From: Isoetes taiwanensis
Lineage: Eukaryota > Streptophyta > Lycopodiopsida > Isoetales > Isoetaceae
Direction: 5' to 3'
Assembly: GCA_021234155.1 (NCBI GenBank)
Contig: JAJEKV010000074.1
Location: forward strand, 124,001 to 188,000
Length of the DNA: 64,000 nt
Both the position numbers and the translations under genes were made by a program. Under the pieces are notes generated by a model, which was not told where the DNA came from, searched no databases, and saw nothing but the letters and a program-made list of their open reading frames with translations. Every line of letters starts with the position of its first letter. The stretch's first letter is position 1. Positions 1-64,000 of this stretch are shown here, in pieces.

Positions 1-179
1 CCCATGACGTTGGCTCCCAATTCCTGTATTTTTGTTGCCATTGCAAGTCAACCTATAGTCAAATTCCCAAATAAGTTGAAATTAACCATTTGTTTATTCT
101 AGGTTGGCAACATAAAGATTCTGCTATTGGCCGTTGCCTATAATTTGGTCAAAGCAAAGAGACCATACCATGGAAATAT

Positions 180-951
180 TTGAGAGAAATTGAAAGCTTG
201 ATAGTTATACAATAATGTGCTTTGCCATTTTTCCTCTGAAATCGAGAATGTTGAGTTGCCACATAGAAGATTCGGTAGTTAGATTGAATAATGCGCCACG
301 TAATAATGGCTATGTTAATGCAGATGCAATAAGTTCCTGAGAAACAAAAACAAATTAGGAGCATATGAGGGACACGTTTTTTTTATAAGAAGAGCTTATC
401 AGTTCTCAAAATTAATTACCCCATAGAGTACAGAAAATACTTCGGAGTTGGTGAGTACCCAATCAGGAGGGCCATTAGCAATAAAAAAGCTCGTAAAAAG
501 CATAAGGCCTGCTTCAAATAGATAAGAATATGCAGTGACTGAAAGAGCTGCAGGGTACCTTGCCAGCACTCAAGCACTCGTACCTGTATTGGTGACATAA
601 AAGCCCACTCTGTTATGACTTCTTGCGGCATTATGCACATTCTTATCTGCTTTTAGGTGACATACCTGATAAGCTTAATTTTCTGCCATACAAAATGTGT
701 TTCCAATTAAGCAAATGATGCCAATGTGCCACATATCTATTCCTAAGTCCACAAGTACTGCTACAACCCATCCAACAGGCTCTGGTGAAGGCTTTCCTTC
801 CATTGCCCCTGGTAAATCAATGCCTAAAAAGCCATTTCCTACAACTGCAGGTTCTTTATATATTGCCATAACAAACGCTCCAGAGACGCAGAGGAGGACA
901 CCACCAAGCTTTGCCATTCCATTTAATCTCTTCAAGTTCAAAGCCTCTGCA
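180..951 (-). pseudogene. WAT1-related (EamA/DMT-type) transporter, decayed gene fragment
   Basis: WAT1-type proteins are multi-span membrane carriers of the drug/metabolite transporter superfamily in plants. Three exon-like blocks lie in order on the minus strand. Block 951-666 follows a TTTTCCAG acceptor and encodes the family signature GMAKLGGVLLCVSGAFVMA, then DLGIDMWHIGIICLIGN. Block about 573-420 encodes YPAALSVTAYSYLFEAGLM and ends at a GTAATT donor. Block 336 downward follows a CTCAG acceptor and reads ELIASALT in one frame and IAIITW in the next, both part of the same conserved stretch, so there is a one-base frame break. A TAA stop lies a few codons before the donor of the first block. 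The N-terminal half is absent and no convincing C-terminus is seen below position 240. Family assignment is firm; calling it a pseudogene rests on the stop and frame break, which could also be sequence errors. Confidence 0.7.
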
Positions 952-959
952 CTGGAAAA

Positions 960-3102
960 TAAGCGTACTCATTGTTTGTTATGTTCTGGTAACAGGGGAA
1001 AAGAAAATATAGGAAGACAATGCTTCACCTAACCCAACTTAAGGTACTGATTACATTCGGGTGGCACAAGGTGAAAATGATCAAACCCAGCGGAAAGTGA
1101 GATTGAAACAGCCAATCTATAGTACAAAAGCAGTTATTTATTAGGCATTTCCTTTTGCCATTCTATGTTCTTTCAAAAGCAGGCCAGCCTTACTTCTTTT
1201 ATTCCAGCATCCTTGCAGTTTTAGTCTCCCTTTTTTTTTTTTCCATTCACTAACTTTATCACTCCGAGTCTTGTTGCATTCAAGCTGTATATCAAGCCTA
1301 CTGCACATCTAAATGCAAAGCTATATGGATGCCTTTGAAAATTGAAATATAATCACCCTTGGTAATCATTAAACATTTGTTCCAGAACTCGACACAGACA
1401 GCCAACACATTTGTCTGGTTGCTTTTAGCATGACACCACAGCCATCAATTTGCAGTAATCTCATGCTCAACCCTCTTATCATTTGGCCACCTCACATGCA
1501 TACGCCTCAGAACCAGCACAACTTACATAGTCTAAAATTTTCAGTTTACAAATGATAACAAAACTCTCGCTAAAGGTCACTACACAAAGATCGTTGGCTA
1601 CTCCTTGCTGTCAAACAATTATTACACTCAAGGATCACAGAAGCCCATTTGTGCTTACTGCCTATGGCGCTGCATGCCAAATCATCAAACACAAACAGGG
1701 CCCTCTGAAGTTTTTGGCCAGGTTTTAAGATCTAACACCCAATACTTCCCTAATCTCTATACACTCTCCCATGTTCTTGAGCATTTCGTCAAATTTGCAT
1801 TGAATACTGTACTCTGTATGAGTTACTTCATTAAATCTTCAGGCATTTGGTGTCGGATCGAATTGATGTGATCTTTTCCGTTGCAAAAATCGAATTATGG
1901 GATCTTGTCCTTCATATTTTCCTTGAGCAACCCAATCTGCGACCTGCTTTTGTGGCCCATTTCTCAGGAGCTTCAGGCATCCTCGATCTATCATTAGTAC
2001 TTAAAACTCAGTAGTAAGTATATTCGGGCAAGATTTCTTGCAAACAGTGAGGATTAAACCCTGCCACAGGGATGGAGCCGATGAATTGATTTTGATTGAT
2101 TGGCTTTAAGCGCTCAATCTGGGGATGGATGCTCGGGAAAGGGCGGTGGATTCTGAAGGAGTGGGATCTGCTTAAAATCCATCATACAAACTGGTTACTG
2201 AAAGGAAAACCCATCGAATTAACCCATACCCCAAAAAACTAGATGCAGCCATCTAAACTTTGAACCATACCTTATACCACAACGAATTTAACCCGCAGGC
2301 GACTATCCACCACAAAACCTTGAGCCGAATTTGCGCGCACACATGCACAGCTCGCAGTCCACAGCTCCCAACTAGTCCGCAGACGCCCCCGCCGGAAGCT
2401 TTTCCCGATGCCAAATGTAATTTTTTTTTAGGTTTTTTTGCCCTGAAAGATTTATTTTTGGATTTTTTTTTGCCAGAAAATCACTTTTTTTTTTTTTTTG
2501 CTATTAATCATATATATAGGAAGATAATTCTAACACGGCAGAGGTATAAAATAAACAAGACATTGAAGTTAAGCTTAGCATGTATGTTAGGCCTTTAACA
2601 AACTAAAAGAATGTATGTTGCAATATTTCCCTTAGAGATGACATTTCTCAAAATCAATAGTGCGATTTAATTTGTTACAATGCAGCACTATAAATTTTCA
2701 TCAAAAAATAAATATGACACCTTATAACAGAACCAATAGTATACTGCTCAAAATGCGTACAATTGTTTTTGAGCACTAAATTGTTGGTGAGCAATCACGG
2801 GCAGTTCGCAGGTCCTTTTGAGTCGGATAAGTAGCTTAGCAGGACCTCAGGGTAGCACTACTTTACGCTATCAAGATGGATTTTGTATATGTTTATCTAA
2901 TAGGATGTTGCAGAATCAAAATTGGGTTGCTCAATACAATTCAAGACTTCATTGCCCTCTATTTCTCATGGTTGTTCATGAGAATTTTACAGTTTTACAA
3001 CAAGTTTTATCGACTCTTTAGTGCTCTCAAACTTGTTCCTCCTTTGCCACCTAGAGTCTCCCACAAGTCATTCTTCAAGAACACATGGTTTCCTCCAATG
3101 CA
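960..3102. other. No gene recognised; T-rich stretch
   Basis: No ORF here has recognisable motifs or consistent splice sites. Homopolymer T tracts lie at about 1231-1243 and 2418-2500. This could be flanking or intron sequence of the WAT1 relic plus unidentified repeats. Confidence 0.5.
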
Positions 3103-3163
3103 AAAATGACTCATAAGGAATAAGATTGTCCGAAAAGCATATTGATGATCATAATGCCCAAAG
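3103..3163. repeat. Dispersed repeat, copy also at 47122-47182
   Basis: About 60 bp here (AAAATGACTCATAAGG to ATAATGCCCAAA) recur in the same orientation at 47122-47182, next to the Copia integrase relic. It is probably a piece of the same Copia-like family. No conserved domain is visible in this copy. Confidence 0.6.
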
Positions 3164-3472
3164 GTCTCTCTGACTGAGCTGGGACAACAAATCGAAATTC
3201 CCATCATCAAAATGCGAAATGAATAGATTATAAATGAGATTACAAATGAGATCGCAAATCGAGAGATACAGCAGAGGAGGAACGTAAATTAAAAAACAAA
3301 CAAGAGAGAGACAGTCACGAAACATTTGTGTAGTCCTCTGCAGCGCACTTTATGTGTGTGTTTATCAAAAACACTGAGCAGAGAGCCACTGCCAGTTGCA
3401 CCATTCCTTCCTACCAAAAAAAAGAAGCAAAGGACAAAAATGAACAATAAACCATTGATTTTCTTACTATTT

Positions 3473-3612
3473 TTGGGAACTTACCGAGAACGACGGTGTT
3501 CAGAACGGCATTCCCGGTAACAAACTGTCCGGAACTGGAACTTGGCGTCCCAGAACGTAGAACCTTAGGGAACACATTCTGGAACGGGACGTGTTCGGAA
3601 CGACGTTCCCAA
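3473..3612. repeat. Short element bounded by TTGGGAAC/GTTCCCAA, rich in GGAACG motifs
   Basis: TTGGGAAC at 3473-3480 is inverted as GTTCCCAA at 3605-3612. Between them the motif (C)GGAACG or its complement recurs several times. It could be a small MITE or a fragment of a larger palindromic repeat. No target duplication is clear. Confidence 0.35.
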
Positions 3613-4189
3613 TAACTATGCTTTTAGGAGCAGGGATCCTTAATGTGAGCTTTGGATTGAGTTTGGCATTTTAGGTACATGAGTGCGCCACCAACCATGG
3701 CTGTGCCGCCAGTGCTCCTTACTAGTGGAATCACCGAGCCATCGAGCCATGGCAATCATAACATGTTATCAACTCATAATTCAAATTTCCAAGCTGTACC
3801 TCTTGCTTTTGGTCTCTATATTTCTATCTTGCAAAGGCAAATCGGACAACATAATTCTTAAGAAACTCTAGTAAGGATCTTAAAAGACTCTAATAGCGAT
3901 GCCAAAATGCGTTGTAAAATTTGAGAACTAATATTTATAAGCTTTCATGCTAGAACTTCGATTCCATTGGCAAAAAGAGCCATCGATATCATTTGAATTA
4001 TTTTGCAAAAAGAGCCATAAATGTTGCTTTTTAAATATGTCCCCTTTTTAGCTTTCTGGATACAAAATCTTCCCAATTGATTTCCACCTTTTTCTTCATA
4101 GACATAAGTTACATTAGCAACTACAGGTAAGTATTAGAGTTAGTGCTATATGCTCTATTCCATAAACTACGGCTTCCCCTGGACGCTAA

Positions 4190-4202
4190 ACTTCCATCAT
4201 CA

Positions 4203-4256
<54 letters not shown>

Positions 4257-4375
4257 CCATCGTCGTCATCGTCATCGTCGTCATCGCGTCATGCGTCATC
4301 GTCATCGTCATCGTCATCATATCGTCACCGTCATCGTCATCGTCATGCGTCATCGCCATCGCCGTCATCGTCATG

Positions 4376-4442
<67 letters not shown>

Positions 4443-4503
4443 CTCATCCTCATCCTCATCCTCATCCTCATCCTCATCCTCATCCTCATCCTCATCATCA
4501 TAT
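4190..4503. repeat. Compound hexanucleotide microsatellite (TCATCG)n then (TCATCC)n
   Basis: The tract is near-perfect TCATCG units from about 4195, with variant GCGTCATGCGTCATCG blocks in the middle (about 4288-4380). It then switches sharply at about 4440 to TCATCC units and ends in TCATCATCATAT. All frames are open and give Ser-, His/Arg- or Val/Ile-type low-complexity peptides. These are artefacts of the repeat and not genes. Confidence 0.95.
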
Positions 4504-4829
4504 TGAAATGCATCTTTGTTCCTCCACCTTTTTGCGCTGGTGCTTCCTTTCTTTTAAATTCTATAATTGAATAAATGTACCAATCGTAACCCTTCAAGTA
4601 AAGATGAAAAGTGTTCGTCACCTAGTTGATGCCAAGGATGATTTCTTGGTTTTCCACGATGGTCCTTAAAGATGAACTCTGAGGAGACTGGCACAGTTGG
4701 GTATCCATCAGAACTTGCAGAATGCTGTTTATAGGTTGTATGAAATTAAGACATCTCAAATTGCCACCATCGAGCCAATCTATTAACAACAGTGTGGGCG
4801 TACACCAGAGTTGTCCGTTCTCTCCATTA

Positions 4830-5629
4830 TGGCACAGAGTCTGGGGGAATAATACACAGTGAAAGGGCTAGATAAATTATAGACAAGGTTATGCAAATGT
4901 GTCGATCATTGATAAATAAATCAAAGTTATCTTATACGTAATTAAGGACCAAGGTTATTTGAAGAAAGAGATATTTAACTTTAGAAAAAGGTCAAGCCTC
5001 CATTTTAAAGGAAAGGGGAGACTCTGTTTAAAAGGAGGAGCCTATGATTAGAAGGGAGAACTAATCGTGATTGTAGAGAGGACAAACACCGACTATAATA
5101 GAGGAGCGTGTCAACGAGCAAATGGGGCCACATAGTAGAGCGATTAGAGTGGATAACATTTCATTAGGAATAGAAAAAGATTTCTGCAATGACATGGTAG
5201 TATATTCTGACATGATTATTATTATAAAGCCTCATCAGATATTCAACAACAGTCGATTACTTGATTCCGTGCTTGAAGACTGAACAATCCGTACAGAAAT
5301 TCCTATGGATCATAAGATGGATAAAATATCCAGGCAATTGAAGGTGGGCCTTAATATAAGATGATAATGATTAGAGCTATTACCTTTAGCCTGACACCGT
5401 AATAAAAAATCCTAGCCAGTTGATCAGAGATTGGAATTGCTAGAGCCAATGGTAATATGAATCCAAGGTGATAACCTTGCCTACAACATTTTTGGAGGTG
5501 GGTGGATCCGATTGGGTGGATAAGAACCGTATGCCATTTTTTCCTCACATTATATTAATTTTCAATCTATTGTCTTATTTAAATTGAGATTATAGTTAGT
5601 ATTCTCTTCAGTTTCTTCAATCCATATCA
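4830..5629 (+). repeat. 5' LTR of a non-coding LTR element (TRIM/LARD type)
   Basis: This 800-bp block starts with TGGCACAGAG and ends CATATCA. It aligns along its whole length with 6387-7346 once a SINE in the latter is removed. Examples are the shared stretches AGACTCTRTTTAAAAGGAG and the end TTCTTCAAT(C/T)CATATCA. A tRNA primer site-like sequence follows directly. The copies have diverged by many substitutions, so the element is old. No clear 5-bp target duplication is seen. Confidence 0.75.
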
Positions 5630-6386
5630 ATTGGTACCAAAAGGCAGTTCTGGTCTTTATAAACGGAGCTGTAGATGTCGGAACCATTGATGCAAGGCGT
5701 CCTTGTATATGAGCAAGGACTAGAGAAACACAGAGTTCTTATATATGAGCAAAACGAATTGAGTCTGAGGAAAAAAATTCAGTAGGTGAATTGAGATTAA
5801 GGGAAAAACAATAGAGAAGATTGATTAGGATCTAATAGAAAACAACCTAAACATGGAGTGGCCTTCCTTTTCACGCGTAGAATGATGCAGACAATGGAGT
5901 TATCTAAAATTCTTGACTAGCGATGTCTACTATAGGGATTAAAAGCTACAAAAATTTAACCATCTTGAAGATTACCTTTTAGTGGTTGAAGATGGATTTA
6001 GTAATTACCAACTTGTTTTGGCCATAAGAATATTTTGTTGCAATACAGAAGTGATACTTGGAATTTATAAGAATACAATGAACTATGAGTTCAAGGAATG
6101 GAAATTTGAAGGATCAAGAAACAATATTTCCTTGTTCAAGTAGAAGAAACCTACTTGAAGGATTAGAAAGGGGATCTTTCTTGTGCAAGTAAGGGAAACT
6201 TACTTGTAGGACCAGAAAGAATTACTGCTCAAAGGAGATCTGGGATGCTCAAAGTTGAGAAGGGAAGGACTAATGCACTTTTCAGAAGGCCATCAAATAT
6301 CAACTTTGAAAAGGGAAGCTTGTTGTTTTTCTTTCTAGGTTAATGGCAATCAAAGATGATCGATCATGAGAAGGGAAGGATTGTTA
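5630..6386 (+). mobile_element. Internal region of the non-coding LTR element, with primer site and polypurine tract
   Basis: Only about 757 bp separate the LTRs. TTGGTACCAAAAGGCAG at 5631-5647 resembles the initiator-Met tRNA primer site (usual form TGGTATCAGAGC). The purine run GAGAAGGGAAGGA at about 6368-6380 lies just before the 3' LTR. No gag or pol motif is seen, so replication would need proteins from another element. Around 6090-6225, three imperfect copies of a CAAGTAGAAGAAACCTACTTG-like palindrome recur. Confidence 0.65.
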
Positions 6387-7346
6387 TAGCATAGAGCTTG
6401 GGGAAATGGCCCACGGTGGAAGAGTTAGGGAAACTATGGGCAAAGCTATGCAAATGTATTGATCATCGATAAATAAGCCGAGGTTACCTTTAATTATAAT
6501 TGTAGTTAAGGCCCAAGGTTGTTTGAAGAAAGGGGTTCACCTTTAGAAAAAGGTCAAGTGGGCCTTTGGTCTAGTGGTAACACACTAATCCTAGAATATG
6601 TATGTGTCAAGTTCAAGGCTGTCCAGAGTTGCACTATGTATAGACCCATCCCATAGCCCATTGCAGGGCTGTATAGACCCATTCCATGGTTGCAGTGTTG
6701 TATGGATCCATCCCATAGCCCGTTATAGAGTTCCAGTGGACGTTAAAGTAATATCTATCTATATATTTATCTAAAGCAAGGGGAGACTCTATTTAAAAGG
6801 AGACGCTACAATTAGAAGGGATAGAAGATTGTGATTGTAGAAAGCAATGACTATAATAGAGAAGTGCATCAACGAGTAGATGGAGGCATAAAGCACAATG
6901 ACAAGATTAAACAAAGGTGGATTTTTGCAGCATGACATCGATGATTATTCCAAAACATCATCGGATATTCAACAGTAGCCAGTTACTCTCATTTCGTGCT
7001 TAGAGAGTGCACAATACTTACAAAAATTCCTATTGATCGTAAGATGGATGCTTATATCTAGGAAGTTGGAGGCGTGTCTTGGTATAGGACAGTGATGATT
7101 GGAGACAGTACCTTAGCCTGAAGTCTTAATCGGAAACCCGAACCAGTTGATTGAAGACTGGAATTGATAGAGCCAGTGGTGATTTGAAGCCAATGTGCTA
7201 GTCTTCCTTTTGGAGGTGGATCCAGTTGGGTAGAACAGAACTGTGCGCCCTATTTTTCCTCAAATTATATTAACCTTCTACCTGTTGTACTAGTTAGGCT
7301 GAGATTATAGTCAATATTGCTCTCCAATTTCTTCAATTCATATCAT
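6387..7346 (+). repeat. 3' LTR of the same element, interrupted by a SINE
   Basis: It matches the 5' LTR from TAGCATAGAG (TG decayed to TA) to TTCTTCAATTCATATCA. The match is broken after AGAAAAAGGTCAAG (about 6558) by a tRNA-headed insert and resumes near 6775 at GCAAGGGGAGACTC. About 10 bp of the LTR present in the other copy are missing at the insertion point. Confidence 0.75.
6559..6774 (+). mobile_element. tRNA-derived SINE
   Basis: The head carries a pol III A box, TGGTCTAGTGG (6567-6577), and a weaker B box, AGTTCAAGGCT (6610-6620), about 33 bp apart as in tRNA genes. The body has imperfect repeats of TATAGACCCATCCCATAGCCC. The 3' end is GTGGACGTTAAA (6736-6747) followed by a (CTAT)-rich tail. 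The insertion is absent from the matching position of the other LTR, which independently supports its limits. Confidence 0.8.
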
Positions 7347-7369
7347 CAACACTATTTGGGCTATATTGC

Positions 7370-8702
7370 CCAACACGAAGATGGAGGGGCAAAACTTTCT
7401 CATCATATCATTAGGCAGCTACTGTATGCAAATGAGGTGGATCTTTTAGTGCATACCCTTGCCAACATGTAACAACTTCTGAATGCCCGTGGCAGTTTTT
7501 GTCAAAATATTGGTATGTGACGTATTAGGGTGAAATAGCAGAGTTGGTACAAACATATAATATCTTGGTATAGATTTTAGGACCACTATACACTGGGATA
7601 CATGTATCCAAGAAAGGGCCAGTGCAGGTTGGAAGCTTGGTTGGAAGGCTTGTATGTTATGCAGAATAATAGCAACCAAGTTAAGCTCTATAATTGGTCC
7701 CATCAAGCACACTTATTTCGGGTGCTAGTTTCTGAGTTCTTCTCTATAGTGTAGAAGTATTGGGGTCCTAAGATATCACTTGACACATGAAGGATTTAAA
7801 ACATGTTCATAAAGCCTTATTGACTCCAGCATTTGGACTTGAGTCCATAGTCCCATATCTTTTTGTCTCGCAATAGACTAGATTTATTCCCTTACAATGC
7901 ACTAAAATGTAACACCATATATCTATTGCCAAAAGGTGGCCCGAATAGGGGACATGTGGCTACCAAGCCTTCCATACATATTGGCCATAGGTCCACAACG
8001 CGTTGAAGCCTGCTTAAAAGAGAAATATGCAGGGTGGCTATCTAGATGGAATGTCCAGGAGCAGGCATGTGTACACATGAACAATAATGTAGACTTGAAG
8101 CCGTACCTGGATACAAGCTTTTTCAGTAAACATGTTGGTGCTTTAGAGATGGTTAATATAAGGCATTATAGAACACAAATAAATCCTATGTTAGTTCGTG
8201 GCCCATAAGGATAAATGTTAGCTGGTCTATCCATGAAGAAGCGCAGAACAACTGCGGCTAATCGCACATATGCACATGGGAATAGGATCTCTTGGTGTTA
8301 TCGGATGGGAATGATTGAAGATGAGCACTATACTCTTCAAATTTGTCCAGCATTTGCCACTATCAGAGCAAAATATATTGGTCTGTTTACACCTAATTAG
8401 CCACTACATTGCTTTTCCAGATGCCTATGGTTATACTTGCATCATATATCACGGAGGTTCTTGACCAATGGGTCTATTTATGCCCACCTCCAAGACATGA
8501 TATCGTACTTCGTATATTTAGTAAGATTATTACTGTCAAGGTTTTTCCTTTAAAAAGCCTTCGAGACAAAAGCTTTTTTTAAGCTTGTACAGTAACAGGC
8601 TTATTGTGCTCTAACTCTTTTTGTATTGTGTTCCATAGATCTTTGGTCTCTGTGGACGATAAAAGTCAACTCTATTCTGTTCTATTCTATTCTATTCTAT
8701 TC
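7370..8702 (+). pseudogene. LINE (non-LTR retrotransposon) reverse transcriptase, 3' half, broken
   Basis: The RT active-site block reads RQLLYANEVDLLV near 7416-7450, where LLYADD is expected, so the catalytic pair is altered. It is followed by YLGIDFRTTIHW (about 7562) and LLYSVEVLGS (about 7740-7770), typical of the RT thumb in plant LINEs. The C-terminal part (about 7940-8390) ends with EDEHYTLQICPAFATIR, the usual Cys/His end of these ORF2 proteins. Frames change at least three times. The 3' end is CTGTGGACGATAAAAGTC (8651-8668) followed by a (TTCTA)n tail (about 8672-8703). The 5' half, including the endonuclease, is missing, as expected for 5' truncation during target-primed reverse transcription. 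Confidence 0.8.
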
Positions 8703-8703
8703 T

Positions 8704-10034
8704 TGATCTTTCGATCTAGAAGTTCTTCGTAATTGGTCACGAGCTCCTCTAACTTGAGGAGATCTATCTATGGAATCTTCATTTTTTCATGCATCCAAGT
8801 CGCTTCTACTCTACGAAGCTTATCATTTAATAGTTAAAAAAAGTTTTGAAATCTAGATAGTGCATCAAATGCCATGGCTGAGGGTGGTTAAAAAAAGAAA
8901 AGAAAAGAAAATTAGACTATTTGCAAGACAAAGCTTGGCACATGGCATGGAAGCTGAGGTGGATGTATTGACATAGACTGGTGGATCTAATTTGGTTGTG
9001 ACTGGGATAGCAAGTGTGATAAGAAAAAATGAGAAGTGTGAGGGGACAAATTCTGAGTGAATGAGTGAACATCAGAGGATGGTTGATGATGGGACAATGC
9101 TTGACAAGTTGTTTGAGGCCCATGTTATTTCTTATGTTCTCTCTTGTATGGAATTAGAGTAGTAGTGCTGGTGTTGTTTTTTTAGACTAAACTGCCATAC
9201 TATTTTTGCATATATCAAGCATAATGCCATCTTGTAAAATAGCCGCCGTTTGAGCGATTGAATGGGGATGGATATAACTAGAGCATAAAGTTGGGTCTTT
9301 TTAAGAATATTTTCTACTGATATTGTGGCAGTAATAGAATCTTATGGTGGCCTCAAAAATATATTCTGCGAGTTTAAATAGCCATTGTGAGGTCCTATCA
9401 AATGGAACCTTTGTGTTTAGTTGTTCTTGGATTAGACAAGCCAGTTTTCCTGATACTTTTGGATGTAGGATGAGTGCCACGTTATATGAAAAGTGCATAA
9501 TCATGGAATCAACTTGGACGCCTGGTTGGATGGGGTTAGCTAGTGACTAGCAGTGAGTGTCCAGGGTTTTTGAATCTAGTGATCAGTCTGTTATGGACCA
9601 ATTAACACTTTTAGGTTTAAAACCTGCTACTGATAATGCTCAGTAAGCTTTTTTTATAACTCACAAGGCGAGTAGAATGCACTAGCACTTCATGAGTACT
9701 TTATTTTTCTTGATGCTCCTTGGTAGTGTTTATTTGTTGATGCAGATGAGTTGGTTGTCGAGCCAGTAAACAAGACAAAACCATTGTTTGAAGCTTGAAG
9801 TTCCATTCATTCATTCCATTTCCTTGTAACTAAGGGGCTGATGCCATAGAATGTCCTTGTACGGGAACATATGCTCTAAGCTGATTTGTGTACTGCTACT
9901 AAAAAATATAGTTCTATACTTTGGAAGACTTTGTCTTAGTTTCTATGAATATTTAGATCAATGGATAGTTGTCTTGCTCTAATACATAGATGATATTTGT
10001 TCAATGAAAGCGCCCAAGGTTTTGAAATATGCAA
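8704..10034. other. No gene recognised
   Basis: The stretch is AT-rich with short ORFs lacking motifs or matched splice sites. A GAAAA repeat lies at about 8895-8910. It is probably old repeat or intergenic sequence. Confidence 0.4.
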
Positions 10035-10035
10035 T

Positions 10036-10110
10036 ACGAAGATTCGAACCTCTATCAAAATAATTTAATATCCTTATCAGAATGCTTTAACCAATGCAAT
10101 TAGCAAGGTA
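10036..10110 (-). repeat. tRNA-like remnant (decayed tRNA or SINE head)
   Basis: Read on the minus strand, an excellent pol III B box, AGGTTCGAATC, lies at 10051-10041. Upstream are an A-box-like TGCTAATTGCATTGG and CTGATAAGG, which resembles a tRNA-Ile anticodon arm. The acceptor stem cannot be paired, so it is not a working tRNA. It is either a tRNA pseudogene or the head of a third, minus-strand SINE. Confidence 0.45.
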
Positions 10111-10818
10111 ACATATTTATTTTTTTCTATTAAATATGTTTTTTTTTATAATACTTATTGAATTGTTTTAGGGGTATGGTCTATGGTCTCAGGAGTGGTG
10201 ATTTATGCATCCATGCCAAATCCCCATAGAACCCTCTGTTATTGTGCTACATAGTCAATAAATTATATGTACTAGTTCTTGAAGCTAGCAAAGTTCATGC
10301 GCGAATAAGAAAGAAATAGTGTCTAGAGGCCAAAATGTGGGAAATAAATAGGTCACGTAGCAATGCAAAAGGTCTATGATTGCAGAAAAAAGTAACTCAA
10401 TCAATTTAGGTTAGTCAATGGCTTAGCACATTATAGCATCTACCATTCATATTACAAGTTATAAAAAATGCGCGTGGTAGTATCTACAATTCGCATTATG
10501 ATTCAATTCAATTCACTTACTGGGTGCTTAAAAGAGTGAACTAAATCATAAAAGTCAAAAGAAGGAAAGAGGCAATCTTTACGTCAAGGCATACTCCTAG
10601 TGTCAAGGCATTTCATCTCGGGTCTGGTTGGTTACTGTGGTCAATTTGGGCGCATCATAGATTGCACATTTTTCAAGGCATTCATTCACCTGTTCATAGA
10701 GTCATTGTTGTAGACCTGGCTAAGATACTGATGGCTAATGACCCCCCGGGGGTCTCACCATTGAAACCCCGTATGACCCAAGAGCGTGACTGGGTAGGGG
10801 TTTTTTTGCACTCTCGAC

Positions 10819-10877
10819 GTCCGTATACGGACTGCTGCCTCATACGGTCGACCACCATTTCCCCCGTAGGTGGTCGA
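10819..10877. other. Palindrome plus hairpin cluster
   Basis: GTCCGTATACGGAC (10819-10832) is a perfect 14-bp palindrome. It is followed by a 9-bp-stem hairpin, TCGACCACC / GGTGGTCGA (10848-10856 and 10869-10877), with a 12-base loop. The GC-rich patch (10738-10920) contrasts with its AT-rich surroundings and may be a piece of a GC-rich retroelement. The function is unknown. Confidence 0.5.
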
Positions 10878-12230
10878 GAAGGGGGAGTTGGGCGGGAAGG
10901 TCCGATCCGTAGCATCTACGTTAGGGCCTACTCCAACTCCGAGTTGAAATTTTCTGGTTATGTCTTGGTTTTCCGCCGAGACAATTCCTTCTGTTATTCC
11001 TTCACGGCTTCAAATGAGGAATCATTCTGCAACACCTTTGATCCGGCATGCCAGATTTGCCGATTCTTTGCAAAACGACTTGCTTTTTCTAGGTTTTCTC
11101 TTCCAAAACAGAATGGCTGCCTGCAAGATGCCGGATTAGGTATTAGTGCAACATTTGAGGAGTAGATTAACATCTGGTGTTGATTTTTAGGTCCAGAAGA
11201 AATCATACTAGATATTTGGAGTTTCCATTTCCTTCGGTGATTTGCAAAATGGTCTTAACCTGATTTCTTTTGTTGCTTGTGTGCAGTTGTTAGAGCCGAG
11301 ATAGAAACGTATATGAGCTACAATTAGCTGGAGCTTCAGGTAAAATGGTTTTTGCAACTATGCATCTCTTTTTCGTAGCCCAAAAAAAGGCAGCTGTCGC
11401 AGGTTTTGAAGCATCTATTTTAGATCTACTTTGATTTATGGGAATCAATATGCTGAATGGTGTTGACGAGCTGGATTGTGACAAAAATAGAACGATCTGT
11501 AAGGCCTTTTTTTATTCCATTCTTTTCTTCTGTACTTCATGGTGCATCTATCTAACTAACCACCAATGGAGGTCGGAAACACCTGAGATGTTTGTATTGC
11601 TTTATCATTATCTTTTCTTTCCTATTAGTTTTCATTTGAAAGTACAATACATAACTGGCGTCTCCCTATTGATTTTTGAGAATGCTCTTCCTCTCTATTG
11701 CACAGATCATGTAGTTGTGAAGCCAAAAATTCTACATAGTGATTGTGAAGTAGGATAAGCCAGCTAATCCAGTAGCTCAATTATGTATAACTGTAACTGC
11801 TTTTAGCTGCTTTCTCATGCTTTTAACTGTAGCTGCTTTTAACTGGGTTCGAACTGGCTTCTGGGTTACAAATGAAGCTCGTAGGTTTTTGGATGTCAGG
11901 TTGGAAGATCAAGAATCAGCTACAGTAGAGCGTCTCTTGGGCTCTCAGCTGGCTTTTTCTATTAAAATAAAGAACCGAAAGGCATGGTATCATATTCATT
12001 TGTCTTACTAAATTTTTTTTAGTTCTGGATTGCTTACAACCTTACTGATCTGCTTGTAGGTTGTTGTATATGTCATAGTGGATAGACATAGTTGGCTACC
12101 AGTTGGGGTGTCATATCGAAGGTTTTGTTTTAAGGACAAGTGGATATTTTCATCTTGGAGATATGTTATGGTGTGTTTAAATTCTTCTTTGTACACTTGA
12201 CGATTTTCTACTGCCATGACTCTCTTGTAA

Positions 12231-12502
12231 ATGGAAATGTATCAGTCAGATCGTAGCTGTCAATTGCCAATAGATGTCACCTATTCCTATCCAACTTCGT
12301 TGTTTGCTCCACAGTACAACCCTAGATGTCCACGCGTTTCTGTCGACAAAATGTATACCCCTGTTGTTCAGGCAAGCTTGTCTCCATTCTAATGCTAGAT
12401 GTTAGTTTTACAAAGATAATGAAGTTTTTATTCTTTGCAGATGATCAAATCCAAATATGGTCCCTATTTGGTCCGGTCCCTGATTGATGGAAAAGATATT
12501 GG
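12231..12502 (+). CDS. Candidate two-exon coding segment, unrecognised
   Basis: Exon 12231-12371 is 47 codons (MEMYQSDRSC... to MYTPVVQ) and ends at CAG|GCAAGC, which fits the minor GC-AG donor class. A 69-bp intron ends TTCTTTGCAG, and the frame is kept into exon 12441-12502 (MIKSKYGPYLVRSLIDGKDIG), which ends before GTACAT. In-phase joining and a plausible acceptor support it. No domain is recognised, and no linked exons could be joined in frame, although open blocks with splice-like edges occur at about 12954-13047 and 13119-13193. It may be chance or a fragment of a decayed gene. Confidence 0.28.
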
Positions 12503-15500
12503 GTACATAATCTTTGGACTCTGCAAATTTATCCGGCATTTGTTTTTTTCAAAGAGGTTCTTGTGAAATATTTTTTAAGAGGGGCTACGTTAATGTCTTG
12601 AAATAAGATTATCAGAATTGTTAATAAGGTGGTACATTTCTTTTTGTCGGGTCTTTTTGTGGTAGACACGGGGAGCAGGGGGTCTTGCAATCACACAAGC
12701 AAAAGGTATACCATGATGTGTAAACCGATATAGATTTGCCTTTCTTTGCCATCCATAGAAATAATAGATTCTTGGAAAGTGACACTTTTTTTTGAAAATT
12801 GTTTTCTCAAAGCTTAAAATCCCTCGCTTTAACCAATAAGCTGCCTGTCATTTTTCGTTCATGAATTATGAAGTTGATTGAGATTTGTAGGTTTTATAAT
12901 TCAACGTGGTAATTAAGAAGTCTACATCGGATGCCAATAGAAATTTGCGTTAGTGAATGTGGGTGTTCATTTATTCCGGGCAAGGGAACTTGGTTTGTCA
13001 AACTTTGGAGAAGTTTACGTCGAGGGCATATCCTGGTGGTCTTTGTTGTAAGCTCTATGGTTATGTGCATGATAAGTTGATTCCTTTGATTGTTTCTCTG
13101 AACTTTTTTTATTCTTAGACAAGGACAAAGTTTTCTCGGGGCAAGAGCTTTGAGCTTGGGTGTTTTAAGATGACAGATTCCAAATTTTTGGTGGTAAGGG
13201 CCATAATGAAACTACTGATTCATTTATTGATGCCCCCTCTCAGGTGGTATTTATTTTTTCTTTGCGGGGTTGACATTGTGATTCTTTGAAAGGTGTAGCG
13301 AGGGGTTATGTGGTTTTGATATATTCTATGGTACTATTGTCGAAATGTCCTTTATTGGCGCACATTATCATTATATGACCCTGGCGAATATGAAACGTTT
13401 CCTCGTGCAAAAGAATCTGCAATGGCAGGTGTGTATTGTAAAATCTCGTGGTTATCCTTGCTAGGTATCTGAGTCTTTTTATACTTCTATAGGTGCATTA
13501 TGACTTGATTGTGCTTCAGCAATGAACGATAATGGCAATATGTCAATGCAAGTTGACAAAATGTGGTTCCAACATGTTGGCTTATTGAAGGCATTTTTTC
13601 AAAAGGGATGCAGATTTAAGGAGCTGGTGATATAAAACCCAATCTGTCTTTTAGTTCCATCCACAATGCTCCAATTTTTCTTAATATGTTTCCTTTGCCA
13701 AGCCTTTCTAGACTATGAAGGACAATAAGGACCATTGCATTTCATTACAAAGTTGGGATATTAGGAGCAAGAGAAATATAGAACCTGCTAAAAGCTTATG
13801 GATCTTGATTTCAATTTTAATGGCTTCATCAACATTCACCTTTGATAAAGCATGTTGAATTCCCCAGGAGGAGGTTATTGTCAAGCAAAAAATCATTAAG
13901 ATTTGTGGGATGCAATTGAAATGTTAATACATACCAAACTGAGAATATTCAAGCATAGGCTTTGATGCCTAAAAAAACAAGCTAACATCATCAACGTTGG
14001 TAATGGAAGTCCTAAGGCATTTGTGGATGAAGAGAGCTAGAACATATGGTCAAAACAAGCACAATGACAAATGATGAGAAAACATGGCGATAAATATGAG
14101 GAAAAGGAAGCTGGAATGATGAAAAAGATGTAAGAGAATTAGGCAATCAAAGTCACCAAAATATATACCCTACATAAGTAGGATACAAATATCCATGGTA
14201 CTTTGCCATTACGTTGATGGGTCTTCTATAAATAATGTGGTCCAAAGGGATTCCATCATTTATGTGCAAGTTCTCGAGCCCCTTATATATTGGCCACTGT
14301 TGCGACTGAACTCCTCTTGTTGCGACTGAACTCCTCTTTACGAAACATCCATTTAAACAGGTTGAAAGAGTATCATTGGTGTCCATTTCATGTCTGTGAA
14401 GCCACATTTACAACGCCGCCTCCTTGGCGTTTACTACTAATTTGGAGCACACGTTTTGAAATTTTATTTATCTCGTGATATAGGGTAGGGTGCACAAACA
14501 CAAACTCAAGTACAAGATCGGGTAGGGGTATGTAAAAAACTAGGATCGTCCAAAGTACATCTACGGAAAGGGGCTTGGAAACTGGTTTTTCCTATTTACG
14601 TATGTAGGGGTTTTCCACCTCCAAAAAGTCGTATACAGGGGTTTTCTCTGGACCCCTTGCACGCAGATGTGGTATCCCCATATGCCTAGGTGAGACCCCC
14701 AGGAATGACCCCCCCCGGAAGAAGTGCGAGACCGTATTTGGATTCAGTATCTTCAAATTAATTCTTATCATTAGTCTCCTATGCTAGATTGAGTACATAA
14801 TGCTTTAGGCTCGTGCTTCGGGAGCATTGTCTTGTGCTTGCACAGTTAGATGTGATTTGTACATCTTTTAATGTTTACTTGTGATTAATAAACTTGCTTT
14901 TCATCCTTCAATCCATCACGACATAAGGTTTAAGCCATCTATAAAATCACACCAAATTAGTGCCATGATAGGGTTTTCCAAAAGAGGACACGTTTAATGT
15001 TCCATTGGAAAGTTCGACCTATGAGATGCACATACAACACAAAGGAGCATTCTCACGTAACCAACTAACTAATCTATAAGACATGCAAGCATGCATTCCT
15101 TTTTCCAGAATCTAAAATTAAGAGGAGGTTAACACTGCCTTCGAGATGGTTATTACCAACCAATCCCAGCCACCCATCCAAAGATTCAACCACTAGATTT
15201 ATAGTAGTTGATTATCACAATAATCTACAGTAAGTCACGAAGATAATTTCATACTTTATTTTATTCTTTCTTTTAATTGTTCTTAGATTCAATGGCCATC
15301 AAATGTGATTCTGATAATCTTTGGAGAGCGCTGATTTAAGAGGAGGTTAACCCTCTCCTCGAGATAATTATGGCATATAATTCTTGAGGCTAGCAGGTCG
15401 GGAGGATCATCTGCTATGATCATCAAGAGGGGAGGGTTGAGCTTCCTTAAACAGCTGGTGGAAGCGATTATTACCATTGATTTAATAACTTCCCCAGTCT

Positions 15501-15600
15501 CAATCATGAAACTGAAAATCACTTAGGAGCAATGGATTATAAAAAAATGTGCTAACGCACTGTGGGTAGCCTTTGGAACTTTGGAACGACGTTGTAGAGG
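12503..15600. other. No gene confidently recognised
   Basis: It holds weak exon-like blocks (12954-13047; 13119-13193) that do not join in frame. An imperfect repeat of AAGAGGAGGTTAAC lies at about 15121 and 15339. A G/C-homopolymer patch lies at 14590-14720. There are no motifs. Confidence 0.35.
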
Positions 15601-15877
15601 GGTTTGTTGTTTTGTTTGTTATTCAGTAATCTTTTTACCTTAAGGCCAAGGTTGTTATCCAAGGGTGGAGGTTGTTGCCATTGGATCATGGCAAGGCACG
15701 AGATGTTTAAGGATTCTAACTCATCTATACCCCACATGTGGTGTTATAGTGTGATAAGAACTTTCCGCAAGGGCCCCATTATATCCAAGAAGAAGGTCAA
15801 TGTGCCCACTCCATGGGCTGGCAACGTTAACACGGCTCCTGTTTGGTACATGTCTCTTTCAACTGCTGAAGGGTTTC

Positions 15878-16888
15878 ATGGGTGACGCTAAACAGAGGCT
15901 CCATTCTTCTGTTACTTCGGAAATGGATCCTCCCCTGCATGCTGCACCTCATTCTATGGCATTTCTTCGTCGGGTAATTGGCTCGAATTCTAACTTTTTG
16001 CTCATTTCATTATCACTTTTGGAGTTGTTTTAATAACGTGGACTAGAGCAAATTGTTTATCTCCTCGCATCTCATTTCAACTATTGGTGCTTTATACCTT
16101 GGCTTATTGTCATTTTAAGATGGTAATTCTGCTTATTTCTTCATATTGCTTACAATCTGCGTTCTAATCAAGACCAGGTAGGGAAAAACCTATCAGGAGG
16201 AATGCATGAACTATTAGGGTTGTTCTTTATTTATTGTCATCCCTTTACCAAAACCTGTTTTACCTTTAATTTTCTGAACAAATTTTAGTTTATTATGACA
16301 AAGAACATTATAAACCTGGCCTAGCGGGATCTATGAATAGATAATCTAAAGAGTGCTTTCTCTCGTTCTATAGATGTCATCATCACCATTACCAGGGAGT
16401 AGTAGCAAGAGCATGAAGCATCAGAGTTCTAGTAGAAAGCATGATCTTTTTGTGGTGCAACTTATCAGATGTGCCAGTGATGTTGCAAGCCACGATTTCA
16501 TTGAAGCATCTGCTCCTGGTATAAGAAATGATCAAATTTTTACATAATCCTTCTCCATTGGACTTGCAATGATTCCCATATAGAAAATGTCTCCAGATGC
16601 AGATTTTCAGGACAAGGAGATTGAGGAAGAAGAGGCAGTTTGCAGAATATGCATGTTAGAGCTAAATGAAGGGGGAGAAACATTGAAGATGGAGTGCCTT
16701 TGTAAAGGAGAGCTAGCCTTGGCTCATGCAGATTGCGCAGTGAAATGGTTCAATATACGAGGAAATAGCTCATGCGATGTATGTGGAAATGAAGTTAAAA
16801 ATCTTCCAGTTATGCTCTACCGTTTGCAATCTTCTTTATGGGATGCTGATGAGACTGATCATTCTGTAGATGAGGATAATATTGGAAG
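15878..16888 (+). CDS. RINGv (C4HC3) zinc-finger protein, 5' and central exons
   Basis: Proteins of this plant family carry a RING-variant finger and are probable E3 ubiquitin ligases; most are membrane anchored. Exon 16597-16888, after CTCCAG, encodes an acidic lead-in, [18 protein letters not shown], and then the complete finger. The ligands run CxxC, CLC, HADC and CDVC in C4HC3 order, followed by [11 protein letters not shown], which is conserved in this subfamily. Exon 16374-16518 encodes [17 protein letters not shown] and a [13 protein letters not shown] helix. Its phase-1 end, before GTATAAG, joins the finger exon in frame. A likely first exon, 15878-15973 (32 codons, start MGDAKQRL), ends in phase 0 at GTAATT; the frame is also open upstream to 15800. 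The transmembrane exons expected after the finger were not found downstream. The gene may be truncated, or those exons may lie beyond later insertions. Confidence 0.72.
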
Positions 16889-18276
16889 GTCAGATTTTAC
16901 ATTTATTATCTTTGTTACTTGTCCTCTCCATTTGCTTAGGCTTTTGATGTTCGATTTTTGCATTTATCCTTCACTATGTTCATCCCTGACATCAGATGCA
17001 TGGCATTATCATTATCATCAGCATCATCATTGATATTAGCAATGACTAAAGTTTTTGGCTTTTGGTCATCTTCTTTTATCACGTTGCAGTGCCATTTAAA
17101 ATTCAGCCTCATATTGCATCCTCCTCTCCTCTGTGTGTGTTTGAGCTGTGCTCGTGACAACTGATAATGATTGTAGCTGAATCATTAGAGAAGCTAACGG
17201 AACTCATATTTGTTATACAGCTCATGGCATAGTACTGCGCGACTTATTCTGAATAATATGTTGGCATCATTACAACATATATTAGAGGAACTGTCAGAGT
17301 TCCCCTAGCTCTGTCGCAGTAACTTCTCAGACATTTTAAGTTGGCAACAAGCAGAACGATTTTGGCGAGTTGATATTATTGAACTCTATCCGAAGCTGCA
17401 GGTGTGTATTTACGACCTACAAATTCATTATTTTAAATCTTATATTTTCATCTGTACACAGTCAAATTAACCTCAAGATTGAGATGTAAACTTAATCTGA
17501 TCTGACTATCTTTTAGAATCAATGCAGATCATGAATCTGTATCTATTTCTACAATAGAAAAGGCAACATTTCTAGAATATGGGACATAAAGTATTCTGCC
17601 CAGAATAGATGTCCACATCTTCTTGTATTCTAACTGCACCTGTAACATGTATAGTTAGTATTGAAGAAAAAAGAATATCCATATCTATCATAATCACTCT
17701 TGTTAATGATGCCAGAATATTTCTTGGATTCATGGCCTACATTTCTTTGTACATTCATCTGTGTGCATACCCAAATTGGTACTCCCTATATAGACGATTT
17801 ATTGGGCCATCTTGTAAAGGTACCCCAGATGTCAAGTAATAGGACTAACTAACGCAATGAAGGACAAACAATGTTAGAAAAGGATTGCAAAAAAGAAAGT
17901 ACTACATTTCATCAAATAGATGCCGGATTGGAGTCCCACGAACAGATTTGTATTTTTTTCTTGTTTGTCTTCCTTCTCTAGGTCTTTTTTGATTAGAAAT
18001 TGTCATTGATAATTTGTATTTTGTATTTTGCTTGTTTGTCTTTTGTATTTTCTCTTATGTAGTTCGTGCAGGTCTCTTCATTAGAAATTGTCATTGACTA
18101 CAAAATTATCACCGGTAACGCATGTTGCATGAGTAAGATGTATCATTCTGGCTACAATTTTAAAGACGTCTACTTCAAGCTTATGACCTCTATTTGCTTC
18201 CGTCCTTCCGAAAAGCTTTTAACATAAACTAATTTAGATGTTGCTCATGGTAGCTTACAATTGTGCTTGGAACCTA
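16889..18276. other. Downstream of the RINGv exons; no further exon confirmed
   Basis: A possible exon edge, CTATCCGAAGCTGCAG|GTGTGT, at about 17401 ends an open block (WQQAERFWRVDIIELYPKLQ) with no known similarity. ATTTTGTATTTTGC-like repeats lie at 18010-18060. The transmembrane segment typical of the RINGv family is absent. Confidence 0.35.
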
Positions 18277-18868
18277 TATTGTACTATCTTATCTTAGTAG
18301 GTTGAATCATTTTAGCAGTTTGATTATTGTATTTGTTCTAATTAAGGGATCTTCACCAAAAGAGTTCAAACACCTTAAGTTAACAATCCAATAGTTTATA
18401 TCAACCAATGTGCAACTCCACGCAAATAAACAAGAACTTGTTTTTCTTCTTTCGTAGCGTTTTGCTTCAATCTTTTCTAGCATGCCCCAAACCCCGCCAC
18501 CCCGAGTCAAGTCAACAAAACAAAGAAGTGAGTCAAAAATGAAAATCAATCGACCGCCCATGTACGATCTATACTAGATCTAACCAACTACCCATCCTAC
18601 CTTCTCTACATCTCGTACTAGGGAAAGGTCCTATCAATGCTCTAACGCCCGCACCGGATATGGACCGAACCGGCTATTTTAAACTATTTTGAACTAAAAA
18701 GAGGGAGAAACCATAGGCCTTCTTCGAACTTGAAACATGTAGAACTACACCATTTTATGCTTTTGATCTCGTTTATCCATGGTTTTTGGTTGCTAATGTT
18801 GTTAAGTTCGAATTTACAATAACATATATGAACCAGATGGATTCTATCTCAAATCTATCTAGAAAAAG
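18277..18868 (+). repeat. Direct repeat copy 1 (pair with 19942-20339)
   Basis: It begins TATTGTACTATCTTATC and ends TCTATCTAGAA, with near-identity to 19942-20339 over both ends. About 205 bp (about 18482-18688) are present only in this copy. The pair could be LTRs of a small non-coding element with an internal region of about 1.07 kb, but TG/CA ends are not evident. Confidence 0.7.
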
Positions 18869-18985
18869 GGCAAGAGTAGAGAAGTTATCCTATTAAAAAA
18901 AAAAAAAGGCAAGATCTATTTAGAAAAAGGGCAAGAGTAGAGAAGTTATCCTATTAAAAAAAGGGCAAGATCTATCTAGGGGGGA
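18856..18985. repeat. 62-bp tandem duplication
   Basis: The unit ATCTATYTAGAAAAAGGGCA... to TTATCCTATTAAAAAA occurs twice back to back. The copies differ mainly in A-run length. Confidence 0.85.
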
Positions 18986-19455
18986 GAGTAAGATATTTTT
19001 GTGCTCAAACAATTTAAACCAAATGCTTTAGAAAATGAACTTGGGTACTTTTGTGCTCGAAAATGCTTTAAAGACTGAAAGTCACACCTAAACAGAACAA
19101 CTTTTTTATAAGATGAAAGTCTATTACACCTAAACTGTTAATGTCCAGCATTAGCAAGAATTTCCACTAGGATTTAGTTTAGGGTTTAGGCTTTTGGTTT
19201 TAAAGTAGAACTTAGAATTTACAACTTTTTCAGTTTATCTTTTCATCAATACTACTGATTACTTATTACACTTTATTTTTGACACGAATCCATATTGTTC
19301 GCTTTGTTCATTATGATAGCTTCTAAACTATCTATATTATTTTGTGTCATTGTTTGTTTAATGCATCGTTCAATATAATGACCCTTCTTTTAACTCTCAC
19401 ATGCGCCAAAAAATGGTCAATGATCCCCAAGTTGTTATGGGAGTTTATGTGTATA

Positions 19456-19493
19456 GGTTTAGGTTAGGGTTAGGGTTAGGGTTAGGTTGAGGG
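19456..19493 (+). repeat. Short interstitial telomere-like tract
   Basis: It reads GGTTTAGG followed by about four TTAGGG units and a decayed unit. Most plants use TTTAGGG, so the six-base unit is of interest. The tract is far too short to be a telomere and lies inside a repeat-bounded region. Confidence 0.75.
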
Positions 19494-19941
19494 TTTCATG
19501 AAATTTTTAAGCAATAAGTTTACCATGAATTGACAAGATAAAAGAAAACAAAATGAGTCATAACTTATCAACTCTTACATGCATCGACAGTGATCACTGC
19601 AAATAACTTCCAATACGAATGGCCATTCTCTTGCATGGTCCTTATAATAAATTGTACCATATGTTAAACCATTTAACACAATGAACCCATCTAAAACAAA
19701 CTTCACGAGAAATACAAACATGAGACAAATCACATCGTCTGACACGCATCAGAGTTGACTTCAGCCATGTACAGTGGTGGGACAGGTCCCATCACATTTC
19801 AATTACAAGTATGAAAATACACATTCCATTCCTCTACATACTATATCTAGAATATTCTATCACACTTACAAACTTCATTACATCTAGCCATTCTACACAA
19901 CCACAACTAATGCCCGTCATCGCCGGGCACACGTTTCTTAG

Positions 19942-20339
19942 TATTGTACTATCTTATCTTAGTAGGTTGAATCATTTTAGCAGTTTGATTATTGTATTTG
20001 TTCTAATTAAGGGGTCTTCACCAAAAGAGTTCAAACACCTTAACAATCCAATAGTTTATATCAACCAATGTGCAACTCCACGCAAATAAACAAGAACTTG
20101 TTTTCTTGTTTCGTAGACATTTTGCTTCAATCTTTTCTAGCATGCTTGCTTAGGACTATTTTGAACTTGAAAGAGGGAGAAACCATAGGCCTTCTTCGAA
20201 CTTGAAACATGTAGAACTACACCATTTTATGCTTTTGATCTCGTTTATCCATGGTTTTTGGTTGCTAATGTTGTTAAGTTTGAATTTACAATAACATGTA
20301 TGAACTAGATGAATTCTATCTCAAATCTATCTAGAACAA
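19942..20339 (+). repeat. Direct repeat copy 2 (pair with 18277-18868)
   Basis: It matches copy 1 in AAAAGAGTTCAAACACC, CAACTCCACGCAAATAAAC and TTGAACTTGAAA...GTAGAACTACACC, and lacks the roughly 205-bp central segment. The CGCCGGGCAC hairpin-like sequence just upstream (19912-19930) resembles a Helitron-type 3' hairpin, but no CTRR end follows. Confidence 0.7.
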
Positions 20340-20412
20340 GGTGCAAAGCACTGTGGATTGCCCCCAAAATGCTATTATGAATAAAGCTTTATAAATGTAT
20401 CTTTATGCGTCT

Positions 20413-20690
20413 GGTCGTTTAGTCTAGTGGTAATACACTAGGTCTAGCAACTATAGGTCTCGAGTTCGAGACCGCCCAGAATCGCACTTTGAACTGTTGG
20501 GTGTCGAAACCCACAGACGCAATGTAAAGTGGTTGGGGGCAGGGCCCAACAAAGCAATGTAGTGTGGTCACATGTCCAGTTGGATGCTGCCTAGTGGTGT
20601 GTTGTCTGGAGGTCACTACCCCCTTTAATCCCGCTTTTACTAAGGCTAACAGAGATACTACCATAGATTCATCCATCCATACATAACAAA
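20413..20690 (+). mobile_element. tRNA-derived SINE, second family
   Basis: A clear A box, TAGTCTAGTGG (20420-20430), and B box, AGTTCGAGACC (20463-20473), are spaced as in a tRNA. The head GGTCGTTTAGTCTAGTGGTAA matches the SINE at 6559, but the body and tail differ. Here the end is TTCATCCATCCATAC rather than GTGGACG. The body includes the small inverted repeat TGGGTGTCGAAACCCA. Confidence 0.8.
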
Positions 20691-21175
20691 GCATAATCCA
20701 TAATTGAAATATAATCCTAAGGATCAAAGAAGGGTTAATCCTATACAAAGACAACCAGAGAAGACTAGTCTATCCACTAACCCGAATTTCTGCTAGATCC
20801 ATTATCATGTGGCATCTCCATCTTCAGGCAACTTGGGCGCTCAGCAGCTCCTCCTCTTGGTTCGATCTGGGGATCCAAATGGGATAGGAATCCAATTTGA
20901 TGCCCCAAGTTAGCATTCTCCTACTGGCCAATCGAATTTGGCCAGGTGGCACCCTCCTAATTAATCAATTATCCTAACTTAATTAACTTAATTGAGTTAA
21001 TTAGATAATGCTTCCTTAATTATAGGTAATTAACCTTTAGTGACCCCTTTCTAAATTAATCCCTTTTAGGTCAATCCCCTATGTTAAAATACCCCATGAT
21101 GGCGTATGATCTTTTCAATTGATTTAATAAAGATATTTATATTATGATACCGTGTATAAATACGTGGAACGCCAC
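20691..21175. other. AT-rich sequence without gene
   Basis: It contains overlapping AATTAACTTAATTGAGTTAATT palindromic motifs (about 20965-21050). Nothing coding is seen. Confidence 0.4.
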
Positions 21176-21615
21176 AATGTTGAATTTTAATGTCGAGAGT
21201 GTTATCAAGTAAGCCATTTTTTTCAAGTCTAGAAACTTTAGCCAAGATTGCTCTAATAGAATATTCATAATTTGGATGTGAATCTACGAAATGCTTTGCA
21301 CGTTTGATCCAACTCTATTTCTATTCCAAAATTGTATTAATTTTTCTTGTTCATTCAATGTCCAAGCCATTATCTCAATATAGCAACACCTCTGGACAAA
21401 GCACACATTACAATTTGAACGGTTGAGCTATATTTCTTTAAACTAAATAAAGTAAGACAATGTATAATTGCGCAAGGCTTACCAATGAAAGTTTCGTCAA
21501 ATTGGTAATTCTCCAAATTACTCTTATTGTCTAGTTTGCAATGTGACATATGTACTTTGTGAAAGCTGCAAAAATGGAACAAAACAAATACATCATTTAC
21601 CAAAAAAGACGAGCC
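21176..21615 (-). mobile_element. Helitron fragment C (N-terminal region)
   Basis: On the minus strand this segment is a copy of 34190-34600 and of 45260-45700 reversed. It begins VNDVFVLFHFCSFHKV and runs through the AAGAAATATAGCTC region to the ATTGGAATAGAAATAGAG block. It starts about 700 bp inside the 5' end known from copy B and stops within the N-terminal coding region, so it is a truncated piece. Confidence 0.75.
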
Positions 21616-21890
21616 AAACGCTTAAGTAATCTTGAAGAATGAGGGAGTAACCTGGGAAAGGCAAGATGTTTAAGTCTTGAAGAATTAGGAGTAGTGAGTG
21701 GGATTCAATAGATGCATTGGACCCGTGGACTTAGAATCATATCCAGAAAGTTACATCAGATTATACAAATAAAATGGTATAAATTCTTAGGCCTGCATAT
21801 TGTGTTAAGTGACAGAAATTATTGCACTTTGTTTTCCAAGCATGTAATTAATGTCTTGCGGGTTGTTGCAGGTCATTATGTGCCCAAGCT

Positions 21891-22654
21891 AATTATTGCC
21901 TTCCAACACATCCACGTATAAAATGAGTTATGTAATTTGATATCCTATAATTTTTTGAAACGCATTAATGAGAACACTAAAGTCCACTTTGAACATATGA
22001 ATGTAAATTTTTGAATTGATTTTTTGAGATCAAAATTGACAATAACTCTAGATTGATTCCTCTTTGAAGGGATCGTTATGAAAATTATTAAACTAATCCC
22101 AAAAACGACCTTTATCACCCAAGCCTTATAAAACTAAGCGTTATAGTTCTACTTGTGCATATTTGGCTAAGAAGATGAGATAGGTAACCCTTAGGCAAAG
22201 ACCCTAAGCAAAACATGAATATTGTAACCAACAAGCATAGATTTACGATGAAGGGCCAAGGCAAGAAGGCGTGAGCCAATGCACGAGCCTGGTACGCATA
22301 CAACAAGACTAGAATAAGCTTAAGTAGGCGTGAGACATGCATGTAGAATATAACATCCTAGTTGCCCCAAGCTACCTACATAAGACCAAACAGCGACCAT
22401 GACAAGCATATCTAGCATACAACTAACTCTAACTTGAGAGTAGCACCAAGGCTTTAGCAAAACTATCATGCAAAGGTAATTATTGCCTTCCAAGACATCG
22501 CATAAAATGAGTTATGTAATTTGATATCCTACACTTGTTTTGAAACGTGCAACGAGAACACTAAAGTCCACTTTGAACATATGAATGTAATTATGAATTG
22601 ATTTTTTGAGATCAAAATTGACAATAACTCTAGCAGTTGATTCTGTTTGAAGGG
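21891..22654. repeat. 185-bp direct repeat pair (21891-22072 and 22478-22654)
   Basis: Both copies begin TAATTATTGCCTTCCAA and include GAGTTATGTAATTTGATATCCTA and ACAATAACTCTAG. They lie about 400 bp apart. They may be remnants of a small LTR element or of a duplication; no other terminal features are seen. Confidence 0.7.
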
Positions 22655-23094
22655 AGATGAGAAGCATCTAGCATGACTAACTCTAACAGAGCAGCGACAC
22701 CAAGCCTTCACAAAACTATGATGCATGCACTACAACCACCTTAGTTTGCAGCCATTGAGCACCTATCGTGCATCAAAGTCGACATGTAAGGACAACAAAA
22801 ACCTAAACATGCAACCTTTAAGAAGGCGATAGAAGCGTATATTACCCGCCACCACGACCTAAAACAACCCCTTCAATCAAACCCTTACGGTAAAGGTGTG
22901 TTTGACTTGCAACAACTACCACTAACTCTAATCTTCCGGCATATTAAAGTGGCAATGCACGGTGGATCGCCATTAATCCCTGTAGTAATAGATCAAAAAA
23001 TAAGACAAACTAAGACAAACCACTTCTTAAAGATAAACGTTGAATGGATGAATTCATGTACCACCTTAGTACCACTTTGCCGTGTACCATTGAA

Positions 23095-23497
23095 GCCCTT
23101 ATTTGCACCCATTAATTAGCTCAAACCAACTACGTGCTCTATCATCACTATTAGCAAGAACAATATATAGATAAGCAATCATACTTAGTCAACAAATTGG
23201 TTTATACTACCTATTTCTAAAATACCCAATAACATAAGTTAGACCACCTTTTTTAACTCTTAATCAGCCATACCTTGTTCACATCAAGCAAATGTTATAT
23301 ATCCAGTAACGATGACCTATCCCAGTGTTTGATGGATTGAAATTGGTCCATATTTGATCTAGAAGAGCTTGCATACGGGTGGCTTTATTCACATGTTGTT
23401 GTAAAGGCACCATTGCATTTTGCAAATTTTGTTGTTGTAATCCTTGTTTTAACATATCAATATTGAAGTCTCCAACAATCCCATCGATCCGAGCCAT
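23095..23497 (-). mobile_element. Helitron fragment D (endonuclease end plus 3' flank)
   Basis: The minus strand encodes GDFNIDMLKQGLQQQ and NATRMQALLDQIWTNF-type sequence, near-identical to 40480-40700. It is followed by the same non-coding stretch that ends ...GATGATAGAGCACG. Here that stretch continues into TAGTTGG, unlike copy A, which stops at the inverted-repeat junction. It is the end of an element whose front half is missing. Confidence 0.75.
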
Positions 23498-24114
23498 CGG
23501 ATCGCCATTCTGGGAAAGGACGAGCGCCTATATTAGGCCATGGTCGCTTTCCGCTTGGTTATCGGCGTCTTCTCACAGCAGCATAAGTCGTATTTAATTA
23601 AAGTGGGACTCATTCCATTCCCATTTTTTTTCGGAACCCTGTTAATTTACATGAAAAAGAGCACCCCGACCCGAAAACTATCCTTAATTCGATTTTTTGT
23701 CTAGAACTCTGCATCGAAGCTTTCCTCCAGTTTTCCCTGATTAGCGAGTCGAGAACAAGAACAATGCAACTGAAACAAAGGAAATTCATTAAAGATTGAA
23801 ATCAAAGTTCTAGATTGAAACCAAAGTTTACAATGGTTGAAGATACCATGATGGTCGGGCTGACACAAATATTACATCATCTTCGCACACAGACCACCCA
23901 TGGGAACAACATACGAGCAAGGTCGAGGGCGTTCCAAGCCACAAGAGCAACTTGAAGAGAATAGAAATCGAACACGCTTAGGCGACATGGCTCCCGATCA
24001 TGTCCTTCGTTTTGCGATTTGTCTTGGGAAAGGCAAAATCAAGTTAGTGCAAGTGATGCTACTGAGACAATACAAATAAGAAAACAACCAGGTTCTAAGG
24101 GCCATTTAGAAGAA

Positions 24115-24960
24115 TGTAGGTATGAGGCCTTTCTCGACTTCTTGAGTCGAGAAAGGCCCTCCGATATAGCTTAGAGCCCAAAAACAAAAAACAAGGAAAA
24201 AAAAATTCCTTCTTTTTCTAAGTAGGCAAAAAAAAATTTTTGAGGGCCTTTCTCGACTTCATGAAGTGAGAACGACCAAAGGCCCCTCTAATGGCCTTTT
24301 CGACTTCATGAAGTCGAGAAACGTAACTTCAGTAAAAATTTTTTTTTTCTTTTTTTAACTAGGAAAAAAGTTTTTTTTTCAAGAAAATTTTTTGAGGGCC
24401 TTTCTCGACTTCGTGGGTCGAGAAAAAGCATCGAGAGTAAAAAACGCAGCTTTGGGGGTTGAGAAAGGAAGCTCAAAGCGAAAAACGCAGTCTTAGGGGT
24501 TAGAGGCCTTTCGACCTTGAGTGAAAGGCGACTCAAAGCACCAAAGTTTAAGGTTTTAAGGGTTAGAAGGTTTTCGACTGAACTGGGCGTCGAAAGCGTT
24601 TCAAAGCTTAAAAACGCAGGTTTTAGGGGTCAAAGATCTTTTCGGCTTCATGAAATGAAAGGCGTACCAAAGCTTAAAAACGCAGGTTTTAGGGTCAAAA
24701 AGATCTTTCGACTTCTTGAGTCGAGAAAGGCGACTCGTGCTTAAAAAAAACAGGTTTGAGGGTCTTTCTCAACTCATGAAGTCGAAAGGGCTTCTAAGGC
24801 CCTTCAAAGTAAAAAATATAGGTCCGAAAGTGGAAAACATAGTTCTAAGGCCCTTCAAAATAAAAAAACGCAGGTCTAAGGCCCTTCAAGATGAAAAACA
24901 CAAGTCTAAGGCCATTTGGATTGTGAAAACACAACAAGTCCGAGAAGGTCGAAAATGAAT
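24115..24960. repeat. Array of about nine imperfect hairpins with a shared spacer
   Basis: The core palindrome CTCGACTTCNTGAAGTCGAG varies from unit to unit. The best examples are the 14-bp stem at 24126-24158 (GGCCTTTCTCGACT, loop TCTTG) and the perfect 18-bp palindrome TCGACTTCATGAAGTCGA at 24300-24317. Others lie near 24393, 24502, 24570, 24637, 24700 and 24758. Spacers share AAAGCTTAAAAACGCAGG and TTTAGGGGTCAAA. A related hairpin (9-bp stem TTCTCGACT) lies at 26899-26920, near the other end of the element. Confidence 0.8.
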
Positions 24961-25310
24961 AAGCTTCAAACATCATATCATATTACTATACCTTTGTTCA
25001 CATGTGATCAAACATACAACAAATGTGGCGAACCTACTTGCCTACTTGTCTCCCTTTTTTAATATGTCAATGTTTATCTATAGCTTTATTCAAAGATACC
25101 TTTCTTAAATGAAACAGTATATACTATGTATTTTCTAATAAGACAATATCCTATACTATGTATTTTTTAATAAACACAATATCCTATGTATTTTCTATGA
25201 AAAAATACCCTCCCCATAAATTTCCTATGTATTTTCCAGTAATGCCTAATGCACATGTAAATAGCAACATATGCATGCACCTATAATACACATTATAACT
25301 TAAAAATAAT

Positions 25311-25390
25311 TTACCCTTATAACTAATAATAATGCACCATATAAATATACTTACCCTTATAACTAATAATAATGCACCATATAAATATTA
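25311..25390. repeat. 40-bp perfect tandem duplication
   Basis: The unit TTACCCTTATAACTAATAAT... ATAAATAT occurs twice at 25311-25350 and 25351-25390, differing only at the last bases. Confidence 0.9.
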
Positions 25391-25796
25391 TGCCCACGTG
25401 ACTTATTTTCAAGACTCACTTTACTCTACTCTACGGGACTTATTTTCAAGACTCTTACACCCCGCCCTTTTTTCCCCCCAATATTTGAATTTTGAAATTT
25501 GGTACACACCTTTGTGCCGCAGATCATGTTGTACCACTTGGAAAGGAGAAACCACTCTGGTTTCCGGAAGATCTGCAACCACGAATCCGTTTCTTGAAGA
25601 ACAACACCCACAAGAATCGCATTCGCATTCATTTTCCTTGCTAAAATTATCCTGGGGAACTATGATGCCCCCACAAGAATCACATTTGCACCATTTTGGG
25701 TCCACATTTCCGACCACGAAATTATCGGATCTGCCATAGCCGTTTCTTCAAGAACAACACCGGCAAAGGCGCTTCAAGCGTGGCTTCTTAGCGGCT

Positions 25797-25868
25797 TTCG
25801 ATATCGGCGATTTTGGAGATAAGCACTATGATATCGGCGACTTTGGAGATAAGCTCTCGATATCGGGC
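25797..25868. repeat. About 31-bp minisatellite, 2.5 copies
   Basis: The unit GATATCGGCGA(T/C)TTTGGAGATAAGC recurs at about 25800 and 25830, and starts again at about 25858. It sits inside the TIR element. Confidence 0.8.
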
Positions 25869-27049
25869 TTCAAAGCGGCTCACGCTATCAATTAGACTAG
25901 TTGGGATAATGGATGGCGCTCATCTTTATTCTTTGCTATCTCTGCTGCGCGTCGACCTAGCGGTCGCGACAACTCGGCATGGTGCTCCATCTCAAACTTG
26001 TCTCCATTACATTCATAGCACGCAAAGCCTTAAACCGCTTCGCAATCCGGCTGCAAAGCCTTAAAGCGGCTTCTTGAATCCGCGCCAATGCCTTAAACAC
26101 GCTTCTTAAATCATTGCTTTCTCAAACTCAAGGCCTTCTCAAATCTCGATTCAAATCGTGCTTTCTCAATGCCTTCCAAATCACGTGCCTCGCCTTTTCC
26201 TTATTGAGTAGCATAAAGTCTGCGGCTGGTTTCGAAGCCAGCCCCCCTAGGTTACGGTTTACATGGAGATCTGGTAATTTTTGTCCTGTTCTTGGATTGA
26301 TTTGTCTGATTACGGCTTGATTTTCCGGCTTCGACATGATTTCGATCCTATCTTGGGTAAGCGACACCTTCTTCTTCTTGGATGGGAAATGAGGCCGCAC
26401 CTTTTGCTTTTCCTTTCATTCCAGGTCGGCGAGCGGGGTTTGGAGGGCGTGGTTAGCGTTTGGAGGCTTTCTTTGGGGCATAGCCAAAGGTCGTTTTCTT
26501 GGTGAAGAACAGAGGATAGAAGAATGCGGAAGCAAAGGGTAAAAGCGCAAGAAGAGCAAGAAGAGCGGAAGCAGCGGTGGCCAACAAGAAATGGGAAAGA
26601 AGCTTGGAGCAATTCTAATGCCTCGAGTTGAAAATAAGACCGCCCAATCCCCCGCCGAAGATGACGGATCGGGGAAGGCGCCGGGTACAACAAGGGAGCT
26701 ACCGCAGATGCTTTGATAGGGCCTTAAGCTTGGCAAGAGAACTTATTTCTAAGACTTCTGTGAGCAAGGCGCATCTACACATGTTTCTTCACTTCCCTAG
26801 TGGCAAAAAACCGCCCCCTGGCTCGGACCATCCAAGTGCCGGATGCGGGGTTGAAGGGTGCAAAGCTGATCTCTTGGAGCACACGAAAGACTCTTCAATT
26901 CTCGACTCACTAGTCGAGAACACCGTTTAAATACCACCAAGTTGGCTATTATTTCCTGATTCATTATATATATATTGTTTTTTTTTAATTAATTATAATA
27001 ATGTTAATTATATTTATTATAATTATATTGATTATAATTACTAAAGGTT

Positions 27050-27365
27050 GCCCATCTTTGCCCCCTTTTGCCCTTTCTCTCCCCTTCCCATTTGCCCCTT
27101 TGCCCATCATCCTCCTCCCCCAGTTGCCTCTTTGCCCATCCTCCTTCCCTTCTCTCGGTTGCCTTTCCCATCCTCCTCCCTCTCCGGTTGCCTCTTTCCC
27201 ATCCCCCCCCCCCCTCCCAATTGCCTCTTGCCGTCCTCCTCCCCCTCTCTAGTTGCCTCTTGCCCCCTCTTCTCCCCCCTTCCGAACTTCCTCCCTCCCC
27301 TTCTTCTTTCTAACTTTAACCCCCTTCCTTACTTCTCTCAACTTCTCCCTTTCCCTTCCCCTCCC
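27050..27365. repeat. Polypyrimidine tract
   Basis: More than 300 bp are nearly pure C/T on the plus strand, with TTGCCTCTTTCCCATCC-like units. It gives Pro/Leu/Ser artefact ORFs. It lies just inside the right end of the TIR element and could form triplex-type structures. Confidence 0.85.
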
Positions 27366-27501
27366 CGATCTAACTTCTTGATTCAATGAAAAAATTTTTG
27401 TCCCATTTTCAGTCCGAGTCCCAAAATTCGAGATTTGTCCCACTTTAATTAAATACGACTTAGCATTCTTCGTTCTCGTAGCTTCGATGTTCCTTCATTC
27501 A

Positions 27502-29065
27502 ATGGATTTCTTCCCCAGCTTCTCCATCAGTCTCGTGCTTCACCTTCTCGCCATTTGCTCCTGCCTGGCGATTTTCGTCATTATTCTTTGGACGGTACGC
27601 TCCCTTCTCTTTCATGCTTAGCACGATTCTACGGATTGTCCTTCTTCGTCTGTCTTGGTTGTGCATGGTTTTTCTTTATTTCTATTGTTCTATTGGGATG
27701 TTCGGGCGTGATGGATTCGTTTTTGGACTCTTGGTCCGTTCTGTTGAGTGATTTGCCTATGTACTGTGGATGTTCTCTTGTTGGATGGACTGGGCGTTGG
27801 GGCGCATGCTTCTTTCTAATCCTTGTTTTATCTGATCTCTCCTTGGTTCCTTCGAGCTTCTTCTCTATTTTCGGGTCTGCCGTTGTTCTTGGGTTGCGGT
27901 TTGATCATCTCTTTAGCCCTTTCCGGCTCAAGCTTATCTGTGTTTTTGGTTTCATTTTATGCTCACTTCACTTTTGTTTCGTCTTTCCCCTTCTTGTTCT
28001 GCCTTTTACCCTGCATTATGCTGGCTGCATGGAGTTCTCGTTGCCGTGGTGTTATCTCGAGCTCTGCGATTCCGTCTCTGCTCTTAGCCTCTCTTGCATG
28101 GCCGTAACATGGGTTACATTTACCCCTTCTATTGCCTCTTGCCTTGGCTGTCCTTGCCTTCTGCGATTTGGTTTCCCGCCTTTGTTCCCTGGGGTTTCTC
28201 CTTCTTCACCAGGCGCCGCTTGCATAGGATGCAATTGGGGATTTCTTGTCGCCCGCGCATATTTGTCTGCCGGACTTTTAACCTTGGCTTGCAGGTTTCC
28301 GGCCGGGTTGTTTCCTCTTAGTGCTATGATGGCCAAATCCGTTCATTCTGGCTCCTTTCTGGTATGTTTTTCGCTTATCTGCCATCAGGTCTTACATGCG
28401 TAGCTTTTGGTACGCTTCTTTTAGGTTAAGCTATTTTTTCTTTGGATTTTTTTTCGCCCTTTGGTTTTGCATGTTTTTTCCAGCCGTTCTTGGCCTCCAT
28501 TCACTCAGCTTGTAGGTTGTCGCCGTTCGTTCCTTCCCCTTGTGCTTCTTGAGCTTTATATTGCTGGTCATGGCTTCCCTGTTTCCCATCGTGGCTTTGG
28601 GCATCCAGTTCTTTGCCGATTACTTTCTTTGTTCTGTTCTCAGGTCCGATGCCGTTCCCTTGTCCTTTGTGCTCTGCAAAAATTTTCCCTCTGGGCTTTT
28701 TTCCGCCTTTTTCACCACCAGAGATTCCGATGACCACGCACCATCTTTATGCATCGCATTTGGAGGCTTTGCACCCTTCTGCTCGGAATGCCTTGCAGCT
28801 TGAACATGCGGACATCGACTGGCCTGAGGAATTCTTCCGGGCGTTGCGTCTTTATGCTGCATTTTCTCCTGCTGTTCGTAGGGTCTTCCGCTCGTATCGA
28901 TTTGTTGATCCAACTCGGGCTCGTTTTCTGGGAGACATCATTTTGCTATGGGGCTTTTCGTCTTTGCGTCCCATACAGCTGCGCGAGTTTTTGCTCATTT
29001 TGACTGAGTATCCTCCTCAATTTCTCCCGATTTATCCGGCAATTTCCTTGGGCCTCCTTGCTTGA
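27502..29065 (+). CDS. Candidate spliced gene with membrane-anchor first exon, unrecognised
   Basis: ATG at 27502 opens a 31-codon block ending ILWT before a GTACGC donor (27595). It contains one hydrophobic span (LVLHLLAICSCLAIFVIILW) that would act as a signal anchor. A second block, after the acceptor CACCACCAG (28721), starts MTTHHLYASHLEALHP at 28730 and runs 111 codons to TGA at 29063-29065. It has a protein-like composition (DIDWPEEFFRALRLYAAF, RARFLGDIILLWGFSS). The two blocks do not join in phase directly, so other exons would be needed. The long open frame at 27555-28403 between them is hydrophobic and T-rich and looks like intron sequence. No family is recognised. The left end is only 41 bp from the TIR element. 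Confidence 0.3.
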
Positions 29066-30140
29066 TTATCCCGGATCTCTGGGAGATGTGTTTTGTGTTT
29101 GGTGTTTGGATAGCCTATATGAGGAAACCATGGAACAAAATCCATGTTCTCAATCCTCGTCTATCCTATGAGCAAAAAAACGCAAGGCAAAAACACGGTC
29201 TAAGTCCCTTGGTTTTCACTATTAGGTCCTGCATTTACATTCTTTGTTCATTTTTATTTCTTAAAACCTGTGGTTCTTTCTATGTACCCCATGCCATTGA
29301 AATTCCCTCAAGTGAAAGATATCAGATAAAAGCTGTTAAAGGGGGGTTTCTTCAATATGGAAAAAATGGTGCAGATATGTTGTCTATGTAATTGCTGGCT
29401 ACTACCTAATGGATGGTTTATTCTTTAGCTTTTATTGATGGTTATCAATCGATATTTCAGTATACATGTATATGCTTTTTATAATTGATCTGACCGATGG
29501 CACTAACACGTGACAACTTTGAAAAGATATTTTGTTTGCCCAAAGATGTCAAAGAGACCTAAATGATAGTCATTGATTCTGTGCCACACCTTAAAAACTT
29601 GCCACGCGAGGTGCTAAAAAATGGAACATTTTTAGTAAACTAAATATGGTAGCTAGAATCTAATTGTGGAAATTGTATAAGTGATTGGCATGTGTAAGAT
29701 TTAATTGGATGTTGCAGAAAAAACTCATTTTTTACGTCATGAAGAATATTTTAATTCTAGAAATACTACGGGTAGACATGGACAAGAATGCTGAATGATA
29801 TGCTGCTCATGGGCATCCCCTTGATAACCAAAACAAGTACATACAGATAGCAAGCTAGTGAAACCATTATGGCCGGGATTAAAAAACCTCGCCCTTTCGG
29901 GTTTTCGAGGAAAAACCCTGACAATAATGGGATCACTAACCGATGCTAGGTCCAAAAACATAATAGACCTTGTACCCTCATGCTGACTAGCCTTATTGGG
30001 TGAAAATACATTACAGCAAAGAAATTGCCAAAGACGAAACATGTTTGAATTGTCTTCTCCATTGATCTTCATCTTGTGCTCCGAATTCAAAGCCCTCCTC
30101 CAAACCGCCACACTAAACCCTGCATACACAAAAAGGACAA
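29066..30140. other. No gene recognised
   Basis: It contains the pseudo-palindromic GCCCTTTCGGGTTTTCGAGGAAAAACC at about 29890 and short ORFs without motifs. The 169-aa minus-strand frame at 29737-30246 partly translates the neighbouring minisatellite and is not supported. Confidence 0.35.
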
Positions 30141-30295
30141 ACCAAAGGCCACCAAGGCCATCCAGCCACCAAGGCTTCCAACTAGGCACCAAGCCTTCCA
30201 CTAAGCACATCGGCCTCAACCAGGCACAAAGGCCCCAACCAGGCACTCAGCCTCAAACCAGGCACTCGGCCTCCACCAGGCACTAGGCCTTCAAC
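30141..30295. repeat. About 18-bp minisatellite (ACCAGGCACnnnGGCCTC)
   Basis: Around eight degenerate units of (A)CCAGGCAC(T/A)(C/A)(G/A)GGCC-type sequence follow one another. Array order and unit length are visible directly. Confidence 0.85.
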
Positions 30296-30498
30296 CCAAT
30301 GTTAGTTTATCAACAAGTTATACATTTAGGGGAAGGGTGGGGGGGTGGGCCAAACCGTAGGGAGAAGGAAGAAGAGGAAAAGAGATGCACCAAGAGAGCT
30401 GATGAGAGAGAACAGGACGAGAAAGCACATAAATAGGGAAAAGAGGGAAAGAACTAACTAACTGCTAACTGCTAATAGCCTCCGTATTTCTAGAACCT

Positions 30499-30533
30499 CG
30501 TTTTCCTTCTATTCGTTGAAACGAAGGAAAACG
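30499..30533. other. Perfect 11-bp-stem hairpin
   Basis: CGTTTTCCTTC (30499-30509) pairs exactly with GAAGGAAAACG (30523-30533) around a 13-base loop. It lies between a purine-rich block and the start of Helitron copy A. The role is unknown. Confidence 0.75.
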
Positions 30534-31301
30534 TCGTTTTATTTCAATTGTCAAGCATAAAGCACATGCCTCAAAAGAGCATTACTTTTTAGGGCATGGA
30601 GAGGCTATTCTTATACATTACGCCCTAGCCTAATATGGAACGTGGCACAAGATAATCATGCACCATAAAGAACATGACCACAACTTTTGAATACTGGGTC
30701 TCTCAAACAAAGTTCTAAACTGGCACAAACTTTCTTTTGCAATGGTTACATTTTCTACTATATTTTCTTTCGCACCGAGTATCTATTACATCCAATATCT
30801 TTTGCACCGAGTCGAACAAAAGAAATGTTCGCGGCGGCCTTGGCCGCCGCGATAAATTTCTTGTATTATTTATTTTTAATGTCCTCTGCACCTTCTTTCT
30901 TATTGGCTACAACTTCATCATATTGCTCCTACCAATTTAGATGAATTCGTTTAAAAATTGCTAAAACAGGTCATTAGTGCTTATTTCTCGTGCTGAGCAC
31001 ATGAATGCATGTTGTTGCAACTTTATTGCTTCCTCTAGAGTATCTAAGGTCTGGTTGAGTAGCTTCTCGGGCATTTTGCTTCTCCTTCAGGTCCTGCAAA
31101 CATATTGTTCCACCCCCAGTTATTATTTATCATATTCTGATATAATTGACCTCTTTCTGATCCACCTGGAGAATTCAATAAATTCGCCTGGAGACCTCAA
31201 TAATTTCTTTTTGTCTGCATGGAAAATTATGGCATTTTGTTTCCATGTAATACGTCCTTGGGCCCAAGAATATTGTATTAGTTGTATGCTATATATTGCA
31301 G

Positions 31302-31363
31302 AATGGATGGTGCTGCAACAGTGGGAATATTGATGCTTGCGGTATTTGTGATGGAACAAACAA
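31302..31363 (+). other. 62-bp cysteine-rich exon, possible captured host exon
   Basis: It lies between a clean acceptor (TATATATTGCAG) and a strong donor (GTAAGG). The frame encodes NGWCCNSGNIDACGICDGTN, a C-C...D-A-C-G-x-C-D-G pattern seen in extracellular proteins. It lies in the 5' region of Helitron copy A. The counterpart in copy B (about 45950-45890, minus) has lost several codons. Capture of host exons is a known Helitron property; the source gene is not known. Confidence 0.5.
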
Positions 31364-31520
31364 GTAAGGAAACGACCTTGTGGATTCAAAGTTATTTCCT
31401 TTGCACAATATTATCTGAACATAATTTGCGTGCCATAGATAAGGGAAAAGGAGTAATATTTGTTCTCTAGTCAGGAAATTATCGTCGTTGTCCAATAATA
31501 CTTGCATAATAAAATATATA

Positions 31521-34147
31521 CTAGTAATGGTGCCCAGCGTTGCTGGGCATAATTCTAGAACCTATAAATGTTAGAACCTGTGCATTTGCATATTGTTGTT
31601 CATTGTGTGTTGCACCTTTACCTATAGCTACTTTAAAAGCACTTTGCATCTTAGAAATACTTGGATGTTGTTAATTGTGTGTGTACATAAAATATGAAAC
31701 TTGTGCTCATGAGTCTTGCTAACTAAATGTGAAACATTACAAAAAATAAAATATGAACATTGCAAAGGATGAAAGATGGGGTCAATGGATTATCTTGAAT
31801 ATATGTATCCCATATGTGCCTATTGTAATGTTGTAGCAAAGCTTTATTTTGAACCATTAACAAAAAGTGTGTTGCAAAAAACAATAGTAACAGAGAATTT
31901 TATCAACTGTGGACCAAATTGATAAGGAGTGAGCAATCCATTGTCCCACGCTTTCATTTCTGTTAAAGGAGTAAGCAAGCCATTGTTTGACGCTTTTGCT
32001 CCCATTAAGGAGTGAGCAAACCATTGTCCCATGCTTCCATTCCCATTCATAATTACCATTGTCCCAAGCCAAAGAGAAAAAATAAGTTCATTTTTTTTTC
32101 TAACATGGCATAGAAGAATCTTGGTGGAATCTCAACATTAAATCATGTTCTTAGGAGGAATTTCAACATTAAATCATGCTCTCAAAAGACACGGCATAGC
32201 AGAATGTTAGTGGAATTTCAACATAATCATGTTCTCAAGTTTGAGTGACACACCATCTCATCATAACAGGGACACTTCCTTTTACAATATATCTGCATTG
32301 TAAAACTCACAATTCTTGGTAATTGATATCATAGAGCTACTTGTTTTTATCTTGAGGGCCAAGAACATTTCTAATTAGTTTTAAAGAATTTGTGGTAGCC
32401 GGTAAATGGGTAGAAATTGACGTGGAATCTCCTTCCTCGGTATTGGGATAAGAAAAGGAGGCATGTTATATAGAAAATTCAAGCAAGTAAAACGAGAATG
32501 CCTTGAAGATACCAATCACTGCTACCACATGTTCATCGCTTACGATATGTTTTATTTCTTCATGCCCACCAAATTTAAGCACCCCATCTACAAAGTTCGT
32601 GTGCGGCATTTTGTGAGCAAGTTAGACCTTTTATTTATCTACAACCTAAATGACCTCAAAATCTCGAAGTAGAATTGCTTGGAGGGAACCGCAAGGGTGA
32701 GGATATCGGATGCCTACTATAAGAACTATACCATCGTTTCATATTAATGAGGCGCCTTTATGCATTAAAGTCGTAGATGTTTCGCAATTCCTTAGTCAAC
32801 TCCTCATTTCTTATATTGGCGCATGATGTCTAAACCAAAGTTCATATATGACCATGTGAACGATATCATACACGGTAGAGGTGGTGTATGCCACACAAAG
32901 TGATTTTGAACCTGCAAAAATAACAAATTAGGATTTAAAACATGTCATCATCTAAGATAATTTATGCCTATTTCGGAATTGAAAATTTTTCTAAATAGCT
33001 AGCATGTCTTGCCCTTTGTTACCGCGAGGAATGCATACATGCGGTTTGTTGCCCTTATGAAAATTAGTGTGAAGGAAGATGCAAAGAAGAGAACTTACTT
33101 GTAGCGGACCTTCATGCGATCGTGGTCTGTTGATGTGTGATAGGCTACATAATAGACTTTAAATCAAAAGCATCTTGTTCTCTCAAGAAAAGAGCAAAAT
33201 TCGCAATTCATGACATCGTTAAAGGGTAAGTCATAATAATCGGATGGAATTCTTGCAAGAAATTGTTTGAACTTTAGTTTATGAACAACAAATCTTAACA
33301 AACTACCAACACATATAAGATTCCTGGAATGATCTAAGGTGAAATACACGGATGTTATTGTTGTTTCCCCATGTAATCCTCGGTTCGCCATCTTGCCAAG
33401 CATGGGCAAATCCAAAATGTAGAAATTATCTCCACATTTATGCGTGTAGAAACAAAAGGAGAGAAGATGAGCTTACCACTACAAAATGCCCGGCTTTTAT
33501 TCTTGTTTACGCAAGTTAGCTTACCTTTGTCAAAAGCTAAAAGCTCAGGAAAATGATAAGATGGAAAATGCACATAATCTCGCAAAAAAAAAACACAGTT
33601 CATTGGCTATTTTTGGCGAGATAGCTTAAGTCACGAATTATCGAGAGCATCCTAATCTCGGATGGATCGGAGATGGACAAAGTATTACTCACAGTGGTGA
33701 AGCCTAAATCCATCCTAACCTCGGATGGATCTGAGAGATGGGGAAATACTATAGCAGGTGAAGCCCTTGTATAAAACAAAATCCAGAAAGTAAAGGGATT
33801 TGCGAAGTAAATCCAGGAAGTGAAAGAGTAAATCCAGGAAGTGAAAGAGTAAATCCCGGAAGTGAAGGAGTAAAGTGAGGATTTCAATGCCTGGGAAGAT
33901 CTTTGCGAGTTCATAGTTTTACCAATAGTAAGATTCACCAAGTTCAAGACCACACGCCGCCATCCTTTCGGCCTGACCCTCCCCACCTGCCATATCTGCT
34001 TTAGACCTTGTCCTGCTCCCCGTGGAAAAAGTGAGCGAGAAGAAATTAGGGCTATCTGGGTCGTCCAATTCTTAGGTTAAATCTGAACCGCCCAATTTTT
34101 AGGGCGAGGTTGAAGACAGACATACATTAAAATTTTATAATATAGGA
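31521..34147 (-). mobile_element. Intact-ended non-autonomous Helitron, 2,627 bp
   Basis: On the minus strand it starts TCCTATATTATAAAATTTT (34147 downward). It ends with the hairpin GCCCAGC-AAC-GCTGGGC, a six-base spacer CCATTA and CTAG (31524-31521). The flanks are A on the 5' side and T on the 3' side, the Helitron target rule. Copy B has the uninterrupted site CATTAAA|TATATATTTT at 45734/45735, proving insertion without target duplication. Inside there are only short frames with no Rep or helicase, so it depends on another element. The 5' terminus resembles that of Helitron copy B (TCATTACTATATTATT...TTTTAATG), which suggests that the same transposase served both. Confidence 0.92.
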
Positions 34148-34161
34148 TTTAATGAGGTTAT

Positions 34162-35760
34162 GTGTATTATTTTTTTTTTATTACATCGTCATTTTTGGTA
34201 AATGATGTATTTGTTTTGTTCCATTTTTGCAGCTTTCACAAAGTAGGTATGTCACATTGCAAACTAGACAATAAGAGTAATTTGGAGAATTACCAATTTG
34301 ACGTAACTTTCATTGGTAAGCCTTGCGCAATTATACATTGTCTTACTTTATTTAGTTTAAAGAAATATAGCTCAACGGTTCAAATTGTAATGTGTGCTTT
34401 GTCCAGAGGTGTTGCTATATTGAGATAATGGCTTGGACATTGCATGAACAAGAAACATTAATACAATTTTGGAATAGAAATAGAGTTGGATCAAAGAAAG
34501 CACGTGCAAAGCATTTCGTAGATTCACATCCAAATTATGAAAAAAAATGGCTTACTTGATAACACTCTCGACATTGTTCAACATCCTCTTGTAGCATCAC
34601 CAAATGGTATTCATGACATGAATGTTGATATGAACGTTCACCAATGTGCTGAACAACATGTTGTGGATAGAAATACACATAACAGGTATGCAATATTTAA
34701 TACTTTTGCAGCTTTCAAGACCATGTAAACTTCATGGATGCTATTCATGATTTCACACACTTTGCAATGTTTAATACTTTTGCAGCTTGCAAGACCATGT
34801 AAACTTCATGGATCCTACTCATGATCAAAATGTTTGTCCAAGATCCATCAATAATATTGAGCTCAATATGAGTACAGAAGACGATATTGCATCAAGTTCT
34901 TGGAAGAGGAGTTCAAAACATTCTTCACAATGTCATATTCAACCTGCTACGATCAATCCCACATCCATCAAGCGTTGTCAAGTACACGCATAACATTTAT
35001 GAATTTGCAAGTAATACTAGCAATATTGAAGTCCATTCTATACATAACACGAATGATGGTAACCATCTCGATCTTCGATATTGAAGACTTTTCTATTAAT
35101 GGTATTCATGATTTTGAAGGCTCGGTTCAAAACAATAAAGGTGTTGTACCATCTATAAATGCTCTTGGTGGTGTCAATGGTGGTGTCAATGTGGATCTTT
35201 GTTCCATGTCCATGAACAACCTTCACCAACATGGTGATGAACAACATAGTGTAGAGGCAAACAAACATAACAGGTATGCTTTAAATGAAACTCTAATGCA
35301 CGTACAATATTTCTTAGGTTTAACACTTATTATGTTGCTCCACTTTCTTAGCACAAATTTTATAATATTTAATGGTTTTATAGGTTACAAGGTTGTGTAC
35401 AATTCGTGGACGCTATTTCTCATCAAAACGTTTGTTCAAGCTCCATGAATAATATAGAGCTCAACGTCACTAAAGAAGACAATATTGCTTCAACTTCTTG
35501 GAAGAAAAGAGCACATTCAAAACATTTGTCACAATGTGATATACAACTATCCACCTCTGATCAATCAAATCCATCAAAATTACTAAGATTACAGGACAAT
35601 GGTATATTTGCAAGCAATATTAGCACCATTCAAGTCGATTCTTTACACAATGTCGATGATGGTAACCATGTAGACACTGATATTGGAGACATTTGTATTA
35701 ATGGTATCTATGATTTTGAAGAGGCGTCTGGCGATGTTCCAATAATTCCCCTGTCTTTCT
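34162..35760 (+). pseudogene. Helitron copy A, N-terminal region with duplicated exons
   Basis: The opening block encodes VNDVFVLFHFCSFHKVGMSH, followed by a segment with IQFWNRNRVGSKKA. Two later blocks (about 34850-35130 and 35440-35730) are diverged copies of one unit of about 95 residues. Each starts NNIELN, passes through IAS(S/T)SWK, SQC(H/D)IQ and ..DGNH.D, and ends NGI(H/Y)DFE. The blocks are separated by intron-like sequence with CAGGTATG-type edges. The function of this Ser/Asn-rich domain is not recognised. The same duplication is present in copy B, so it predates the inverted repeat. Confidence 0.65.
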
Positions 35761-37330
35761 TGCAAGAGGTTAAGATTCTCTTACGGATGATGAAACAAAA
35801 GACACATTTCAAGAACCTTAGCAATGTCTTGAACAAAGTTTGGTATAAAGGGGGCGATAATACATCTTGCAAGCAATGCTATAATAAAGGCAACTTCTAT
35901 AGTCACGAGAATATTGAATTGAATGTTGTACCACCAAACTGTTCTTATCTTTGCATCCACTAGAAGAAAGGTTAATATCATTGAGAATACCCTTTGCACA
36001 AATATCTATTTCACAAGCGGGCATAGGGCAACATCATTATCAAAGGTCTTTGTTGTACATGTTGCTTCAAACATTAAAGAGCGACCCAAGATTCACTTCC
36101 TAGATTTCTTGATGAAGATGCAACTATTAGACTTGAGTTGAGGCGAAGAATAAGTGATACAAATGCGTATATGGAAGGTTCTATCGGACCACGCCATGTT
36201 ATGAATGCACTTTATGAATTAAAAGATGAAGATTTATATAAAGAATCGGGTATTCAAATAAGCGAAGGCGGCTATCAACTATTGGTGTCAAATCACGATA
36301 CACAAATGTGAATCGAAAACTTAGGAATTGAATGAATTACATTTGGAACATCAAGGTAACACATTAGTGCAAAACTTCTTAAAAAGCTCAACATATCCGG
36401 GATTTTCAAGATCAAAAGGTAATTGTAGCTCACGGAGAAGGAAACCATCAATGGGTTTCTTTATGGTTTCAAATGTAGAGGAATCTTGTTTTCCAACTCT
36501 ATTTGGAGGAAAGAAAAGACCTCCACAAATTGAGAAAGTTTACATATAAGCAAATTTGTGAATGGGAACTCTTGAACATAGATCGTCGTTTGCAAAGGAA
36601 TATAGAGAACATTTTTTCAAATTTATCATGGATGAAATTCATTTTGTGCAAAGGCACGCAAACTACATGCTAAGAAGAGGAAGAAGAGAAGATAGAAACC
36701 TCCTCTTTGCATCTTATGTTTTAGACACCACAAACTTGAGAAACTTATTGAAAGACAATTTGGGTTTCAATGATTTAAAGGCATTAAGAACATCACCAGA
36801 TAAGTTGAATCATGTGAAAAAGGAAGCAATGGCTATGTTAAGATTCCTTGGTCCAGCATCATTGTTTGTAACTTTTAGTATGGCAGAGAAATATTGGACA
36901 AATTTGATTGTGGCATTGAAGCATCTAAATCGATATTGTTGAAGAAGGAACTCACGCAAATTGGTGGGACAATAGGCTTATCATAGAATTGACAAAGGCG
37001 AGATCCATTAACATGTGCAAGGTATTATGTGCATCGCATGGATGCAATGAAAAAGCTTCTAGAGAATGATCCTTCAATTATAGGTGGGGTCGTTGATAGT
37101 GTTTGTGTTACCACGGTTTCAAAATCGTGGAAGTCCACATGATCACATATTCTTGTGGGTAAAGAATGCACCACAATATCCTTATGATTCACGAAGCGGA
37201 TCATCGAGTTTGTAGATAAATTCATGATGGCCCGATCATATGTTATTACGAAGAATTACGTGATATTCAAACACATAACCATTCTAGATCTTGCGGGAAG
37301 AAAAAAACGTCAAATGTAGGTTCAACTATC
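35761..37330 (+). pseudogene. Helitron copy A, Helitron-like N-terminal and Rep region
   Basis: The block CKQCYNKGNFYSHENIELNV followed by VPP is the Cys-rich lead-in of plant Helitron proteins. The segment at 36562-36942 contains MLRFLGPASLFVTFSMAEKY, matching the helitron_like_N domain, where LFxT(F/L)SxAE is conserved. After it come ARYYVHRMDA-type and HPHNILVGKECT-type remnants, where the Rep nuclease motifs should be. The frame changes at about 36940 and again near 37100. The two Rep tyrosines cannot be assigned because of these breaks. Confidence 0.7.
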
Positions 37331-39640
37331 CTCAACCTCAATGAGAAAGACATGCATCTTATCCCCAAGCAATAGCGGTCTGTGAAGAAGAAAAAGAGCA
37401 TAAAGTGAGATGAAAGTCTTAATTGATGAATACCTAGAAAGCAATTATGACAAAGGTGACAAAGGGATTGATGATTTGTTGAGCAATCTCCAAATTCTGA
37501 GAGGAGCAATATATTAATGTTTTATGCCAAACAATTCACGGGCCTAAAGTATTTATGCGAGGAGAAAATTAAAGATGCATATACAAATCCCTTCAATCCT
37601 ACTATATCTCGACTATGGAGAGCAAAACGATTCTGATATATCATTGATCCATATCTTGGATTGCAGCATCTTGTCTTTCTTATATTACCAATCGAAACTG
37701 ATATCTCGGCAACATTATCGAAGATTATAGAAGAATGTAAAGTGAATAATGTGGATACAATACAAAGGATCTGAAAACTTCGGTAATGCATTCATACGTT
37801 CTCAAAGAGGTTCTGTGCAACAAGCTCTATTCCTTCTATTAGGAATGCGATTACAAACATTATCTCGAATATAATATATATTGATACAAGTGAACCACAC
37901 AAAGCGTACCTTAGACTCAAGTCAAAAGAGCGGTTGAAACAACTTCGATCTGCTATAGCGATATTGCGGCTTCTTACGTGATAGACAAATATAAAGCGGG
38001 GAGAATGAACTTGAAGAACTATCATTGGCAGTAGTTGTATCCTCATATATCGACTCAAAGGGTAAGTACATAGACAAGAGAAGAATGAATAGAAGACATG
38101 AAACAAAGATCACGGTTATTCGTTTTTCAACAACTACAATATGACAATAGATATAGAAGCGTGGGCATATGAGCGTTTGCTTTTGCATTTGCCATTCGAA
38201 ATGAAGATGAGCTTTTATGTGGTCAAAGCACATTCCATAATGCATATTAGCATTGTCAACAACAAATTGAAGAAGCACACAAGAAATTTGTATTGAGTTC
38301 ATCTAATGAATTAGATGAAGTATGGACTCATATAGAGCAAATAGCTGATGACTTACATGAACAAGGCTTACACCATTGTGGCAACAACGAAGAACATGGA
38401 GGCAACAATGAGTTCGATGTGGGGTTGGACATGAATAATGCATTACATCAAATCAAGTACAAGTTCCTCAATATCATCCATACGAACAATTACAAACAAC
38501 GAGTTTATGCCCAATGATCAATACTATAATTTGGTGAGAACACTAAACAAAAGCGAGATTGTTATATGATGACATAATGTATAGGAAGATTGTGGATGAC
38601 ATTTCAGCCAATTTTATTATTCCTTACGAGGAGGTCTTGGGAGTTGGTAAATCGAGATTGACAAGATGTTTAATAGAAAGCTTAAAGAGGTGTTATGAAA
38701 TCAAATATCAAATGATCGCCATATCGACATGCATAGTTCTTTGCATTATTTGGAAAAGTACCAAATAATATAAAAAGGAACAACAATACATTCGCATTTG
38801 GATTAACTCCAACGAAGCGAGACGACAAACAATATAGTCTACCCTCTGGGACAAAGGCGCAACTAGCAAAGGAATACATATCGTGCCTTAAGTTACTTGT
38901 TCTAGATGAAATATCTATGATTGGAATGCCACTTTTATGCACTTGGACCATCTATGTTGTGAGTACAAGTATTGTCAGGCGTTCACCCTTTGGTGGTTTA
39001 GACCCTAATAGTCGATTGGAGATTTATACCAATTGCCTCCTATATGCGAGAAGATGGTATTTGCTAATCACGAAGAAAAGGATCTCAAGAGGCTTGGTTC
39101 TGTCTCAATTCGAGAACTCTATCATTCATGGAAATCTAATATAAAGTACTATGAATTAAAGGAAATAGTGCCAACAAGATGATCAAATATTTGCAACAAT
39201 TCTATCAAGAATCGGTTGGCTCAACAAACACAAGATGACATAGACTTCTTGAATTCCATATGTGTAAGAAGGTCTATGTGAAGGCATGCAAATCCCATTC
39301 ATCTTTGCAACAAATAACAACAAAAACAAGCATAATTTCGACGTTTTCCAAAAGATGATTGGTGATGAAATAGTTTGTGATTGGAGGATATTAGTCAACC
39401 ATCATGTCCCCATGGATTACATCTTCCTTGGATCCTCACAAAGCGAGGGATTACATAAGCAACTCAACTTAAAGAAATCTATGATAGTTGACCTAACGAT
39501 GAATATTGATGTGGAAGATGGTTTGGTAAATGAATGCGGATGGTACATTTCAACAAATGAGCATTGCAAGCGGGGAGCAAAGTATTATGGATACAATTCT
39601 CGGATAGAGACACGGGAAAAGCATTAAGGAGAAGAAAAGG
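37331..39640 (+). pseudogene. Helitron copy A, Pif1-type helicase region
   Basis: The linker KVLIDEYLESNYDKGDKGID leads to a helicase with a Walker A relic, LGVGKSRLTRCL (about 38637-38680). Walker B is seen as LKLLVLDEISMIGMPLLC (about 38892-38940). A PFGGLD block follows (about 38985). The C-terminal helicase part includes NHHVPMDYIFLGSSQSEGLH-like sequence (about 39390-39450). Pif1 helicases unwind DNA during rolling-circle transposition. Stops and shifts occur throughout. Confidence 0.7.
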
Positions 39641-39982
39641 TAGATATGTAGATGGATCATTAGATGACATCAACACACCAATATACAAAGTTACAAAACT
39701 TATCCAAGTCTCTCCATAGCGAAAGGCACAAGATATCAAGAAAACAATTCCCTTTAGGACCAAGAAGGGAGGAAGCAGTTCCAGAGCACAAGGAGGCACA
39801 TTTGAACAAATTGCTTTTGATCCAACTGGAATGTGCAAACCCGGGCATGACATATCTGGCGGATATGCAGTGAAAACAATGGATGGATTGTACCTTTTAA
39901 AACCAGCGCAATGTCACATTTCAAAACAAATCGTAGTGTGGATGAAGAAATGGCGGGCTAAGGAACGGATGCACAATGGCAA

Positions 39983-40700
39983 ATGAAAATGTATGACTTA
40001 ACAACAACGGAAGATGTACAAACAATTTTACATACACTTAACACAAGCTTCGGCAACTCTACATGCATCCGATATTTTCGCGGATTACCGGTTAATGACT
40101 TGAGGACATCCTATGTTTGCAAAAGCATTATCACAAGCATAGACATATGCCATCAAACACAATACCATGTTGTAACTAACAACAGCAGAAATGGCCTTGC
40201 AACTTTATATAAATTTGGAGCATTATTGATTGAATTATGTGAGCAAGGAACAACCAATACAATGACATTCATTCGTACACACCTCGTCAGAAACAAAGAC
40301 AACATGAGGATCGTGGAAGTTAACTTGCATAGAATTCCAGGTATTGCACATACTATCTTTTCAAATAAAGCTGTGGAAGTTGTTAACTTGTACCTAACCG
40401 GTAATGGGGTACCTCAGGCGTTTGTTTTGTGAAGAAATATCAAAAATAGTTCAAAGTTTGGACTTAACAAATTACGTTGCTATTGTTGGAGACTTCAATA
40501 TTGATATGTTGCAACAAGGATTACAACAACAAAATTTGCAAAATGCAATGGTGCCTTTACAACAACATGTCAATAAAGCCACTCGTATGCAAGCTCTTCT
40601 AGATCAAATATGGACCAATTTCAATCCATCAAACACTGGGATAGGTCATTTATTCTTTGGGCGATCATTCAAGAGCATATATAACATTTGCTTGATGTGA
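39983..40700 (+). pseudogene. Helitron copy A, endonuclease/exonuclease/phosphatase-like domain
   Basis: VAIVGDFNIDML (about 40473-40510) is the metal-binding GDFN motif of AP-endonuclease-like (EEP) nucleases. It is followed by NKATRMQ and LLDQIWTNF, which match the usual 'T..S.LD.IYTN' end of such domains. The upstream block 39983-40432 (DVQTILHTLNTSF...NTMTFIRTHLV) probably holds the earlier nuclease strands. Some plant and animal Helitrons carry such a domain after the helicase. A frame break lies at about 40430. Confidence 0.65.
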
Positions 40701-41297
40701 ACAAGGTATGGCTGATTAAGAGTTAAAAAGGTGGTCTAACTTATGTTGTGGGTATTTTAGAAATAGGTAGTATAAACCAATTTGTTGACTAAGTATGATT
40801 GCTTATCTATATGTTGTTCTTGCTAACAGTGATGATAGAGCACGATATTTGATTTCATAAAACCTCTTTAAGCTTTCTATTAAACATCTTGTCAATCTCG
40901 ATTTACCAACTTGTTGCGCACCTCCTATAAGGAATAATAAATATGAGAATCATCGACTATTTGCTCTATATGAGTCTACTTCATCTAATTCATTAGATGG
41001 TGAATATAAATTTCTTGTGTGCTTCTTCAATTTGTTGTTGAAATGCAAATATGCATTATGGAAATGCTTGACCACATAAAGCTCATCTTCATTTGGAATG
41101 GCAAATGTAAAACAAACGTTCATATGCTTACGCTTCTATATCTATTGTCATATTGTAGTTGTTGAAACGAATAACTGCATCTTTTTTGTTTCATGTCTTC
41201 TATTCATTCTTCTCTTGTCATGTACTTACCCTTTGAGTCGATATATGAGGGATACAACTTCTGCCAATGATAGTTCTTCAAGTTCATTCTCCTGCTC

Positions 41298-42971
41298 TTA
41301 TATTTGTCTATCCTGAAGAAATTTTGCAATATCCGATTCTGCTATCGAGTGAGTTGTTTCAAGCTTGTTCTTTTGACTTGAGTCGGAAGATGCGTTGTGT
41401 GGTTCACTTGTATCAATATATATTACAGTTCGAGATAATGTTTGTAATCGCATTCCTAATAGAAGGAATAGAGCTTGTTGCACAGGAACCTCTTGAGAAC
41501 GTATGAATGCATTACCGAGTTTTCGTATCCTTTGTATTGTATCCACATTAGGGCAAAAGTATGCTGGTGGGTATCAAAAGCAGGCATCCGGACACATGCT
41601 GACAGCACTCATATAGCACCCCATATGGCAGCTTGTTTAAGGTGTTACTGGTACTAGCACACGGTAATTAGGTAATCAATAGAAATATGTAACAACTCCA
41701 ATTAATAACAAGTGGAATACTATGATAGAATAGTATATCCAGGGTGCTGATCTAAGTGCTGGGGCCGCGTTTTTTTGATACCCACTAGCATACTTTTGCC
41801 CATTATTCACTTTACATTCTTCTATAATCTTCGATAATGTTGCTGAGATATCAGTTTTGGGATTGGTAATATAAGAAAGACAGTATGCTGCAACGGCATA
41901 TGGATCAATGATATACTGTAAATCAGTGTTTGCTCTCCATAGTTGAGATATAGTAGGATTGAAGGGATTTGTATATGCATCTTTAATTTTCCTCTGCATA
42001 AATACTTTAGGCCCAGGAATTGTTTGGCATAAAACATTAATATATTGCTCCTCTGTAATTTGGAGATTGCTCAACAAATCATCAATCCCTTTGTCACCTT
42101 TGTCATAATTGCTTTCTAGGTATTCATCAATTAAGACTTTCATCTCACTTAGCGGCTCTTTTTTTTCTGACTTTGCTATTGCTTGGGGATAAGATGCATG
42201 TCTTTCTCATTGGAGGTTGAGGATAGTTGAACCTACATTTGGCGTTTTTTCTTCTGCAAGATCTAGAATGGTTATGTGTTTGAATATCCGTAATTCTTGG
42301 GGTAATAACATATGATGGATTGTCATGAATTTATCTACAAACTTCGATGATGGATTACGGTGAATCATAAGGATATTGTGGTGCATTCTTTACCCACGGT
42401 AACATGTGATCATGTGGACTTCCCGATTTTGAAAGCTGTGTAACACAAACACTATCAACGACCCACCTACAATTGAAGGATCATTCTCTAGAAGCTTTTT
42501 CATTGCATCCATGCGATGCACATAATACCTTGCACATGTTAATGGATCCGCCCTTGTCAATTCTATGATAAGCCTATTGTCGACCAATTTCGCATTAGTT
42601 CCTTCTTCAACAATATCAGGATTTAGATGCTTCAATGCCACAATCAAATTTGTCCCTTTGCCATACTAAAAGTTACAAACAATGATCTTTGGACCAAGGA
42701 ATCTTAACATAGCCATTGCTTCCTTTTCACATGATTCAACTTATACGGTGATGTTCTTAATGCCTTTAAATCATTGAAACCCAAATTGTCTTTCAATAAG
42801 TTTCTCAAGTTTGTGGTGTCTAAAACATAAGATGCGATTGAGGTTTCTATCTTCTCTTCTTCCTCTTCTTAGCTTTTGTAGTTTTTGAGCCTTGCACAAA
42901 ATGAATTTCATCCATGATAAATTTGAAAAAATGTTCTCTATATTCCTTGCAAAGCGGCGATCTATATTCAA
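41298..42971 (-). pseudogene. Helitron copy B, Rep to helicase linker relics
   Basis: In minus-strand order, RRGRREDRN (42860s) leads to NPDIVEEGTNAKLVDNRLII and ARYYVHRMDAMKKLL, then KVLIDEYLESNYDKG and LQITEEQYINVLCQTIPGPK. ISQLWRANTDLQYIIDPYAV (about 41950) is the conserved LWRAN-x-D-x-QYI block of Helitron proteins, better kept here than in copy A. The last block (41546-41298) has VPVQQALFLLLGMRLQ. Frame breaks separate the blocks, and a MITE interrupts between them. Confidence 0.72.
41551..41801. mobile_element. 251-bp MITE with 29-bp terminal inverted repeats
   Basis: The ends GGGCAAAAGTATGCT (41551 onward) and AGCATACTTTTGCCC (to 41801) are inverted over about 29 bp with one mismatch. 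ATTA flanks both sides. Copy A at 37745-37750 shows the empty site (reverse complement CCACATTATTCAC), confirming both limits. GGGC-type ends recall Harbinger, but a 4-bp ATTA duplication is not typical. No coding capacity. Confidence 0.92.
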
Positions 42972-43824
42972 AGGTTCCCATTCACAAATTTGCTTATATG
43001 TAAACTTCTACGCAATTTGTGGAGGTCTTTTCTTTCCTCAAATAGAGTTGGAAAACAAGATTCCTCTATATTTGAAACCATAAAGAAACCCATTGGATGG
43101 TTTCCTTCTCCGAAGCTTCAATTACCTTTTGATCTTGAAAATCCACGGATATGTTGGCTTAAGAAGTTTTGCACTAATGTGTTACCTTGATGTTCCAAAT
43201 GTAATTAGTCAATTCCTAAGTTTTCGAGTATTCACATTTGTGTATCGCATTTGGTGATCCAATAGTTGATAGCGGAGTTCGTTTATTTGAATACGATTCT
43301 TTATATAAATCTTCATCTTTTAATTCATAAAGTGCATTCATAACATGGAAATTATGCGATAGAACCTTCCATATCGCATTTGTATCACTTATTCTTCGTC
43401 TCAACTCAAGTCTAATAGTTGCATCTTCATCAAGAAATCTAGGAAGTGAATCTTGGAATTAGGTCTTAATGTTTGAAGCACCATGTACACTTGGCACCTT
43501 TGATCACGATGTTGCCCTATGCACCTTGTGAAATAGATATTTGTGCAAAGGGTATTCTCAATGATATTAACCTTTCTTCTAGTGGATGCGACATAAGAGC
43601 GGTTGGTGGTACAACATTCAATTCAATATTCTCGGGACTATAGAAGTTGCCTTTATTATAGCATTGCTTGCAAGATGTATTATGGCTCCTTTATACCAAA
43701 CTTTGTTGATTACATTGCTAAGGTTCTTGAAATGTGTCTTTTGTTTCATCATCTGGTAAGAGAATCTTAACCTCTTGCAAGAAAGACAGGGAATTATTGG
43801 AATATCAGCAGACGCCTCTTCAAA

Positions 43825-44117
43825 TGCTCTGACACACCGCTACATCAGTTACTCGCATCACCTATGGTAGCGCGACTGGGAGCTTACATCCTGCAGATTT
43901 CGGCCGTCAGACTTGCTCTTCTGGGGCATGGTATTTGAGAGCCTCTTGTTAGGGTTTTCCTCCCAAGTGGGGGTTTTCATCCGGTAGTAGGGTTCTCTTG
44001 TCTGATTACATTGTTTGTTTTGGTGTTGGGGTTTTGGCTTTTTGCACGATTACGTGCCGTCTCATAGGCCTCTGGCCTCCGTGGACGTTAAAATAAACTT
44101 CCTTCCTTCCTTCCTTC
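43825..44117 (+). mobile_element. 5'-truncated LINE tail (or SINE) insertion with (TTCC)n tail
   Basis: The insert is absent from copy A (empty site 35715-35721) and is flanked by CTTCAAA on both sides (43818-43824 and 44118-44124). It ends CTCCGTGGACGTTAAAATAA followed by (CTTC)n, the same 3' motif as the LINE at 8651 and the SINE at 6736. No A or B box is seen, so a truncated LINE 3' region is the best reading. Confidence 0.88.
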
Positions 44118-44388
44118 CTTCAAAATCATAGATACCATTAATACAAATGTCTCCAATATCAGTGTCTACATGGTTACCATCATCGACATTGTGTAAAGAA
44201 TCGACTTGAATGGTGCTAATATTGCTTGCAAATATACCATTGTCATGTAATCTTAGTAATTTTGATGGATTTGATTGATCAGAGGTGGATAGTTGTATAT
44301 CACATTGTGACAAATGTTTTGAACGTGCTCTTTTCTTCCAAAGTTGAAGCAATCTTGTCTTCTTTAGTGACGTTGAGCTCTATATTAT

Positions 44389-45054
44389 TCATGGAGCTTG
44401 AACAAACGTTTTGATGAGAAATAGCGTCCACGAATTGTACACAACCTTGTAACCTACAAAACCATTAAATATTATAAAATTTGTGCTAAGCAAGTGGAGC
44501 AATATAATAAGTGTTAAACCTAAGAAATATTGTACGTGCATTAGAGTTTCATTTAAAGCATACCTGTTATGTTTGTTTGCCTCTACACTATGTTGTTCAT
44601 CACCACATTGGTGAAGGTTGTTCATGGACATGGAACAAAGATCCACATTGACACCACCATTGACACCACCAAGAACATTTATAGATGGTACAACACCTTC
44701 ATTGTTTTGAATCGAGCCTTCAAAATCATGAATACCATTAATAGAAAAGTCTTCAATATCAGCATCGAGATGGTTACCATCATTCGTGTTATGTATAGAA
44801 TGGACTTCAATAGTGCTAGTATTACTTGCAAATTCATAAATGTTGCGTGTACTTGACAATGTTGATGGATGTGATTGATCCGAGGTGGCGGGTTGAATAT
44901 GACATTGTGAAGAATGTTTTGAACGTGCTCTCCTCTTCCAAGAACTTGATGCAATATCGTCTTCTGTACTCATATTGAGCTCAATATTATTGATGGATCT
45001 TGGACAAACATTTTGATCATGAGTAGGATCCATGAAGTTTACATGGTCTTGCAA
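44389..45054 (-). pseudogene. Helitron copy B, N-terminal duplicated-exon region
   Basis: The minus-strand frame starts DHVNFMDPTHDQNVCPRSIN, passes through the KRRARSKHSSQCHIQPATSD unit, and then NGIHDFEGSIQNNEGVV and NNLHQCGDEQHSVEANKHNR. The second unit lies at about 44410-44130 and is cut by the 43825-44117 insertion. This copy keeps a longer open frame than copy A. No catalytic residue is recognised. Confidence 0.6.
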
Positions 45055-46411
45055 GCTGCAAAAGTATTAAACATTGCAAAGTGTGTGAAATCATGAATAG
45101 CATCCATGAAGTTTACATGGTCTTGAAAGCTGCAAAAGTATTAAATATTGCATACCTGTTATGTGTATTTCTATCCACAACATGTTGTTCAGCATATTGG
45201 TGAACGTTTATATCAACATTCATGTCATGAATACCATTGGTGATGCTACAAGAGGATGTTGAACAATGTCGAGAGTGTTATCAAGTAAGCCATTTTCTTC
45301 AAGTCTAGAAACTTTAGCCAAGATTGCTCTAATAGAATATTCATAATTTGGATGTGAATCTCTGAAATGCTTTTTTGCGTGCTTTCTTTGATCCAACTCT
45401 ATTTCTATTCCAAAATTGTATTAATGTTTCTTGTTCATGCAATGTCAAGCCATTATCTCAATATAGCAACACCTACGGACAAAGCACACATTACAATTTG
45501 AACCGTTGAGCTATATTTCTTTAAACTAAATAAAGTAAGACAATGTATAATTGCGCCAAGGCTTACCAATGAAAGTTCGTCAAACCTGGTAATTCTCCAA
45601 ATTACTCTTATTGTCTAGTTTGCAATGTGACATACCTACTTTGTGAAAGCTGCAAAAAAATGGAACAAAACAAATACATCATTTACCAAAAATGACGATG
45701 TAATAAAAAACATAATACACATAACCTCATTAAATATATATTTTATTATGCAAGTATTATTGGACAACGACGATAATTTTCGACTAGAGAACAAATATTA
45801 CTCCTTTTCCCTTATCTATGGCATAAATTATGTTGGATAATATTGTGCAAAGGAAATAACTTTGAATCCACAAGGTCGTTTCCTTACTTGTTTGTTCCAT
45901 CACAAATACATAAGCATCAATATTCCCAGCTTGTTTGCGGCACCATCCATTCTGCAATATATAGCATACAACTAATACAATATTCTTGGGCCCAAGGACA
46001 TATTACGGAAAAAAATGCCATAATTTTCCATGCGGACAAAAAAAATTATTATTGAGGTCTCGGCGAATTTATTGAATTCTCGGTGGATCGAGAGAAAAGA
46101 GGTCAATTATATCGAATATGATAAATAATAGCGGGGGTGGAACAATATGTTTGCGGGACACGAAGGAGAAGCAAAATGCAGAGAAGCTACTCAACCGGAC
46201 CTTAGATACTCTAGAGGAAGCAATAAAGTTGCAACAACATGCATTCATGTGCACGAGAAATAAGCACTAATGACTGTTTTAGCAATTTTTAAGCGAATTC
46301 ATCTAAATTGGTAGGAGCAATATGATGAAAAATTTTGTAGCCAATAAGAAAGAAGGTCAGAGGACATTAAAATGAATAATATAGTAATGATATTTTCTAT
46401 GTAGGTGTCTC

Positions 46412-46525
46412 CTCCCCTCATCCCAATTCTTGTATTTCCTAACATGAGATGGACACCCCGGTTCTTTGCCTAAAGAACACCTCCCTCATCCCAATTCTTG
46501 CATTTCCTAACATGAGATGGGCACC
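46412..46525. repeat. 46-bp duplication flanking a small hairpin
   Basis: CTCATCCCAATTCTTG...GAGATGG occurs at 46418-46452 and again at 46485-46520. Between the copies, GTTCTTT-GCCT-AAAGAAC forms a perfect 7-bp hairpin (46461-46478). It could be a local fold-back duplication within the Copia relic. Confidence 0.75.
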
Positions 46526-46559
46526 CACGAGTTGCTGCCCGAATTTCAAATCCAACGAC

Positions 46560-47040
46560 TGATCATCTTTCTCTAAGAGAATTGTGCGTCGTGAGAATAA
46601 GATGCATGGCGCCTTTAGGAATCTCCCATTAGCGTGTAGAAAAAGCGATTGAATGTAAAGTGTGAATCTGTATAGTCACATGTGATGAGAAATAGAATCA
46701 TACATCCGACCTTTGTTGTTAAAAGTGGATATCCAATGAACATGCATTTCATAGGCCTATTAGACAATTTTCACCTTTCTTCAATTTTTCCATAGGAATA
46801 GCAACATATGCTAAATAAACGGGTTTGGTTCCTAAAAATGCTTGGTAAGGTCTCATGTTATTTAGTGTTCTTGTAGGAGCTCGATTTGCCACATATCTTT
46901 CTTTGTTTGTGATGCTTCTCCCCAAAACTTGAGGTTAACATCTTTGATGAGCCGGCATTGACCTCATAAGATTCTGCAAAAGATCGATGCCTCCGTTTAG
47001 CCACTACATTTTGAGCATGAGCATATGGAGCAGTCAATTC
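46560..47040 (-). pseudogene. Copia-type integrase relic
   Basis: The minus strand shows PYAHAQN-like (usual PYSPQQNG) and AKRRHRSFAES near 47035-46985, then FWGEA, and finally KCMFIGYPLLTTK at about 46755-46720. The last matches the KCxFxGY box that ends Copia integrases. The order fits a Copia pol reading leftward. Other domains are missing and frames are broken. Confidence 0.6.
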
Positions 47041-47394
47041 GAAAAAAAAGCGGATAGATAAGTAGGAGTGTTAACAAGTTAATACTATTACGTTCTAAAA
47101 CCTTGTTCCTCCGTGGAAAAGAAAATGACTCATAAGGAATAAGATTGTCCAGAAAAATATATTGATGATCATAATGCCCAAAATCCCTGCTCTATAGCTA
47201 TATGCTTAGTTGGTGAAGGAAAATAATGATATAATAGATGGCGTTCCTTCATAACTTCAATATTTTCTAATTCCACATGGGCAATCCTTCATTAAACGTT
47301 GCAATTGATAATAAGGCAACTTAGATTCACCTCTGGACACATGGTCTGATCTACGATCGGACATATGAAAGGGTTGTTGAAGTCACGTGAGTGG

Positions 47395-47614
47395 GTGTCC
47401 ATGTCTTCCATAGGCGCAGCAATTGGGGTTCTCCAAGCTAGGTAAGGTAAAATGTTTCAAACAAACTCTATTGTTGAGAACATGAATTGGGGTTCTCCAG
47501 CTTCACAATAAATTGTACTATTATTATCTGGTACTCTTGGAGATTTGGCAGAATTGTGGAAAAGTTTAAAATTGCTCTAGACTGCTACTTTGCGGTGTGG
47601 TTTGGTGTGGGCAA
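47395..47614 (+). repeat. Direct repeat flanking the Gypsy element, left copy
   Basis: About 220 bp (GTGTCCATGTCTTCCATAG to GTTTGGTGTGGGCAA) recur at 61524-61744 in the same orientation, about 90 percent alike by eye. The Gypsy element lies between them, so it landed inside a region bounded by this older repeat pair. Confidence 0.8.
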
Positions 47615-47918
47615 CGCACCATTTTTCATCAAGTGAAGCTCCAAACTAATATAGGTCTGATGGAGGTTTTACAATGTTAGTTTCTAGGGTGACAAGTTCG
47701 TGTTACCTACTCTATGTTTCTGCAGGCTGTGCATTGTCTTCCTTACCTTCAGCTGTGTTGGTTACGCTATTTCAACATGACCACCACATACTTCATCAGT
47801 AACAGTTACAAGGAATCGAACAAATAACAGAGCTTTGCATTTAAAACCGGTGTTGTAACATAGTCTTTTGAAGTGAGGCCATGAGTGTTGCCAAATTCTA
47901 AAAAGAAAAAGGACGACC

Positions 47919-49714
47919 TGTGACGTCCCCTACTCGTATACGGTGCCCGCACCGTATACAAACAGGAGTTCATCCCCCATACCAGCTCCATGCTAATACA
48001 GGGCCCTCCACATGACCTTCGCAACCGTGGACGGGTTCCGATTGGGAAGAGTGGAAGGGTCATTGCACCGTCTCCCTCGGGGCCTACCTAGGCTGCGGGC
48101 GTAAGCGTACATGTCATTAGCACATACTGGCAATATCATATGACCATCACGAAGGATGGCCCTCCACATATCTGCATAGACAAAGATCGCACATCACATA
48201 GGAATCCTACCCAAGGCTCGGACTCAAAGGGATGGCCCGGCGGCTTGGGTCTCCGAGTTCATTGCGGGCATTTAATTCATGGCAATGGATTTTGGCACAT
48301 GAACATGGCTTAGGGTTGTCCCTCCATCCGCCCCTCCTGCGTACACTTTGCGAGATAGGTTGAAGAACTTGGGGTTGGACCGTAGCACTGCGGGATCATA
48401 GCCAAAGGGGCTATAGCGGGGTTACATCTCCCCGGACCCGATGAGGCGGTAGGGAGGTTTCCCCTCCCACCGGATGATCAATGCCATAGCGAGGCGGACT
48501 AGAGGACACCAACCGTCCGTACTTTCGACTTTAACCCCTTGAAGGGAACTACCACCGCGACCCGGTCCCGACCCCGTGCCAGGACAACCAGCGCACCGCG
48601 GGGACCTATTTTGAAACCCCGGTGGCACCGCCGCCGGGCCGCGGCTTCTTATCCCCAGCGGTGTCGAACTCATACTTCGGGGTGCACGCGGTCCACGGTA
48701 TTAAGCGCTTAGTCTGCGGTGCCCTCGGGTAGACTTTACATCCCGAGAGAGCAACCGCTATGGGACACGACCACCCTTATCAACCCGATTCGACCCCTAA
48801 GAACACAACACAAGGCTGTTTATGCAGCGGGCCGCCAACTACGGTGTGCTAGAGAGGCTACTCTAGGAGCATCAACTACAAGGCTTTAGGTCTCTACCCC
48901 CTTCCCAATACAAAGGAGTTCACGGAGATACATCATCCATGTACATCACGGAAGAACTAAAGAACAAGATCTAATCTATATCATAGAGTTAGGTTCTTTA
49001 GTTAGAATCCGCTATCTAGAGTTCTAGAGGGCTGCTATGGGCAATCTAATAGGCTAAACCTCTTGATTCAATGCCTAAAAATAGGGTTTAGACTATCTAA
49101 TTGGCCAAATACGATCCTTGAGGGCTCCTCGACTGAGCTCGACCATCCTGGCGGCTTCGAATCTCGAGGAACTAAGGATGTAATTCTCCCAATCAGAGTG
49201 CGGGATGCGGTTTTTGGTGTTGAGGCAGACCAAAGCGAGTTCTGAAACCCTAAAATGAAAATTAGGTTAGTTAGGGTTTCCAACCCTATATAGACAAAGG
49301 GGTGGCTAGGGTTTCCAATTATCCCCTTTTGGCATGTGGGATAATTGGTAATGGGCCCACTTGCCTTTAAGGGCTAGGTGGCCAAATGTGCCCACATGGA
49401 AATGTGTGCACCCAAATGTGCTCACATGGAAATGTGTGCACATTAATGAATGTGTACATTGGAAAATGTGCACCTTAATTACTCTATGGGTATGGCCCAC
49501 TTGGCATCAAGTGGCCACATGGAAATGTGTGCCCACATTAATGTGTACATTGGAAAATGTGCACATTAATGCTAATGCACATTCTTAGCAAGTTGCCCCT
49601 AGGGGCTACCCCTTGGCTATCGTTGGCGTACCGTCAATCGGGGTGGCGTGTGCGGCGTGGCGTGGCGCGATTACAATATATCGTCACGGGGCGTATCGTC
49701 TTTGGAGCGTCACA
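47919..49714 (-). repeat. 3' LTR of the Gypsy element
   Basis: On the minus strand it begins TGTGACGCTCC and ends GACGTCACA, giving TGTGACG/CGTCACA terminal inverts. Near its end, GTATACGGTGC and GCACCGTATAC (47936-47959) form an 11-bp inverted pair around CC. Short repeats of CACATGGAAATGTGTGC occur at 49395-49535. A TATATAGGG promoter-like box lies at 49293-49285. Confidence 0.9.
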
Positions 49715-49727
49715 TTCTCCCCACCTT
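49715..49727 (-). promoter_or_regulatory. Polypurine tract of the Gypsy element
   Basis: AAGGTGGGGAGAA on the minus strand abuts the 3' LTR start exactly. This is where plus-strand DNA synthesis would be primed. Confidence 0.85.
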
Positions 49728-50559
49728 GAAATGATCTTTTGTCCCGGCGACATCGTTGGTTCTCCACCTTGGGATCTTCCTAACACGCAATCAGCGATGC
49801 ATACGATATACTACTATAATACTTACACGTTTATTACGATTACCTTAAGGTAATACTTTTATCACATTATTATATTATAAAATAACTTATCAATTCACAA
49901 CATTACTACGGATTACTCAAACTTCCTTAACATTACGATTAAGTTTATCAAAATTTAAAATTAACGTTCGAGGATACCCTTGATTCCTTGCAACACATTC
50001 CAACAAAATTTGTGTTGCAAGTCTTAATAACTTCGACCTCCTTCTCCCCCTCCGGGCGCTCTCGGCTGCGGTCGACACTACGTTAGTACCATTTAATTAT
50101 TAATTAAAATTTTTTGGTTATATGGTGACCACCCACCTATCTACATGGATGCATGGCTAATCTCCGGCGTAGGAAAGGGTGGATCTTCCATTATGGCGGA
50201 GGCAGGCGCCTACATGCCTATATGCGCTCATGCCTACACCTCTAGTTGCCCAGTGCGTGGAGGATATCCTTCTCGCGTGGGGGTATGAAGGATAGATTCC
50301 TCCTATCAAAGCATATATGGGGCTAAAGGTGCTTTTCCTATGAATGCATTCCTCAATGACCTCCTTTCTCTCGAGGTCGTCTACTTGAGTGGGACAGTAG
50401 ACTTTCTAATCTACCTTCCACTCGCCCAAGCCCGGAAGCGGTCATGCCTACATTGACATTACACCACGCCCTAGAGATCACCGTAGTGGTCCCATCATCG
50501 GTGACAGCGCATCGACCCATACTAAGCGTAGGTGGCATGCGTAGATTAATCTTAACTAT

Positions 50560-51800
50560 ACAAGAATTAACCTACACAAATCGACATGCACGAGGCGATT
50601 TCTTGGAGATGACCTTGCCGTCCCATTGCTCCATAAAGCGTGGGTGCTTTGCTTTACTAAATCTTTCTTAAGTACCCGTCGCGTCTTCCTTTGGTAAGTG
50701 TTTCCACTTGACCAAATCTTTGGAGGAATTCTGATCTCCTCGTTTTCTTGAAAGCTTTATCAGAATCAAGTGCGGAACTATTTCAATTTGTTCCTCCGTC
50801 ATTTCCAACAGCGTTGGCGAATCAAGACTTCGTGCGGATTTGGGGTATGCCTCTTGACAAACTCACGTGGAAGACCTTATGAATCTTTAGGTGTCTTTGG
50901 CAAGTCTAGCTTGTAGGCTTGATTGCCTAGTTTCTCGACTATTGCGAAGGTCCAGCCCACCTTGGAGCAAGCTTCTTGCAATTGCCGATCCACGAGCCGC
51001 TGCTTCACCTTAATCTTGAGCCAAACATCATCTCCAACTTTGAACTCTCTTCTTTGTTCGATGCTTGTCGGTGATGCTCTTTTGGCGACTTCTTGCTGCT
51101 AGGCGGGTAGCCCACGAACTTCCTCTACAAGGCTGGCGCATATCGGTCAACATCTGCTGCGAAACTTCCACTTTTGACGGGGTTGTGCCAAATGCGGAGT
51201 TAGGCAGCGATAGCCGTAATTGATCATAAGCGGCGACATTTGGGATGATTCTTGCTTGGTGCTATTGTATGCAAACTCCACCAAGTGAATAAATTCTTCC
51301 ACATACCTTGCTTATTCGGACATAGTTTAAGTAGCATGTCCTCTAAGATCCTGTTGGTCGCTCAAATGCGGCCATCCGTCCGAGGATGATATGCCGTGCT
51401 CATGGATAGCTTAAATGCGGATCGTCGCAAAGAGGTCTTGCCAAAAGGCACTCATGAACCGGATCCACAGCCGGAGATGATCTCCCTTGGCATGCCATGA
51501 AGCACTGAAGATCTCTTTGGTGAAGAGCTTTCTTTGTATCCATGGGCGTATCTGTGGTTACGCAAGGCACAAAATGTGCCATCTTCGACAACAATCGACC
51601 ACTACCATTAAGGCATCCTTGCCTCTCAGCATTCTTAGGAGTCTGTGATGAAATCCATGCTGATTACCTCCCACTTAGCGTTTGGCACGCTAATGGCTCT
51701 AATGCCGGAATTGGCTGCTCGCCCCGTCTGTTGGCATAAGCGACATTCCTTGATGTAGCGAGCTATTTGCTTCTTCATTCTGGCCAATAATAGCTGCTGC
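50560..51800 (-). pseudogene. Gypsy integrase relic
   Basis: Minus-strand blocks include SKMAHFVPCVTTDTPMDT (about 51590-51540), CMACQGRSS/HGMPREIIS (about 51505), STAYHP-TDG and LEDML (about 51400-51340), and LEMMFGSRLR in the C-terminal part. They match the Gypsy integrase core and its GPY-like tail. The D,D-35-E residues cannot all be placed because frames change often. The segment 49728-50559 encodes only decayed C-terminal sequence. Confidence 0.75.
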
Positions 51801-53330
51801 GCACTTTGAAATATGTTTTCATGAATCGCATGGCCCGGCTATTGGGCATTTGTGCGTGTCATGGAGGATCAACTTCCTTACACGATGATTGAGGCACGCA
51901 CAACTTGTTCTTATGGTATAACGAGGTTGCCTTCCTTTTATAATGCTTGAAGGCCTCCGCTCTTTATCTGTTCTAGCCTCCTTAGAAAGGCTTGCCCATA
52001 CCTCCTTGAAATCCACGTCCGTTGGCAAGGACTCTTCAATCCTCTTACCAAAGTTCTTTGGAGGCGTCGAAATTACATTACAATGCACTCTAGTTGTCGG
52101 GGATGCCTTGAAAGCGCATCTGCTACCACATTGAGCTTCCCGGCTTGTAGACTATATGAAAGTCATATTCTTGAGGAACTCCATCCATCTCCGCTGCCTC
52201 AGTTAAGGTGTGGTTGCGTGAATACATATTGGAGGCTCGATGGTGGGTATCAATTGGAACTTCCTTCCCAAGAGATAATGCCTCCATATTCTTAATGCCA
52301 CGACAAGCCAAGCAACTCTTGATCGTGCGTTGGGTGGCGGCGTCGGCGTCGTTCATCTTCACGGAATCATATGCTACCACCGCTCTTCTTGCATAAGCCT
52401 TTGCACCGTAGCTATCTTACTGCATCTGTTGCTACCGGCTTATCTTTCTCGGGTCGGCGGGGGGTTAAGGCGGGGCTGTTGTTAAAGCTTCCTTCAACAG
52501 TTCAAACCCCTTTTGGGCCTTCTTGTGCCAATGCTCTACCCAATCTTTCACCTTCTGCCGCCCTCGTCGGTCTGTTAGCGGGGCTGCTATCTTAGCAAAG
52601 TTCTTCCACGAACTTCTGTAGTACCACTGCTAGGTAGAAACCGACTTCATGCACATTCTTGGTAGCGACCCTTTGAATGGCGGCCTCAATCTTGGCGAGT
52701 GCGTTGAGATGCCTTCTGCTGAGATCACATGACCTAGATACTCCACCTTTTACGTTGCGAAGTGGCGCCCGACAACTTGGCGAAACTGGCTGGTGCCTCT
52801 TCAACTTCTCTAGCACTCTTCTCAAGTGTTATGCGTGCTCTTCAAGGGATCTGCTATACACCAAAATGTCGTCAAAGAAAACAATCACAAAGGTGTCCGG
52901 GGAACTCCACGAAGATATGGTTCATGAGCCTCATGAGCGTTGCGGGAAGCATTTGATAAGCCGAAGGCATTCTTGTGAACTCATAATGCCCATGCGGCGT
53001 TCTGAAGGCGGTCTTATGGATATCTTCTTCCTTTATCACGATGCGGTGATATCGACCTTAAGTCGATTTTTGGGAAGATCTTTGCACCTTGGAGCTGATC
53101 CATCAAGTCGTCGATCTTGGGGAGCGTACTTGTTCTTAATGGTGTGCTTATTCAAGCTGTCTATAGTCTATGCACATTCTCAAAGATCCATCCTTCTTCT
53201 TGACAAAAGAATGGGCTCCAAGCGGCGAGACACTAGGTCTAATGAAACCTAGGTCGGCGGCTCCTCTAGCTGCTTCTTCAGCTCAGACAACTCTGTGTTG
53301 TCATTCTATATGGAGCCTTACTTGTTGGCT
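51801..53330 (-). pseudogene. Gypsy reverse transcriptase and RNase H relic
   Basis: RT starts with [11 protein letters not shown], then [15 protein letters not shown] (about 53240-53165), KTAFRTPHGHYEF (about 53010) and the catalytic box VIVFFDDILVY (about 52890-52857). Both aspartates are kept. EYLGHVIS-type sequence follows. RNase H and its tether are seen as HDQELLGL, YVFTQPHLN and NVVADALSRHPRQL (about 52130-52090). The integrase zinc-finger lead, LILHDTHKCPIAG, lies at about 51880-51840. At least five frame breaks are visible. Confidence 0.88.
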
Positions 53331-53579
53331 TTGTTCTGGTTCGAAGTGCTATCTGGCACTTTCGACTCCCCTATAAGGAGGGAGCTGCTTCGATCTCATC
53401 ACGGAAAGAGATCATGGAACTCCGTGATTAGTTTGAGATACTTGCTTGACAACTTCTTTGGAGCGTTGTCTTCTTTGCTTCCGCCGATTCGGCTCACTAA
53501 TCTCAAGCTTGAAGATGTATGCCACTTGCTCACTCTTGATGCACTTGAGCAGCCGTTTAGAAGACATGCACGCGCATGA

Positions 53580-53930
53580 TGGGAACAACCGTTACTGTTA
53601 TCTCAATGATCTTGCCGTCGGGCGTTGGGAAGGTCACCTTCCAGCTTTCCGCGGTCGATAATGGCCCCTTGCTGGCCAAGGTACTCCATTCCTATGATCA
53701 AGTCATACTTTCCAATGCCCATTACTTCTGCTCCCATCACGGATATTAATCCACGGCAAGTCGATGTAAAAGTTGATTCTCTTGCCCGCCGTACGCCTTC
53801 TTGCGCACCACTTGCTAAAATAACGGGTCTTGGCTTTGACTTTAGCGGCTTCAACTTCAACATCTGAACCATTAGGGGGATGCAAAGTTATGGCTACTTC
53901 TGAGTCTATCAAGACTATGAATGACTTAGC
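53580..53930 (-). pseudogene. Gypsy aspartic protease relic
   Basis: KYDLIIGMEYLGQQGAIIDR (about 53715-53655) matches the C-terminal signature of Gypsy proteases (DxIxGMDWL..xGAxID). The frame before it encodes SKPRPVILASGAQEG. The catalytic DTG-like triad appears as LIDSEVA at about 53920-53900, where DSG-A is expected, so the active site is altered or misread. Confidence 0.75.
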
Positions 53931-54160
53931 TTTAGCCTTCCCTCTTGTGGAAATTACCTTATCTTGGCTCTCTGCTTGCTCTGTATCTATTGCGGCAAAG
54001 ATATGACACTCACCACGAATATAGTCGCGGGCCTCTTAAGCCGTCGTCGTCCGGCCGGGCGTCCCAATCTCCCAACTCCGCTAGAGCTGCACTCATGGCG
54101 GTAGGGGCGGGTTCTTTGTCCCTATGGCCCATTTGGAAACACACAAGCTTCTTTGCTTTT

Positions 54161-55060
54161 CTATGCACTCTGCCTCTTTTCCTTGGGCATTGCTTGCAAA
54201 AGGATTGCCTTGCTTTGGAGTAGTTTGACCTCTCTGCTTGTCCTTGAAGGACACTGCTTCTTCTCCTGCTTTGCTTCCCTGGTTCCCACCATATTGTGTT
54301 CTATTTGGACACGGGTAGCTGCCACGGGGCTATAGCTTCTGTCGCCTTGCCTTTCTCTGGAAATCTTTTTGCTTGTGCCCGCTATTGGGAGGTCGACCCT
54401 TGCAAGCTTATAGCCTTGGATTACGCCCGATCTTGTCCTAGGGTTTATTGCTCTCACAAGCTTGCGGATCTCCTCATTCGACCCCTCGATATAGCTTTCT
54501 CTTGCATGCTTCTCTCCCAACCCGGCATATCTGACCTTAGCCTCATGAATTCCTCGTATATTTCTGAACTGATTTGTTGCCTTTGCGCAACTTTGTAAAA
54601 GCTTTGCATCATCTTTGGACTTATGTTCCCTTGGAGCGTAATGGTAAACGAAGGCTTTAGCAAACTTTCTAAACTTACAAGCATCCCTGCTTAAGCCGTG
54701 TGCCTTTGCATACCCCTTCCACCAAATCCGAGCGGCTCCTTTCAAGTTGGCTGTTGCAACTCTGCCCTTGTCCTTATCCTTCATACCATAAGCATTTCCG
54801 TACTCGCTCATTTCGTCCAGCCATGCCTCTGCTTCCAAGCCTGACCTGTTCTCCCCTGAGAACTGTTCCAGTTTCCGGGCCTTCCATACATTGCCCAGTG
54901 CGGAATCTACCTTCTTCTGGTAGTCGGAGGCCCTGGTATCTCTTTGTCGTCCCTCTGGGGTGTTCCTCTGCCTTCCCTCTGTTGGTTCCTGAGCCTGCTC
55001 TTCCTCTTCCCTCAGTCGGTGCGAGTCTGAACTTGAGTCGGGAAGATTCGGTTGGGGATC
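54161..55060 (-). pseudogene. Gypsy gag relic
   Basis: A frame of 225 codons (54838-54161) opens EAEAWLDEMSEYGNAYGMKD. It carries LKGAARIWWKGYAKAHG, the central signature of the retrotransposon gag domain, and a basic C-terminal part. Upstream in a shifted frame, VWKARKLEQFSGENRSGLEA supplies the usual gag start. The zinc knuckle expected at the end is only weakly visible near 54160-54120. The acidic, Glu-rich lead-in lies at 55000-54890. Confidence 0.82.
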
Positions 55061-58000
55061 TCCTTCTCTTGCTTCTCTTCTTGTCCCTTCCTTCCCTCAG
55101 GAGCTGATGCCTGCGGCAGCCGAGGCATTGCCCACGAACCTACTCACGCTTTGCGGACGGTAATGCCTTTATCGCTCGGATCCGTCCTCATCACGGGCTA
55201 TCTCTGCTCTGGGGTCATGGGTTCCCTATCTTCAAATAGGTTCCCTTGCGGGGGTGGTCTAGGCGGGGTCTGCTCTTCTATAAGGTCTCGCGGTTATCGT
55301 TCCCTGCTTAGCCCTCTATTTGCATCCACAAGTGATTAATGGCTATATGGTTAGTTCCATTTGTTCTCTTGCATTGTTTACGTTTGTTGGTATAATTGTG
55401 GGGCAACATACATCAATGAAACATTTAAAGTGCAAAGTAATTGTATTTATATATCATATAATATTTTAGGTACAAAAGGTCTCAGGGATCAAGAGTCCAA
55501 CTAGTCTTGAAATCGCAGGTAAGGCGGGTTGTCTTCAAGAAACTTCTTAACTTGGGCCGTCCCTACCGAAAGTGACCCAAGTTCCTGATGATGCTTGCCG
55601 TCGAGCCTCCCTGGATGGCTCTCACAGGTCTTCTACCTGCGGGTCGGATGTAGGGGCGCGATCCACACGCTAATCTCCCCGGCGTCGGTGGGGATGGCGA
55701 AGTCGAAGAGGTCAAGTGCCATTGCCCTCTTGACTAAACAAAGCATAGTCGGCGTTCTTTGCTATTCGGCGTGCACCGGAAGAGCGAGAGTGCAATCAGC
55801 ATAAACACTCCTTCTTCGCCTCACGGGGACTGAACTTGCGGTGGATTACCGCTATTCTCCCATCCCTTAGCAATTGGTAAAGTAGTACACGGCGACTTTG
55901 TCGTTTGTGTCGCCGAAGTTTCTCCGCTTGTTTGGCCTCCCGGCTACGTGGCCCAGCGTACTCGTCGACCTCTACTTGGTGAGCTCCCTGTAGTCTTCAA
56001 TTGTCGCGGTCGAGCCTCACGAGGTCGATTCCTTCTCCTTTTGGCAAGGGTGATATTGGAGGACCCGGCATTGGGATACTCGTGGTCTTCCCGCAGATCC
56101 CCATCTGCTCTTGGAGGCGAGGAACTCCTCCTCCTGTTGGCGACTCCGCTCGTCCATCAATTGCCCTAATCTTTGCTATAAGCCTGGATGTGGGAGGTCG
56201 TCTCCCACGTGGTAGGTGTCGGACTCCCCTCACTTGGAGCCGGGAAGTCTGATGCTCCCCGGACGATGAAGTCGTCCGAGGTCCGATCTACCCTTGTTGT
56301 GGTGGAGTAGTTCGTCCAACCTGAGCTCCCTCTCCCTACATTGGGGGAGGTTGGATGTCATTTGAGGAGTAGATACTCCTCTCCGTCGATGATGATAGGG
56401 GCTAGGCTTGTGATGCCTAGCCCAAGTGGGGAGCAACTCGATGCCCTCGGCTGCTCTGCGAAGTTGATCAGCTCTCGCTCTCCTTGGCGCCGTTCTTCGG
56501 TCCGAGTCGAGCTCCGCGTGTATCCTTCGTCGTCCGACTCTTCTTCATCCTCTCTTGCTTCTCGATTCTTGTTGATACTGCAGCAGCATTTGCCCTTCCT
56601 TCGCTCGGCTATGGGGTCTACCTCCATCGGAGGGATAGAGGTTGCCCCCATCGGGTTCTCGGCCCGGTGGGATAAGAAGATGGCTAGGGCGGTGATTAAT
56701 GAGAAGTACTTGGTCCCTGTTGGCTGTCGGGGACCATGTAGTCGGGTAGCCTAGCGCCTTGTTGGTCAAGTACTTGGCGATGTTGGGGACATCGCCCAAA
56801 GGTCACTGAAGGGACGGGTGAGGAACCAAGCATCCTATGCAAGGGGGACTTGGACAAGGGAGGGTCCTACCCTAGCCTGAAATTCGCTAGCTTTTGCCTA
56901 TATCTTTGGGGTTGCATTCAGCGTAGCTTGGATGTCAATTTCTTTCACAAAGACTTGGAAGATGTCATTGACATCCGCCTCGATGGGCATGGGCAGCGCA
57001 CCATCGTCCAGAAATCAGCGGTGGCCATTGATCTAGCAAGGAAGGAGTATCCAACGGATGCGAGCGCCTCGGGGAGCTGAAAAGATCGCCTAAGCGTTGG
57101 GGAGCTTAATTTGCGGGGTACCAATTGAGAAATGGGGAACTTATTTATAGGAAAGGAAAACCCTAATTTTTGGAAGACTTAGAATTTCATGGGATTAGGC
57201 AATTCTAACCTATTAAATGATGCAATTGCAAGTTTGAAGTATATTTCTAGGGCTTGAGCATGCTAAGGAGAGCTCAATGAACTTATTGTGCAATTTGGAG
57301 ATCATTTAGTGAAGAAATGGTGCGGGGTCTGACGCATTCCCGATTCCTAAAATGTAGAAATCTGTCCCTGGCGGCGGCGTGTGAGACATGGGTCCTAATT
57401 GGGCTAGGATTACTCAATTTAGGTGATCTAAAAGGCTGTAATTCTACTAAACTCATCGAGTTAGGCAGAATTGACCCCTTACTTGGTCGATTTGGAGCTG
57501 TTTTGGGCCTTTTTGGGCATGGTCTCTGCGTTAAGCCCGGCTGGATTTCTAAAATGTAGAAATCTGTCTCCGGCGGCGGCGTGTGAGACATCGTCTCAAT
57601 TTTGCTCAAAACTCCAATTTAATTGAAACAAAAAGCTAGGGATCGATATCTTGACCTATTTAAACAAGGTTTAACACTTTATTTACACAAAAATTTTCTT
57701 TATATTAACAAAATTTTTCCGATTATTTACAAAACTCAAGGTCGTTAAGCCCTTGATGTGCACGGGCAAGATACATATCCCCGCCTCATGAGGGTAACCC
57801 TCTTCAAGGCGTGCCGTGCAGGCCGTTGAATCTTCAAAATGTTTCACTAAGTGGGCTTGGCCGCCTCTTGCAAACACAAACAACATCTCGTCTCATCCAC
57901 GCGCATGTCAGGTGTTGTATTCTTGGATGACCAGCGGACCCGGTATTTGGAATGGCGCCGCGGGGAATCGAGGAGCCGTAACTTTTACGGAAGTGGCGGA

Positions 58001-59640
58001 TCTCCTTGAGTGCCTGTCTTCCTCCTGTTTCTTCTTGCTCCGCTTCTTCGGTGCTCGTGGGGGCTTGGGCTTTGGTGGAGGTGGCTTTGGTGTCGGCTCT
58101 AAGGTCGGTGCCGCCTTCAATCGTTCTCACCGGTGCTCACGGTAATAGGTGTTGTAGGCCTCCCACCCGCCATATATCGTCGTGCTCCTTGATCCTCTTC
58201 CGATAGACCTTTAAGGGGTCTATCACGCCAGACTCCCGTTGCGGCCGTGGGGCCTTGACCCTATCCCACGTCCGGAAATGGTGGGGCGCCGCCACTGTCC
58301 GGCCTCCCTCGCTCTTGGGCGATGCGCTTCGTGCACCTCTTCCTCAACAACGGGGGCTTTGAAGAGCTTCGCCCGTCTGCGCCCAAGCCTTGCGTAGTCT
58401 TGGTCGAGAAATGCGTCGGTGGTGGGCGGGGTCTCCCCTCCCGCGGCTCGTTGATGACCGGACCGCCGGCTCTCTTCCCAACCTTCACGAGCTTCCTCTT
58501 GCCGCCTTGATGGCCTTGGCCCTCCTCTTCTTAGGTCCCGGCGTCTTCTGATCCTTTGACCTCTGCTCCTGGGTGGCTCCTTGACCCCATTACTTGTGGG
58601 CCAGGCGTGCTGGTCGGCCTCTTCCTCGGGGGTGAGTTCCGTGTTCTTTGCTCCTCTCGTGCACTGCTCCTCCTGGGGTGGATCTCATCCAGGATTGTTC
58701 TTGGCCTATGGGTGGGTTCGCCTGTTCCCTCTGCTCCTCCCCTGTGGGTTGGCGTCCCCACAGTGTTGCTCCTGCTGCTCCCAGCTTCACGCCTCTGCCA
58801 GGTGCAATTTAGTTGAGGATCTCGTCCATGGCGTCTGTCGGTCGTCCTCCAAGATCTGTGTGTGGTCGCTCCGGTCCGACCACGATTCCTCGCTCGGCGA
58901 AGATCGTCGGCGTGGAGAAGGCGTTCGAAAGAATCCTATGAAAAGGCCGGGCGGCGCTGGCGCTGGAGGATCCGCTTCGGCTAGGCTTCCTTTGCACCGC
59001 CCGTGCGGGCCATCATTTTCTGATTCGTCGATTGGAGCTCTGGCGCGAAGATCGCCTTGACAATCTGGCGAAGTTCGGGAAGGGCGGGAAAAATGGGAGG
59101 GGTCCAATTCTATTTATAGGGCCAATTTTAGGTCAACTTTTAAACTACCTTTTGGGTTGTCTAAGGCATCTAAAACACCTAATTAAGCAAGGTCTCACGT
59201 TGCGCCCAGCGGATTCCTAGAATCTAGAAACACGTCCCCGGGCGCCGACGTGTGAGACATGGTGGGGCCCACTATTAAATTAACATGTAACATGCTAAAT
59301 CTACTAATTCTTAGCTTAAATTTAGAATTATCAAGATATTTTTCTTTGTAATTTACAACTTTTTGGTGTCAAAATTTGAATGTCACCAAGACGTTGCCCG
59401 GCCCGATTTCTAAAATGTAGAAATGTCACGGTAGCGACGTGTGAGACCACCCTACTTTTGGATGTTGGCTCATCAATTTTTTAGTCTCTTTACGTTTCTA
59501 TTCTTTTTAAGCTGTTACTAGCTTAGCATAAACTACAAAAATGAGAAAAAAAAAATTTTTCTCATTTTTCGAGGTTTGAGGATCCTATCAAGTTAGTGCT
59601 CTTTGGGAACATGGCGCTTGCTTTGCTCTTGGTCTCCAAG
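55061..59640 (-). other. Unusually long Gypsy leader between primer site and gag
   Basis: About 4.5 kb separate the primer site from gag, where a few hundred bases are usual. Minus-strand frames are basic, Pro- and Glu-rich (for example KAAPTLEPTPKPPPPKPKPP at about 58115-58060 and KNREAREDEEESDDEGYTRS near 56570). No known fold is seen. Four copies of a roughly 45-base motif recur in it. Either extra ORFs of this family or captured sequence could explain it. Confidence 0.6.
57338..59447. repeat. Four copies of a TCTAAAATGTAGAAA...CGTGTGAGAC motif in the Gypsy leader
   Basis: The copies lie at about 57345-57390, 57548-57592, 59215-59259 and 59407-59444. Each reads (C)CTAAAATGTAGAAA, a short variable link (TCTGTCCCTGGCGGCGG and variants), then CGTGTGAGAC. 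In three of them the pyrimidine/purine pattern before the motif is CCCGAT/CCCGGC. Spacing is about 200, 1,670 and 190 bp, so they come as two pairs. Confidence 0.8.
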
Positions 59641-59656
59641 AACATAGCTCGATACC
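59640..59656 (-). promoter_or_regulatory. Primer binding site of the Gypsy element
   Basis: Directly after the 5' LTR the minus strand reads GGTATCGAGCTATGTTC. This resembles the initiator-Met tRNA site, usually TGGTATCAGAGC. Confidence 0.75.
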
Positions 59657-61444
59657 CATGGCGTCCCCTACTGCATTATCACGGTGCCCTTGCACCGTAT
59701 ACAAACAGAGTTCATCCCCATACCAGCTCCATGCTATCTGGGGCCCTCCACATGACCTTTGCAAAACCGGGCGGGTTCCGGTGGGAAGAGTGGAAGGGTC
59801 ATTGCACCCGTCTCCCTCGGGGCCTACCTAGCTGCGGGCGTCGCATACATGTCGGTGCACATACGACAATATCATATGACCATCACGAAGGATGGCCCTC
59901 CACATATCTGCATAGACAAAGATCGGCACATCACATAGGGAATCCTACCCAAGGCTCAGACTCAAAGGGATGGTGGCGGCTTGGGTCTCGAGTTCATTGC
60001 GCGGGCAAATTCATGGCAATGGATTTGGGCTGGCACATGAACATGGCTTAGGTTGTCCACTCCATCCGCCCCTCCTGGTACACTTTGCGAGATAGGTTGA
60101 AGAACTTCTGGTTGGACCGTAGTCTTGGGATCATAGCCAAAGGGGCTATAGCCGGGTTACATCTCCCTGCACCGATGAGGCGGGTAGGGAGGTTTCCCTC
60201 CCACCCGGATGATCAATGCCATAGCAGGCGGACTAGAGGACACCAACCGTCCGGTTTTCGACTTTAACCCACTTGAAGGGAACTACCACCACGACCCGGT
60301 CCACCCCCGTGTGCGACAACAACCGCGACACGGGACCTCGGCTGAAACCCCCGGTGGCAGTGCCGCCGCCGCGGCTTCTTATCCCCAGCGGTGTCGAACT
60401 CATACTGGGGCTCTATCTATCTATTAAGCGCTTAGTGCGGTGCCCTCCGGGTAGACTTTACATCCAGAGAGCAACCGCTATGGACCTGACCACCCTTATC
60501 AACCGGTCGACCCTAAGAACACAACACGGGCGGGGCTATTTATGCAGGCCGCAACTACAGTGTGCTAGAGAGGCTACTCTAGGAGCATCAACTACAAGGC
60601 TTTAGGTCTCTACCCCCCTTCCCAATACAAGGAGTTCACAGAGATACATCATCCATGTACATCACAGAAGAACTAAAGAACAAGATCTAATCTATATCAT
60701 AGAGTTAGGTTCTTTAGTTAGAATCTGCTATCTAGAGTTCTAGAGGGCTGCTATGGGCAATCTAATAGGCTAAACCTACTGATTCAATGCCTAAAATAGG
60801 GTTTAGACTATCTAATTGGCCAAATACCTGATCCTTGAGGGGCTCCTCCTCGACTGAGCTTCGACCATCCTGGCTGGCTTTCGAATCTCGAGGAACTAAG
60901 GATGTAATTCTCCCCAATCGAAGTGCGGGATGCGGTTTTGGCTGTTGAGGCAGCCAAAACAGAGTTCTGAAACCCTAAAATCGAAAATTAGGTTAGTTAG
61001 GGTTTCCAACCCTATATAGACAAGGGGGTGGCTAGGGTTTCCAATTATCCCCTTTTGGCATGTGGGATAATTGGTAATGGGCCCACTTGCCTTTAAGGGC
61101 TAGGTGGCCAAATGTGCCCACATGGAAATGTGTGCACCCAAATGTGCTCACATGGAAATGTGTGCACATTAATGAATGTGTACATTGGAAAATGTGCACC
61201 TTAATTGCTCCTATGGGTATGGCCCACTTGGCATCAAGTGGCCACATGGAAATGTGTGCCCACATTAATGTGTACATTGGAAAATGTGCACATTAATGCT
61301 AATGCACATTCTTAGCAAGTTGCCCCCTAGGGGCTACCCACTTGGCTATACATTGGCGTACACGTCAATCGGGGTGGCGTGGTGGCGTGGCGGATGGCGC
61401 ATACAATACACGCCCCGAGGCGTAATAGTCGGTGGAACGCCACA
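59657..61444 (-). repeat. 5' LTR of the Gypsy element
   Basis: It is a direct copy of 47919-49714, 1,788 bp, ending GGAACGCCACA on the plus strand. Differences from the other LTR are mostly one- to four-base indels, with few substitutions. TATATAGGG on the minus strand (61018-61010) is the probable promoter box, shared with the other LTR. Confidence 0.9.
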
Positions 61445-61523
61445 TCACCCAATGAAGAAATGAAAAGAAGGATTATTCTGACAAACCACTGAGCTTTTGT
61501 CAATCAACAAAAGCCTGTACATC

Positions 61524-61744
61524 GTGTCCATGTCTTCCATAGACTGCACCGAATTGGGGTTCTCCAAGCTAGGTAAGGTAAAATGTTTCAAACAAACTCT
61601 ATTGCTCAGAACACGAATTGGGCTTCTCCAGCTTCGTAATAAATTGTACTGCTATTATCTTGTACTCTTCCAAATTTGGTAGAATTGTGGAAAAGTTTAA
61701 AATTGCTCTAGACTGCTACTTTGCTTTGTGGTTTGGTGTGGGCA
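61524..61744 (+). repeat. Direct repeat flanking the Gypsy element, right copy
   Basis: It is the partner of 47395-47614. After GGGCAAG it diverges into GGGTTGGATGGGAATTTG, whereas the left copy goes to CGCACC. Confidence 0.8.
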
Positions 61745-62929
61745 AGGGGTTGGATGGGAATTTGTGGAGAGAGTCAAGAAAGGAAAAGATGGAATGTTTG
61801 TGGTGGCTTATAGCTTAATTCAAGTTATTTTTAATATCAAGGTGGGAATGCAACAACACTGCCATAGTCAGTAACTTTAGGACTTAAATGAGACACTTGA
61901 GAATATAGTTTCACAATGGAAAAAGGAGAATCCATCCGTAGCCTATTTTGTAATCTATTACCACGAGTTTGTGTAACATCTATAACAAATTCTCGATCAT
62001 TATTGAACTCATCATAAGCGTGTGTACAAATTCTGATCATTGCATAATAAGTTTGTATACCACCGAAACAAATTATGATCCGAATAGGGACTGAAAGCAA
62101 CCTTCTTTATGCCGCGTGGTCGTCATGCAATTTTGCCTTGAGCATAGCGCTAACCCTAAAGCTAAAACGTAATGTAATATCCCACGATCTATTGAATTCA
62201 AACACCTTAGGGCCCGGTGTCCACTATGGTCTACGAAATGCGGACATGGAAAAATGGTCGCATGCTTGGTGGATTGATTAGAAAGTTAATTGTGCATGCT
62301 TATGCCTCACCTCAATGTGCAAGAACAATGGCTAGCATATTGCTTAACTGTTGCATGCCTTTTATCGAAGCTGCTGAATGGGCTCCACATCCTCTACATT
62401 TTACGTATGTAAAAGTAAAATCAATGCCTTTTCAAGAACTGGCTGAATCATCTTCAGATTAGAATCCTTATTATTGAAGTTGCCTATTCTTTGCCAAGCT
62501 TTTACTGGTTGCATATAAGCGGGGAACATGATGCACAAGCAAAAAAATTGCTTTTAACGCTTCATAAGGAGTTGAGTCATCTCGAAATGTGCCGCAAGTT
62601 TAAGCCCCAAAAAATTCAAACAAAAGGAAGAATGGCGGGCTTACTACAGTCGTCACACATCAAAGTAAGGAGACTGGATTTCACACAAGCAACGTGAAAT
62701 CCACTCTCAATAGGATCCTTCAGTGAAGCAAGGAGATGCATGGTGCAGGATCCTGAAAGGTATTTAAGAAAGAAGTAACAATCGATCTCTTCATCCCTAT
62801 TAGTTGTTCCCACCTGGAAGTGCTTGACGACATGCATATCCCCGCTCGGGCACCGCCAAAGACATAGTCCACCACACTAGATCCTCCCCACGGTTTTCCT
62901 ATCTACAAGTGTTTCTTGGGTGGGGCCAG
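61745..62929. other. No gene confidently recognised
   Basis: Several open frames (61837-62100 minus; 62217-62462 plus; 62616-62837 minus) show no known motif. They may belong to a decayed retroelement between the Gypsy flank repeat and the LINE. Confidence 0.35.
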
Positions 62930-63900
62930 CGTGCCGGTCCATTGCGATTATCAGGTCAAAGATACCCTGAGCAAAAGCAATTGTCTACCATAGCGTGTGA
63001 CCTGATTGTCATCGGATGTCCGCGGCCTGCCGCTTCGCGCAGGACTTGTTTGCAATATATCATCGATCCAAGGGATCAAATCTCATGGGTTGTTCTACCC
63101 GGTGCGGCGCATTGAAGTCTCAAGGAGTATGACACGCCTTAACCGCTTATCCGCCAGTATGTCATCATATAGATCGACATAGGGGTCCAGCCTATCCACA
63201 TCCGGGAGTGGGTGTGATAGAAGTAGCTTTCGCATGTGGAAAGTAGCTACTGCAGTTTTGCACACGCGCACCCACAAGTACCGGTTGCAGCTTGTCCCGT
63301 CTTGAACAAGGAAACCGGACCGCGCCAAGGCCGTTCGATAGTAGCAGTAACTCCCCATGCCCCCGCTTTCTGTGCAATCATTGAAGATTGAGTAGCGCGG
63401 TATCCCGCAAGTCCCGGGCATCCTGTGTCCCCGTGATGCTCCCATGTTTCCATAAGGAAGATCAGCTCCATATCTACAAAGAATGAGTTGAGACTATCTC
63501 CCTTCGCCATGGGAAGCCCGACAATTCCAGGAGACCATGCTGGAGGCAATTCCTATTTTGTCTGCTAGGGGCCCAGCGGTTGGGGATTCAAATATGCGGT
63601 GGCCGGGGATGGCGTAAGTAGAGGCGACGAGATGTGCGAGCAAATGAAGGTGAGGCAACTTGAAGGGCATGCGGCCAGTAGCTGGTGAAGAAGTGGCATG
63701 GTCGAGTCACTTGGAGGGTTAGCGAGGATTCGCAGCAAAGATTTGGCGGCTTGAAAATTTGCATCTTACCCCGAATCAGTCCTGCAGCTCCTCCCTGTCT
63801 ACGAATGCTTTTAACTTTGGCCAACTCGTGCCTGCGGTCTTCTTGTTGGGCTGGGGTCAGGTCTCGGTCAACATACAAGGCAGTTCCCTTCAAATTTGCC
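62930..63900 (-). pseudogene. LINE ORF1 end and ORF2 endonuclease, 5' part of a second LINE
   Basis: On the minus strand, ORF1-like sequence (63893-63588) starts GTALYVDRDLTPAQQEDRR and continues to LIRGKMQIF, the usual C-terminal block of plant LINE ORF1. Next, MELIFLMETWEHHGDT (about 63470) is the ETW motif of the AP-type endonuclease. SGGMGSYCYYRTAL, RYLWVRVCKTAV and the end block PYVDLYDDILAD (about 63180) follow. The frames shift between them. The reverse transcriptase that should follow below 62930 is absent. The left edge could be an internal deletion or a different insertion. Confidence 0.7.
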
Positions 63901-64000
63901 TACCACCGGCATTAGGATAGCCGCTTTCACTTGGCGCATCTCATCGTGAGAACTGACTACCGTATGGCGTCAATTTGGGGCCATGTATTGTATATTAAAA

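Follow-up and report, generated by a model that had tools for sequence, protein, structure and literature searches.

The stretch of Isoetes taiwanensis DNA analysed here (64,000 nucleotides, in the following called the window) contains a segment with inverted ends and no evident transposase gene, which raises the question of what kind of element it is and which protein may have moved it. In the first-pass annotation, the segment was described as an unclassified element with perfect 25-bp inverted ends, a flanking AGCAT duplication and an interior dominated by hairpins and tandem repeats, and it was suggested that it may represent an undescribed DNA transposon family. The analysis described below leads to the reading, to which a probability of roughly 0.85 is assigned, that the segment is a non-autonomous copy of a DNA transposon with terminal inverted repeats (family 1), which was moved in trans by a DUF7869 transposase and likely belongs to the group Sola1.

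Boundaries of the element and its family in the genome

The ends of the element are complementary at 25 of 25 positions, as had been annotated, or over 26 bp with the neighbouring T/A included. No further site for the end 25-mer was found in the 64-kb window at up to three mismatches, and none of 100 shuffles matched in the window control. The flanks of the element are part of a repeat themselves, and a query of 238 nt, in which both flanks were joined via a single AGCAT, spans the junction in 39 of the 40 places scored; the one exception is the left flank of the element in the window itself. Of the 39 matches, 27 reach query position 200 or beyond. Four of the empty sites were read, all of which have an ungapped junction with a single copy of the target, AGCAT in two and AGCCT in the other two. 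Since these sites lack the insert, the boundaries of the element and its 5-bp duplication are real. Furthermore, the hairpins and tandem repeats described for the interior are present (Table 1). Of 31 stop-to-stop frames of at least 60 aa, ten interior and two end-crossing ones were included in a Pfam scan, which revealed no transposase domain and a best match of only E 0.19, and tblastn searches of the window with the DUF7869 transposase and ParB-like proteins gave nothing at E 1e-3. The annotated lack of a transposase motif therefore holds for the window copy alone; an 11.8-kb relative encodes a DUF7869 protein, very probably the transposase.

Table 1. Features of the element, numbered from the first position of the window.
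Feature	Position	Strand	Basis
Whole non-autonomous element, 3877 bp	23585..27461	.	Ends, family, empty sites
Target duplication AGCAT, left	23580..23584	+	Identical flanks, empty sites
Target duplication AGCAT, right	27462..27466	+	Identical flanks, empty sites
Left terminal inverted repeat, 25 bp	23585..23609	+	Complementarity, genome count, window uniqueness
Right terminal inverted repeat, 25 bp	27437..27461	-	Complementarity, genome count, window uniqueness
Left end common to the element and C907	23585..23820	+	blastn, 91.5%, 236 aligned columns
Right end common to the element and C907	27400..27461	+	blastn, 93.5%, 62 bp
Palindrome, 14-bp arms, 5-nt loop, resembles family motif TTTCTCGACTCGCGAGTCGAGAAA	24126..24158	.	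Palindrome search
Palindrome TCGACTTCATGAAGTCGA, also resembles the family-1 motif	24300..24317	.	Palindrome search
Palindrome TTCTCGACTCACTAGTCGAGAA, 2 mismatches from the family-1 motif	26899..26920	.	Palindrome and motif search
Tandem repeat, ~30-bp unit	24834..24913	+	Repeat search
C+T-rich tandem repeat, ~32-bp unit	27064..27280	+	Repeat search

In the I. taiwanensis genome (1,658,258,908 bases in 1110 contigs), the family-1 end occurs 1661 times in forward and 1709 times in reverse orientation at up to two mismatches, compared to 0 and 0 for the reversed control, and the relatives of the window element number well over a thousand. Pairs of ends on opposite strands were drawn from 60 of 100 end matches listed, namely those with a candidate partner either close by or on their own contig; the remaining 40 were left out because the list contained no suitable opposite-strand neighbour. 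Among the 29 pairs, the duplication is 4 bp long in 25 cases, 5 bp in one (C16) and 6 bp of poly-A in another one, and two pairs have none; with shuffled partners, a mean of only 1.3 of 29 pairs has a 4-bp duplication. The two pairs of C128 have identical flanks and probably go back to one insertion that was later duplicated, so that the 29 pairs correspond to at most 28 events. Ten further family-1 copies were fetched, and a 4-bp duplication is present in all eight for which both ends lie in the stretch. The duplicated sequences vary and include AATT, ACTA, TAGG, TCAT, GCCA and CTCA. Thus, the genome search for paired ends proposed in the annotation revealed neither a lack of other paired copies (29 pairs and eight further ones exist) nor random flanking 5-mers; the 5-bp duplication, which is real in the window copy, is a minority form in a family with a norm of 4 bp.

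The 29 pairs span 3.9 to 4.6 kb (eight pairs), 5 to 9.4 kb (three), 11.2 to 15.2 kb (13) or more than 20 kb (five, presumably nested insertions). The left 516 bp of the window copy are found at 95 to 97% in at least 39 other places and the copy L019 aligns with it over nearly the whole length at approximately 90%, indicating that the window element is a member of a non-autonomous subfamily. Over the first 500 bp, the window copy and L014 to L021 are 94.5 to 98.8% identical, a value that is biased upward because L014 to L021 were chosen as the copies that match the left end of the window element best.

Coding relatives and the DUF7869 protein

Two decayed family-1 copies of 12.1 kb, C16 and C22, contain fragments of a gene on the minus strand. 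Of these, one from C16 matches the Pfam family PF25273 (DUF7869) with an E-value of 4.2e-10, and three from C22, compared individually with Pfam, gave no match. A genome search with one C22 fragment yielded 150 scored matches, and the longest open reading frame among them (830 aa) is located in C907. This copy (C907:9786513-9798279, 11,767 bp) is flanked by the duplication AAAG, has both family-1 ends (with one and two mismatches) and is the longer relative with a likely transposase that the annotation had proposed to look for. Its 830-aa frame matches DUF7869 with an E-value of 8.4e-44 and is followed by a stop and then a further 155 aa; three frames lie on the opposite strand: a ParB-like one (397 aa), one of 288 aa and one for a NIF-type phosphatase (229 aa; Pfam, E 2.9e-10), the last of which is probably a captured host gene. 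C16 and C22 are collinear with C907, and blastn between the window element and C907 gives two matches, both at the ends. Two more coding copies yielded no duplication: the sequence fetched contains a single end for C1035 and no end for C1034:32.8 Mb.

At least 150 scored matches to DUF7869, among 9908 rough candidates, were found in this genome and none in 14 control genomes. The E-values of the match to PF25273 are 8.4e-44 and 2.4e-40 in family 1, 4.4e-51 and 1.9e-51 in family 2 and 7.7e-53 in family 3, with scores of 149.9 and 138.6, 173.7 and 174.8, and 179.4 bits, respectively, against a Pfam cut-off of 26 bits. Among 24736 Pfam models, DUF7869 is the only one that the transposase frames match significantly; a single HTH match is weak (E 0.25). 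Six aligned DUF7869 frames have three invariant motifs, D-x-M-D-Q-x-K-T, Q-L-D-N...E-N-K-N and V-G-H-T-H-D-x-I-D, whose aspartates (D460/D463, D594 and D633/D636 in C907) are also visible in family 3 and would fit a DDD/E enzyme. Searches of IMG/VR and GTDB contigs revealed no relative of the DUF7869 transposases, and a comparison with solved structures gave no match.

DUF7869 genes are also found in three other families. Family 2 comprises L008 to L010, encodes transposases with 26 to 27% identity to that of C907 and has ends that start with AACAAG[A/G]TTGCA. The duplication is 4 bp long in 10 of 11 cases, namely in eight of nine fetched pairs and in L010 (AATT) and L009 (AATG); for L008, no paired ends were found. 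The ParB-like gene of family 2 is divergent from the transposase gene, an arrangement also present in family 3 (C1033 and C920), where the ParB-like frame of C1033 is followed by a methyltransferase-like one; a search for the left-side ends of family 3 did not find them. Family 4, located in C920, is represented by an element of approximately 10 kb, which starts with AAGCACG, has the duplication ACAT (one of one) and landed inside the ParB-like gene of family 3. A gene on the strand opposite DUF7869 is present in all four families. DUF7869 is very probably a transposase, mainly because it is paired with elements that are bounded by ends and mostly make 4-bp duplications in families 1, 2 and 4. 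Isoetes thus holds at least four families of DUF7869 transposons, a Pfam domain of unlisted function that is numerous in this genome gains a likely one, and a repeat formerly called unclassified is placed in a defined family that includes a coding copy.

In the proposed mechanism, the DUF7869 protein would bind the 25-bp ends and cut the element out, using the invariant aspartates, and would insert it elsewhere at a stagger of 4 bp and occasionally 5 bp. The window copy, which lacks genes and retains the ends needed for recognition, would be moved in trans, and its interior palindromes might, more speculatively, go back to sites once bound by the ParB-like protein. The 5-bp duplications of the window copy and C16 and the two of 29 pairs without any duplication count against this explanation.

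ParB-like genes and private palindromes

The assignment of the ParB-like and methyltransferase-like genes is likely and is based on weak sequence matches. The ParB-like frames match the ParB model TIGR03764 with E-values of 0.0021 (L010) and 0.041 (L009), below the curated cut-off. Weak matches to ParB-like PHROGs (L050, E 0.013 and 0.039; L011, 0.036; L010, 0.4) fall around a shared G-x-H-S motif; no ParB-like PHROG was matched by L009 and L052:1154-1726. In Pfam, no ParB family was matched by the ParB-like frames, and a search with one such frame against phages gave only E-values of 2 or more. When frames of both kinds, ParB-like and methyltransferase-like, were compared with solved structures, no ParB and only weak matches resulted, the best with an E-value of 0.027. 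Among six weak matches in one of these searches was an RNA methyltransferase (E 0.84). Hints of a methyltransferase come from UPF0020 (E 0.0026), the match to which spans an IADIPYGF motif, and from N6_N4_Mtase (E 0.061), both below the curated cut-offs; the family-1 frame at the corresponding place has no methyltransferase match in Pfam.

Families 1 to 3 each carry a private palindrome of 18 to 24 bp in several to many copies. The family-1 palindrome TTCTCGACTCGCGAGTCGAGAA and its variants occur 17 times in C907 at up to three mismatches, and the family-2 palindrome GTGTATTCCGGAATACAC four times in L010 and seven times in L009. For family 3, two stretches of 17 kb contain the palindrome CGGTATAAATTTATACCG 17 times each. 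Seven stretches and the rest of the window were searched, and each motif is absent from the stretches of the other families and from the rest of the window. Genome-wide, 7435 sites were counted for family 1 (one mismatch allowed), 2585 for family 2 and 4415 for family 3 (both exact), compared to 0 for the backward-read control of each palindrome. In the copies read, the palindromes are largely located near the ParB-like gene or between the ParB-like and the transposase genes. The window copy has one family-1 site within three mismatches and looser, decayed ones, and C16 has none within three mismatches. No multicopy palindrome was found in family 4, and the idea that all DUF7869 families carry palindrome arrays was therefore dropped. 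For palindromes in general (arms of at least 7, compared to the mean of five shuffles), the counts are 5 vs 1.4 for the window copy, 16 vs 3.8 for C907, 16 vs 6.8 for C16, 15 vs 4.2 for C22, 11 vs 2.0 for L019, 7 vs 3.4 for L017, 4 vs 1.8 for C4, 3 vs 3.0 for C1, 13 vs 4.0 for L010 and 11 vs 4.6 for L009, and 14 vs 11.6 and 34 vs 22.0 for the rest of the window. These counts are only moderately above those of the shuffles, so that the argument rests on the long, repeated and family-specific palindromes.

As a hypothesis drawn from the sequences, the private palindromes are candidate recognition sites for the ParB-like protein. The DUF7869 elements might thereby mark their own DNA: the ParB-like or methyltransferase-like protein would bind the palindromes and thereby recognize the copies of its family, spread along them or methylate them, in a manner likened to the binding of bacterial ParB to parS. 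This proposal is tentative and on balance doubtful. Somewhat short of even odds is given to the reading that the palindromes are functionless by-products of the amplification of repeat tracts or foldbacks and that the resemblance to ParB is due to chance; the weak ParB matches, the lack of a multicopy palindrome in one of four families and the scarcity of sites in the window copy and C16 agree with it. However, it would have to account for three families that each possess several to many copies of a palindrome of their own, and for a palindrome core that is identical between L009 and L010 although the surrounding DNA cannot be aligned (blastn, E 1e-10). If self-marking occurred, the hairpins of the window copy would be decayed sites, and non-autonomous copies could be recognized or silenced together with their parent; a eukaryotic transposon would then possess its own system for sequence-specific recognition and perhaps methylation.

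Relationship to Sola and other superfamilies

CACTA elements have hairpin-rich subterminal arrays, and the interior of the window element would in this respect suit a degenerate member of a known superfamily, be it CACTA, hAT, Mutator, piggyBac, Kolobok or KDZ. Such an origin is very improbable, because 4-bp duplications without a fixed sequence do not fit targets of 3, 8 or 9 bp, as made by CACTA, hAT and Mutator, respectively, or of TTAA only, and because the transposase frames significantly match DUF7869 alone. CACTA, hAT, Mutator, Harbinger (3 bp) and Tc1/mariner (2 bp), which the annotation had set aside based on the end sequence, were rejected here as well: the duplications are mostly 4 bp long, and no such Pfam domain was found in the scanned frames of the coding relatives. 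The varied family-1 duplications, among them AATT, ACTA and TAGG, led to the rejection of piggyBac and Kolobok, which target TTAA. Pfam includes a KDZ model, and KDZ was rejected since no KDZ domain is among the Pfam matches of the transposase frames. For Sola, target duplications of 4 bp and a DDD enzyme have reportedly been described by Bao et al. (2009). Judged by duplication length, layout and taxonomic plausibility, the DUF7869 families are likely Sola elements of the group Sola1. It is rather unlikely that they constitute a separate, unnamed superfamily that only has the 4-bp duplication and the ParB-like gene in common with Sola1; in favour of this, the link to Sola is one of description and not of sequence, and the term DUF7869 was not found in the literature searched. 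Against it, duplication length, opposite-strand layout and the occurrence of Sola in moss and ferns all agree with Sola1, and the conserved aspartates would fit the DDD/E transposase of the superfamilies among which Sola is listed (PMC9587614).

Taken together, the 4-bp duplications, the ParB-like gene on the opposite strand and the reports of Sola from moss and ferns indicate that the families are probably not a new superfamily. The suggestion of an undescribed family consequently stands in part: the element is a DNA transposon, and the literature searched contains no mention of DUF7869, of an Isoetes DNA transposon family of this kind or of Isoetes Sola; supplementary tables were outside this search, so that a repeat library may carry the sequence under some label. 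In its main text, the genome paper of I. sinensis contains neither 'DNA transposon' nor 'Sola' (PMC10541799).

DUF7869 sits in mobile elements in Isoetes, whereas the Pfam entry PF25273 gives no function. The closest description is that of Sola1-1_Ec32 of Ectocarpus, in which a ParB-like and methyltransferase gene lies opposite the transposase (PMC12477816); this trait is reported for one Sola1 element and does not define the group. Like this element, the Isoetes elements are large DNA transposons whose ParB-like and transposase genes lie on opposite strands; unlike them, with their length of about 8 to 12 kb, Sola1-1_Ec32 is 21.5 kb long and comes from a brown alga. Furthermore, the passages considered in its description mention no palindromes (PMC12477816), whereas families 1 to 3 of Isoetes carry them. 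Among land plants, Sola1 is reported from Physcomitrella (PMC9033089), SOLA from Azolla to a greater extent than from Salvinia (PMC6786969) and Sola from Ceratopteris (PMC6890710). Physcomitrella, Azolla and Ceratopteris are seed-free, as is Isoetes, and Sola makes 4-bp duplications, the length that prevails in the DUF7869 families of the quillwort.

Nested insertion and a probable later duplication

On contig C920 (551501-568500, covered by the fetched stretches L051 and L052), a family-4 DUF7869 element with the duplication ACAT sits within the ParB-like gene of family 3, which is a clean nested insertion. Contig C128 of the same Isoetes genome carries two pairs of opposite-strand family-1 ends (91575-106371 and 130592-141805), and since the 8-bp flanks of both pairs are identical, they point to a segmental duplication that occurred later than the insertion.

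Repeats and an open frame in the window

Several further features were observed in the window (coordinates in the table). An open frame of 316 amino acids starts inside the right end of the non-autonomous family-1 element and extends into the flanking repeat; a Pfam scan of this frame gave no match. A large inverted duplication lies at approximately 34-46 kb, and its pieces are 89-97% alike across several kb; it is possibly one repeat in two opposite copies or another foldback-like element. Furthermore, a direct repeat of approximately 1.8 kb (90% identity, spacing 11.7 kb) may be either an old pair of LTRs or one repeat that is present twice. The window also contains a TCATCG hexamer array of approximately 52 copies.

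Window coordinates of repeats and the open frame
Feature	First copy	Second copy	Orientation or strand
Inverted duplication, first piece pair	34139-35721	44118-45742	opposite
Inverted duplication, second piece pair	35715-38351	40950-43824	opposite
Direct repeat	47921-49715	59659-61445	direct
316-aa open frame	27453-28403		plus
Hexamer array	4197-4501		

A phosphatase frame in family 1

The family-1 element of the fetched stretch L022 contains a NIF/FCP1-type phosphatase frame on the minus strand (6746-7432; PF03031, E 2.9e-10), decayed relatives of which are present in the decayed 12-kb copies on contigs C16 and C22. This frame is probably a host gene that was taken up by the element.
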